The notes under the pieces: model-generated
What the model saw: only the letters and a program-made list of their open reading frames with translations
Databases searched by the model: none
Told to the model about the DNA's origin: nothing
Shown here: in pieces, positions 1 to 64,000 of the stretch
How the letters are laid out: every line of letters begins with the position of its first letter
How positions within the stretch are numbered: the stretch's first letter is position 1
DNA from: Ianthella basta
Taxonomy: Eukaryota; Porifera; Demospongiae; Verongiida; Ianthellidae
Assembly: GCA_964019415.1 (NCBI GenBank)
Contig: OZ025881.1
Span: 1,101,201-1,165,200, forward strand
Direction: 5' to 3'
Length of the DNA stretch: 64,000 bases
Translations under genes and position numbers: made by a program

Positions 1-612
1 GCTTACAACTACTAATTATAGCAAATTGGTTGAAAATGATTGAAATAATCAACTATATGGGTTCAAAATTCAATCAGTACATTTAGTCAATAGAAAAGGC
101 CAGAAATGAGTTGGCCTGTACATTAGTGAGGTATTGTTGCACTATACCACTGACAGCCTCTGGATGAGGTAAATAGGTAGTTTCTGCCTCCTCCCCTGTG
201 AACTGCACATGGCTCATCCAATGACCTTGGTTCTTGAGGAGTACCTTGGTGTGTGGGCCAAAAACACCATGGCCAGATGTTTCCACTGCCAATGGAGAGA
301 AGAGATGCACTAGCTGGGGTAAGATGAAATTACTTGGCCACCTCCCTATTCTTTGCCAGTGCCGCTACAGCCCCTGCTTCCCTGGTGGCACTTGCAGAGT
401 AGGAACAAAGTGTCCTGGCAAGTCAAATCCCAAATGAACTGTTTCTCACTCCTCCAGGGGACTATACTGTTATGCCTTCAGGATGCATGCATTCCATCTG
501 GTCGGTGGAGGTCAGATGGCTGCGAACAAGATTAATATAGCACTTGGCTGAGGTGAGGGATCTCTTTATAAAGTTATTCATGTATATTTTAGAGAAATAA
601 AAGATTTTAGCA
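1..612. repeat. Dispersed ~600-bp repeat, copy 1 (cut by window edge)
   Basis: This stretch is closely matched at 26866-27478 and 36371-36970, including the opening AT-rich block, a central segment around 180-420 and a GAAATAAAAGATTT stretch at the end. Copies 2 and 3 sit upstream of vWA6 and vWA7, and this copy sits just before the vWA1 exon-2 remnant, so the repeat tracks the vWA genes. No coding potential or terminal repeats were recognised. The similarity ends about where vWA exon-2 homology begins, so this may be duplicated flanking DNA rather than a mobile element. Confidence 0.75.
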
Positions 613-619
613 TGCAATC

Positions 620-2030
620 TTAGTGTTTTCCTAAATGGTCGCAAGCGAAGTGCACCCTCCATCAACTACTGCCCAACTGTCAGTGAACAAGATAGCAACA
701 GGATATGTCACAACATATGTCCAAGATCTAGAGGTATGCACGGTATCCACGTATGCACCATGTATCTGGGCCATTCATAGCTTCAGTGATTAATTAAAGT
801 TCAAACCAGCTAGCACCAATAATGTACAATCATATACCTATTTCAGTACCTAATTTCTATATATAGCTACACTTGACCTCCCTCTGCGTAGTGCATGCAT
901 GCGCAAGTATAAAAGTGCTATAAAAGTATGAGTACTGGTGGGATGTCCTAAGGAGAAAATGACTGATAATCTCCTTCTCCACCACAAGTACTGTCTGCTG
1001 CCGGTCACTAATGCACCCTTATATATCACAGTAATGTGAGGTATATGGATGTTTAAATGGTACGTGCTGGCATGTGAATTGTACTTTCATACACAATTAT
1101 ACGTACATACCTGGCACTTTGGTGCAAATGCGTGTCTACTGTATACATAATAAAGATGGCTCCTTTTTGAATGTACCTGCCTTGTATATCTGCTGTGTAG
1201 GTAAGCGTTCTCTTGAGGAAGAAGAATTTGCAGTGATCAGCGCTCCAGAGCCACATGTTTTAGATCCAGCTGTTCCTGTGGAGCCCTTCAACATGGAAGA
1301 GAGGGTGAATGCTATCCATGAGAGGAGACGTCGCCAGGCCTGCCCTAATGCAAGAAACCAGGACAACATCAGATATGTTCTGTTCATCGTGGATACATCT
1401 GGAAGCATTGGTAGGAGTGCCTTTGATAAAGTGAAAAATCTGTTGGCACTCATATCTGAGAAACTCTGTGACCATCTCCGAGTTGCAATGATCACATACA
1501 GCCATGAGATCAACCTTGAGTTCTGCTTTAATTGCGCAAATGACAGGCGTGACATCTTCAGTGCTATCCAACACGTCCAGTATCGAGGGGGGGGAACTCA
1601 CACCACTGATGCCACCAAGTGTGCCTGCCAGACCATGATCTCTAAAGAGTGTGGACTTCCACTTGGTCCTTACACTCCAAACATTGACATTGTATACCTC
1701 ACTGATGGTAAACATAACGGGCCATGCAGAGGAGATCTAGATCAGGAACTGTACTGCTTCCACAGACCGAGCCGGCCCAACATCAACACTTACGCTATTG
1801 CAATTGGGGATGCAGCCCTTGAAAGTGTGCAGGCTTTAGAGAACCCACGCAACTCGGGTGATTCACATCTATTCAATATGAATGACTTTGATGAGCTTCA
1901 AGAAGTGTTTGATGCCCTTTTGGAGTTACTGAACGAAGAAGATGCCTATGGTAACCCTACTTATGACTGCATCTCTCATGATCAGCTGCCATGCCGCAAT
2001 AGTGATTTGAATGACCTGAGGCTACAGTAA
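620..2030 (+). CDS. vWA1: 5'-incomplete secreted vWA-domain protein
   Basis: Two exons are visible. About 620-735 is the 3' half of the family's second exon: it encodes a RKR basic site, then NYCPTVSEQ and a C..NICP motif, and stops at a GTATGC donor. The last exon, 1201-2030, follows a TGTGTAG acceptor, reads GKRSLEEEEF, contains RRRR just before the domain, and encodes a full vWA domain with MIDAS residues DTSGS, a THTTDA threonine and LTDG. The signal-peptide/TSP1 exon and the start of exon 2 are not seen; the repeat at 1-612 occupies that place. The first exon may lie upstream of the window, or the gene may be a 5'-truncated relic. The vWA exon is open for about 276 codons, slightly longer than its paralogues, with an extended C-terminus after QLPC. 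736-1200 reads as intron with nothing else recognised. Confidence 0.75.
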
Positions 2031-2693
2031 CTGCTGCAGCTCTACCATTAGGCCTGTAGTAAACATACAACTCTTTGCATCCAGTTGTAGCAATGCTCCA
2101 ACTTGAATATATTATACTGTATCTCACTTTTGTGTCTCATTCAAGCTTGTTAGTTTTCAGTCCGAACTGTTTCCGAGAACAATATTCATTCCTAGTTTAC
2201 ATGACATTGTAAGCAATTTTGTACTTGCTATGCTAACTACTTGCTGTAGAATTGAATGTGTACAGTGTGCCATGATGCAACTCTGCGGCCACAATCATTC
2301 TATTTGAATTAAGAGCATGATAAGCAGTCCAGCTAGCAACCCATGCATGTACTCACGCATGCATATGTATAGGGCCACACCCCCTGGGTCCCACCTTTGA
2401 ATGCATAATTATGTGTATATATCGTCAAAGCATGAAGCTGAGGGAGTATGTGTGGACTGTGGTGTGCATATACCATTGAGCTAAGACAGCAATAATACAG
2501 TATAATATGCATAATTATGTAAGATACAAGCTGGGGCAATCAAGCTAGTGTATAAGTGCTTACCCTTCCTACAGTGTGTAGGCTACCATTATATACAGTA
2601 TAATATAAATTTAGGTCACTCCAAAGTACCATTGGTATTCAGTTCACTACTGCTACTTAATATTGGAGCTGTTGCCATAGGAACCACACAAAT
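2031..2693. other. Convergent intergenic spacer
   Basis: This spacer separates the 3' ends of vWA1 (plus strand) and OAS-A (minus strand). It is AT-rich with no ORF, RNA gene or repeat that I can support. The 3' ends of both transcripts must lie here. Confidence 0.5.
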
Positions 2694-4909
2694 TCACTGG
2701 GGTATGGGCTGAGTCAGGTCCAAGGTCCCCACATTGCGTACAAAGGGATCCCAGTTGCCATTGCCCTCACTGTACTCACTGAAGTGCTGACGAGGGTGGT
2801 AAGGGGCCACTCCAGATCTGTAAATGTTGTTGAAGGGGTTGGCTGGGTCCAGAATGTAGGGCTGGGGTACTGTGGCCTCTGGGTAGCTCTGCAGTTGCTT
2901 ACCCCAGGAGATTCTAATTGAAAAGAATGGAACAGGATGATTCTGAGAAACTGGTGAGTATGAGCTGATTTTGAACTTACAGAATATACACGTGACCTTC
3001 AACAGGGCAACTACTGTATGCATATATATGCATGACTACATGTATAATTATATATACAACCCATACAGTGCAAGGGATGGGCTCATACTATTTGCTGGCA
3101 TGTTCACTGCACAATTTCAAGTGCTAGATGATCATGAAATTGTTATTGTTTTACGTACACAAAATAATGTACTCACTGAAAGGTTCGGTGATTCCTCACA
3201 TCTCTTTGCATAATAGCCGCTACCCTATAAAATACACCAGGTAGAGCATATACATTATAAATCTGATTGTATTATAACAGTGTGTGCAATTGCAATGGAA
3301 GTATTTAACCAATATTGTTGTAGTGCACACACAATACGTAGTAATGCCATATAGCTCATAGGTGTGTATAGCTACCAGATGCTGTACCCACGTCAGAGTA
3401 CATGTGGTAGATCTCAGTGGATTGTACGCTTAGCAGAAAGTGAAGGTGATGAACATACATTTTCTTACAGAGTTTAACAATGCGCATTGGGATAGCATCC
3501 TGAAGAGCTGCATGATGAAGAGATTATTTGAACTTTTATGCCATTCTGGCTGGGCATGGTGCTTTGAATTCCTTTGCACTCACAAGGTGACCTTACTTTC
3601 TTTTGAAACCAAGTGCTGCTCTTTCTGCTGTAGCACGTCATCTGGATCATGTCTACTTACATCTCGGCCTAAGTGTTTGCTGCTTGGCCAGTGCACACTG
3701 TGCACAGGCAGCTCAGTAAACTGATGGCTAGGCTATGGAGCAGTTTTGTGTTGTTTCTGGTGTGAAATGGTTGCAGTGTACGTAAAAGAGCATTGCACCT
3801 CATTCACGCATGACTAAAGTCAGCCATGGTTGTATTTGTGTACACTATATTTTACTTAACATCATACAGTAATCAAGAAAATGGTATAAATCAGACATAC
3901 CCTCGGGCCAGCACTGTGAAATTCTCTGAGTCCACCATTTCTAGAGACTCAGAGCGTCTATCCCTCACATAGTCCCAGCAAGCAGAAATCACCAAAATGG
4001 CCATCAGGTATGACTTTGGTCTTCCGTTGTCAAACTGGCCACTTGGCCACATACAATTCCTCCAGTACTTGGCCCTCTTAATCAATTCCTTGACCTGCAT
4101 GTAAACGAACATCAACCACTGTAACCACGTGTAAACGATTGATCAATACTGCATGTTTAGAGTATGCACTTATGTGCACTCATGCATGCCATTTACCCTA
4201 TTAGGAACATTCTCAATGAACTGAACCTGCCACTTTGACACTGATGGCAAGACCTAATGCAACAAAATGAAAGATTAGATTATATACCAATTGAAAAGAT
4301 TGACACGTCTGGTGCTTTCATACATTCGCACTGTGTTCCATGGCTCCCCAGACAAGTAGCTGAGTAGCTGTTCCTTGCTGTCCCACCAAGGACTTATCAG
4401 TAGGTCAAAACTGACCTCCTTCCAGCCTGATGTCACTGTGAATGTGACAGTGTGCACATTAATGCCATCCCTTTTGTACCGTCCTCGCAGATTTGCTGCC
4501 AAGTGCTGATCCAGGCTTTCCATCCAGTGATAAGTTCTTTGTTTCCGCACATCCTTCTCTTTAATGTCTGCAAGTCCAAATTCAGGCTAGCCATATTATA
4601 CATGTGTGCACGTTTTAATCCAACTGTACAAGTTAGATGTCAATTGTAACTTTAAGTTACCTTGCGAGTAGAGGACAAGGTCAACATCAAAGTGGCCTGG
4701 CACCGCAGTTCCATGGCCCAGGGAGCCTCCCTTTATTATCTCGTTGACAACAAGGTGTGGGTAATTCTATAATTGCACATAGATTGTATTATGACATACA
4801 GCTAACAGCCTAACCATTACAACTGATTAAACTGAATGCCTGCACCTACATGGAGGATTGTCACAATCTGGCCAATGATTGCCTGAGCATCCTCAACTTT
4901 AACAGCCAT
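2694..4909 (-). CDS. OAS-A: 2'-5'-oligoadenylate synthetase-like gene
   Basis: Six exons on the minus strand: 4850-4909, 4661-4766, 4288-4567, 4197-4253, 3901-4094 and 2694-2913. All have GT donors and AG acceptors. OAS enzymes polymerise ATP into 2'-5'-linked oligoadenylate when bound to dsRNA. Exon 2 carries the nucleotidyltransferase signature GGSLGHGTAVPG followed by FDVDLV (the two catalytic Asp). Exon 3 has the third Asp in VSFDLLISPWW. Exon 5 is the helix LIKRAKYWR, and exon 6 ends with QPYILDPANPFNN, the OAS1-C type C-terminus (compare ILDPADPT in vertebrates). The product would be about 305 residues, a normal single-unit OAS length. Oddity: exon 4 is 57 bp here but 58 bp in every other OAS copy in the window, so the frame does not carry through from exon 3 with the obvious splice sites. 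The gene is either slightly decayed, spliced unusually, or affected by a base error. The ATG chosen matches the first exon of the other copies (MAVKVEDAQ versus MASAVKVADAQ). Confidence 0.85.
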
Positions 4910-5597
4910 GTTTTTGAGATCTCGAAAGGAAAGGTGGCACCTCTGCAAGTCAAACGAGCTCCGAACTCAAAGAACAGTCTTTTTTGGGCTTGCAGAGTCT
5001 CACAGTCACAAGGCTTCTGCGGAAGTGCATTCTGAGAAATTCTACTTTCCGGGAAGCCGAAGCTCACGTGCACTGCGCTTGAACATGGCGGTGCTGTGTT
5101 AATCACACAACCGCAGTGAGTTTCTAGTCCGAATTCGTGGTTCAGTATGCTGATAACGTTGAATTCAACGAGATGTTGGACGATTCCTACTGACTGTGTG
5201 GTGCTGTTAAAGGCGCCTGCTTGGCCGAGAGCGCTTCTTGATTGTTGCACGCATGTAGCTAGCTAGCTAACTACATAGCTAGGTGCATGCCCATATCATT
5301 CTATGTCCCTGTGTGGGGTGTAGATTCTTCTTCAACGCCTCGTTGAGGGAGAGGAAGGCAAATCTGAAGAAGAATCTGGCTAGCGAACATCAGTGAGGGA
5401 GCTTGTCAATACTTGTCATTGACCGGGTGAGGAACTTTCATTTCAGTGACTCTCTTGACTCTCTTACGGTGTAGAATGTCACGTTTTATTCCTTATGATT
5501 TACAAACTCTTCTTTCAACTTTCTCAGCCTATTTATTTGTGTTAGATTAGATTATTGTTTGATTGCCAACTCAGTTACATTGTATACTGTAGAGGTT
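4910..5597. other. OAS-A upstream region and duplicated flank
   Basis: OAS-A must start transcription from here. At about 5324-5440 there is a segment (GAGGGAGAGGAAGGC, then CGAACATCAGTGAGGGAG) that recurs at 18655-18745 upstream of vWA5. The spacers before vWA2 and vWA5 are therefore related by duplication. No gene seen. Confidence 0.55.
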
Positions 5598-5859
5598 GCA
5601 AGGGGAGTTTGTGAGCTGCAATTGCACTATTAACAGTTACTTCAAACGGGTACAAGATGTTTTGATCCGTGGATCTTCATCAGCTATAATTGCATTATGC
5701 AACTTCCCACCAAACTCTTGACACCCAATGACACGCCTACTCTTAGTAAATGTTGTGCTCCCTAAGTTTTATATTACAACAGGTGAAGTTCCATGAATCG
5801 AAACGTCCTATACCTGTTTGAAGTTATACTGTGTTTGCAGCTTGCGAACTCCCCTTGCA
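5598..5859. mobile_element. Fold-back (MITE-like) element with ~80-bp inverted arms
   Basis: The left arm (about 5598-5681) begins TGCAAGGGGAGTTTGTGAGC and the right arm (about 5781-5859) ends with the inverted counterpart GCGAACTCCCCTTGCA. Matches continue inward through CTTCAAAC and its complement GTTTGAAG. The arms are imperfect with small gaps, and the spacer is about 100 bp with no ORF. This is the architecture of a non-autonomous DNA transposon. A target-site duplication was not confirmed. Confidence 0.6.
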
Positions 5860-7547
5860 TACATTACATTGTGTACGTGTGCAATTCTTTCATTCCAACT
5901 GAAAGTCAACTTGACAACGCACATGCACTGACTGTGCATGTGCTGTATGATCCACTAGTTTAGAAGAACTGATTGGGATTTTCGTAGATTAACATAAGAG
6001 TACGCGGATCTCTTGGAGCACTTGTGGTGTGTTGCCATTGAGCATCACCTCATGGGATACCATGAGAGTGATGACACAAACACGCAACCACCATGTGGAG
6101 CAGGCTTGCTGGGGGAGCCCAAAGTCTGACTCAGTAACTTGTCCGCTAGCTAGTGCTTTCATTTGTAGGGCTGTACTCCTAGCAATGATTTAGTTGCAAT
6201 GGTCCTTCCAACACGCTACCTTGTACGACTTTTGAATTTGCAACTTCTTGCAACTTCACAGTCAATTATGTGGCCATGGTATAGTGCACACACTGCAGTT
6301 GGAGCAAGAAACTTTATCTCATTGTATCATATTTGTCCGTATTGGTGCCAGACTCAAGTAGAGGCTGGAGACCAGTTTCCACTTGCATGGTCCCCAGAAA
6401 TGAACTTGCTGGATGTCTGAACCGTGTACGTATAAGTTGGCACCATGGCCCCATTTATTAGGCCGAGTCAGACAGTGTTAGCACCACACTTTCAGTAGCT
6501 AGTCATTACTAGCTGTACCTTAGGTCCTAGCTAGTCCCTATAAATATGTTCAGCTGGTCAGCATAGCCTGAAACATGTTGTTGATGCCGCATGGTCATCT
6601 GTGTGGATGACACTCACTGAGTTAGGGCACACAGCTCAATCTAGTTGGCTGCATAGACTACGTAAATATCACATTTATGAGCATACATTTATAATGTATA
6701 GGGGTAACCTGTAACCTAGGTATATGTCCTCCTCCTTGAACATGTCAGCCTATATTCAAGGCCAGTGGCTACACACTGTACAGTCCCCTTAACTAATCAT
6801 TATTCATTAATCTGTTGTCATCATGGTAAATTGTTGACCCCAACATACAGAGCAGGTGTTGGTTGTTTGCATTAGGTTTCCTGGAACAGTGTTATTGTGT
6901 GACAGTGGGTACACCATAGTTCCAGTATACAGATTTGAGGAAAATGATTTAGCTGGTCTACATTTTGTTTGGTACGTATCTGCTAATCACGTATGTATGT
7001 ACAAGGTGATCTACCAACCGTGGTCTATTCATTGTATGCTAATGGTGATGATCTGTGTACTGTGGTGATAATATACTGATAATATAGGCAAGTTGGAGAA
7101 CTGATACACATGGCTTGAAACATGGGAGGAAGGGAAAATGGCAGCTAACCAGAGTCAGCAAACTCCAGGTCTAGACCACTACTTGGTGCATATGAAGGTA
7201 ATGGATTGATGGCTGTTGGCAGTGGCCAAGGCTTGACTGTTAAAGGGTTGGTTGTTGATCTGGAGGTCACTGGTTCTGGTGGGTTGCCATTATTCAATGC
7301 TTTACCCCATGTTTCTAGCATGTGCAGGTCTCCAACTTGCCTATCATGCATACACAATGATGTTGAGCAGGCCACACAGTACCTGAACCCAGCTGTTAGG
7401 CCTATTCATAGGGGTCAGACAGTGTTACATCGCACAGTACGTTCTGATTGGAATAATCCACAGAATTTTTGCCGTGTTTGTTTAGTGGTTGAACCCTACA
7501 TGCATATGTATGGGGCATGTGTGTACTATGGTATATCACTCAGTACC
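5860..7547. other. Upstream region of vWA2
   Basis: Non-coding as far as I can see. A short motif GTCAGACAGTGTTA appears at about 6469 and 7415 and again near 18973 and 19090 upstream of vWA5, again pointing to duplicated promoter-side DNA. Several short ORFs are present but none resembles a known protein. Confidence 0.45.
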
Positions 7548-7555
7548 TATTTAAG
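7548..7555 (+). promoter_or_regulatory. TATA-like core promoter of vWA2
   Basis: TATTTAAG lies 60 bp before the start codon. The same octamer stands 54-74 bp before the ATG of vWA5, vWA6 and vWA7, in the shared context CTATTTAAG. Conservation in four paralogues at similar spacing supports a TATA box. Confidence 0.6.
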
Positions 7556-7607
7556 GCCAGGCCTTTCAATCCAGTAGCAGTTCCATGATAAAGAATTAGA
7601 GAGCATT

Positions 7608-9374
7608 ATGGCTACTCTGCTCTTGTGTCTCAGTTTGTTGATTGCTGCAGTGCAGTTCAGCACTGTGGACAGTGCATTGTCTTGTGACTCACCACTCAGG
7701 GAATACTTGCCTGAGGAATTCACACACTGCCCATCCTGCAGTTATGGACTGTGGAGCCCCTGGACTAGTTCCATCCCAGTACAAGTGAGAGTTAACCACA
7801 CATGTGACAGTGGGAAAGCAAGAAAGTACGAGCGTTCCAAAACAGCTATACATGGCAGCACATGCACACCGGATACAGTCAAAGAGTACAAGTATGAATG
7901 TAAGCAATTATTTGGAATATTCATGAATGGATTGAAATGTTTAATTCAGTGTTTACTGTCCACTTTATATACATAGGTGAGCCAACACTAACGCAGAAAG
8001 CAGAGCTGATAATTCGATCACTTCGTCTTGGAGTAGATGCAGATAGTACAACTCGCACACCTGCACCTGTGACACGGCCTCCACCAACCCAGCCTAGATA
8101 TGTGACATCACGAGGAGGTTGGTTTAGCTGGAGACGTTATTATATTCCACCTCCACCACCTGTTGCCATCAACAAATACTGCCCAGCTGCCAGCAGGCAA
8201 GCTAACAACAGGATTTGTCCCAACATGTGTCCCAGAGGTATGGACAGTATGCATGCACCATGTGCTGTGGTATATCAAGATTATTTTGAATATGTTTGAA
8301 ACAAGCTAGCCCCAATATGCCACATTATACAACATGTTACTGCAAATGCAAGGTACCAGCTTGTTTCTGATAATACTATGAATTCATGTGTGTTTATCAT
8401 TTTGACAGGCACACTTCGTCTTGCACGTGTATATTCTTATTGAGGTACTGTACCTCATTCATGTGTGCTCATGCGTTTAATGTACTCACTCTGTATCTAC
8501 CGTAATATAGACGACTCCTACTTGAATGTACCTGCCTCTTATGTCTGCCTCCTATGTCTGCTGTGTAGGTAAACGATCCCTTATGGAAAATGAGGAATTT
8601 GCAGTGATCAGCGCTCCAGAGCTACATGTTTTAAATCCAGCTGTCCCTGTGGAGCCCTTCAACATGGAAGAGAGGGTGGATGCCATTCATGAGCGAAGAC
8701 GTCGCCAGACTTGCCCTAATCAAGGAAATCAGGACAATATCAGATACGTTCTGTTCATTGTGGATACATCTGGGAGCATTGGTCGCAGCCGCTTTGTAAG
8801 TGTAAGAGATGTCTTGGCAAACATGTCTTCAACACTGTGCGACCATCTCCGAGTGGCTATGATAACATACAGCCATGATATCAACCTTGAGTTCTGCTTT
8901 AACTGCCACACTGACAGGCGTGACATTTTGAATGCCATCAAACGGGTCCAGTATCGAGGGGGGACAACTCACACCACTGATGCCACCAAGTGTGCCTGTC
9001 AGACCATGCTTACTAACAAGTGTGGACTTCCGCATGGTGATGTTACTCCCAACATTGACATTGTATACCTCACTGATGGTAAACATAATGGGCCATGCAA
9101 AAGCAACCTGACCACAGAACTGTACTGCTTCCACAGACCAAGCCGGCCCAATATTAACACTTACGCTATTGCAATTGGGAATCCAGCTTATGAGAGTGTG
9201 CAGGCCTTGGAGAACCCACGCAACTCAGGGAATTCACATGTTTTCAATGTGGCCGACTTTACCGAACTCAAGGAACTATTTCGCTTAATCTTGAAGGTAC
9301 TGAAGCAGGTGGACTCAAGAGGTCAACCCAAGTTTAACTGCATTTCTCATGACCAGAGACCATGTCGTGGGTGA
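7608..9374 (+). CDS. vWA2: secreted TSP1-like / vWA-domain protein
   Basis: Exons 7608-7899, 7977-8237 and 8569-9374 join in frame (all introns phase 1) to give 452 residues. Residues 1-23 form a clear signal peptide. Residues 24-98 are a Cys-rich module with a WSPW motif at 49-52, typical of thrombospondin type-1 repeats. Exon 2 is a Thr/Pro linker ending in CPAASRQANNRICPNMCPRG. Exon 3 opens with GKRS, has an acidic propeptide-like stretch, a furin-type RRRR at 227-230, then a vWA domain with a complete metal-ion-dependent adhesion site: D250-S252-S254, a Thr at 318-321 and D354 in LTDG. The protein is predicted to be secreted, probably cleaved by a proprotein convertase, and to bind a ligand through Mg2+/Ca2+. 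Phase 1-1 module exons are the rule for shuffled extracellular domains. The partner is unknown. Exon 3 is nearly identical to that of vWA5 over long stretches. Confidence 0.9.
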
Positions 9375-10437
9375 CCTAAAGTTAACACTACCACTAGTGC
9401 TGCTCTACATCTATGCCTACACACAGTATGTTCTCTTTACTCACAGCAAACAACAGTCGATTTTGGCAATTTTAAGCCTTTATTCTTGTTACATTGTCTA
9501 CTCCAATATACAGCACAGCATATATGTATGCATCATTAGTTCTCTAGGCACCATTCGTTATTGCTATGCTACCTATTCTTATACATTGCTAGTGTACATT
9601 AGTTTGGTACTGGCTGTGCTGCAGAGTGCTGACAAAGTTATTATTCAGTGTGTATATAGCAAAATAATGTTTTATCCAATCCAGGGTAAATTGCTCCTAA
9701 GTTACTGTATGAGAGACTACGGGTGCAGTGAGGTTGGTAGCAGGTGCAGATACCGGGGGGGGGGGGGGAGGGGGGAGGGAGAGTGGAAGAACCTCCGTAT
9801 TATCTCTACCAAGTATGGATGTTTAGGAGGGTCACTATAGGTAGCCTTGAATGTTGTTACAGAACTTTAAATCATGTACAATGTGCATGGTTTGTGCATG
9901 CATGATATATAGATTGCACTTTAAACATGTAGCTATATAGTACTAGTACTAATCCATCTGATTATGCAAGCTGTACAATCATGTGATCACTTGTGTTCAT
10001 GCGGACTTGGGTTATGGGTAGTGGGTTATCTGACTCTGACCAGTTGCAAGACGTGCAACTACGTACATTGCCCAACTGAGCTGCATGTTAATGATGCTGC
10101 AAGGTGCATGCAGCTAGATTGCCATTTCTTCACTAGTCCATCCAGCATGCTTACGTTAAAATTAATTGCATCACAAATTCAAGGCAACTGTACGATTACC
10201 ATACTAACCCTTTGATTTATGCACACCTGCAGCTGTGGTCACCCTGAAGTTCATATATGTACGTACGTATATATACACTGGAGCTGTCCTACCATTATAC
10301 ATGATACAAGAATTAAATGCTCTTCACTCATGCAGTATTATACTCGCAATCATTATAGCACTATTAGCTATGGAGTCCCTTGTTTCGATCAGATGGTAAC
10401 TAACCTGAGTCTGTTACTATAGTACTGTGTTGCATAC
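9375..10437. other. Spacer after vWA2
   Basis: No gene recognised. It contains a poly-G run interrupted by single A at about 9756-9778. Its 3'-flank segment resembles the DNA after vWA5 (20973-21660): both have AACTTTAAATCATG and CTGCATGTTAATGATGC-like blocks. The downstream flank was therefore duplicated with the gene. Confidence 0.5.
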
Positions 10438-10579
10438 ACAACTGCATTAGGTGGGTCTAGGAGTTATAGGTCATGCACCTAACTGGGATCAGTTCAGGAG
10501 CTATAGCCTCCTGCATGCCCTCAGTCTGCCTGACTACTAGGACAGCCTTGTTTTGGAATCTCAGTGTTGTTTCTATTAT
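10438..10579 (+). repeat. GATCAGTTCAGGAGCTAG repeat, copy a
   Basis: First of about 15 copies of one dispersed sequence. The core order is CACTTCACTGGGATCAGTTC, AGGAGCTAGCCCC, CAGTCTGCCTGACTACT, ACAACCTTGTTTTGG, then TTGTTTCTATTAG, about 110 bp. This copy is diverged (CTATAGCCTCCTGCATGCCC in the middle). The reverse strand is often open, but the copies share no conserved gene structure. Confidence 0.7.
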
Positions 10580-11700
10580 GGCCATGGTGAACTGCAGCCT
10601 GAGCACTAATGTCAACAATGAGCCAAAGTATAGTCCTCATGATCAGTGAAGGTTGCTGCTGGATGGATTACGTATGGACAGGTAGTACCAAAGATTATAT
10701 TTCCATGAAGTGCATGGGTACGTCATTTATAGCTAGGCCAGTACGTGGATGTTCAGAAGTCGTCTTGCAAAGTATATACATGCAGTCACTGAACCATGAC
10801 TGCCATCCATGCACAATGCTTTCGTCAAGGAATTCAGATGAATCTTTATGTGTGTATACCATCTGGTGAAACTGATTAGTAGGGATATAATAAATAATAC
10901 ACTTTATAATTCCATGAAGTCCTTTACCCAAGCAGAGCTATATAGCTGGTGAATTACCTGGGTTACAAGGGATTAGATATAAAATGATAAAATGATACCA
11001 CACACATGACCTAGCAGGTTTCAGTATTCCTGCAATGAGCCAATCCTGTACATGTTGGGTATCCTTGATTCAAACACCTTATTAAGATACCATGCGCAGT
11101 TCAAAAAATTGAAATTCCATGGCCAACATTATAATATAACCTCACACACTACATCACCCCCATAAATGTCCAGGAACATTCAGTGCGTGCGCAGATCTGT
11201 GGCCGCAGTACCCAACGAAATGAGTGACGCACGAATACCCGGAGACGTCACGAAGGCTTTGACGCTTTGCTTTAGCTCAGCTGGATTGCACATGCTTGGA
11301 AAGCTTGGCTCAGCCCACAACAGAAGCAAAGCGGTGAGCAATGGATGCGATGTATTGGCGCTGATTGCGTGTCGACTCATTTCCCAGGAGTAAATGCATC
11401 CTTGGGGAAAGCGTGTACATGTGCACGCTCCTATTTCATGAGCTACCCACTTCCCTAGAAGTTGGTACATGAAACTTCATGGCTAAATTGATTCTTGTGA
11501 CCTTTCCGCTCTTTGTTTACTTCGCGGAGGTGTTGCTTGACCACAATATAGGTGTTAAGGGGCACTAAAAGGTGTTAGTGGTTTTCACACAATTTACTGC
11601 ACTGCAGTATTCTGCTACTGCATCAGTGGTGCCTTTGAAGTATGAGGTAATCATTTGGTAAGCAATTAGTACCAAAGCTCCACTTGCAAGAGCACACTGA

Positions 11701-11808
11701 AACTCACTGCACTTCACTGGGATCAGTTTAGGAGCTAGCCCTCTGTCCCCAGTCTGCCTGACTACTGGGACAACCTTGTTTTGGAGTCTCAGTGTTGTTT
11801 CTATTAGT
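11701..11808 (+). repeat. GATCAGTTCAGGAGCTAG repeat, copy b
   Basis: Full-length core ending at TTGTTTCTATTAG. It is followed by a longer shared tail (11815-11960) with CAAACTCAAATGACTGAC and GGCAAAGCC blocks that also recurs near 25180-25390 and 34725-34930. Confidence 0.7.
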
Positions 11809-12009
11809 AGTTTAAACAAACTCAAATGACTGACCAGGGGCACAAACAAATGAGCCCTGCATGCCAAACGGTCTCTATATTGATTGAAGCGTTCATGTGG
11901 CCAAGGCAAAGCCTTAGCTTTCACTAGCAGAGCTGACCTGCTGCTGTGTTCAAAGTTGGGTGGGTCTAAGAGTTAAAAGCATGGTCAACACTTTAAGGTT
12001 TGAATGAAA

Positions 12010-12072
12010 TGAACTGAGTGCAATTCACAGGGAATAGTTCAGGAGCTAGCCCCCTGTACCCAGTCTAGCTGT
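12010..12072 (+). repeat. GATCAGTTCAGGAGCTAG repeat, copy c (partial)
   Basis: Only the 5' half is recognisable: AATAGTTCAGGAGCTAGCC then CAGTCTAGCTG. It follows copy b by about 200 bp, as in other pairs of this repeat. Confidence 0.55.
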
Positions 12073-12540
12073 CTGGCTGTGTATGGTGCAACTACGTATG
12101 CATGATTGCAAAACACACTCATGCAGTGTTACTGCAGTTTGTTGCGCCAACTGGAAATAGCCAAGAGTGCATGGAATGTTGTTTAGCCTATAACATGCAT
12201 CTCTCCCCAAAGTATATGTGCAAGTTTCACTTCACAGCTTTAAGTTAGAAATCTACAATACAGCTGAATTTTCGTAAAGTGCAGTGGAAATGAAAATTAT
12301 ATAGAATCTGTATATGTACATTGATGCATTAACTCGTTCTCTTGGTGGCTGGCCTGGATAGGTTTCGCTGTAAGTCCACAATCTGACCACATGAGTGATT
12401 TAGTTCTATTATAATTCAGTATGCATCCACCCATTAATTAGAAGGCACCTATTGTATATTATTATACCTATACTCATACTGTACATACAATACTCATACA
12501 TATATGATGTGTACGTATTTGCCTGTCTGCCTTTTATATA

Positions 12541-13325
12541 GGCAAACGTTCCCTCAAGGAAGATGTCACCATAAACACTCCTGAGCTGCAAACTTTGGCC
12601 GAAGCAGATCCTGTTGAGCCTATTAATGTAGAAGCAAGAGTGGAGACTATTCATGAAAGGAGACGCCATCAGGCCTGCCAAGAGAACATGAGATATGTCA
12701 TATTTTTATTGCTGATACACTGGAAGCATTAGTCGATCTGCTTTCCACCAAATAAAATGCCTGTTAGCCAATATCTCAGAAAAACTCTGTGACAATCTTC
12801 GAGTTGCTATGATAATGTACAGCTCTGACATTAACCTTGAGTTCTGCTTTAACTGTACAAGTGATCGGAGTGAAATCTTCAAAGCCATCAAATGAGCCCA
12901 GTACCTAGGGAGACACACTCACACAACTGATGCCACTAAGTGTGCCTGTCAGACCTTGCTTACTAAAGAAATGTGGGCTTCCATTTGGTCCTTCTACTTC
13001 AAACATTGACATTGTGTATGTAGCCGATGGTTACCACAATGGACCCTGTAGAGGCAACCTGAACACTGAGCTAGACTGCTTTCATAGACGGCTCAACATC
13101 AACACTTACGCTATTGCAATTGGGAATGCAGCCCTTGAAAGTATGCAGGCCATGGAAAACCCACGGGACTCTAGTGACAGTCACATTTTCAATGTGAATA
13201 ACTTTCAGGAGCTTGGCATGCTCTTTAATCAAATTTCAAAGTTACTCAGTATTAAAGATTCAGATGGAAATCTTGTTTACAACTGTGCCTTGCACAACCA
13301 ACCATGGTGGGTTAGGGAATGTAGG
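12541..13325 (+). pseudogene. vWA3: decayed vWA-domain paralogue
   Basis: Homologous to the last exon of the vWA family, from GKRSLKED at 12541 through HERRRHQACQ to the terminal cysteine region near 13290. The reading frame is broken: the frame shifts near 12705-12715 inside the MIDAS strand, there is an in-frame TGA at about 12893, and the frame shifts again near 12966. The segment 12930-13320 remains open and still reads NTYAIAIGNAALESMQAMENPR. No signal-peptide exon or linker exon was found upstream, so this is a lone exon remnant. Divergence is spread through the exon, so decay is not very recent. Confidence 0.85.
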
Positions 13326-13665
13326 GCAAATCTGGAATATATATATACACAATCTATGCAATTGCATGCAAGCACGTAGTGTAAACATGCAAACACGTGC
13401 ACTGTCTGATCTAACATGCACGTTAATGTCTTATATTCGGTAGTTGTCCAAACTTTATTATAATAATTATACTGTATATAATTTATGCTTATTGGGATGA
13501 GCCTCATATAATGGTGCCTGTACACAGTTATGTACCTCCATTTGGCTGCTATAGGTTCAGTGCGTGAACTGACCCTTTACGGCTTCTTACACAATTTGAA
13601 ACACCTTCTTTAAAAACAGGAGCAGAGACCATTTGATATAGCTATAGGTAGCAAGTGGCATTGCA
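13326..13665. other. Spacer between vWA3 and vWA4
   Basis: AT-rich, no gene seen. It must contain the vWA4 promoter, but the TATTTAAG octamer of the other members is absent. Confidence 0.45.
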
Positions 13666-15456
13666 ATGCATAATCCTTCCACAGTCCTGGGTCTCTTGAC
13701 CTTGTGTATTGTGTTGAACAGTGTGTCTGCTACAGCTACATATTCAGACTGTGACTCCCTTTTGGCAAGTCTGTTTCCATCCTTATACCCACACTGTCAT
13801 TCCAGTGCTTGCAAGTTCGGGCAATGGGGTGACTGGTTCTACACAGGGGAGAGCCGTAGCGACCTTAATTGTCCTTCAGGAAGTGCCGGGTTCCACAATC
13901 GCACTAGAACAGCTACTGGAACACAGTGTGAACATAGTGTGGAATATGAGAGCAAATATGTCTGTAAGATTACTGTGCATGGTAGTTTGCACATATACAG
14001 TGTAATTTGCAAGTGCTGTTGTCCATGTCAGCTTTCAGTTCTGCTACATGTATTTAATGAAATGCATTTAAAGCTTCCTCCTTCCATTCTTGAATTAGTG
14101 TATAATACTGGTATTAATTTTACACTCTGCTTCGCACTGCAGGCCGACCCACTGTGCAGGAAACTGCCAAAGTGCTAGTTAAGGAGCTAGACTTGGGATC
14201 ACCACCAGTAGTAACGCAGCAACCTGCCACAACTGCCCCACCAAGCAATTCTTCTAGGAGTGCCAGAAACGTCCTGGGCACTATTGATGGTGCATGCAAG
14301 TGTCCAGACTTAGATCCAAACACAGATCGACGCAGCAACACTTTCTGTCGCAACATACTTTCACCCCCGAGATGCTTGCGTAAGTCAAGTGCATCTCTTC
14401 CAGGATTTTATAATGTTTTATATGTGGGTAGTGGATTTTTGGGAAGGAGTCTTTAAGGTGCATGTAACTGGTGCCGAATGTATTCCTTCTGGTGTCATGC
14501 CCCAGACCTGTGAGAAAATCTGCATTTTAACTGTAGGATAGCAGATGTTGATTCTGATGCAATCTGAGAGGTAAAAATATCAAACTTGAGCAAAGATTTT
14601 GGGGAAAGATGAGAGTTTTGTGGGAAGCCCCCAAGCATATAGATTGTGCCTTGCCTTCCATTATTTCCATGATTTTCCCTTTGTTCTCCTTAACTGTATA
14701 TTAATTTATGCAGGTAGACGTTCAGTAGATCGAATGGCATCAATTGGTGTAACTATGAATGATAACATTCCACTTGAGCAGTTTGATCTGGACTCCTATC
14801 TGGCTGCTATCCCATCGCGAAATCGGAGAAGTTGCCATGAAAATGACCCACGTTATGTACTCTTCATGCTGGATACTTCTGCAAGCATTGATACAAGTGA
14901 CTTTGAGGCTGCTAAGCAAGCGATTGCTACCATTGCTACTAGCCTCTGTGGTTACATCAAAGTGGCACTGATGTCATTTAGTGGAAAAAGATATTTGGAT
15001 TTTTGCTTTGACTGTTATCCAGACACTGGCCAACCTCGTCGGAATATACGTGATGCCATTATAAACACTCCCGACAGAACAGGTAGTACTCACACCGCTG
15101 ATGCAATCAAGTGTGCTTGTCAAAAGATGCTCACTCCTGCTTGTGGAGTGCCACGTGGACTCACAACTAACAACATAGATGTAGTGATGCTCACGGATGG
15201 GAAGAACAATGGGCCTTGTCAGAGCAAGCTCTTAGAAGTTGCAAAGTGCCTAAAAGATCAGCGTACAATCAACATCTTTGCAATCGCTATCGGCAGTGGA
15301 ACTGCTGAAAAGGTGGTTAACCTGGTCAAGCATCCTGATTTCACCCATATCTTTCAAGTGAGAGATTTTGCACAGCTCAGACTGTTGGTGGCCGCAGCTA
15401 CAGCAGCTGCTAATAGTGCAAAATGTGTTCAACACAGTGGCGGGTTGTGTGGATAA
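13666..15456 (+). CDS. vWA4: divergent secreted vWA-domain protein
   Basis: Exons 13666-13963, 14143-14379 and 14714-15456 splice in the family's phase-1 pattern to 425 residues. The signal peptide (MHNPSTVLGLLTLCIVLNSV) is followed by a Cys module whose Trp motif is FGQWGDW rather than WSPW. The linker exon is rich in Pro/Thr/Ser and ends in CKCPDLDPNTDRRSNTFC, keeping the cysteine spacing but little else. The last exon has RNRRS before the vWA domain, a MIDAS of DTSAS, a Thr in THTADA and LTDG, so metal binding should be retained. It is the most diverged intact member, with no close copy in the window, and probably has a distinct ligand or expression. All splice sites are canonical and the frame is clean, which argues that it is functional. 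Confidence 0.88.
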
Positions 15457-16179
15457 CAGACCTATTTTGTTTATAGTGCTGCTTCAGTCATATTCACTCA
15501 CTCATTTAACCACAATGCTGAATTACATACTAGCTGTACTCAATCACATTTCACTGTTTGATGCTTAACCACAAATGCTGCCTAGTTAATTCTGTCCTAT
15601 ATTATAGATCTTTCTATGGTACCCTGTAACTTGGAATGCTGCTTGCTATTAATTTCATAATTATACACTGTCATGGTTCAATCTCGGGGGGAGGGGAGGA
15701 TCTGAAGGAGGCATTCAAGAGGGAGTTGCATGACTTTGTGCAAGTTGCACAACACATGCATGACAGACCTGATCATGGGTGTAACAGGTTTGAGCCCTTG
15801 ATTAGGATAATGCCTAAGCAACTATATATAACTACATTATAAGTAATTATAGCAAGACTGTGGCGAGCACCAGTGTGTGAGTGCTGACTAGATTTAAATT
15901 TAATCATATGCGTGGAATATCCACCAGTTATAATGTCTGTGTGTAGTGTCAAGTCAATACACTAATGAGTTACACTTGTTCTGCTACTGCTTCGCTGTGT
16001 GACTGCGAATTTGGAAACATTAATTTTGGAGTCAGTAAAATTAGTGTATATATTCCATTGATCAATGAATTCCACTGAGAAACCATGGGAGATTTACAAG
16101 CAGCTGCAAAGCATAAAACAGTGACTACTACAGAGCTTACTAGCAGATAACTTAGGTGTCACTGAGTATTAAAATGATA
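15457..16179. other. Spacer after vWA4
   Basis: No supported gene or RNA. It contains a short G-rich tract at about 15690 (GGGGGGAGGGGAGG) and otherwise AT-rich sequence. Confidence 0.4.
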
Positions 16180-16311
16180 AACAGGTACCTAAATTCCACT
16201 TGCAAGGTTTGAGTACACTTCACTGGGATCAGTTCAGGAGCTAGCCCCCTGTCCCCAGTCTGCCTGACTGGGGACAGCCTTGTTATGGAATCACAATGTT
16301 GTTTCTATTAG
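16180..16311 (+). repeat. GATCAGTTCAGGAGCTAG repeat, copy d
   Basis: Full core with a slightly shortened middle (CTGCCTGACTGGGGACAGCC). It is preceded by the leader ACAGGTACCTAAATTCCACT, which also precedes copy h at 23873. Confidence 0.7.
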
Positions 16312-16530
16312 TTACCTATAGGTGAATTGAAGCCAGAGCACTAATGTCCATCAACAATTGCAACTGTTGTATGCTAATTCATGATCATTATATAGCCTCT
16401 ATGATCACACGGCAAGCAAGTGGCAGCTACATAACATCTGAGGAATCTTGTTGGATATGAGTAAAGCAAGTAGAGCTAACTTTGATCCACAGTTTACATG
16501 GTTGCATGTCTTGAAAGGTACCTATGTATG

Positions 16531-16659
16531 TTCCACTTGCAGGGGTTGCTTACAGTTCACTGCATGGGATCAGTTCAGGAGCTAGCCCCCTGTCCCCAGT
16601 CTGCCTGACTACTGGGACAACCTTAAATTGTTTTGGAATCTCAGTATTGTTTCTATTAG
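16531..16659 (+). repeat. GATCAGTTCAGGAGCTAG repeat, copy e
   Basis: Full core, 220 bp after copy d and in the same orientation, with a small insertion (CCTTAAATTGTTTTGG). Confidence 0.7.
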
Positions 16660-17440
16660 TAGAAAGATCTGCAACCAGAGCAATATTGTCAACAGTGGCC
16701 AATATTGGAAAGTGTAGATGTGGACTTGCAAAGTAGATACAGTCATTGAAATAAGTATGGCTACCATCTCACATGAGCTTTAATTCAAGTTTACTCAGGA
16801 AGTCTCATCGAGGAAGTATGAATATATACGCACATTGAAATGAATTTCATGTGTCAACTTTATGTGCATGCTATCTGGCGAATTGAGTTTCCAAACAATT
16901 GGCTGGAATACATGTATTACAGTATGTCATTACCTCTTTCACCAGGCTGGACTGGTGAGTCATCTGGGTCACAAGGGTTGATTAAACTATTAATTCAACA
17001 GTACCACATAATCACGACCTAGCAGATCTCTGTATTTCTGCAATGTATGAGGCAACATTATACCTCATGCAGTGTTGAGCGTCATTAAACACTGTATTTG
17101 ACCCCCCCACACACACACGTCATTGGTAGTGCTTTGTACTACCTTAACCTTGTCTGTTACATATCTCACCATTTATTAACAACTGTAATAACATCCTGGC
17201 TGACTCAATTTGTAAAGTATGCATGCTTTGTATCGCACCCACATCTTTTCAGCATATAAGTATGTACACCTACATAAATTTACAAAACAAAGCTACTCCA
17301 ACTTCAATGGTATAGCACTGCATACAGCAAACAACATTAACCACGTTTTTAAACCTTCATCATGTCCCTGGCCTTGTCCAGCACCTAGTCACGTATATGT
17401 TCAAAAGTTGGGTACTAAAGTGAGAAATCTGATTAACAAG

Positions 17441-17573
17441 TGCCAAAGTTTGAGTGCACTGAAACTGACTGCACTTCACTGGGATCAGTTCAGGAGCTAG
17501 CCCCCTCCTCCCAGTCTGCCTGACTACTGGTACAGCCTTGTTTTGGAATCCAGAGTGCATGTTATTTCTATCA
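17441..17573 (+). repeat. GATCAGTTCAGGAGCTAG repeat, copy f
   Basis: Full core with GCACTTCACTGGGATCAGTT. It is preceded by a run that includes GATTAACAAGTGCCAAAG, similar to the leaders of copies i and l. Confidence 0.7.
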
Positions 17574-18059
17574 GTATTATAGTAAAATAAACTGCAGCCC
17601 TGCACAGCAGTATTGTCGAAAATTATTATTATTGATGATCAGAAGTTTTGAGAGTATAGGAGTGCAGCAGAAGACATACATTTTTATGTTGGTCTATTAA
17701 TGTATATAACGCAAATAATATATACTATAATTATGAAAGTTTATGTACAGCCTTAAAAATGCATGCATGGCTGCAGCTCACAGCATTTTTCATCCAGAAA
17801 TTAATATTTAGCCAAAATCGAACTACCAAAGGCACAAGCCAGCGAATAGCAGCATACCTTCACATGTGCACCATGCTTGCTAAAAAGTCTCTATACAGTA
17901 GTTCTTGACTGAAGCCTTCATGCGTACAGGGCAAGAGTGAAACCCTTTCACCATGGGCCAGTAGAGCTAAGTGCTGCCATGTTTACGTTTGAAGTTGTGT
18001 ACTGTAAGGTGGTCCAGGAGTTACACAGGGTCATACGGTTTTAATGATGTGAAATTGAA

Positions 18060-18112
18060 AGCACTTCAGTGGGATCAGTTCAGAAACTAATAGCCCCAGT
18101 AGTGTCCTGTCC
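18060..18112 (+). repeat. GATCAGTTCAGGAGCTAG repeat, copy g (partial)
   Basis: Only the opening half is recognisable (CACTTCAGTGGGATCAGTTC), followed by diverged sequence. Confidence 0.5.
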
Positions 18113-18639
18113 ACATGGCTGTACATGTCTGTGCATGGTGAAGCACTAGCTACTGTATAGTTGCAAGCACATTCAGTGCTGGTGCATTAAATTTGTTGCG
18201 TGATTAGTAGCCACATGCTATCAACAGTGGAATTTAGCCTATAATAGCATCTCTTCAGGTACATTTGAGCTCCATTGTCTTAACCATGGATGCTTCACAT
18301 ACACACAACCTGTGGTCTCTCTGAGGTTTGGAGTTGTGTGCATGTGGGTATTACAGTACACATACGATTCGATTAAAATTAACCATTTGCAAATGTAATG
18401 CTCTTTATACAGTACTACTCACATTTTATGACTGCATGCAGTGACACCAATAGTTGTGAATACGAAGACAATAGACACATTATCATCAATTAACATCAGT
18501 AGCAAGCAAGGCAATGAGCAATGGCTGTAGCATCGAAGGCCATTTATAGGTGTTGAGGTGGTTTGAGGTTTTGTTACTGCATGCAGAGAGCTACTAGGAG
18601 AGGAGGCCGGTGTGTCATTCTGTCATGATTGTAGCCCTC

Positions 18640-19263
18640 TTCTCTGTGTTGTCTATACAGACTCTTTTTCAACACCTGGGTGAGGGAGAGGAAGGCTTGG
18701 CTGAAGAAGGAGGCGGCTAATGAACATCAGTGAGGGAGTGTTTCAAAGACAAAGTCTCGTCATTATATAGCCAGATGAGTAACTTTACTTTTGAAGTTTG
18801 TTATAGTCTTGGGTACTTAGTACTGACTGTCAAAGTGATTGAATGTGAGGGGAGTCCCATTGCCTTTCAGTATGGTGTGTACGTTGACTCTGTAATACAG
18901 TCGTGTTTAAGTGTACATATAGAGCAGGCCATGATGGTTTAGATGGAGTTTCCTAATAGATCCTCTGTAATGGTCAGACAGTGCCTGTGTTTACATCACA
19001 CAGTTCTTGCTTTGAACATTCCCCACAATAGAATTTTTTTACTCGTTGTCTGAACCCTGTATATAAAATTGTGCCAATTTTGAGGCAGGGTCAGACAGTG
19101 TTAACACCATGGTACAAGAGTTAATTATGGGTTAAGCAACTTTGCATCATAATTCCTGATTGCAATAACCACAGATGTATTGGTGTTTGTTTAGTGGTTG
19201 AACCTAGGGTTAGGGTTTGGGTTAGGGTGTATAGTGTAACTATGTATAGTGCCTGCCAGTGTC
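18640..19263. repeat. Duplicated upstream flank of vWA5
   Basis: Blocks at 18655-18745 match 5324-5440, and the stretch before the TATA box (TTGTTTAGTGGTTGAACC, 19187-19204) matches 7477-7495 before vWA2. The DNA upstream of vWA2 and vWA5 thus descends from one promoter region, with length changes between blocks. Confidence 0.65.
19204..19229 (+). repeat. Short TTAGGG telomere-like tract in the vWA5 promoter
   Basis: About four TTAGGG-type units, one of them degenerate (TTTGGG), lie 35 bp before the TATA box. The corresponding place before vWA2 has CCCTACATGCATATG instead, so the tract was gained or lost after duplication. Confidence 0.7.
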
Positions 19264-19271
19264 TATTTAAG
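19264..19271 (+). promoter_or_regulatory. TATA-like core promoter of vWA5
   Basis: TATTTAAG 54 bp before the start codon, the same octamer and context as in vWA2, vWA6 and vWA7. Confidence 0.6.
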
Positions 19272-19317
19272 CCCTTCCAGCAAACAGCTTTGGAAAGAAG
19301 TTAAGGAAAAGAGCAAT

Positions 19318-20972
19318 ATGACTACTCTGCTCTTGTGCCTCAGTTTGTTGATTGCTGCAGTGCAGTTCAGCACTGTAGACAGTGCCCTGCCTTGTGACTC
19401 ACCACTCAGGGAATACTTGCCTGAGGATTTCAGACACTGCCCTTCCTGCAGTTATGGAAAGTGGAGCCGCTGGACAGGTTCCATCCCAGTACAAGTGAGA
19501 GTTAACCACACATGTGACAGTGGAAAGGCAAGGAAGTATGAGCGTTCCGGAACAGCTGTACCTGGCAGCACATGCACAACAGATACAGTCAAAGAGTACA
19601 AGTATGAATGTGAGCAATTAACACAGAGGTATAAAATATGAATGGATTAAAACATTTAGTTAATTGTTTACTTCCACTTTATATACCTAGGTGAACCGAC
19701 ATTGACACAGAAGGCAGAGCTGATAATTCAATCACTTCGTCTTGGAGTAGATGCAGATAGTACAACTCGCACACCTGCACCTGTGACAAGGTCTCCACTA
19801 ACAAGAAAAGGAGAACCAGGTATTCCTGGTTGGGATGCTGCTTGTCCAACTGCCAGCAGGCAAGCTAACAACAGGATATGTCCAAACATATGTTCCAGGG
19901 GTATGTGCAGTATGCATGCATGCATGATGTACTGTGGTATATGTATACCAAGATCACTTTGAATATGTAAAACCAGCTACATATTTCCAGTAAGCCACAC
20001 TATACATTGTGCTGCTGTAAATGCAAGGTATGCTTGGTTCTGATAAGGTTGTGAGCTGTGCTTTGCATTTAGACAGACAAGCACACTTTGTCTTGCATGC
20101 ATGTACATAATTTTCTAATTGAAGTGGCTTCATGTCTGCTCATGTGTTAATGTACTCACTCTGAAGGTAAACGATCCCTAATGGAAGAGGAGGAATTTGC
20201 AGTGATCAGCGCTCCAGAGCTACATATTTTAGACCCAGCTGTTCCTGTGGAGTCCTTTAACATGGAAGAGAGGGTGAATGCCATTCATGAGCGAAGACGT
20301 CGCCAGACTTGCCCTAATCAAGAAAATCAGGACAATATCAGATACGTTCTGTTTATTGTGGATACATCTGGGAGCATTGGTCGCAGCCGCTTTGTAAGTG
20401 TAAGAGATGTCTTGGCAAACATGTCTTCAACACTGTGCGACCATCTCCGAGTGGCTATGATAACATACAGCCATGATATCAACCTTGAGTTCTGCTTTAA
20501 CTGCCACACTGACAGGCGTGACATTTTGAATGCCATCAAACGGGTCCAGTATCGAGGGGGGACAACTCACACCACTGATGCCACCAAGTGTGCCTGTCAG
20601 ACCATGCTTACTAACAAGTGTGGACTTCCAAATGGTGACATTACACCGAACATTGACATCGTATACCTCACTGATGGTAGACATAACGGGCCATGCAGAG
20701 GAGATCTAGACCAGGAACTGGACTGCTTCCACAGACCAAGCCGGTCCAACATCAACACTTACGCTATTGCAATTGGGAATCCAGCTTATGAGAGTGTGCA
20801 GGCCTTGGAGAACCCACGCAACTCAGGGAATTCACATGTTTTCAATGTGGCCGACTTTACCGAACTCAAGGAACTGTTTCGCTTAATCTTGAAGGTACTG
20901 AAGCAGGTGGACTCAAGAGGTCAACCCAAGTTTAACTGCATCTCTCATGACCAGAGACCATGTCGTGGGTGA
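19318..20972 (+). CDS. vWA5: secreted TSP1-like / vWA-domain protein
   Basis: Exons 19318-19609, 19691-19900 and 20167-20972 join in phase 1 to 435 residues. The start was placed at MTTLLLCLSLL, which aligns with the other members; an in-frame upstream ATG at 19249 lies before the TATA-like box. A signal peptide is followed by a Cys module with WSRW, then a short linker with GEPGIPGWD and CPTASRQANNRICPNICSRG. Next come a GKRS start of the last exon, RRRR, and a vWA domain with DTSGS, THTTDA and LTDG. It lacks the long Pro repeats of vWA6. The last exon is a mosaic: most of it equals vWA2 almost base for base, but the segment around 20690-20730 (GGAGATCTAGACCAGGAACT) matches vWA1, which suggests gene conversion among paralogues. 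Confidence 0.9.
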
Positions 20973-21690
20973 CCTAAAGTTAACACTACCAATGGTGCTG
21001 CTCTACATCGATCTAGGCTTACATACAGTTCATTCCTTTACTCACAACAAGCATACATTACAGTTATTCAGTGTGTAAAAACAAATGTTTTGATCCAGGG
21101 TGAATCTAGGCTTACATACATACAGTTCATTCTTTTACTCACAACAAGCATTTTACTCCAATATACAGCCCACCATACATCTAGTTATACAATTATAATT
21201 ATAGGCACTATTCTTTATTGATGCTACCCATTCTTAGTTTGCGAGTAGAAAGGCCCTCTGCATTGCCTCGGCCAAGTGATGGATGTGTAGGAGCTATGGG
21301 GCCGCTGTAGGGTACAGTGCAGTTACAGAACTTTAAATCATGCATAGTTCTTGCATGTATGATTGCACAGGTTATACACAGCTATATCTACCTATTCATG
21401 CAAGCTGTGTGATTACTTCTGTTCTTGCGGATTTAAGTTAACTTCTGGCACTGACTAGCTGCATGATGTGCCACTACTTATGTACACATTGCCTAACTGA
21501 TCATGAGCTTCATGCTAATGATGCAGCAAGGTATAGAACAGCTGGAATACTTTTTCTGCACTACTCCACCATCCTTATACCAAAAGCCTTCAATGACATG
21601 CATAATTATATACAGTATATGCATTTGTGCCTTGCCATAATGAGTGAAATTAGATAATTATTGTACATATGCACGCATGAATGTACATAT
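20973..21690. other. Spacer after vWA5
   Basis: Contains an internal duplication of a ~45-bp block (TCTAGGCTTACATACA near 21012 and 21108) and 3'-flank sequence shared with the region after vWA2. No gene seen. Confidence 0.45.
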
Positions 21691-21694
21691 ATAT

Positions 21695-21905
21695 ATACAG
21701 TGCAAGTTACAATATACACCACTAATCTAAAGTAAATAAATAATATAATATAATATAATATATACAGTGCAAGTTACAATATGCACCACTAATCTATACA
21801 GTGCAAGTTACAATATACACCACTAATCTAAAGTAAATATAGTGCAAGTTACAATATACACCACTAATCTATAATATAATATAATATAATATAAATAAAT
21901 AAATA
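21695..21905. repeat. Minisatellite built on CAGTGCAAGTTACAATAT
   Basis: Four direct copies of a ~35-bp unit (CAGTGCAAGTTACAATAT then ACACCACTAATCT, with one G variant), separated by TAATA/TAAATA runs. The same CAGTGCAAGTTACA word recurs in the inverted structure at 22735-23520, so the two are related. Confidence 0.75.
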
Positions 21906-22119
21906 ATTCCCAGGAGGGTTGGCAGCCCTCATGAACATGTGCTAGGTATGGCTTTGAAGTATGGGAGATTTGAAGACTTTTAAATGAGACGGAATTTTTA
22001 ATTAAGTCTTCATTCTACAAGCAGCCTGCAAAATGCTAATATAAATGCACATAGGAGAACACTTAATGTATGGGGCATTTATATTGATGCATAGTGGTAT
22101 CTTGTATATTAATGCAACT

Positions 22120-22470
22120 GGGCTTGTTGAGACGTGAAACTTGGTGGACACATTCAAGTGGTCCACCTTCTTATGTTATTAGCGGGATTTCTTAATTAGT
22201 CTCAAAATGGCTGACATATGTGAGGTGTATGATTTATTCAATCAGCCAGGCCCGCTCAGTCATGACAGTTGGTGGACCTAGCCAGATAATCTGACTGTTC
22301 ATGGTATTAGCAGGATTTCTTAATTAGTCACAAGATGGCCGAGAAAAGTGAGGTTCATTGCATATCCCACCAACCCAGCCCCGCTAAGTCGTGATACTAA
22401 GTGGACATAGTTAGATGGCCCATTTGCTCATGTCATTAGCAGGATTGTTTAATTAGTCACAAAATGGAGG
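22120..22470. repeat. Three tandem ~125-bp repeats
   Basis: Three units share TTAGC(G/A)GGATT, CTTAATTAGTC, (A/G)AAATGG and, between them, TGGTGGAC or TAAGTGGAC and CAGCC..GCCCCGCT blocks (near 22180, 22305 and 22435). The copies are imperfect. No coding sense found. Confidence 0.6.
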
Positions 22471-22689
22471 TGATGTTTTGAACAATCACATTTTGGCACC
22501 AATTTGTAGGCATTTGCTGCTATGCTGGAGCAGAGCAGCACCCCCATGTACACTTGCTCACAACTATCCAGCCACAATATCCAGCTACTATACCACCAAT
22601 AGATAAATACAACCACCATCACCACCACAGTGGAAGTTGCAATGAGTAGTATATTATGTGCTACAGCTGAAAGAAAACAGACCATCATG

Positions 22690-23530
22690 CACATCAGGTG
22701 CTGCTACCATATACTACTACCACCACCACACAGTGCAAGTTACAATATTACGGCCACCACATGCATTTCCAGATGAAACGACCACCACCGCCACACAGTG
22801 CAAGTTTCAATGCATGCATTCAGTATATGCGCCATTGCTCTAGAAAAAAACACCACCGCCACCACCACCACACAGTGCAAGTTACAATATCGCAGCCACC
22901 ACCACCTGTGCCAGTAGAGTATCTGCATAAGTTGGTCATAGAAAAAGACCACCAGTGCAAGTTACAGTAGCCACCACCACATGGGATGATCACATGGGAG
23001 AGAATCTCATCTGTGGGATTTGCCAGGGACAATGTGTTGTCCCCCTCCCTCCCCCTCCTCCCACTTTCTCCTCCCTCTTTCACCCTCACCCTCACCCTCT
23101 TCCTCCCTCTCTCCCCTTCCTACTGCCTTGGTCTCACTATAACACTGTTCTGCTCACCCAAAGGAGGTGTTTCACAACTGTCTTGTAACTTGCCTAAGGG
23201 CATGCCATTGAATTTCTTCCCATGCACTCTCAATTCAATGGCATGCCCTTAGGCAAGCTTACAATTGCTTGCTGCAGCGTGCATTCCAATGGCAGCGGTG
23301 CAGGTTCTGACCGGCTGTAACTTGCATGTGCTGGCCCGGAGCCACTGTAACTTGCACTGGTGGTCTTTTTCTATGACCAACTAGCGCAGATACTCTACTG
23401 GCACATGTGGTGGTGGCTACTGTAACTTGCACTGGTGGTCTTTTTCTATGACCAACTGACGCAGACACTCTACTGGCACAGGTTGTGGTGGCTGCGATAT
23501 TGTAACTTGCACTGTGTGGTGGTATATACG
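22690..23530. repeat. Complex inverted repeat with CAGTGCAAGTTACA ends
   Basis: Forward copies of CAGTGCAAGTTACA or close variants lie at about 22736, 22796, 22873 and 22952, joined by CCACCACCA runs. Inverted copies (TGTAACTTGCACTG) lie at about 23346, 23421 and 23501. The segment 22873-22980 (with GTGCCAGTAGAGTATCTGC and CATAGAAAAAGACCACC) is matched in reverse, twice, at 23345-23515. The whole region is a degenerate fold-back with a CT-rich middle (23040-23130). Confidence 0.65.
23189..23257. repeat. Perfect 26-bp-arm hairpin
   Basis: CTTGCCTAAGGGCATGCC at 23189 onward to 23214 is mirrored exactly at 23232-23257, with a 17-base loop. It sits inside the larger inverted structure. It is probably a small fold-back element. 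No RNA gene family was recognised. Confidence 0.7.
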
Positions 23531-23875
23531 TAACATATATATATATATATATCAATCAGGTACTAAAGAAGGCAGTCAGATCTGATAAATTAAATGTACA
23601 GTTGGTTTGAACCAGCTGGGTCACACAGTATTGCTAGTGGGTTCCATGACCTACATTATAATAATACAACTTCAGCACACTATAAATGAACCCATGCAAT
23701 TTGTTAGTGGCTCTTTCCATCTTGTAAGTAGCCTTCATGGGCTAAGTGAAATTGCAAATTCTTTTGCAATTGTACATTGTATAGTGAACATAATTATCTG
23801 TTGTTGTGGCATTGTATATGTTCAAACGTGGGTATATTCTATGGTGAGTATTGTATAATATAATAGGATAACAGG

Positions 23876-23963
23876 TACCTAAGTTCCACTTGCAAGGTTT
23901 GAGTACACTTCACTGGGATCAGTTCCGGAGCTAGCCCCCTGTCCCCAGTCTGCCTGACTACTA
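23876..23963 (+). repeat. GATCAGTTCAGGAGCTAG repeat, copy h (3' truncated)
   Basis: Starts with the ACCTAAGTTCCACTTGC leader and ends at CTGCCTGACTACT, where the duplicated block of 23970 onward begins. The repeat end may mark a duplication boundary. Confidence 0.65.
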
Positions 23964-24910
23964 TATAGTACTCTTGAGCAGGTGAAGTGGTTTGCATTTG
24001 GTCACAATTCCTAGGAGACAACATTTCTAAGTCTCTTTTCATACATGGGTATTATAACTGTGATGCTTGGTTTTCTCACAGTTACTAAACCACATGCAGA
24101 GTACATGATTTACAGCACTCGCCATTCATACATAAGAGGTATTCACCATGCAACTTCTGTGTGATGTCTGGCACTTTCCTGGCAGTGAGAGTGTATGCAA
24201 TCATTCAAAAGGACAGCCATTTCTCACTACACTGTCAGATGGTACTAAGAAGGCTGTACATATATGGCAATCTGGCTGCTGCTTATTACACTAATTGGCT
24301 GACAGGTGAAATGGCCACTTGTGCAATGACTGGAGTCCTCTTTCCTTGCGTGGCAAACTAGCTAGCCATACAGTCATCCATACACAGCCAGTATTCTGCC
24401 AATATCAATAAATACAAGAACAGCTACACACTCACAGCAGCTATATCAACAGTTATATTACTATCCCCTCTAAATGTAGTGTATGAAGGTTAATAAATGA
24501 AGAAATGCTGGTAATGTGTTGATCAAGCATGCATGTACAGAGGAGGGTAGCCAGATAACATAATTATAGGCCATGCATGCAGGTTTGTTGAGCCAGCTGA
24601 GTCACAAGCAGCATCAACCCCAATTTGAACATACATAGCTATGCCTTAACCCTTTACCTATATGCATGTCTTAAGACAGATTAGCGATTTAAATTTCACT
24701 TCCCACCCACGGCTAATGGACCACCTAATGCATTAGTACAATTATAAAGGAATGTCTGTGGTCCTTTCCATCTTATAGGAAGCCTTCATGATTGAATTAC
24801 AAACTCTTTCTCTCTTAAGACGACTGCTTTGTACATGTGGTGAACAGACTTGTTGCTGTGACACTGTTTAAGTTCAAAGGTGGGTATAATATGATTAGCA
24901 AGCTTAATAA

Positions 24911-25051
24911 GTACCAAAGATCCCCATGCAAGGTGCATTGGCACTGACTGCACTTCACTGGGATCAGTTCAGGAGCTAGCTCCCTCCCCCCAGTCTGCCT
25001 GACTACTGGGACAACCTTGTTTTGGCATCCCAAGTGTTGTTTCTATTAGTA
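24911..25051 (+). repeat. GATCAGTTCAGGAGCTAG repeat, copy i
   Basis: Full core inside duplication block A. It is the counterpart of copy l at 34455. Confidence 0.7.
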
Positions 25052-25457
25052 GAATGAACTGCGCAGCCACAGTACTACCATCAACAGTGAGACAATTTAA
25101 ACTTTAGCCTTCAGTGAAAGTAGATTATGCATGCTTACACTCTACATCAGTACTGAAGATTTCACCCAAATATAGGTTTAAACAAAATGGAATGATTGAC
25201 TAGAGTAGGGGCATGTGCCTGCATCGTATTGTTGCATACTTCACAAGTTAACACATGCACCATGCATTTTAAACAGTCTCTGTTCTTTTTCATTTTCATG
25301 ATTGAAGTCTTAAGATGCATAGGGCCAGGGAAAAGTCCTTTCACCAGTAGAGCAGACCAGTTGCTGCGTATATGTCCAAAGTTGGGTACTAAGTTATATG
25401 GTGAGTCTATATAGGAGTTGCAAGCATGATCCACTAGGTTTGAACAATGCATGGATG

Positions 25458-25490
25458 TACTTCACTGTGATCAGTTTAGGAGCTAGACAT
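25458..25490 (+). repeat. GATCAGTTCAGGAGCTAG repeat, copy j (fragment)
   Basis: CTTCACTGTGATCAGTTTAG followed by GAGCTAGACAT only. It has a counterpart fragment at 35005-35034 in block B. Confidence 0.5.
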
Positions 25491-25885
25491 TTGCATGTGA
25501 TGGAATATCTGATCATGATCACTTTCAATACGAGCCACTGCATGGATACATTGCCAAACTGATGAGCTGTATGCTAATGCTGCAGTATGGTAGGCTAGCT
25601 AGAAGGCCATTCGGCACTAAATTCCACCTTGCTTAATTGTATAACAAAATGGTAGCTACTAAACTATATTATATTTACTTACCAATGTGCTTATTATTGT
25701 CCTAGCCTTTTCACATGCATACAACATTCACGCAACCTGCATAATGCAAGACATTTCCTGATCATTTCTTTCTGGACTGGATGTAATATAGACGGTAACA
25801 AACCTGTTGTGACTGTATATATATAATTATGTTTGTGATCAAAATTGCATTAGGTGGGTCTGAGTCCACATACAGGTTCATGCCC

Positions 25886-25983
25886 TTCACTTCACTGGGA
25901 TCAGTTCAGGAGCTAGCCCCCTGTCCCCAGTCTGCTTGACTACTGGTACAACCTTGTTGGGATTTGGGTGTTGTTTCTATTAG
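25886..25983 (+). repeat. GATCAGTTCAGGAGCTAG repeat, copy k
   Basis: Core with CCACCT-free leader GGTGGGTCTGAGTCC. Counterpart of the copy at 35180-35324. Confidence 0.7.
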
Positions 25984-26865
25984 CTACTGAGTGTATGTGA
26001 ACTGCAGCTAGGTGCATATGCAGCAGTGGGCTAAGGTTCAGTGCCCAGTACGCAGCTGCTTTTGGATGAGGTTTGTGCATGGGCAAGTGCAAGCTCTATA
26101 CATCAGCACTCAGTGATACATTTCTTTGTCCACTCATGTGCACTTCTGTCATGTCTTTCTATACTTTTCTGGCAAAGAGAAGTAACGACTGCCTTAATTC
26201 TGGCCATTTCAATTCACATAAGCCTCTGATTTGTTCTGTGCTGACGTAATAGTCTGATAGAGTACCATTAGCAAAACCCTGCCTTGGCATTTAATTAGTA
26301 CTTCACATGCACTATTCTGTATCTGGTTCATGCCATGTATGTGCATGTACGTGGAACTATTGCACAAGTGCACTTCTATCAAGTACAGAAGTGCATGGGC
26401 AGGCAGATATGCTGAGTCAGCTGCAGTGAACTGCAGTATCCATGCAGCTGCAGCCACTTCAGCATTGCCACAGAAATGCAAATTTGTACATTATTATTAA
26501 GTTGTACAATAAGCAGCTGTAAATGGTTTGCAAAGCTGCAATTTTGCATTTTCACGTGCACATTACAATTGTGCCTTTACTGGTGTCACCCCCAGCCTCA
26601 TCTCTCCTTGAGTAGCAGTGCAGACAAAGAAAACTAGAGGGTTCTGCTGTTGATAGGTACACAGTTAGTTAGCTTTGGGTGTGGCCAAGAGTGTAAGTTG
26701 AACAACAGGCCTGCACTCATTGACATGTATGCACTCCTTGCACAACATGCAGCTGAATTTTGCTTCCAGCTACAGACAACCCTACATGCCAATTAAGTGT
26801 AATAGCAACAGCATGTGGCTTGCTAGCACTATACAATTATAGCTCACTTCGTGAGGCTCCTGAGT

Positions 26866-27478
26866 TAGCTTACAACTACTAATTATAGCAAGTCAGTTGA
26901 AAATGATTGAAATAATCAACTATATGGGTTCAAAATTCAATCAGTACATTTAGTCAATAGAAAAGGCCAGAAATTAGTTGGCCTGTATATCAGTGAGGTA
27001 TAGTTGCACTGCCACTGACAGTCTCTGGATGAAGTATAAGTAGGTAGTTTCTGCCTCCTCCCCTGTGAACTACACATGTCTCATCCAATGACCTTGGTTC
27101 TTGAGGAGTACCTTGGTGTGTGGGCCAAAAACACCATGACCAGATGTTTCCACTGCCAATGGAGAGAAGAGATGCACTAGCTGAGGTAAAATGAAATTAC
27201 TTGGCCACCTCCCCATTCTTTGCCAGTGCCGCTACTGCCCCTGCTTCCCTGGTGGCACTTGCAGAGCAGGAACAAAGTGTCCTGGCAAGTCAAATCCCAA
27301 ATGAACTGTTTCTCACTCCTCCTGGGGACTATACTGTTATGCCTTCAGGATGCGTGCTTTCCATCTGCTCGGTGGAGGTCAGATGGCTGCAAACAAGATT
27401 AATATAGCACTTGGCTGAGGTGAGGGATCTCTTTATAAAGTTATTCATGTATATTTAAAAGAAATAAAAGATTTTAGC
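26866..27478. repeat. Dispersed ~600-bp repeat, copy 2
   Basis: Closest to copy 1 (1-612), with a few substitutions and small indels. It ends the duplicated block A. Confidence 0.75.
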
Positions 27479-27479
27479 A

Positions 27480-28470
27480 TGTCATAGCATATAGTATAAT
27501 AGTAATTCTAGCTAATTGTGGGACTTGCCGCAAATTTGTGAACTTCGGGACATTCATGGAATTTCAGCTGGTATATGTAAGCCATCATATAACAGCCATC
27601 GACAGCTATTGTTGCCTGTAGTCCAATCACAGACAGAAGACACAGAAGGCACAGCTCATGATCACCTACTATCCCTTGCTTGTAGGAACTACAACTTCTT
27701 GCCCACTATTATGTCAATGTGGTATGCTCGGTTTGGCAAGTTTTAATGAAGACTCTATGTGTTGTTCTCATCTCTTTCCCCCTCCTGTTGTAGTCACAAT
27801 GGTACTACACCTTTCCTGTTAGCTATGGCACAGACATCCTAAGTTACTCATCAACTGGCTATCTACATGTTACTTATGTTTGTGTGTGCGTAAGGGATAC
27901 ATTGGACGGCAGTGAGTCCTAGTGCCATGTGCACCATGTGGCATGGTGCACGTTAATAATAATTGAATTGAATATATGGCTTAATTTCATATACTATTAT
28001 CTTTCATGTATAATATACAATGAGTTATATAAGAAACAGGACTGCCACATTACAAAAAACACATGAACAAGAACCTTGTTGTGCTGTTGTATGAGCTTCA
28101 TGATTATATATTGCTCCATCAACAGTACCCCAATTTGCAATTGCACTGTGAAACGCTTATCTTTGATCATGACCTTCTGCATGCATGGTGGCATACAGGA
28201 TCAATGCTTCTCTTTCCACCAATGGAAGCAAATGTACTCCAATTGCACTCCTATCACCCTCTGCAACTATATAGTACATATGAGGGGAAGCTCATGGATT
28301 GGTGTCAAAGTCTTGTTGATGTATGTATGCCAGTATCATGCTGAGTGATGAAACCATAGATCAAAGGTGGATATTGGGATTTATTTTATAATGGCACCTG
28401 TATCCTTTCACCCTTGGTGCAGAGTATTGAAGCACTACTTGTGAACAGACAAAACTCGGCAGCCCTTGTC
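27480..28470. other. Upstream region of vWA6
   Basis: Non-coding. It contains blocks shared with the vWA7 upstream region: AACAAGAACCTTGTTGTG at 28065 versus AACAAGAACTTTGCTGTG at 37211, and a CTTTCACCCTT..GTGCAGAGTAT block at 28405 and 38624. These may hold shared regulatory DNA. Confidence 0.5.
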
Positions 28471-28478
28471 TATTTAAG
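28471..28478 (+). promoter_or_regulatory. TATA-like core promoter of vWA6
   Basis: TATTTAAG in the context TGTCTATTTAAGGCTC, 74 bp before the ATG. The same context and spacing occur at vWA7. Confidence 0.65.
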
Positions 28479-28544
28479 GCTCGTGCCTTCCAACATGCAG
28501 CAGATACAGAGCATGCACAATCTGTTTGAAGGCAGAAGAGCAGT

Positions 28545-31051
28545 ATGACCCCTCCAATCTTGTGTCTCAGTTTGGTGATTGCTGCAGTGCAGTTCAGCAC
28601 TGTGGACAGTGCATTGCCCTGCAACTCGCCACTCAGGAAGCACTTGCCACAGCAATTCGCACACTGTCCATCCTGCAGTTATGGACAGTGGAGCCACTGG
28701 ACAATTGCAGTTTCTGCACCACTACGAGTTGACCACACATGTGACAGTGGGAAAGCGAGGAAATATGAGCGTTCTAGAACAGCTGTACCTGGCAGCACAT
28801 GCACACTGGATACAGTCAAAGAGTACAAGTATGAATGTAAGCAATAAAATGATAATTCTGGGTTGGATCTCAAGGCATTCCTTTCAATTGTTTGCTTGAA
28901 TCTTTCAACACAGGTGAACCAACACTAAGGCAGAAAGCAGTGCTGATCATTCGGTCACTTCGTCTTGGAGTTGATGCTGATGGAGACCAAAGTACTACTC
29001 GTCCAACCCTACATGCGACAACGCCTCCACCAGTACGTGTTACAAGGCCTCCACCAGTACGTGTTACAACCAGGCCACCTACATTTACAACACGTCGGTA
29101 CCGAATATTTACAACCAGGCCACCTACATTTACAACACGTCGGTACCGAATATTTACAACCAGGCCACGTGTTACAAGGCCTCCACCAGTACGTGTTACA
29201 AGGCCTCCACCAGTACGTGTTACAAGGCCTCCACCAGTACGTGTTACAAGGCCTCCACCAGTACGTGTTACAAGGCCTCCGCCAGTACGTGTTACAAGGC
29301 CTCCACCAGTACGTGTTACAAGGCCTCCACCAGTACGTGTTACAAGGCCTCCGCCAGTACGTGTTACAAGGCCTCCACCAGTACGTGTTACAAGGCCTCC
29401 GCCAGTACGTGTTACAAGGCCTCCACCAGTACGTGTTACAAGGCCTCCGCCAGTACGTGTTACAAGGCCTCCACCAGTACGTGTTACAAGGCCTCCACCA
29501 GTACGTGTTACAAGGCCTCCAGCAACAGTAACCCGATATCGATATGTTGCAAGGTACATAACTTGTTCAGATGGAACTAGAATACGTGCAGGACAAACCT
29601 GTCCACCTCTTCCTACAACACCTCGGTTCCGAATATCTACAACCAGGCCACCTACATTTACAACACGTCGGTACCGAATATTTACAACCAGGCCACCTAC
29701 ATTTACAACACGTCGGTTCCGAATATTTACAACCAGGCCACCTACATTTACAACACGTCGGCTTGTATTTACAACACCTAGACCTATTTCTACTCCATTT
29801 CGTCCATTTGATCCCAATCGCCAATTTCGCCGCAAGCGGCAGACATCTATCATCAAATACTGCCCAACTGCCAGTGAACAAGCTAACAACAGGATGTGTC
29901 CCAACATGTGTCCCAGAGGTATGCATGCACTGTATGTAATTATGTATACACCGTGTGCTATGGTAAATGACCTCAGTTATCAAAGAGTATACGTATATTA
30001 TAAGTTATGTGTAGCACAAGCTAGCCCTAATATGCTATACATTGTGTCACTGTAAATGTGAGGCACATCCATATGGTTAGTGTAGACAATGTGAGCTCTC
30101 CATTTTGTGTACAAGCACTACTAGCCATAGCCACTTCAGTAATGCACTATATTATGTACATACATGGGAGAAACAGTTGGCTTTTAGTTGCATGCAAACG
30201 GATAAACTTCCTTAACTTAACTTCCTTTTCCCTTCATACTTCCCCATATACCTATTTGCTCCATAGGAAAACGCTCCATTGAGGTAGAAAAAGAAGAATT
30301 AGCAATGGTCAGAACTACAGAGCTGCAAAGGTTGGATGAAGGTGTCCCTGTGGAGCCCTTCAACATGGAAGAGAGGGTGAATGCTATCCATGAGCGCAGG
30401 CGTCGCCAGGCATGTCCTTCAGGCACAAGACATGTTCTGTTCATTGTTGATACATCCGGAAGCATTGGCCGAACCACTTTCAACAAAGTGAGGGATCTGT
30501 TGGCAAATATCTCAGAGAAACTCTGTGACCGCCTTCGAGTGGCTATGATGACGTACAATCATGAGATCAACCTTGAGTTCTGCTTTAACTGCTACACTGA
30601 CAGACGTGACATCTTCAATGCCATCCAACGGGTCCAGTATCGAGGGGGGCAGACTCACACCACTGATGCCACCAAGTGTGCCTGTCAGACCATGCTAACT
30701 ACAGGATGTGGACTCACACATGGCCGTTTTACTCCAGACATTGACATTGTGTATCTCACTGATGGTAAACATAATGGGCCATGCAGAAACAACCTGAACA
30801 GTGAGCTAAACTGCTTCCACAGACAGTTCAACATCAACACTTACGCTATAGCAATCGGGGAAGCAACCCTTGCAAGTGTACAGGCCATGGAAAACCCGCG
30901 GGACTCTGGCAACAGTCACATTTTCAATGTGGATAACTTTGATGACTTAAAAGAAGCCTTTAGGCTAATCTTACAGATACTCGGTGAAAGAGACTCGGGC
31001 GGTGCACCTAAATACACCTGCTTCTCGCATAGCCAGCCATGCGGCAAGTAA
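28545..31051 (+). CDS. vWA6: secreted vWA protein with long PPPVRVTR repeat linker
   Basis: Exons 28545-28836, 28914-29918 and 30267-31051 join in phase 1 to 693 residues, the longest member. A signal peptide ends near VDSA, and the Cys module has WSHW. Exon 2 (residues about 98-432) is a basic, Pro/Thr-rich linker: it has about 15 uninterrupted PPPVRVTR octapeptides at 29167-29520, flanked by 15-residue TTRPPTFTTRRYRIF units (two before, four after). It then has a YITCSDGTRIRAGQTCPP motif, a furin-like RRKR and CPTASEQANNRMCPNMCPRG. The last exon has RRRR and a vWA domain with DTSGS, THTTDA and LTDG. The linker is likely extended and possibly O-glycosylated. The repeat differs greatly from vWA7, so length changes fast. 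Confidence 0.9.
29026..29525 (+). repeat. Coding 24-bp minisatellite in vWA6 exon 2
   Basis: Unit CCTCCACCAGTACGTGTTACAAGG without its first bases, in tandem from 29167 to 29520 (14.75 units), with one earlier unit plus a 45-bp unit pair at 29065-29165. Units differ mostly by A/G at one wobble position (CCACC or CCGCC), and the alternation of the two forms suggests copying of two-unit blocks. The frame is preserved because the unit is a multiple of three. Confidence 0.9.
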
Positions 31052-31625
31052 TGATAAGTGAGCCTGAATCAACCAAGAGATTGTTGCTCAGCATAATTGG
31101 CTACATTCCCTTCTTTATCCACAAGCATACATCATTGTTTCATGTTGCTGCTGGTATTATGCTTAGCTTTAGGTATGCTTTGATACTGCATACATACTTT
31201 TGGACCCAATCTGTACTGTAGATAGATGCATAGTGACACTATAGCTAATTATAGCTATGTCATACTGTATACTTTATTCAAGCAGTTTTGTACTTGCTGT
31301 GCTGATCAGTTGAAAGCAACAGAAGTGTGAAGGGTGCAGGCTAGTTTGTCTTATAAAATGGCTATAAATATTAGTGGCAACTAAATTTATCGCTTTGAAA
31401 AGTCTAAAGGATCTGGTAAGTACTAATTTTAGTGAATACCTTTACAAAACAACTTTTAGTGAGTACAATTATTAGTAAATTTTCACTACTCACTAAATTC
31501 GCTAAAATTAATAGCCTTAAGTGCATTATGCATGTCCATCACAATAGGTACACCTCATATAGATACACATTCAGCCTTGGTTCCACCTCCTAGTTCTCCG
31601 CCTGCCTATAAAATACTGTACAATT
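31040..31625. repeat. Duplicated 3' flank of vWA6 (partner 40800-41405)
   Basis: From the stop codon on (GTAATGAT..GAGCCTGAATC) this matches the vWA7 3' flank through ACTATAGCTAATTATAGC, the TTTTAGTGA/TTTAGTAG blocks and CCTAGTTCTCCGCCTGCC. It extends the gene-plus-flank duplication downstream. Confidence 0.8.
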
Positions 31626-31941
31626 GTATTGTGCGGTTGTGCAATAGTGGCTGGCATTGAGACTAATATTTATACACTGCCTTTAACACTTGCCATGTGG
31701 TTCCCTCAGGGATACTTTCTTGTTTGTGACACTAAGCTGTTATAGTATATAACTTTGGAAGCTAGTGCTGATTGTAACGTTACTTTCACATGTACACATG
31801 CTCATATAGACCTTGCACTGCATGATGAAGTTGTCGACACCTGCATGCCTATAATTAAACTATCTACTGTGGGGATCATGCACAAGAGAATTGCTCACTG
31901 ATGCCACACAACAAACGACAGCGCCAGTACATAAGTATTAG

Positions 31942-32055
31942 TTATACCACGGCGCTGAGGTGTATATGAATTTTAGATGCATGAGGCCGGAGGGCGCGAA
32001 GTGCCCGAGGGCGGGTGCATCTAAAATCCATATACACCAAAGCGCCGTGGTATAA
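31942..32055. mobile_element. 114-bp palindromic MITE-like element
   Basis: Begins TTATACCACGGCGCT and ends with the inverted AGCGCCGTGGTATAA. The arms continue through GTGTATATG..TTTTAGATGCA and its mirror, about 40 bp each, around a GC-rich core GGGCGCGAAGTGCCCGAGGG that is itself partly self-complementary. No ORF. It is very GC-rich compared with the flanks, which supports an insertion. Confidence 0.75.
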
Positions 32056-32342
32056 GTGATAGATACTCCGTCTGGCACGTCTAGGCTCTTATTCGAAAGA
32101 CGGGCTTCTTCCAGGACGGCAGCTCTGATAAGCAGCTGCCAAGTTAATAATAATATTATTATATATGTTGTTCAGGAGTTTACACACCTAAAGCCTAGAG
32201 GCATATACTAAGTGCAAGGGTTCCTTTGTCCTTACCATAAAATCCTTCATCATACAACTGAAGTATCTGTATGAAATCCATGCACTACACTGTTTACACA
32301 AGTTGAACCCAGATAAAAGTTAATTATAAACCCAATCAGCAG

Positions 32343-32350
32343 TATATAAG
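32343..32350 (+). promoter_or_regulatory. TATA box of the short-chain-collagen-like gene
   Basis: TATATAAG, 59 bp before the start codon at 32402, a typical distance in this window. Confidence 0.6.
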
Positions 32351-32401
32351 TAGCTAGATACAACTGGTCCTGGTAACCCAAAATCAGAACAGAGTCAGAA
32401 T

Positions 32402-33011
32402 ATGTACCAGTTCATAGGCATCATTATTGCTGCATACCTGCTTGGAGGGCTACCTGGTGTTACCAGCTGTGGTGAAAATTACATCCACTGGGGAAGGACC
32501 ACATGTCCTAGCACTGCCACACTGGTGTATAGTGGCATCGCTGCACGGAGCTGCATGGTGGTCGGCCACAGGAGGGGGAGCCAACTACCTTTGCCTGCCC
32601 TGTAATCCACAGTATACCAGTTACGCCCGTGGAAGTCGACGTGTCTCACTGTATGGAGCTGAATACCAGCTGTGGGGTCACTCTGCATACCGTACAGCTA
32701 TCCATGACGACAATGTACCATGTGCTGTTTGCTCGGTGAACCGGTGTCAGAAGTTGATGATTCCTACACGCACCACCTGCCCATGGAGGTGGACTAGGGA
32801 GTACTATGGTTATCTGATGACAACTGCCCCAGGCAATAATCACTGCAGAACCATGTATGAATGCATGGACCGGTACCCTCAAACTATTCCAGGAAGTGGC
32901 GCGAACAGAGATGGTGCAGTGTTCTATCATGTGGAAGCAAGCTGCAATGGAATCCCATGCCCTCCCTATAGCACACAGAAAGAGCTCACATGTGTGGTGT
33001 GCACAAAGTGA
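32402..33011 (+). CDS. Secreted short-chain-collagen-like domain protein, no collagen repeats
   Basis: The ATG at 32402 opens a signal peptide (MYQFIGIIIAAYLLGGLPGV) and then NYIHWGRTTCPSTATLVYSG. The rest of the domain is read one frame over, from about 32555: GGGANYLCLPCNPQY, YGAEYQ, DDNVPCAVCSVNR, LMIPTRTTCPWRWTREYYGY, DGAVFYHVEASCNG and ELTCVVCTK at the end. These are hallmarks, as I recall them, of the C-terminal non-collagenous domain of sponge short-chain collagen C4-like proteins. There are no Gly-X-Y repeats between signal peptide and domain. The frame change near 32550-32575 has no plausible intron, so the gene is either a young pseudogene or carries a base error. About 200 residues. 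It stands alone between vWA6 and duplication block B. Confidence 0.75.
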
Positions 33012-33336
33012 GAACTCATTTACTGCAGGAACTGATTTAGCTATAATATTATAGCTAACTGATTTTGGTGCAATTGGACACTTAGCTAGTCTGTAGTGAT
33101 GACTATGTAGTCACTGTATGTTAATTAGGCAGATTTGTACTATTACGTATTTACACTTAACTAAGTGTGTTACCTTTGATTTCTATAGCTATTGGTGAAT
33201 GAGTGTTGTAATCATGATTAACTTAAAAACAGAACGGCAGTTTAGAGTTGCATGGTTTTTAATGTTTACCCTCGTAGTCACAAAGCATGCTTGCTTGAAG
33301 AAGTGTAGCTCTGATACTTGATGTATAGAATATATT

Positions 33337-33337
<1 letters not shown>

Positions 33338-33398
<61 letters not shown>
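33338..33398. repeat. (GT)n microsatellite
   Basis: About 30 uninterrupted GT units just upstream of duplication block B. Absent from the matching place in block A. Confidence 0.95.
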
Positions 33399-33401
<3 letters not shown>

Positions 33402-33886
33402 CGCATGTGTGCTCTGAAGAGCTCTACCATGCTGGTGAAGTGGTTTGCATTTGGTCACAATTCCTAGGAAGCAACGTTTTCGAAGTCACTTTCATACATG
33501 GGTAATTAATTATAACTGTGCATGCTTGGCTTTCTCACAGTTAGTAAACCACATTCAGAGAATACATACATGATTCACAGCACTCACCATTCATATGTAA
33601 GAGGCACTCGCCATGCAACTTCTGTGTGATGTGTGGGACTTTCCTGGTAGTGAGAGTGTATGCAGGCATTCAAAAGGGCAGCCATTTCTGACTACACTGT
33701 CAGATGGTACTAAGAAGGCTGCACATATATGGCAATCAGGCTGGTGCTAATTATACTAATTGGCTGACAGGTGAAATGGCCGCTTGTGCAATGTCTGGAG
33801 TCCTCTTTCCTTGTGTGGCAAACTAGCCAGCCATACAGTCAACCATACACAGCCAGTATTCTGCCAATATCGATTAATACAAGACG

Positions 33887-33959
33887 CTAACCCTAACCCT
33901 AACCCTAACCCTAACCCTAACCCTAACCCTAACCCTAACCCTAACCCTAACCCTAACCC
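33887..33959. repeat. 73-bp interstitial telomeric repeat (CTAACC)n
   Basis: About 12 perfect CCCTAA units without interruption. The homologous position in block A (about 24416) reads straight through AATACAAGAACAGCTACAC, so the tract was inserted after the duplication. TTAGGG is the common metazoan telomere unit, so this is telomere-type sequence inside the chromosome. Confidence 0.9.
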
Positions 33960-34454
33960 ATGCTACACACTCACAGCAGCTATATTAGCAGTTATATTGC
34001 TATCCTCTCTAAATGCAGTATATAAACGTTAATAATTGAAGAAATGCTGGTAATGTGTTGATCAAGCATGCATGTACAGAGGAGGGTAGCCAGATAACAT
34101 AATTAAAGGCCATGCATGCAGGTTTGTTGAGCCAGCTGAATCACAAGCAGCATCAATGTGGGTACCATCCCAATTTGGGCATCGTAGCTATGCCTTAACC
34201 CTTTACCTATATACATGTCTTAAGACAGATTAGCAGTTTAAATTTCATTTCCCACCCACAGCTAATGGACCACCCAATGCATTAGTAGGATAAAGGAGTG
34301 TCTGTGGTCCTTTCCATCTTATAGGAGGCCTTCATGGGTGAATTACAAACTCTTTCTCTATTGAAGGTTAGCCCACTTTGTACATCTGGTGAACAGACCT
34401 GTTGCTGTGACACTGTTTAAGTTCAAAGGTGGGTATAATATGATTAGCAAGCTT

Positions 34455-34598
34455 AAGTACCAAAGATCCCCGTGCAAGGTGCATTGGCACTGACTGCACT
34501 TCACTGGAATCAGTTCAGGAGCTAGCCCCCTCCCCCCAGACTGCCTGACCACTGGGACAACCTTGTTTTGGCATCCCAAGTGTTGTTTCCATTAGTAG
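34455..34598 (+). repeat. GATCAGTTCAGGAGCTAG repeat, copy l
   Basis: Full core; block B counterpart of copy i, with CACTGGAATCAGTTC instead of GGGATC. Confidence 0.7.
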
Positions 34599-35179
34599 AA
34601 TGAACTGCGCAGCCACAGTACTACCATCAACAGTGAGGCAAACTTTAGCCTTCAGTGAAAGTAGATTATGCACGCTTACACTCTACATCAGTACTGAAGA
34701 TTTCACCCAAATATAGGTTAAGACAAAATGGAATGATTGACTAGAGTAGGGGCATGTGCCTGCATCGTATGGTTGCATACTTCACAAGTTAACACATGCA
34801 CCATGCATTTTAAACAGTCTCTGTTCTTTTTCATTTTCATGATTGTAGTCTAAAGATGCATAGGGCCAGGGCAAAGCCCTTTCACCAGTAGAGCAGACCA
34901 GTTGCTGTGTATATGTCCAAAGTTGGGTACTAAGTTATATGGTGAGTCTATATATGAGTTGCAAGCATGGTCCGCTAGGTTTGAACGATGTGAAAATGGA
35001 CGTATTTCACTGGGATCAGTTTAAGAGCTAGACATATGCATGTGATGAAATATCTGATCATGTTCAGTTTCAAGACGAGCCACTGCATGGGTACATTGCC
35101 AAACTGATGAGCTGTATGCTAGTGCTGCAGTAAGGTAGGCTGGCACACCCAGTGTTGCCACTCTTGGTTGTATTCAAAA

Positions 35180-35324
35180 TTGCATTAGGTGGGTCTTTGG
35201 AATACACATACAGGTTCAGGCACTTCACTGGGATCAGTTCAGCAGCTATCCCCCTGTCCCCGTGCAGTCTGCCTGACTACTAGTACAACCTTAACCTTGT
35301 TTAGATTCGGGTGTTGTTTCTATT
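35180..35324 (+). repeat. GATCAGTTCAGGAGCTAG repeat, copy n
   Basis: Full core with a 4-bp insertion (CCCCGTGCAGTC). A short fragment (copy m) precedes it at 35005-35034. Confidence 0.65.
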
Positions 35325-36169
35325 AGCTACAGTATGTGAGCTGCAGCCATGTGCGTGTGCAACAGTGGGCTAAGGTTCAGTGCTCAGTGTGCAAGTCGGG
35401 TCTGAATAAAGTTTGTGCATGCATGGGCAATTGCAAGCTCTATTATATCAGCACTCAGTACACAACTAAGGGAATCATTCTGGTTAGCTACTTAAACAGT
35501 GTGCTTCGAACACTTGTGTGCACTTTCATGCAGGATGTCTTTCTATAGTTTGCTTGCCAGGGGAAGTAACGACTGTCTTCTGGCCACTTCAATTCACATC
35601 AACCACTGGTCTGTTCTGTATTGACATAATAGAGTACCATGGCATTAGTACTTCACATGCACTATTCTGTATCTAGCTGGTTCATGCCATATACATATGT
35701 GCATGCATGTGGAATATTTCACAAGTGCACTGATACAGCTGCTTACCCATCAGGAACAGAAGTGTATGGGCAGCCACATGTATACTGAGTCATGAATAGC
35801 TCCATGGGTTGCATATGCAGTATCACTGCTGCAATTGGTCACACCATAATTATTGGGACCTGTGTTATGCCATAGATGTATTATACTTAAGATGGAATCA
35901 TTAATGTATAATTTCACATGGCCGCACTGCAGTATAGCTCAACTCTGCACACCACACTATGTACATGACCCCTTGCAATTATTGTATAGCTATACCATTA
36001 GAAGAGAATGTCTGCATCTCTTCCCATGTGATGAAAGACTTCGTGGGTGAAATTGTAACCCCCTTGGGTACTATCTCTGTTGGAGGCCATATTGTACATG
36101 GGGTGAACAGAATGTTGTTGTGACAGTGTTTATGTTCAGAGGTGGGTACTGGGGTGGGTATAATATGAT

Positions 36170-36297
36170 TAGCAAGTATCAAAGTTCCACTTGCAAGGAT
36201 TGAGTACACTAAATTGACTGCACTTCACTGGGATCAGTTCAGGAGCTAGTCCAAGAGCCCTTGTACCCAATTACTCTAGATCTGCCTGACTACTGTA
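36170..36297 (+). repeat. GATCAGTTCAGGAGCTAG repeat, copy o
   Basis: Opening core intact; the middle is diverged (AGTCCAAGAGCCCTTGTACC) and the 3' part is missing after CTGCCTGACTACTG. It directly precedes the third ~600-bp repeat. Confidence 0.65.
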
Positions 36298-36370
36298 AGA
36301 TATATAAAATGACTGTGTTTTCCATAATGAACAAGTGAAGATTGCTGTAAACTGGAAAATCAAGGGTAAG

Positions 36371-36970
36371 ATAATTATAGCAAATCAGTTAAAAATGATT
36401 GAAATAATTAACTATGGGTTCAAAATTCAATCAGTGCATTTAGTCAATAGAAAAGGCCAGAAATGAGTTGGTCTGTATATCAGTGAGGAATATATAGTTG
36501 CACTACCACTGACAATCTCTGGATGAGGTAAATAGGTAGCTTCTGCCTCCTCCCCTGTGAACTGGCTCATCCACCTAAGTCTTTGAGAAGTGCCTTGGTG
36601 TGGGGCCAAAAACACCATGACCAGATGATTCTGCTGCCAATGCATGGAGAGAAGAGATACACTGGGATAAGATGAAGTTACTTGGCCACCTTCCTCTCCT
36701 CTGCCAGTGTCACTACTACCCCTGCTTCCCTGGTGGCACTTGTGGAATATAGGCATTCAGGAGCAAAGTGTTCTGCATGGTAAGTCAGATCCCAAATGAG
36801 GTGTTACCCATCCTCCAAGAGACTACTGTTATGCCTTCAGGATGCATGTTTTTCATCTGCTCAGTGAAGGCCAGATGGTTCCGAATAATGTAGCACTTGG
36901 CTGAGGTGAGGGATCTCTTCAAGTTACTGATATATATGAATTTTAAAGAAATAATAGATTTAAACACGTC
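36371..36970. repeat. Dispersed ~600-bp repeat, copy 3
   Basis: More diverged than copies 1 and 2 from each other, with a short deletion around the AACTGGCTCATCCACC segment. Confidence 0.7.
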
Positions 36971-36975
36971 ATAAT

Positions 36976-38690
36976 AGCAAATAGCATGATACTCATTCTA
37001 GCTATTTGTGAATGGGACCACAAATTTGTGAATTTCAGGACATTCATGGAATTTCACCTGGTATATATCATCTCATTTATATAGACATAGATAGATATAG
37101 ACATTTGCGTGCAACATAATTATATAGCTTAATTTCATATCTTGTTATCTTTCATGTATATTACGACAAGTCAAGAAACATGCAGGACTGCCATATTACA
37201 AAAAGGCATAAACAAGAACTTTGCTGTGTCAGTGTACAAGATTCATGATTATAAACTGCTGCTTCAACAGTACCTCAACTTGAATTGCACTATGAATGTT
37301 ATCTTTGGTCATGACCTTCTGCAAAGTGTGCTGGTGTATGCATAATTGATGCTTCTCCATCCACCAATGGAAGCAAATGAATATACTCCACCATCCTTTG
37401 CAACTATACTAGTGCTTACTGGGTGGCAGCTCATGGATTGGCATCAAGATGCATACATGTTGAGTGATGAAGCCATAGATCAAAGATGAATGTTGAGGAT
37501 TATGTTGCAAATGTTGGTTTACTAGTAAATGTAGGTATACTAGTTTACAGTGTGCTTTCATTAGTAGGACATATGTATATTCATAATTCTAAATTGCAAA
37601 TGCCCACATAAACTTATCTAAACATGTGTGCTGCTGACCCAAATTGCTTGGGGTAGCTACGTATGTAGTACTAGTGCAGTCTCCATGTTTGATGTGGAAA
37701 GCTTAGTAGCTAAAGTGTAATGAACATCTGTATATCTTCTGATCTGGGAGCATGGCCTCACCTTTGTATTCCTCAATCAACACTGTGTTCTATCTCCACC
37801 ACATGCACTGCTATACTACTATTGGCATCACATCTTGCCACTGCATTCTTGTACATGTGTTTATAGTTAGTATATATGCAGACCTTTTCGAGTCGGTGGT
37901 CCGGTCCACATTGGTACATGCAAACTGTCAGCATGCATTCTTTACCTTACACAGCAGACATGGCTTACAATACCTTTCTTCTTACCGTATGGCAATATGA
38001 ATTCACATCCAGCAATGTCATGATTGTCAGCCCTTATCTTTATAAGCCTATTCTCAATTTCTCACTCCAAAACTGCTATATAACAAAGACCACACCTGTT
38101 CAAGAATATATACTGTACTCTGTGATTGCTCATGCATTCACCACCAAATGCAGCTAGGCTATAATTATATAAGCTTCAATTATTCAGTAAACATGACCTT
38201 TGGGCCCTTGGCTACCTTGCGTGCATGCATACACATTGCTATGCACATTCTGTGACAGTGTGCATAGGTAGACAAAGAAACTGATGTGCATGCATTCATT
38301 CTACACTGTAAAATTATTTCTCTGTAAAATTCATGCTTATTTTTGAGTCACATTTGAACAAACTGTCCATAAGTGGTAACAAACACTTCTGCCAAGAATA
38401 CAAGAACATATATGCTATGATGAGATATAATTATGCTTAGTATATCTTTTTTCCATGCAAGTAGTGTCTATATTGAATTTTACATTACAAGCTGCTTCAT
38501 CTGGACTTTTACTGAAATCTTTCCAACATCCATTGTGAATATGAATGTTATATATTTCCACTATATTGTGTTATATATAATGCTATTTCAATGCTAAAAG
38601 GATAATGGCACTAAATATATCCTTTCACCCTTCATTGGTGCAGAGTATAGAAGCACTACATGTGTACAGTCAACATGAGCGGCCAATGTC
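36976..38690. other. Upstream region of vWA7
   Basis: No gene supported. The first third parallels 27480-28340 upstream of vWA6. The segment from about 37500 to 38560 has no counterpart there and looks like unique AT-rich DNA or an insertion. Confidence 0.45.
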
Positions 38691-38698
38691 TATTTAAG
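38691..38698 (+). promoter_or_regulatory. TATA-like core promoter of vWA7
   Basis: TATTTAAG, 74 bp before the ATG, in the same TGTCTATTTAAGGCTC context as vWA6. Confidence 0.65.
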
Positions 38699-38764
38699 GC
38701 TCCGTCCATGCATCCAGCAGCCAGCAGTTGCAGAGCAAAGACTGTTCAAAGGCAGTAGAACAGT

Positions 38765-40812
38765 ATGGCTACTCTGCTCTTGTGTCTCAGTTTGTTGATT
38801 GCTGCAGTGCAGTACAGCACTGTGGACAGTGCCCTACCTTGCAACTCACCACTCAGACAGTACTTGCCTCAAGAATTCACACACTGCTCAACCAGGCAGC
38901 CATGCAGATACGGATCGTGGAGCCCCTGGACAAGTTCCATCCCAGTACAAGTGAGAGCTGACTCCTCATGTGACAGTGGGAAAGCAAGGAAGTACGAGCG
39001 TTCCAAAACATCTGTACCTGGTACCACATGCACACCGGATACAGTCAAAGAGTACAAGTATGAATGTAAGCAATTATGAAGAATAAATCTGGGTTGGATC
39101 TCTAATCATTCCATTCAATTGTTTGCTTGAATCTTTCAACATATATAGGTGAACCAACACTGAGGCAGAAAGCAGAGCTGATCATTCGGTCACTTCGTCT
39201 TGGAGTTGATGCTGATGGAGACCAAAGTACTACTCGTCCAACCCTACATGTGACAACGCCTCCACCAGTACGTGTTACAAGGCCTCCACCAGTACGTGTG
39301 ACAAAGCTTCCACCAATACGTGTGACAACGCCTCGAGCAACACGTGTGACAAAGCCTCCAAAAACCCGCATAGTTGCAAATCAACTTCCTCCAACTGCAG
39401 CATACATAACTTGCTCTGATGGAACTAAAATACCTGCAGGACAGACTTGCCCACCTGTTCGGTTCACTACAGCCAGGCCACCCATTTCCACAATACCCAG
39501 ACCTACTCTTCCAATTTTTCCACCATTTTCTCCATTTCGTGGGAAGCGGCAGGCTTTTGTCAGCTACTGCCCAACTGCCAGCAGACAAGCTAACAACAGG
39601 ATATGTCCCAACATATGTCCCAGCAGAGGTATGCACTGTATGTATACACCATGTGTGTACTGTGACAATTGACTTCAGTAATCATATGCATTGAGCGTGT
39701 ATTAATGTATACCACAAGCTAGAACACCATGCAATCTATGTATGTTGATGGACACACATTAGTTGCATGTATACACACATTATACATTGTGTGTCACTGT
39801 GAATGTGAGGTACATATAAAGTACATGCAAGGTTAGCTATTGCAGACAATATATGTTGTCCATTTAATGTACACTTGCAAGCACTACTAGTCCATAGCCA
39901 CATGCATGCCACTACTCCTTCATTCATACATGGGAGAACACAGTTGACCTTGCTTGCAAGAGAATATTGTTTCCTTCTCAATTAAGGTACCCCATTTATA
40001 ATTGCTCTTCTACCTACTTACTCTGGATAGGTAAACGTTCCTTTGAGGAAGAAGATGAATTTGCAATGGCTGGAACACTAGAGCTGCAAAGGTTGGATGA
40101 AGGTGTCCCTGTGGAGCCCTTCAACATGGAAGAGAGGGTGAATGCTATCCATGAGAGGAGACGTCGCCAGGCATGTCCATCAGGCACAAGACATGTTCTG
40201 TTCATTGTTGATACATCCGGAAGCATTGGTCGAACCACTTTCAACAAAGTGAGGGATCTGTTGGCGAGTATCTCAGAGAAACTCTGTGACCGCCTTCGAG
40301 TGGCTATGATGACATACAGCGATGACATAAACCTGGAGTTCTGCTTTAATTGCTACACTGACAGACGTGACATCTTCACTGCCATCCAACGGGTCCAGTA
40401 TCGAGGGGGGGCAACTCACACCACTGATGCCACCAAGTGTGCCTGCCAGACCATGCTAACTACAGGGTGTGGACTTCACAATGGCCGCTATACTCCAAAT
40501 ATTGACATTGTATACCTCACCGATGGTAAACATAATGGGCCATGCAGAAGAAACCTGAACAGTGAGTTACAGTGCTTTCACAGACGGTCCAACATCAACA
40601 CTTACGCTATAGCAATTGGGAATGCAGCCCTTGCAAGTGTGCAGGCCATAGAAAACCCACGGGATTCTGGTGACAGTCACATTTTCAATGTGGATGACTT
40701 TGATGATCTACAGAAAGTCTTTAGGCTAATCTTGCAGATACTCAATACAAGAGACTCAAACGGTGAACCTGTATACACCTGCTTTTCACATAACAAGGCA
40801 TGTGGCAAGTAA
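38765..40812 (+). CDS. vWA7: secreted TSP1-like / vWA-domain protein
   Basis: Exons 38765-39065, 39149-39628 and 40031-40812 join in phase 1 to 520 residues. A signal peptide (MATLLLCLSLLIAAVQYSTV) is followed by a Cys module with WSPW and a three-residue insertion (CSTRQPC). The linker carries only two perfect PPPVRVTR units plus diverged ones (LPPIRVTTP, RATRVTKPP), then YITCSDGTKIPAGQTCPP, a furin-like RGKRQ and CPTASRQANNRICPNICPSRG. The last exon starts GKRSFEEEDE, has RRRR, and a vWA domain with DTSGS, THTTDA and LTDG. It is the sister of vWA6, with which it shares both flanks. It probably shows the ancestral linker length before the vWA6 octapeptide expansion. Confidence 0.9.
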
Positions 40813-41795
40813 TGATGGGTGAGCCTGAATCTACCAAGAATGTTGCTCAGCATAATCGGTTACATTACCTTCTTTTGATCACAAACACTCATCATTGTTT
40901 CACATTAATATAGAGCTGCTGGTATTATGCTTAGCTTTATATGCTTTGATACTGCATACATACTTTTGGACCCAATCTGTACTGTACGTAGATAGCTGCA
41001 TAGTGACACTATAGCTAATTATAGCAATGTCATACATTCTGTATACTTTATTCAAGCAGTTTTGTACTTCCTGTGCTGATTAGTTTGAAAGCAACAGAAG
41101 TGTGAAGAGTGCATGCTAGTTCGTCTTATAACTATATAAAAGCTACAAATATTATAGTGGCAATTAAATTTATCGTTTTGCAAAGTCTAAAGGATTTGGT
41201 AAGTACTAATTTTAGTGATTACCTTTACTGTACAAGCAAATTTTAGTGGGTACAATTTCTAGTAAATTTTACTACTCACTAAATTCGCTAAAATTAGTAG
41301 CCTTAAGTGCATCATGTATGTCCATCACAATAGGTACACCTCATATAGATAAACATTAAGCCTTGGCTCCACACCCTAGTTCTCCGCCTGCCTATAAAAT
41401 ACTGTACAATTGTATTGTGCTCCTAGTTTTATTATTTATCTGGTAAATTAAAGCACTTGTAATCCTAACCCAGTACATCACCCTCGTGAGGCTTGTGCAG
41501 TACTACACAGTTGGGGTGTTTAGTGGCAATTCTACAGACAGGGAATTTACTCAATGCCTTATGACAATGATCTGGTATTACATTAGGTCATCCTCCTCAA
41601 AGGAGAGCTACTTCTCCTATACTGTGTGTACACAGTGCATGCATATACGAAGATACATCTATGGTGTCTAAGTTGCAAAAGTCAATACACACACAGTCAA
41701 TATAGCAAAGTGAAGCTAGTAGTTAGCCTAGATACACTCTGCTACTGCACAAACTAATTACTCAACCGTTGTTATAGCAAACATATGCATGTCAT
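40813..41795. other. Convergent spacer between vWA7 and OAS-B
   Basis: 40813-41405 matches the vWA6 3' flank (31052-31625). The rest is unique and AT-rich with no gene seen. The MITE at 31942 has no counterpart here. Confidence 0.55.
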
Positions 41796-44700
41796 TCACT
41801 GCATGGCCTTAGCGAGGTCCAGGCTCTCCACATGGTATACAAATGGGACCCATTTGCTATAGCCATCACCATATCTGTGGGAATGCCTACGAGGGTCGTA
41901 GTGTCCCACCCCCGTGAGGTATAGGTTGTTGAATGGGTTGGCTGGGTCAGGAATGTAAGGTGCTTGGGCTGCAGCATGTTGGTACTTCTGCAGCATCGTT
42001 AGCTGGTCCTGAGGTAGTTTAAAACCAAGCCATGACAGTCTGTAAGGTTGAAAACCAGAAAAGTAATAAGCAATGAAGTTTGTATAATTTTAGTTAATTG
42101 GATGTCTGTTTCTTAGACTGGCTGATTAATGAAATCACTGGCACATACACATACAGAACATGTGCATGCACGATATATAATCTTGCTTTCTACTATACAA
42201 TGGATCATGCGTATTTGGAGACAGGCTGCAGTTGTATTGCACAGATGTATGCAGGCCTGGCACAATGGTCTGGCTCATCATGTAGAGATTGTCTATTATA
42301 CCAAGTACTATTGCATGCACTATCCACTGCCACGTGGCACATGTATCGTAACATACATAATGACATTGTATATTCTGCAATGTACATGCACCCTGTCATT
42401 TACTCACTTCAGAGTACGATGGCTCTTCACATAACTTTTGATGATTTTATTCACACTATAAAAAACAAAATGCAGTATTGGGATAATAGACTGTACATGA
42501 TGGTGTATATTATAGCAATGGAAGACATAATGTGCACATGCACATTAATTTGAACACAACCTTCTTACTTTGAGGCTAAATCAGTGAAGCGTTCATTGTC
42601 CACCATGATCTTCAATGACTGATACCCTCTCTGAGTTGCATAATTCCAACAAGCATGAATCACCAAAATTGACATCAAATAAGATTTCGGCTTTCCAATA
42701 TCAAGCTCCCCACTGCACCACTTGTCATTTCTCCACTTCTTTGCTCGCTTAATCAATTGCTTCACCTGCATACATACGTATGTGATGCAGGCCGTATACA
42801 GGCACAGCACTGGCCATGACCACCAAATTTAATGGTGAATAAAATAGTGAAAATTGTGTATTTCTGTACATTACTCTATGCCAGAAGGCTATCATGTATT
42901 GTACATGTAAGCATGTGGCAGCTACTGAATTATTATATATAGACAATTGTTTGAATTTAAACTGATGTATGGACGCAGAGGCATTATGCTGTGAAGAGAA
43001 TTAGTGAAAATTAATAAAGCTTTTCACTGAAATTTTGTGACCACTATCATCATGATATGTTATGTTGGTTTGTTAAATGCTGCTCAATTATTATGATCAA
43101 GTGTAGCTTGTGGGGAAGGGTCAGGTCAGTTTTATAACGCATTAATTGACTTGACCATGCACTGTGGAATGCATTGTTTGCATAAGTTCAGATGTGCAAA
43201 AACGCCGTACTGTGCATATACCGGAGAAGAAGTCCTTGTCACTCATGATTACCACATGAAATGGCCTGCTTGTAGCTATGTCATTCCATGCATGCCTAGC
43301 TTACAATGAGGTAACAAGGTCAACAGAGGTCTAGAGGCAGTGCACTGCCTCTCTGCTGAACTTGTTTCCTTGACTGCACGTGGTAAGACTGTGTAACTCT
43401 GTGGTAGGTGACTGTGTTTCTATGTTTCCATGGAAACACAGTCTCTTCCCAAACCAGTCAGCAAAATCGCTAAGACATCCCACCAGAAATGATTCCAGAC
43501 ACAACCTGAAGCCTGGCTACAAAGAATCCTCTCTGGCTGTTCTGCCGTCAACCAGGGCTATAATACCAAGAGTACATTTACACCTTTAAATTCCTCCAGT
43601 CTGAGTATGGGTTGCACCTATAGCTAGCTACTGTTGCATGCATGCAGGATATGTAGGTCAATGCAGTAAGCCTGACCTAACCCTTTCTCCTTGTGGGGAG
43701 GGGTTGTGCAACATGTGACTAGTCAGTATATATACTGTAGGTAGAAAAATAAGGTACGTATGAGTGCACTCCATGAAATTTTATGTTGCATGTGCACATT
43801 TATAATTATGTATACCTCCTCTGGAACAACTTTGATAAACTGGACTTGCCACTTTGAAGCAGATGCGGAGAACCTAAACAGAAAGCAATTAAGGTGTATC
43901 CAAGACTACAATTAAATGCATGCATGAACACTATGTACAGCACTATAATTCTAACAAACTCTCTATACACACTTACAACCAATGTATAATCCATTTGCAT
44001 GATCATGAATTCCACAAAAACAGCTTACATTTTCAGTGTTTGCTCCAGATTACCCCTAGCTGCCTGACCAGAGAAGTATTGTAATAGCTGATCCTGGCTG
44101 CGCCACCAGGGACTCATCAGCAAGTCACACTTGATCACCTTCCCATTTCGAGGAGTAATTTTGAACTGTACACCATGTTCTGTAATGTTCATCTTTTCAT
44201 AATCAGGCATTTGCGATGGTGAGAATTTTGATTGCAGGGAATTATTCAGCCTTACAGCCCACCACCTAGCTGACTGTGGCTCATTTCCATTGGTCAGCAT
44301 GATCTGCACTGTGATGCCTATACATAACAAAAATGAAGTGGGTACATACAGATCTCAGGACAGCCAGCTCAGTGGAATATAACGAAGTGAGGGCTTCTCA
44401 GCTGGCTCAGGCATCAGAAAGGGTTGGTTCTCTAATACCAGCTTCACAACAGGGTTGAAAACCTTGCCGACGTTTCGACCAGATGCTCTGGTCTTCTTCG
44501 CCCTGAAGAAGACCAGAGCATCTGGTCGAAATGTCGGCAAGGTTTTCAACCCTGTTGTGAAGCTGGTATTAGAAAACCAACCCTTTCTGAGCGGAATATA
44601 ATGCATACACAACACAAATGTAGTGCATGCTCTGTCTATAGATACCTAATAATTTGGCCCACAGTTTTCAAATAAAGTACACACTGTATATAGTGTGCTG

Positions 44701-45307
44701 TTCTCAGAGACATGTATACATGAATGCAGAATGGACAAGGGCACAGTATAATATTATGTTAGATTATTTTAATCAATACACATTAATTCTATTGAATAAT
44801 ATCATGTTTCCAAACCTTCATGACACTATATATCACTTTATATCATGCAGGCCGGGGGTAGAGGGGGGACATGTGCCCCTTGTATGTACGTATCCCCAGC
44901 TCCTTACATATGGACTTTTAGCAACAGTATATAGGTATTTCACTTTGTTTCATGCTTTATGTACGTACATATCTTATGACATTAGCTATACATATAATAA
45001 TAAATTAACCTACTTTCGGAGTACAGGACAAGGTCAGCATCAAAGTTCCCTGGTACAGTTGTTCCGTGTCCCAAAGAGCCTCCCTTTACAACTTCATTTG
45101 CGGTCACGAATTTGCAATTCTACATGAGAGAAGATTGATTTTGTAATTGAAGAGAACTCACCTAGCTATAGTATCCAAGCATTGCACTAATTCTACTTTT
45201 CATGCTGTTACCTGGAGCATTCCTACTACTTGGTTGACGACGGCATCGGCATCCGCGACTAGGATGTCGTTTGACTCCCCAGGCTCTTCGTAGACTCTAC
45301 AAGCCAT
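41796..45307 (-). CDS. OAS-B: 2'-5'-oligoadenylate synthetase-like gene
   Basis: Six exons, minus strand: 45212-45307, 45014-45119, 44029-44317, 43816-43873, 42569-42765 and 41796-42039. All junctions are GT-AG and the phases close exactly, giving 329 residues. The N-terminus MACRVYEEPGESND is longer than in the other copies. Exon 2 has GGSLGHGTTVPG and NFDADLV (catalytic Asp pair). Exon 3 has the third Asp in IKCDLLMSPWW. Exon 4 is the conserved KWQVQFI segment, exon 5 has LIKRAKKWRND, and exon 6 ends with APYIPDPANPFNNLY. The enzyme should be catalytically competent by motif. Sequence is clearly diverged from OAS-A and the triple OAS, so it is an older paralogue. An 85-bp-arm hairpin lies in the intron between exons 2 and 3. 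In vertebrates the product activates RNase L; whether sponges have an equivalent is not known from this window. Confidence 0.9.
44415..44589. repeat. 85-bp-arm near-perfect hairpin in an OAS-B intron
   Basis: The left arm, 44415-44499 (CAGAAAGGGTTGGTTCTC...), and the right arm, 44505-44589, are inverted copies with two mismatches over 85 bp and a 5-base loop. Flanking GGAATATAA at 44374-44382 and 44593-44601 could be a target-site duplication. Probably a young fold-back element. Transcribed with OAS-B, it would form a long dsRNA stem. Confidence 0.85.
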
Positions 45308-46080
45308 GATCTCAAACTACAGTTTGATGAGACCCAATCTTGACTTCTCGTACGCGTTGTAGTCGGCTTTCCCACTGATCCTAACGCTGATGAGCACAGC
45401 TTTTGGAGAAGCTCACTATAATAATTCTTGAGAAAGCACAGCCCCTCTTATAGCTGATGTTTGCTAGGTGACGTACTGCTGCATGCATGGCATTTAGGGC
45501 ATGTCTGGGCAAGGTGGTGAACCATACAATGCTGTCATAACATGTTGGTATACTATACAAAGCATGCCATACAGATGTAAGGGCAAGCCTGGGCAAAAAG
45601 GGCAAGCCTGGGCAAAGCGGCTCAACTATGCCATTCCTCCTAATAAGTCACGTTTATTGTGTACATATATAGGTGCATGGCATGTTCGGGCATGCCTCTG
45701 TGGGTGATCGAATCTATAAGGCAATGACGCACACAAACATGTACTACGTACATACATATGTCAATGTCTGGCATTTTCTATTGCACGTATACACCTGAAA
45801 CCTGCATGCTCTCCTACTTCCGATTATTATGATTTACTTCCTTTGCTGGCATAATAATATGCTTGGTGGTGATTGCACTAAGTCTAGCCATCATTTTCTC
45901 ACCATGTACATATATACCCTTTATCCCTTTAGAAGCCATAATTTCCATTCCCACACAGTTACTGCTGATACTGATATTGGTCTTCTGCATGCAACTGCAT
46001 ATATTTGAGTACAATTATAATGTTCACATTTCACAGACAGAAATTAAGTAATACTATGCATGGTTATGTACACACACACT
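45308..46080. other. Spacer between OAS-B and the triple OAS
   Basis: Upstream of OAS-B and downstream of the triple OAS. It contains a small direct repeat GGGCAAGCCTGGGCAAA at 45582-45620. No gene seen. Confidence 0.45.
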
Positions 46081-48171
46081 ATGCAGTTAGCCAGCTCAAA
46101 TCTATAAAACAGCATTAAACTATATCTATCTGCAATCAGCATGGTTTCACTACGCACTATATACAGCTCCACGCAGATCCAAGGACCATACTTTCTCGGC
46201 AAATGGTCCCCACTTGCCATTGCCCGCATCATATTCACAGAAATGTCTGTCAGGTTGGTATGGGCCCACCCCAGATAGGTACATGTTGTTGAAGGGGTTG
46301 GCAGGATCAAGAATGTAGGGCTGGGGTACTCTGGCACTGGGGTATTCTTCCAGCTGCTGGATCCAAGAGATTCTGATACAGAGTGGGAAATAGTAATATA
46401 AAATGGATAACCCATCAATATCAGATATAATTATACAATTTCAATACATTTTCAACCTGGCTGTTGCTAGGGTCATCAAACTCTGGGTGTCTGTCACATG
46501 CATGAGCAACCTTTACTTGCCCTCCTTCCATGCACGCGCATGTAGAGCAAGCAGCATTGCAGCCTGGAAGCAGGCTGGGAAACAGATCAATTGGTGCAAA
46601 CATGTAAAGTTGTATTGCTCGCACCTAAAATTGTGGTGGTTTTGCACGTCTTCTCTCATAATAGCAGCTACACTGAGTGAAAGACAATAAATGTAATAAA
46701 TTTTGCTGTAAATTAAAACTCAGTGACACAAAGTTGTGCTTGTATTATAATTAGCAGCACCTATACACTCACTTTCGGGCAAGTGTGTCCATGTTGACTC
46801 TCTCCACCATGTCACTGTAGGTTCTGTAGCCCAATTGCTCCTTGTAATCACAACAAGCTGAAATCACTAGTACAGCCATTAGGTATGACTTTGGTCTCCC
46901 ACTGTTTGGTAGGTGATCGGGCCACTGGTCATTTCTCCACTTCTTGGCCGTTTTGATCAGCTCTTTCATCTACAAAATGCATGCATGTGATGATCCAGGC
47001 ACACACAGATTAACTGTCTACAAACATGCAAAATGTTAACATCTTCATTCTTGACATACTTGGTTTGGAAATTGCTCAATGAACTCAACTTGCCACTTTG
47101 AGGCTGAGGCTGAGAATCTATACGGTATAAGTAAGTACGTACACAGCTGCTTTTGATTTGCATGCCAGAACGACATACTTAAGCACACATGAATTTGAAG
47201 GCACATGCATGCAGCCCTTAAATGGTCGACCCTTACGTCTGCAGTATCCCAGGCCACTGGTAAGGACTGCATCGCTGCTTATAGTATGACAAGCTGTCAA
47301 GCAGTGTCTTCTTGCTTTCATAGTAGGGGCTCAACAGTAGGTCGATTTTGATCTCTTTATTTCCACCGAAAATGACTTTGAAGCTGACGGCATGCTCTTT
47401 GGTTTGTTCCCACTGGTAACCATGTAGGTTTTGACGCAGAAATCTATCCATGTTCTGTGCCCAGGCAGTAGCCGTCACTGAACTCAGCATGCCCTGCTCA
47501 GTAATGTCTGTTATGTAAAGGTTGATTTATATGATTTATGATGTATATATATAGTGCAGTAACTAATATGCTGCATGCTGGGATTCAACTTGCATGCTTG
47601 AGATGTATGCAACATGGCTCCTTCCCTCCCCCAAAGATGAATAGTGCATATGGGTGCATAAAAACATATTGAATATTATGGACTCTCAGGGAAGGGGCAC
47701 AGAACATGCATGTTGCATAAATACCCATTATATATATATATATGTATACGTTTCTGCTCTCTTATAGCTATCCCTTTTGTACAGGGCATTAACTTAGTCT
47801 ACTGGTAATTGCTAACAGCATGGTCTTTGTACTTAAACCTATCCTTAGTGTTGTGCACATGTCCAAACATACTGCCAATAGCAGTAGCTCACCAGTTGAG
47901 TACATTACTAGGTCCACATCAAAGTGCCCTGGCACAGCAGTTCCGTGGCCCAAAGAGCCTCCCTTGACAACTTCATTGGCCACAAAAAGACGCCTAGGCC
48001 CCTATAGAAGAAGGAACATGTAATCACAGTCCATTGAGAGTAAGTTTCTATACAGATATTCAGATCACCAACTTATTGCAGAACAAAATATAGAACTAGC
48101 CAGCTTTCTATCTACATACCTGCAGCAGCTGCACAATCTGATGGATGATTGCTTGTGCATCAGCAACCCTG
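46081..48171 (-). repeat. OAS tandem unit 1 (3'-most)
   Basis: The terminal unit. From about 46280 onward it matches unit 2 almost base for base (offset 2112), but 46081-46275, the end of the last exon and 3' flank, is clearly diverged. It ends with ...DLRGAVYSA and a stop, and its equivalent of the linking donor reads GCGTGGAG, not GTGAGT. Confidence 0.9.
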
Positions 48172-51100
48172 ATGCAGCTAGCCAGCTCAAAATCTACAAA
48201 ACAGCATTACTAAACTATATCTATCTGCAATCATATAATACAGAATGTTTTCACTACATACTATATACAGCTGCCCTCACTCACCCAGGTTTAAGGAATG
48301 CACTTTCTCTGCAAATGGTCCCCACCTGCCGTTGCCTGCATCATATTCACAGAAATGCCTGCCAGGTTGGTATGGGCCCACTCCAGATAGGTACATGTTG
48401 TTGAAGGGGTTGGCAGGATCAAGAATGTAGGGCTGGGGTACTCTGGCACTGGGGTATTCTTCCAGCTGCTGGATCCAAGAGATTCTGATACAGAGTGGGA
48501 AATAGTAATATAAAATGGATAACCCATCAATATCAGATATAATTATACAATTTCAATACATTTTCAACCTGGCTGTTGCTAGGGTCATCAAACTCTGGGT
48601 GTCTGTCACATGCATGAGCAACCTTTACTTGCCCTCCTTCCATGCACGCGCATGTAGAGCAAGCAGCATTGCAGCCTGGAAGCAGGCTGGGAAACAGATC
48701 AATTGGTGCAAACATGTAAAGTTGTATTGCTCGCACCTAAAATTGTGGTGGTTTTGCACGTCTTCTCTCATAATAGCAGCTACACTGAGTGAAAGACAAT
48801 AAATGTAATAAATTTTGCTGTAAATTAAAACTCAGTGACACAAAGTTGTGCTTGTATTATAATTAGCAGCACCTATACACTCACTTTCGGGCAAGTGTGT
48901 CCATGTTGACTCTCTCCACCATGTCACTGTAGGTTCTGTAGCCCAATTGCTCCTTGTAATCACAACAAGCTGAAATCACTAGTACAGCCATTAGGTATGA
49001 CTTTGGTCTCCCACTGTTTGGTAGGTGATCGGGCCACTGGTCATTTCTCCACTTCTTGGCCGTTTTGATCAGCTCTTTCATCTACAAAATGCATGCATGT
49101 GATGATCCAGGCACACACAGATTAACTGTCTACAAACATGCAAAATGTTAACATCTTCATTCTTGACATACTTGGTTTGGAAATTGCTCAATGAACTCAA
49201 CTTGCCACTTTGAGGCTGAGGCTGAGAATCTATACGGTATAAGTAAGTACGTACACAGCTGCTTTTGATTTGCATGCCAGAACGACATACTTAAGCACAC
49301 ATGAATTTGAAGGCACATGCATGCAGCCCTTAAATGGTCGACCCTTACGTCTGCAGTATCCCAGGCCACTGGTAAGGACTGCATCGCTGCTTATAGTATG
49401 ACAAGCTGTCAAGCAGTGTCTTCTTGCTTTCATAGTAGGGGCTCAAGAGTAGGTCGATTTTGATCTCTTTATTTCCACCGAAAATGACTTTGAAGCTGAC
49501 GGCATGCTCTTTGGTTTGTTCCCACTGGTAACCATGTAGGTTTTGACGCAGAAATCTATCCATGTTCTGTGCCCAGGCAGTAGCCGTCACTGAACTCAGC
49601 ATGCCCTGCTCAGTAATGTCTGTTATGTAAAGGTTGATTTATATGATTTATGATGTATATATATAGTGCAGTAACTAATATGCTGCATGCTGGGATTCAA
49701 CTTGCATGCTTGAGATGTATGCAACATGGCTCCTTCCCTCCCCCAAAGATGAATAGTGCATATGGGTGCATAAAAACATATTGAATATTATGGACTCTCA
49801 GGGAAGGGGCACAGAACATGCATGTTGCATAAATACCCATTATATATATATATATGTATACGTTTCTGCTCTCTTATAGCTATCCCTTTTGTACAGGGCA
49901 TTAACTTAGTCTACTGGTAATTGCTAACAGCATGGTCTTTGTACTTAAACCTATCCTTAGTGTTGTGCACATGTCCAAACATACTGCCAATAGCAGTAGC
50001 TCACCAGTTGAGTACATTACTAGGTCCACATCAAAGTGCCCTGGCACAGCAGTTCCGTGGCCCAAAGAGCCTCCCTTGACAACTTCATTGGCCACAAAAA
50101 GACGCCTAGGCCCCTATAGAAGAAGGAACATGTAATCACAGTCCATTGAGAGTAAGTTTCTATACAGATATTCAGATCACCAACTTATTGCAGAACAAAA
50201 TATAGAACTAGCCAGCTTTCTATCTACATACCTGCAGCAGCTGCACAATCTGATGGATGATTGCTTGTGCATCAGCAACCCTGATGCAGCTAGCCAGCTC
50301 AAAATCTACAAAACAGCATTACTAAACTATATCTATCTGCAATCATATAATACAGAATGTTTTCACTACATACTATATACAGCTGCCCTCACTCACCCAG
50401 GTTTAAGGAATGCACTTTCTCTGCAAATGGTCCCCACCTGCCGTTGCCTGCATCATATTCACAGAAATGCCTGCCAGGTTGGTATGGGCCCACTCCAGAT
50501 AGGTACATGTTGTTGAAGGGGTTGGCAGGATCAAGAATGTAGGGCTGGGGTACTCTGGCACTGGGGTATTCTTCCAGCTGCTGGATCCAAGAGATTCTGA
50601 TACAGAGTGGGAAATAGTAATATAAAATGGATAACCCATCAATATCAGATATAATTATACAATTTCAATACATTTTCAACCTGGCTGTTGCTAGGGTCAT
50701 CAAACTCTGGGTGTCTGTCACATGCATGAGCAACCTTTACTTGCCCTCCTTCCATGCACGCGCATGTAGAGCAAGCAGCATTGCAGCCTGGAAGCAGGCT
50801 GGGAAACAGATCAATTGGTGCAAACATGTAAAGTTGTATTGCTCGCACCTAAAATTGTGGTGGTTTTGCACGTCTTCTCTCATAATAGCAGCTACACTGA
50901 GTGAAAGACAATAAATGTAATAAATTTTGCTGTAAATTAAAACTCAGTGACACAAAGTTGTGCTTGTATTATAATTAGCAGCACCTATACACTCACTTTC
51001 GGGCAAGTGTGTCCATGTTGACTCTCTCCACCATGTCACTGTAGGTTCTGTAGCCCAATTGCTCCTTGTAATCACAACAAGCTGAAATCACTAGTACAGC

Positions 51101-53611
51101 CATTAGGTATGACTTTGGTCTCCCACTGTTTGGTAGGTGATCGGGCCACTGGTCATTTCTCCACTTCTTGGCCCTTTTGATCAGCTCTTTCATCTACAAA
51201 ATGCATGCATGTGATGATCCAGGCACACACAGATTAACTGTCTACAAACATGCAAAATGTTAACATCTTCACTCTTGACATACTTGGTTTGGAAATTGCT
51301 CAATGAACTCAACTTGCCACTTTGAGGCTGAGGCTGAGAATCTGTACGGTATAAGTAAGTACGTACACAGCTGCTTTTGATTTGCATGCCAGAACGACAT
51401 ACTTAAGCACACATGAATTTGAAGGCACATGCATGTAGCCCTTAAATGGTCGACCCTTACGTCTGCAGTATCCCAGGCCACTGGTAAGGACTGCATCGCT
51501 GCTTATAGTATGACAAGCTGTCAAGCAGTGTCTTCTTGCTTTCATAGTAGGGGCTCAAGAGTAGGTCGATTTTGATCTCTTTATTTCCACCGAAAATGAC
51601 TTTGAAGCTGACGGCATGCTCTTTGGTTTGTTCCCACTGGTAACCATGTAGGTTTTGACGCAGAAATCTATCCATGTTCTGTGCCCAGGCAGTAGCCGTC
51701 ACTGAACTCAGCATGCCCTGCTCAGTAATGTCTGTTATGTAAAAGGTTGATTTATATGATTTATGATGTATATATATAGTGCAGTAACTAATATGCTGCA
51801 TGCTGGGATTCAACTTGCATGCTTGAGATGTATGCAACATGGCTCCTTCCCTCCCCCAAAGATGAATAGTGCATATGCGTGCACGTGCATAAAAACATAT
51901 TGAATAATTATTATGGACTCTCGGGGAAGGCACAGAACATGTATGTTGCATGAATACCTGTCACATTTATGCTCTCCTATAGCTATCCCTTTTTGGGGCA
52001 CCAAAGGCGCCCCTATCTTGTTTTCAGATTTATAAGGAATAGTACGGCTTTATGAATTACTATAATCTTATTTGGACAGTCAAGCATGCCAGTAAATGAT
52101 TGTTGCCAATCATCTTCTGTCATTTTTCAGTTGTAGATTATCTCACCTGATGAAGCCTGAGACGGGCAAAACATTGCAATGAAAGATTAATTAAAAGTGA
52201 TTTACTGGTGTGCTAGACTGTCCAAATAAGAAGATTTGGTATTAATATCACTTGCTTGTAAGAACTATTATATTCTGTCTATCATTAACTCTATGTAGTT
52301 AGCTAGCTAGGTTTGACTAGTCTCTATGAACTATAAGCGCTAACCAGTGAGCTGTCGCACTTTCATTATTAACTCAGTGTCATTTGACTTATTATTCATC
52401 TATCGTGTATGTCGTGGTGGTATGTTTGTACAGTGCTGCATTGGACCATGCAGTTTCCTAGTACCAACTTGTACGGTGCACTTTAATAATGATAATTATT
52501 TCTGTCATTGCAAATGGCAGCGCACGCGTCGTTCTTTACAAAGCTTAAAACCATCTCTAATAGCATTTCGTTGTCTCTCAATCGAACGAAATGTGTTCAT
52601 GAACATGTGTTATATTTAATAGAGTGATACTAATAGCCTAACAAAAGATTCTTCTTCAAGATACAGTTCCAAATTTCATGGACGGACATTGCAAAATGAC
52701 CACGTTCAGCGCTCTCTGTTTGCTAGGCTCAAAATCATCTTTCTTCATATTTCAACATGTAACCAATGAACGAAAAGTGTTTTTAGACATGTTTAAGTAA
52801 TAGTATGTAGTAGAAAGCTTATCTAACTAATCACACAGCCGCAATTTAAAGGTTGAACGAACCGTTGGCCAATAATGACAGAGACAAGCGAATCTTGACA
52901 TTACCACTTAGGGTAGCCCTTTTAGCCAGCATACTCCTTCTGCAGGTATAAAGTAACATGTACATCCTCATTCAGAATGTTATGTAGATCAAAATGCAGA
53001 TTGGTCTGGAGACTTGAAGCTCTAGCAAACCCAACATTCTACTGCATCTAGATGTATCTTTTAGGCCATCAGCAATGCTGCATCACCAAACTATCTGAAC
53101 TACTGGACAAACACGGGGAAATTGCTAGCAAGTAGCTTGAGTTCAGGAGCATCCCAGTGCCCCATGAGTTTTTTTAACTTAAAATACTTGTTGTACAGGG
53201 CCTTAGCTAGTTAACTTAGCTAGTCAACTGGAAATTGCTTACAGTATTGTCCTTACACTTAAACCTATCCTTAGTTTTGTGCACATGTCCAAACATACTG
53301 CCAATAGCAGTAGCTCACCAGTTGAGTACATTACTAGGTCCACATCAAAGTGCCCTGGCACAGCAGTTCCGTGGCCCAAAGAGCCTCCCTTGACAACTTC
53401 ATTGGCCACAAAAGGACGCCTAGGCCCCTATAGAAGAAGGAACATGTAATCACAGTCCATTGAGAGTAAGTTTCTATACAGATATTCAGATCACCAACTT
53501 ATTGCAGAACAAAATATAGAACTAGCCAGCTTTCTATCTACATACCTGCAGCAGCTGCACAATCTGATGGATGATTGCTTGTGCATCAGCAACCTTGACA
53601 GCACTGGCCAT
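46150..53611 (-). CDS. Triple OAS: three OAS units predicted as one fused gene
   Basis: Three head-to-tail OAS units on the minus strand. Unit 3 (first transcribed) exons: 53546-53611, 53319-53427, 51461-51731, 51284-51341, 50997-51193, 50397-50596. Unit 2: 50232-50305, 50005-50113, 49349-49619, 49172-49229, 48885-49081, 48285-48484. Unit 1: 48120-48193, 47893-48001, 47237-47507, 47060-47117, 46773-46969, 46150-46372. Only unit 3 has a start codon (MASAVKVADAQ). In units 2 and 1 the first exon lacks Met and begins DFELASCIRVADAQ. Units 3 and 2 end in a strong donor (CTGG then GTGAGT). A TTTTGTAG acceptor 91 bp further on restores frame exactly, and only unit 1 has a terminal exon without that donor. 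All 18 exons sum to 2742 bp, 914 codons. Each unit keeps GGSLGHGTAVPG, HFDVDLV and KIDLLLSPYY, so all three look active, unlike vertebrate OAS3. If the linking splice is skipped, TGA follows two codons later and a single-unit OAS results. Confidence 0.75.
48172..50283 (-). repeat. OAS tandem unit 2 (2112 bp)
   Basis: Exactly 2112 bp from junction to junction. It differs from unit 1 by a few bases outside the diverged end (for example CTCAACAG versus CTCAAGAG near 47333/49445). Introns, including AT-rich runs, are equally conserved, so similarity reflects recent copying and not selection on protein alone. Confidence 0.9.
51992..53196. other. ~1.2-kb insertion in OAS unit 3 intron
   Basis: Units 1 and 2 read CTATCCCTTTTGTACAGGGC across this point. 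Unit 3 reads CTATCCCTTTTTGGGGCACC, then 1.2 kb of unrelated DNA, then TTGTACAGGGCC. It contains the fold-back at 52065-52235 and otherwise no convincing ORF. Either it was inserted here, or it was lost from the other units at duplication. Confidence 0.7.
52065..52235. mobile_element. Fold-back element inside the OAS intron insertion
   Basis: ATCTTATTTGGACAGTCAAG at 52065 onward is mirrored by CTAGACTGTCCAAATAAG ending at 52235. The arms are about 35 bp with several mismatches, and the spacer is about 95 bp holding CCTGATGAAGCCTGAGACGG. MITE-like; no ORF. Confidence 0.6.
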
Positions 53612-53864
53612 GTCTCAGCCTCTCAGGCACTCTTCAAAGAAGTCAACTGAACTACTGTGCTGTTTCTTAAATAGTTGCTTGTGCCTCCTGGAAAGTGGTC
53701 TTCCTTCCACGAATAGTATGGTTTCCTTGAAAAGGGCGGAAGTTGTTTGTTTTGCACTGGACACGTGACTACTTTCGCACGTGAGCCCACGTGAGCACAT
53801 TGGCAAGTACACGTGTTGACAACGTTTCAGTGTTTCAGCGGTGGTAGCTAGAGAGTTAGCTAGA
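53612..53864. promoter_or_regulatory. Bidirectional promoter region with four E-boxes
   Basis: Only 253 bp separate the start codon of the triple OAS (minus strand) from that of RBM39 (plus strand). Within it, CACGTG occurs at 53762, 53778, 53788 and 53810, four times in 54 bp, a density far above chance. CACGTG is the class of site bound by bHLH-zip factors such as USF, MITF/TFE and Myc/Max. No TATTTAAG element is present, consistent with a TATA-less housekeeping promoter for RBM39. Confidence 0.65.
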
Positions 53865-56800
53865 ATGTCTGACGTAGATGAGATGTTGGAGGCTGCCTAT
53901 TCTGACGAAGTAAGGAAGAAACATGATTTGAAAGCCCTGAATGTCGCTAGGTTCCTATAAGTTATAGTTGTTACGTTTACTGTGCGTGTAATCCGTGAAA
54001 GCCTATGTTTATGGAGGTTGTAATAGTCAGTGGGAGGAGAAGAGCCGCAGTTTCTGCCTCACTGTATGCTTCATGTGTACTGCGTGAATGCTCTCTGGTC
54101 CTACATTCGTCTGTACCCTATATGTGGTGTGTACCACCGTGTGTCTGTCTGTGTGTACGCAGTCAGCGGTAGTGGCTCAACGCGGTGGCCCTCTCTTCAA
54201 TTATTCAGGTTCACTCTTGACCATCATGTTCTGATGCAATGTAGAGGACAACCACACCACATTCGCACACACTAGATAGCTCTCTCTTACAGGTGTCATG
54301 ACCAAAATGGCCGACAGTCACTGTACACGTCGGCCACAAGTTGCGTGTGGTATGTATGTGTAATGCCATGCAAGCAGTTTTCACTTCAGTTCCTACATTG
54401 TGCAATTTGAAATGGGACTAGTGCTGTGTGGCAGTGCAAGAGATTTCTTCATCCTCATTCCCTTTTATCGTGTTTTCGCATGTGTTTACTCAATCTTTTT
54501 CTCCCTCACCCTTCCCCCTCTATCCATCTTGCACCTAATGTCACTCCTGTGCGCTCTCTGACTGGTTGATGTATTAGGGTCAGAACAGCGATCAGGGAAA
54601 GGTTGACCGTGACAGCCGCTCACCCACACCCGAACGCAAGACCAAGAAGTAAGCCACATAGCCTCCTTGTGTTTTGTATTCCTGTGTTCTCAGCCAATTC
54701 AGTAACTGTGAATTAGTTACTTTAACGTGTGTGTGTGTGCGTGTGTGTGTGTCAGTATCATCCATTTTGTTGTGTATGCTAGGCCCACATTTACTATATG
54801 TTATGGAATGGACGTGTGTATGTATGTATGTTAGTGTGTTATTGTGCCCTCCTATCCCTTGCCTGTAGGAAGAAGAAGCATAGCAGAAGAAGATCTCGAT
54901 CAAGGTCTCATTCAAAGAGCAGGTAAGTACGAATAGTGTAGCACATTGTGTTGTGTCAATGCCATCACACACTGTGTGCGCCTCTTCCAACACATGTAAA
55001 GTGCATCACTTGAGGACGTGAGGATGCATCACATGGAGGCAACTTTGTCTGGTGATTTTTCACTTCTTTGTCTGTCCTGCAGGAGTGACAGTGAGGAGAG
55101 AAAGAGCTCGAAGTCCAGGGAGAGACGCAGGAAGAAACGCAGCCGATCCCGTTCACCATACAGGAAGAGGAGTCGCTCACGTTCACCGTACAGGAAGAGG
55201 AGTCGATCCCGTTCACCGTACAAGAAACGGAGTCGCTCACGCTCACCATACAAGAAGCGCAGTAGATCCCGTTCCCCATACAGGAGGAGGAGTCGCTCAC
55301 GTTCACCTTACCGAAGGAGAAGTCGTTCCCGTTCACCTTACAGGCGGAGGAGCCGCTCCCGTTCACCCCCGAGAAGGCCCAGTCGGTCATATTCTCCTTA
55401 CAGAAGGCGGAGTAAATCACGCTCGCCATACAGGAAATGGCATGGGCCCCGTGGCTACAAGGGCTATGGAAGAAAGGACCGCTCCCCTTCCCCGGACCGC
55501 AGCCAGCCCTCTCCGGGGTAAGCACACTTGTAGTATTGCCATTTGGGTGTCAGTGGAAGAGACAGATATGCTGTGTACTACGGTGTGTGATTGTTCTGTG
55601 CACTGTCCTTGCTAAGCCTAACGCGTGTTGCACAGTTCTGCTTAGTCTCAGTGTGCTTGGCACTCCACTAGGCACCATATGGTGCAACGGGAAGGTTGTC
55701 AAGTTGGAGGGTGTGAGTAAGGTTGACATGGGAAAGTTGTTGGCAGTACTGAAGGAGTTTACCAGTAGTGTTTGTAGTCTTAGCACTGACAGAGCCACAC
55801 AATCCATGCCCCTTGACTTACAGATCATACAGCATACACTGCTGGGATTGTTCTTGGCCCTCTTCAATCACTTGAAAGTAGTCACTTTTGCAATGATTGT
55901 CATACTTTGGGGACTTTGGGGGAGTGTCCACTTCATTCATTTGTCTCACCTCTTCTGTTGCCACAGTCTCCCTCAGTCTCCCTCTGATGATATCCCTGAT
56001 GAGGAAAGAGACAGACGAACTGTGTTTTGTATGCAACTCTCCCAGCGTGTTGGTGTGAAGGAGCTTGAGGACTTCCTCAGTCAAGCCGGGAAGGTGAGTG
56101 CACAGTTGGGTCTGTGTGTGGCTGGTGTAATATTGGCCAAGTGCAACATGCAATGTATATGGGCGACCACTGCCTCTACACACTACAGAGAGGTTTGTGT
56201 TAAGCCATATATGTGTCCGTTGTCCTGCTCCAGGTGAAACATGTGAAGTTGATTGCAGATAAGAACTCACGGAGGTCAAAGGGGATCGCCTATGTGGAGT
56301 TTATGGAGGAGGGATCGGTCCAGCTGGTATGTGTGAGAGGGGGTGGTGTGTGTGCGTGTGACAGTGCTACAGTAGTGCTTGTTGTGTTGGTGCAGGCAAT
56401 GGGAATGAGTGGACAGAAGCTGTTTGGAGTCCCTATAATGCTGCAGCCCACAATGGCGGAAAAGAACAGGTATGTATGGGCAATGATCCATATAAACAAA
56501 CATTTACACATTAACTATAATCTCTTGCCCCGCCTCCCTCCGTGCTTGACACGCCCTCCAGAGCTGCTGCTAATGCTGAGAACCTGAAGAAGCCAGATGG
56601 GCCGAGAAAGCTGTACGTGGGGAACTTGCACCCCAACATAAATGAGATCATGTTGAAGGCAGTGTTTGAGCCCTTTGGAATGGTGAGTGTGGTGTGCGGA
56701 GGAAAACACCCCAAACACAATGACGTAGCTTAACATGGAGTTTCCATGTAGATGTAATCACCATAGTATGATAGTGATTTGTTCGTGTGAGGTCACATGC

Positions 56801-57948
56801 CTTAAGAGTTTTCAGTGTTGTTTTGCACCATGACAACCCTGTGTAAGGTGTGCAGCGTGTGTGTGTGTGACCCACTGGCCTATATAATCATGTACGTTGG
56901 CACCTTGTCCTTGTGGCTGTGTGTGTCTTTTGACCTCATATTTCTAGCTTCGCTTCTCCCCTACTGTCCGTTCACTCCTTACAATTGTACTCGAGTGAGG
57001 GTGTTTCCTTCATCATTGTATAATACTTGTCATGTCCCCCTCATCCAGCTTGACCAAGTGAAAGTGCAGAGAGAAGCAGATGGGAACTCAAAAGGGTACG
57101 GGTTTGTGGAGTTCAAGAGTCCTGAGGTGGCAGACAACGCAATGAAACACTTGAATGGCTTTGAGTTGGCCAACCAGCCCATTCGTGTCAACTATGTCAA
57201 CGAGCGCACAGCTGATATGGAGAGCCTAGATACCCAGGACATGGATGTTGGGGTGGGCATGACTGCCACCTCACGGGCCTCGCTAATGGCCAAACTGTCC
57301 GAGGGACATAAAGCAGGTGTGTGTGTGTGTGTGTGTGCGTGTGTGCGCGTGTGTGTAACATAAGCATGTTTGAAGTCTATGCTATGTGTATTGCCTCATC
57401 TCTCCTCCTGTCAGGACTGACTGTGCCTGGTATACAGCAGCAGAGTGGTCCAGGCACCACGTCATCTTGCCTGGTCCTGCAAAACATGTTTGACCCAGCA
57501 GTGTGAGTGTGTGTAGCTACTGTCTGTGTGTGGTGTGTTGGGGAGAGGGTGTTTACTGATTTGTTGTTGTATCTAGTGAGACTGGGACTGCTTGGAAGGA
57601 GGATGTCCGTGATGATGTCCTCTCCGAGGTGAACAAGTTCGGTGCAGTGTTCCACATCCACGTTGACGCTACGTCTCCACAAGGATGTGTGTATGTGAAG
57701 TGCCAGGCCCCTCAGGTGGCCACTGCTGCTGTATCCACACTGCAAGGGAGGAAGTATGGAGGTAGGTGTCAGTGGAGAAAATACGTACATGTGTATGAAT
57801 CTATGATCCTTGACAATCTTCTTTTCACTCCCTCTCTCTTCCTGCTCAAGGCAAGGAGATCAAGGCTCAGTGTATGCCTGAAGCACAGTACCACGGCATC
57901 TTCCCAATGGCCATGTCTGCCATGATCCCTCTGCGGCCCTCCTCATAG
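53865..57948 (+). CDS. RBM39: RBM39 / CAPER-alpha splicing factor
   Basis: Twelve exons: 53865-53909, 54578-54648, 54869-54922, 55083-55517, 55967-56093, 56234-56326, 56396-56469, 56562-56682, 57049-57316, 57415-57502, 57577-57761 and 57851-57948. All are GT-AG, in frame, 552 residues (human RBM39 is about 530). MSDVDEMLEAAY matches the family N-terminus. Next come an RS domain with ten 10-residue SRSRSPYRKR-type units (55140-55440), the linker DDIPDEERDRRTVFCMQLSQR, RRM1 (KGIAYVEF), AEKNRAAANAENLKK, RRM2 (RKLYVGNLHPNINE; KGYGFVEF), and the C-terminal U2AF-homology RRM (FGAVFHIHVD; CVYVKCQ). It is a nuclear pre-mRNA splicing factor and transcription coactivator that works with U2AF65 and SF3b. 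In the last domain the family's R-x-F motif reads RKY. Introns are 70-670 bp. Confidence 0.95.
55140..55440 (+). repeat. RS-domain 30-bp coding repeats
   Basis: Ten tandem units of about 30 bp within RBM39 exon 4, each encoding a variant of SRSRSPYRKR (SPYRK, SPYKK, SPYRR, SPPRR, SPYRK). SR dipeptides are phosphorylation sites for SR-protein kinases. Confidence 0.9.
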
Positions 57949-58215
57949 ACTCGCACGCTAGCACCCCCCAGCTCAAACTGCTGCTTGACTGTTTTAACAT
58001 AAGCCATGCACACACATTGCTATCCTATCACATTATATGTAGCCGTGTTTTCATTTGGATTGTGATTGAAAGTTGAAGTGGGAAAAGTGAATGCTAAAAT
58101 GGCTGCCGTGATGCTGCTATATATGCTGAAAGGCGCAATGGATAGCTTGTAGAGGACTCAGTACCTGCCTCAAGTCGTCTTTACTGCTGAGTAATAGTGA
58201 CTGCTCTGAAGTCCT
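57949..58215 (+). pseudogene. Truncated DEAD-box helicase 5' remnant after RBM39
   Basis: ATGGCTGCCGTGATGCTGC at 58100 and the following bases match the start of the helicase-like fragment at 62548, but a stop follows within 20 codons and homology ends at about 58215 against the palindromic element. It is a decayed partner of the fragment after the second RBM39 copy. The first 150 bp are RBM39 3' flank. Confidence 0.55.
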
Positions 58216-58218
58216 TTT

Positions 58219-58323
58219 TATCGAGCTAGACCTCTTTTTTGTTTTCACATAACGAAATGAATCGCACGGACCCGTTAATTCCAGTTATGCGAAAATGCGA
58301 AAAAGGTCTGGCTCAATAGACTA
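58219..58323. mobile_element. ~110-bp palindromic MITE, copy 1
   Basis: TATCGAGCTAGACCTC opens and GGTCTGGCTCAATAGACTA closes, with mirrored GTTTTCACATAAC/GTTATGCGAAAA-type arms around CGCACGGACCCGTTAATTCC. The same element lies at 63336-63448. Confidence 0.75.
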
Positions 58324-59610
58324 GGTTAGAAGGCATTACACTGTATGAATACTAATGAGCCAGGTCTGGTGGCTCAGAACACATCTAGTGTATATAGCCC
58401 CTCCTCGTCTCCATAATGATGGCTTGTGTAACTGTGGTGAGAAGCAAGTTGATGAGACTACACGCACACACAGTGTCAGACTCACACACACACACACACA
58501 CAGTTGACCTTAGTTATGCTTAGCATGTTAAAACCAATGCAAGATAGCCGCAGTCCTACCATACCACTCACATACAGCTAAACATGTAGCTTACTGTATA
58601 GCAACACACATGTACATGGCACTCTATGGCACTTCATATATATGAAGTGCCATAGAGTGTAGCGTCAGTACTGAAAGCCATTATGAAGATGTAGACTGCT
58701 CGATTCTAGTAGCCAATGGCCCCATCCCAAATACCTGGCCGGACTGATTGTTGCTGAACTGATTAATACACAATATTGACATGACTATGTGCACATAATG
58801 ATGTTTACTTTGTTGCTCTTTTTTCGCCTCACAGGGCAGTTTGGCCCTATAGTGCCTGAGGGCATGTGGCATATAGTAATAATAATAATAAGCATTTGCA
58901 TGCATGCTCATTTAGGGTGTAATGTACTTTTAGCACTATTTAGTGTTTATGCACTGTGTGTCAGAATCTGTGGTATTATTATTGTGGTTAATACTATTAT
59001 TGTATTTTATTATAATGTAAAGCACTTATGTACTCTCACTTATGTACACTCATATCATATCAGCTCCCTTTGTATATTAATATTAATAGTAACAATAATA
59101 ACAATAATAATAATCATAATATATGGATAGGACACACAAGTGTTGACTTCCACATTGAAAGTGCTGCCATCACTGTAGCCTCTCTGGTACATTCCTGAGC
59201 GACTTTGTCAGGGATGTAGGGTAACATGCACTCTCATATTACCGTATAACCACAATTTCCCTACCTGTGTTGAGGATACCCAAAGTGTCAGGTCACCATG
59301 GTGTTCTGTTTACTGATATAATATGAAGATGGAAACCATATGAAGGGTCATCTTCATAATTCTTCACACAGTTCAAGGACTTATGTCCATATTTGGCTAT
59401 GTGCCAAAATACTGTAAATATTATTATTGTCGATCAGTCTTACGTATGCTATGTAGGGAGAATACCAGGAAACTGTTTGTGTCATTTATGATGGCTACTG
59501 TGATGGTGGTTCCGGAGTGTATAGTCATCCACTGAATGTGCCTTCAGGAAGCTTCTTGTGCTGTCGCTTTGCGCAATCGATGCCTCATCACCGTTTCCTA
59601 TTACAGGAAG
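58324..59610. other. Spacer between the RBM39 copies
   Basis: Holds a (CA)n run at about 58485-58501, a perfect 40-bp palindrome at 58620-58659, and AT-rich ATAATAATA runs (58877 and 59092). The parts 58324-58660 and 59125-59300 match 63449-64000, showing the duplication continued downstream. 58660-59120 is present only in this copy. No gene seen. Confidence 0.6.
58620..58659. repeat. Perfect 40-bp palindrome
   Basis: CACTCTATGGCACTTCATAT followed by its exact inverse. In the duplicated copy (63732-63800) the left half occurs twice as a direct repeat instead, each time with GGATAGGACACACAAG. One copy was thus rearranged. Confidence 0.9.
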
Positions 59611-62398
59611 ATGGCTGCCGTTAACGAGTTGGCTTCCAGGTGAGCCGCGACGCGCTTGTTCAATTTGAAGGGACTAAGAACGCTAATGCGAGTTATGCTT
59701 TGATAGGGTAGAGTATATAGTGTGAGGTGTAGTTCCATGCAGAGATGGCTTCATGTTCTGCAACTGGGAATCTAGCAGCTAAAAAAATGGAGTTTCCTGG
59801 TTTCCCCAGGAAGCCTCACTTGCAGCGCACCTTTCCAGAACTAAGGCGCTTGTGGTAAAGTTAGAGTACGAAAGAAAAATCGATCGTAGTGTATTTGGCG
59901 AGCTTTGGCTTCCTAGGAAATAGTAGCCACTGCAGTGAGCTAGCTGTTGATGCAAGTTAGACGTTTCTAGCTTGTTCCTAGATGAAGAAACACGCGAATT
60001 TTGGAATATTACCTTCTTTCTTTGCAGTTGCGCGCAAGTGTCACAGCCGGCTGCAAGTTGGTACGTTGGTTACAGAGACAGCGCTTTTGAAGAAGATTGC
60101 TTGCACCCTGCTTGAGTTTGATACGGCGATTTTCGGTCACGCCCATTATTATTTTTTTATTTTTAACTCCGTACTGAATGGCGGAAAGGGGGGGGGGCTA
60201 ATTCGGCAAAGCGGTACGATTCAGCAAGCGCGCCGTTGCCGTTTTAGGCCCGGGGGAACTATAAGTCGGCGGGTAAACTTTTACGCCATGACCATCACTT
60301 CAATTCCAGTCACTTAAAAGTAATAAGAGTCACTTTTGCAATGAGTGTCATACTTTGGGGAAATGTCCACTTCATTCTATTGTCTCACCTCTTCTGTTGC
60401 CACAGACGCCCTCAGTCTCCCTCTGATGATATCCCGGATGAGGAAAGAGACAGACGAACTGTGTTTTGTACGCAGCTCTCCCAGCGTGTTGGTGTTAAGG
60501 AGCTCGAGGACTTCCTCAGTCAAGCCGGGAAGGTGGGTGCACAGTGGGATCTGTGTGTGACTGGTGTACTATTGGCCAAGGTCACTAACTAGTGCAACAT
60601 GCAATGTATATGGGCGACCACTGCCTCTGCACGTCACACCTGCATTTCAAGTTGTCACACACTACGGAGAGGTTTGTACATTGCCCTGCTCCAGGTGAAA
60701 TATGTGAAGTTGATTGCAGAGAAGAACTTGCAGAGGACAAAGGTGATTGCCTATGTGGAGTTTATGGAGGAGGGACCGGCCCAGCTGGTATGTGTGTATG
60801 GGAGGGGTTGGGAGTGGTGTGTGTGTATGTGACAGTGCTACAGTAGTGCTTGTTGTGTTGGTGCAGGCAATGGGAATGAGTGGACAGAAGCTGTTTGGAG
60901 TCCCTATAATGCTGCAGCCCATAATGGACAGGTACGTAGGTATGGGCAATGATCCATATAAACAAACATATACACATTAACTATAATCTCATGCCCCGCC
61001 TCCCTCTGTACTTGACACGCCCTCCAGAGCTGCTGAGAACCTGAAGAAGCCAGATGGGCCAAGGAAGCTGTACGTGGGGAACTTGCACCCCAACATAAAT
61101 GAGATCATATTGAAGGCAGTGTTTGAGCCCTTTGGAATGGTGAGTGTGGTGTGCGGAGGAACACCCTCAACACAATGACGTAGCTTAACATGGAGTTTCC
61201 ATGTAGATGTAATCACCGTAGTATGATAGTGATTGGTTCGTGTGAGGTCACATGCCTTAAGAGTTTTCAGTGTTGTTTTGCACCATGACAGGCACGTGTA
61301 CGGTGTGCAGCGTGTGCGTGTGACCCACTGGCCTATATAATCATGTACATTGGCACCTTGTCCTTGTGGCTGTGTGTGTCTTTTGACCTCACATTTCTAG
61401 CTTCACTTCTCCCCTATTTTCCGTTCACTCGTTACAATTGTACTCGAGTGAGGGTGTTTCCTTCATCATTGTATAATACTTGTCATGCCCCCCTCATCCA
61501 GCTTGACCAAGTGAAAGTGCAGAGAGAAGCAGATGGGAACTCAAAAGGGTACGGGTTTGTGGAGTTCAAGAGTCCTGAGGTGGCAGACAACGCAATGAAA
61601 CACTTGAATGGCTTTGAGTTGGCCAACCAGCCCATTCGTGTCAACTATGTCAATGAGCGCACAGCTGACATGGAGAGCCTTGACACCGAGGACATGGACG
61701 TTGGGGTGGGCATGACTGCCACCTCACGGGCCTCGCTAATGGCCAAACTGTCCGAGGGACATAAAGCAGGTGTGTATGTGTGTGTGTGTGTGTGTGTGTG
61801 TAGCATGTTTGAAGTCTATGCTATGTGTATTGCCTCATCTCTCCTCCTGTCAGGACTGACTGTGCCTGGTATACAGCAGCAGAGTGGTCCAGGCACCACG
61901 TCATCTTGCCTGGTGCTGCAAAACATGTTTGACCCAGCAGTGTGAGTGTGTGTAGTGCGCATGTGTGTAGCTACTGTCTGTGTGGTGTGTTGGGGAGAGA
62001 GTATTTACTGATTTGTTGTTGTATCTAGTGAGACTGGGACTGCTTGGAAGGAGGATGTCCGTGACGATGTCCTCTCCGAGGTGAACAAGTTCGGTGCAGT
62101 GTTCCACATCCACGTTGACGCTACGTCTCCACAAGGATGTGTGTATGTGAAGTGCCAGGCCCCTCAGGTGGCCACTGCTGCTGTATCCACACTGCAAGGG
62201 AGGAAGTATGGAGGTAGGTGTCAGTGGAGACAATACATGTGTGTGTGAATCTATGAACCTTGACAATCTTCTTTTTGCTCCTCTCTTCTTCCTGCTCAAG
62301 GCAAGGAGATCAAGGTTCAGTGTATGCCTGAAGCACAGTACCACGGCATCTTCCCAATGGCCATGTCTGCCATGATCCCCCTGCGGCCCTCCTCATAG
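59611..62398 (+). CDS. RBM39 second copy without RS domain
   Basis: Eight exons match RBM39 exons 5-12: 60406-60532, 60695-60787, 60867-60931, 61028-61139, 61502-61769, 61854-61941, 62029-62213 and 62301-62398. All are open with intact GT-AG sites. Homology starts at about 60318 inside the intron before exon 5, so the promoter, N-terminus and RS domain were not copied. A candidate new first exon, 59611-59639 (ATGGCTGCCGTTAACGAG..., donor GTGAGC), has phase 2 and joins 60406 exactly in frame (MAAVNELASRRPQSPSDD), giving 354 residues. Two in-frame deletions relative to copy 1 remove AEKN-region and AAAN-region codons between RRM1 and RRM2. The product would have RRM1, RRM2 and the U2AF-homology domain but no SR dipeptides, and might compete with full RBM39. 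The first exon is inference; without it this would be a transcribed or silent partial duplicate. Confidence 0.75.
59640..60317. other. Unique DNA upstream of the RBM39 second copy
   Basis: Not found near copy 1. It contains a G-run (GGGGGGGGGGC near 60190) and GC-rich stretches. An ORF at 59982-60317 has no recognisable domain. If the proposed first exon is right, this is its intron. Confidence 0.4.
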
Positions 62399-62547
62399 CC
62401 TCGCACGCTAGCACCCCCCAGCTCAAACTGCTGCTTGACTGTTTTAACATAAGCCATGCACACATTGCTATCCTATCGTATTACATGTAGCCGTGTTTTC
62501 ATTTGGATTGTGATTTGAAAGTTGAAGTGGGAAAAGTGAATGCTAAA

Positions 62548-62754
62548 ATGGCGGCCGTGATGCTGCTATGCCGAAAGGCGCAATGGATAGCTTGTAGAGG
62601 ACTCAGTACCTGCCTCAAGTCATCTTCACTGCCAAGTAATGGTGACTGCTTCGAAATCCTTCCTCCCTTCTTGATGCATAAAGTGCGAGAACGCCTCGGT
62701 GTCCACAATCCAACTGACATCCAGACAAAGGTCCTGCCCCACGGTATTCGTTAG
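62548..62754 (+). pseudogene. DEAD-box helicase N-terminal fragment
   Basis: A 68-codon open stretch, 150 bp after the RBM39 second copy: MAAVMLLCRKAQWIACRGL resembles a mitochondrial targeting start. It is followed by FEILPPFLMHKVRERLG and NPTDIQ, the Q-motif that precedes ATP-binding motif I in DEAD-box RNA helicases (possibly DDX28-like). A TAG follows soon after, and none of the later helicase motifs (GxGKT, DEAD, SAT) appears before the window ends. CACG then GTATTC could be a splice donor, but no following exon is visible. The same start occurs, broken, at 58100, so the RBM39-helicase gene pair was duplicated together. Confidence 0.5.
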
Positions 62755-63335
62755 TTACCACTACCTGCATGCACTGAATGGGTAACCTCGAGCTCCTTCA
62801 ATGTCATCATGTCTGTAGAGGTGCTAGTGTGCCGTATACACAGCCTCGTTTATTGTTGCTGTTCTGTGTGACCAGGCCTAGCCTACAATACTGGGAAATA
62901 GGTCTGGTGCCTGCCACTGCAGCTGGCTGCATCCCACCACAGTGTAACCCAATCAAGATGAACTCAGATCACGATCAGCCACTAGTGCACACTGTGCATT
63001 TTGTTATGTCTCTAGCTTCTATGTGATCATGAGCTGCCTGTGAAGGGCAGTGGGAGCTCATGTCTTCCAGATGCAGTCACTGAGTGATATGATTTGTTGT
63101 CCCAATCGCACAATTTACATTCAACGATGTAAAGGAAGTGTCAACATTGAGTTGTGTGTGCTGGTTCTAGTTGTGCAACTCTCCTTGGATTCAGCAGTGT
63201 GCTGTGCTGAATGATTATCAGACTATGATAAAACTGAAGGTATGGCAACCTTCATCCTTCAGTTCCATACGTGCAGTGATTGTCTGTTCTTGAACAGTGG
63301 GGTTGAGCTCTCTTCTCAACTTTCCCGGTTAGAAG
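62755..63335. other. Unique spacer
   Basis: DNA between the helicase fragment and the palindromic element. Copy 1 lacks it: there homology jumps from GACTGCTCTGAAGTCC to the element. No gene supported. Confidence 0.45.
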
Positions 63336-63448
63336 TAGTCTATCGAGCTAGACCTCTTTCTCGTTTTCACATAACTGGAAATGAATTGCACGGGCCCGTT
63401 AATTCCAGTTATGTGAAAACGCGAAAGGGGGTCTAGCTTGATAGACTA
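63336..63448. mobile_element. ~113-bp palindromic MITE, copy 2
   Basis: TAGTCTATCGAGCTAGAC at the left and GTCTAGCTTGATAGACTA at the right pair with one mismatch. Arms continue through CGTTTTCACATAACTGGAA and TTCCAGTTATGTGAAAACG around GAATTGCACGGGCCCGTT. More perfect than copy 1. It could begin and end with a TA target duplication. Confidence 0.8.
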
Positions 63449-63572
63449 GGTTAGAAGGCATTACACTGTATGAATACTAATGAGCCAGGTCTGGTGGCTC
63501 AGAACACATCTAGTGTATATAGCCCCTCCTCGCCTCCATAATGATGGCATGTAGCCATGGTGGAGAAACAAG

Positions 63573-63616
<44 letters not shown>

Positions 63617-64000
63617 GTTGGCCTCAGATATGCTCAGCATGTTAAGACCAATGCAAGATAGCCGCAGTCCTACCATACCACTCACATACAGTTAAACATA
63701 TGTCCTTACTATATAGCAACACACGTGTACATGGCACTCTATGGCACTTCATATATGGATAGGACACACAAGGGCACTCTATGGCACTTCATATATGGAT
63801 AGGACACACAAGTGTTGACTTCCACATTGAAAGTTCTGCCATCACTGTAGCCTCTCTGGAACATTCCTGAGCGACTTTGTCAGAGATATAGGGTAACATG
63901 CACTCTCATAGTTTCCCATAAATAATGATATGACCACAGTTTCCCTACCCGTGTTGAGAATACCCAAAGTGTCAGGTCACCACAATGTGCTGTTTACTGA
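63449..64000. repeat. Downstream flank of the RBM39 duplication
   Basis: Matches 58324-58660 and 59125-59300 (GAGCCAGGTCTGGTGGCTC, a (CA)n run at 63574-63612, GTGTTGACTTCCACATTG). The duplication runs to the window end, so its right border is outside. Confidence 0.75.

Follow-up and report, generated by a model that had tools for sequence, protein, structure and literature searches.

The best reading of positions 53611-46150 in the stretch of Ianthella basta DNA analysed here is a single minus-strand gene that would encode a spliced multi-unit OAS protein with three real units. We put the probability of this reading at roughly 0.55 and are less sure of the number of units than of the fusion itself. 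The stretch, hereafter the window, comprises 64,000 nucleotides (contig OZ025881.1 of assembly GCA_964019415.1, positions 1,101,201 to 1,165,200), and all coordinates are those of the window. As sequenced, the three units lie in one open frame like those of an OAS3-like gene, contingent on the assembly and on splicing.

The head-to-tail trio of OAS units on the minus strand that had been proposed from the sequence (hereafter the original prediction) was borne out. All features below are on the minus strand. Unit 3, transcribed first, occupies 50397..53611 (exons 53611-53546, 53427-53319, 51731-51461, 51341-51284, 51193-50997, 50896-50849, and 50596-50397); the middle unit 2 occupies 48285..50305 (exons 50305-50232, 50113-50005, 49619-49349, 49229-49172, 49081-48885, 48784-48737, and 48484-48285); and unit 1, the last, occupies 46150..48193 (exons 48193-48120, 48001-47893, 47507-47237, 47117-47060, 46969-46773, 46672-46625, and 46372-46150). 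The start codon is limited to unit 3, whose first exon opens with the ATG at 53611, and the corresponding exons of units 2 and 1 are Met-less, as predicted. Also in agreement with the prediction, unit 1 lacks the GTGAGT donor and has its own stop (TAG, 46152-46150). Recomputation of the earlier 18-exon model reproduced its single frame of 2742 nt (914 codons including the stop), and all 17 of its introns were GT..AG. The count of 18 exons was wrong, with one 48-nt exon overlooked in each unit (50849..50896 in unit 3, 48737..48784 in unit 2, and 46625..46672 in unit 1). This exon is flanked by cag and gtgcga in every unit and keeps the frame. It was accepted because both neighbouring OAS genes carry a matching exon before their last one, and the unit 3 copy aligns with the exon of similar sequence in both paralogs. 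The revised model has 21 exons, 20 of 20 introns with GT..AG boundaries, and a coding length of 2886 nt, giving 961 aa plus a stop (962 codons).

The two neighbouring genes are single-unit OAS genes on the same strand. One of them (par2, 41796..45307) adjoins the array and has seven exons, its own ATG and stop, and 345 aa. The other (par1, 2694..4909) has seven exons and 306 aa; at its exon 3/4 boundary, a GTGCGA donor avoids a frameshift and the boundary stays uncertain.

Membership in the OAS family was assessed by profile and residue comparison. PF10421 (OAS1_C) matched three stretches of the array (E 1.2e-14, in the model without the 48-nt exons) and exceeded its cut-off in both single-unit genes. 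A profile built from par1, par2, and units 3 and 1 matched the solved structures of OAS2 (E 2e-15) and OAS1 (E 9.4e-11). NTP_transf_2 was not listed by Pfam for the array and reached 20.1 bits in par1 against a cut-off of 21, and the motif aligns with that of OAS1. Other Pfam names on the array, TrbK at its 23.9-bit cut-off and all others under their own, were dismissed as chance matches; chance scores are inflated here because the array protein is a threefold repeat. D50, D52, and D114 of the array align with the catalytic triad D74, D76, and D147 of pig OAS1. The original prediction that all three units keep the Asp triad holds, since these residues do not vary among units 3 and 1, par1, and par2, and unit 2 has the same residues. 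With three catalytic Asp each, every unit is predicted to be, and should be, an active 2'-5' nucleotidyltransferase.

Units 3 and 2 each close with a GTGAGT donor, and an acceptor 91 bp further on restores the phase, in accordance with the original prediction. Junction intron 1 (91 bp, 50306..50396) has the donor G|GTGAGTGA, which overlaps an in-frame TGA at 50391-50389, and the acceptor TTTTGTAG|ATTTTGAG; junction intron 2 (91 bp, 48194..48284) is identical in sequence. Splicing at these predicted sites removes the TGA of each junction and joins the units in phase. The TGA is retained at the donor of both units (GGT GAG TGA), and retention of a junction intron would therefore terminate the protein there, unit 3 ending in ...SLNLGE. 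The predicted products are 318 aa when junction intron 1 is kept, 637 aa when only junction intron 2 is kept, and 961 aa when both are removed.

To score the junctions, we used a splice-site model of the 30 other introns of the three OAS genes (18 distinct donors and 20 distinct acceptors). The junction donor (7.1) and acceptor (8.0) were the maxima of the linker; the runner-up donor was close (6.5 at 50373), and the runner-up acceptor scored 4.8 at 50336. Over both strands of the whole window, 251 of 8434 GTs equalled or bettered the junction donor (top 3.0%) and 113 of 8326 AGs the junction acceptor (top 1.4%). When 87,853 stretches of 118 bp were drawn at random from outside the array, 2 offered an in-frame, stop-free splice of junction quality; at a laxer threshold, the lower quartile of the splice-site scores of the other introns, 52 of 52,685 random 118-bp stretches gave an in-frame, stop-free splice. 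Neither AATAAA nor ATTAAA was found in either inter-unit linker. Four AATAAA lie within 53611-45308, three of them inside copies of exon 3 and the fourth beyond unit 1, at 45658. The absence from the linkers is weak evidence because par1 also has no such signal between its stop and position 2000. The first in-frame Met of unit 2 lies downstream of the DxD motif, and unit 1 is identical in that region. Because they are Met-less before the catalytic DxD, units 2 and 1 alone are unable to yield an active enzyme, and their standalone translation from the internal Met as active enzymes was ruled out.

Comparison of units 3 and 1 gave dS 0.048 and dN 0.011 over the whole unit, and dS 0.469 and dN 0.074 over the last 35 shared codons. 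These 35 codons contain 4 residue changes versus 8.7 expected under neutrality (P = 0.003), in a test based on 14 substitutions in 105 bases of a stretch chosen for being diverged. This result suggests that the start-less unit 1 is under protein-level selection in its diverged end; alternatively, that end may stem from another functional OAS gene by copying. Gene conversion from par1 into this end found no support, par1 matching units 1, 2, and 3 about equally there (75.1-75.3% identity over 178-205 bp), and no close donor was found within the window. The other exons are near-identical between the units and carry little information on selection, the last 35 codons being the only sign.

The divergence between units is spread very unevenly. 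A comparison of units 3 and 1 over 2071 bases showed 52 substitutions (2.5%); 11 indels, one of them ca. 1.2 kb long, separate them as well. The differences amount to 21 of 365 bases in intron 2 (5.8%), 15 of 200 in the last exon, and 10 of 95 in the flank/linker (10.5%), with zero in exon 1, intron 1, intron 5, and intron 6. The sequence after the last shared codon of unit 1 (46078..46172) that differs from the inter-unit linkers at these 10 of 95 compared bases is homologous to them, and the duplicated block therefore extended beyond the coding 3' end. Unit 2 has no private substitution or indel across 2112 bp; its 5' part is unit 1-like and its 3' part unit 3-like. With unit 2 read 5' to 3', the 26 sites at which it sides with unit 1 against unit 3 all fall no later than 49062. 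At another 26 sites it sides with unit 3 against unit 1, and 25 of these fall at 48382 or later. The sole exception to this switch is 47335, where unit 1 has a private G and units 3 and 2 have C. Units 3 and 1 are identical over the 679 bases between the two blocks; under random placement, repeated 20,000 times, the longest run averaged 176 bases and never reached 679. The putative crossover or misjoin in unit 2 would thus fall within 48382..49062.

Because the middle unit combines sequence of its two neighbours, the third unit is, from the sequence pattern, either the product of a very recent unequal crossover of a two-unit gene or a look-alike assembly join. Unequal crossover between two-unit alleles and an assembly misjoin would leave the same sequence picture. 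The near-identity of the units had been taken to show that the fusion is recent. That argument stands for unit 2. The fusion of units 3 and 1 is probably older than near-identity implies because intron 2 and the 3' end have diverged (5.8-10.5%; dS 0.47 in the last 35 codons). In our reading, the near-identical stretches of units 3 and 1 were homogenised later; alternatively, the diverged pieces may have been imported from elsewhere.

Residue alignment was used to consider dsRNA sensing. The array has V159 and E163 at the positions of human R195 and K199, and A152 and S155 at those of pig T187 and T190. A lysine at the position of human K60, a dsRNA-contact residue, is kept in the array units as well as in par1 and par2, and at the K199 position par2 also carries K. 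Excerpts of PMC6307210 describe sponge OASs as dsRNA-independent, the T187 and T190 positions as changed in four sponge OASs, and RNase L and interferon genes as absent from the four sponges examined. A search for the names of dsRNA-contact residues yielded a passage on just Lys42 and Thr203 in PMC7367156 and none of the names in PMC4446440, PMC4420275, and PMC7264852. Because two vertebrate dsRNA-contact residues are missing, the array protein would most likely work without dsRNA, like known sponge OASs. The parallel with OAS3-type long-dsRNA sensing drawn in the original prediction is unsupported: given the residues at R195/K199 and the reports on sponge OASs, the layout is OAS3-like and the mechanism probably not.

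Three other explanations bear on the number of units, on whether they are fused, and on what the protein does. A real gene of two fused units, 3 and 1, would appear as the present array if the middle unit were an artefact of a repeat loop walked twice or of a join of two haplotypes within the identical stretch. The absence of any private change in unit 2 fits such an artefact, as does the sorting of shared sites on the two sides of the switch (26 of 26 sites where unit 2 matches unit 1 lie 5' of it, and 25 of 26 where it matches unit 3 lie 3' of it) around 679 identical bases. However, position 47335 misfits a simple loop, though a haplotype join permits it, and the window contains many other duplicated blocks, the long ones of ca. 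75-95% identity, so that duplication is common in this region. We regard this two-unit gene as a real, if lesser, possibility. It is unlikely that unit 3 alone is coding, as a single-unit OAS ending in ...SLNLGE, with units 2 and 1 as start-less duplicates becoming pseudogenes. The TGA after unit 3 does look ancestral, since the proteins of both paralogs end no more than about seven residues from the corresponding [ST]LDL motif; in units 2 and 1 no ATG precedes the catalytic motif, and both sit behind the 3' flank of the preceding unit. Against this, both junctions carry strong in-phase splice sites, AATAAA is absent from the linkers (a weak point), and unit 1 has an intact frame, all its internal splice sites, and signs of constraint in its diverged end.

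That the array is a functional counterpart of vertebrate OAS3, a three-unit sensor of long dsRNA, appears very improbable. The equal unit count and head-to-tail layout, the lysine at the K60 position in units and paralogs, and the K of par2 at the K199 position would agree with such a role; V and E at the positions of human R195 and K199 and the reported dsRNA independence of sponge OASs (PMC6307210, in part) speak against it. According to the sections of PMC6019448 consulted, neither of two pathways examined was activated by duck or human OASL once the residues corresponding to R195-K199-K205 had been mutated. RNA binding of human OAS2 was strongly inhibited by R529E/R533E in the account excerpted from PMC13372824, and R529/R533 would, from their spacing, be the equivalent of R195/K199. 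In OAS3, furthermore, the C-terminal unit alone is active and an inactive unit is required for dsRNA binding, as given in an extract of PMC7756014, whereas the array units all keep the triad.

Under the preferred reading of one spliced three-unit gene, the following history may be proposed. The sequence itself indicates that a tandem duplication in a single-unit OAS gene ran from codon 6 of exon 1 to ca. 95 bases past the last shared codon, which left the second copy without a start codon and its upstream sequence. Judging from the splice sites and their phase, a donor where the ancestral protein ended and an acceptor in what had been the 3' flank would excise the stop and fuse the units in frame via the eight-residue linker DFELASCI. 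From the mosaic, units 3 and 1 would later have accumulated differences in intron 2 and the 3' end, with homogenisation acting on their other parts, and two-unit alleles would have crossed over unequally to produce the present three-unit array. Fusion would raise the number of active sites per molecule, and retention of a junction intron may cause early termination, by which the gene would also yield forms of one or two units. A tentative extension, which we consider rather doubtful, is that the junction introns act as switches between enzymes of one, two, and three units (318, 637, and 961 aa), all intact, and that the unit number varies between individuals by unequal crossover. If this were true, one invertebrate gene would reproduce the vertebrate OAS1-OAS2-OAS3 unit ladder.

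Confirmation of the three-unit gene would mean at least two origins of multi-unit OAS proteins, here with every catalytic site intact and two vertebrate dsRNA-contact residues missing. Why OAS units fuse would then become a question separate from long-dsRNA sensing. The array would also represent a fusion caught at an early stage, with the stops still present and bypassed by splicing and a copy number that may still change.

Among known systems, the structure of OAS genes in sponges and the OAS pseudogenes of Geodia barretti have reportedly been described. No multi-unit OAS of sponges or other invertebrates was among the literature matches listed (titles and abstract starts, with subscription papers mostly outside). 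Viral contigs gave 6 pattern matches with unit 3 as the query and 223 with a four-sequence alignment, and GTDB genome contigs gave 53 with the same alignment; no confirmed relative was found among them. Like the array, sponge OASs have the full catalytic triad and, in the four reported, replacements at the pig OAS1 T187/T190 positions (A and S in the array), a likeness judged from published residue statements (PMC6307210, in part) that makes a sponge host plausible; the array differs in having three units in one frame. Vertebrate OAS3 and OAS2 resemble it in carrying three and two OAS units per polypeptide, respectively. The array units resemble one another far more than they resemble vertebrate OASs, and the fusion appears to have arisen independently of OAS2/OAS3. 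In vertebrate OAS3, the C-terminal unit alone is intact, whereas the array has the triad in all three units, lacks the dsRNA-contact residues R195/K199, and retains TGA stops that predicted splicing bypasses. As in human OAS2 p69/p71, described in the excerpted part of PMC13372824, the predicted C-terminus depends on which splice is used where an OAS unit ends; in OAS2 a short tail is switched, whereas the choice in the array would add one or two whole enzyme units.

Beside the OAS array, an RBM39-like gene region was found at 55865-58216, with a second copy at 60307-62661 (identity, 90.7%). The ORF at 56815-57363 matched RRM_1 and RBM39linker. On the plus strand, a candidate start codon at 53865, which we take to be that of the RBM39-like gene, is located 254 bp from the OAS start, the minus-strand ATG of unit 3 at 53611. 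This possible plus-strand start and its distance from the OAS start suggest that the OAS array and the RBM39-like gene have a divergent promoter in common.

Intron 2 of unit 3, the first-transcribed unit, is longer by ca. 1.2 kb (51978-53192), a stretch absent from units 2 and 1. This extra stretch contains a 32-bp inverted repeat, and no second copy of it was found across the window, except for a 20-bp match at 5259-5278. Intron 2 of par2, the neighboring single-unit OAS gene, carries a near-perfect palindrome at 44414-44590, consisting of two 86-nt arms (98% complementarity) and a 5-nt spacer. In par1, the second single-unit OAS gene, the reading frame at 4332-4197 was kept only when exon 3 was shortened and GTGCGA was taken as its donor; a sequence error or a recent frameshift may account for this.

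Additionally, six repeated blocks (1193-1996, 8561-9452, 12583-13285, 20159-21053, 30264-30981, and 39967-40812) showed about 72-94% mutual identity, and the block at 39967-40812 encodes a von Willebrand A domain.
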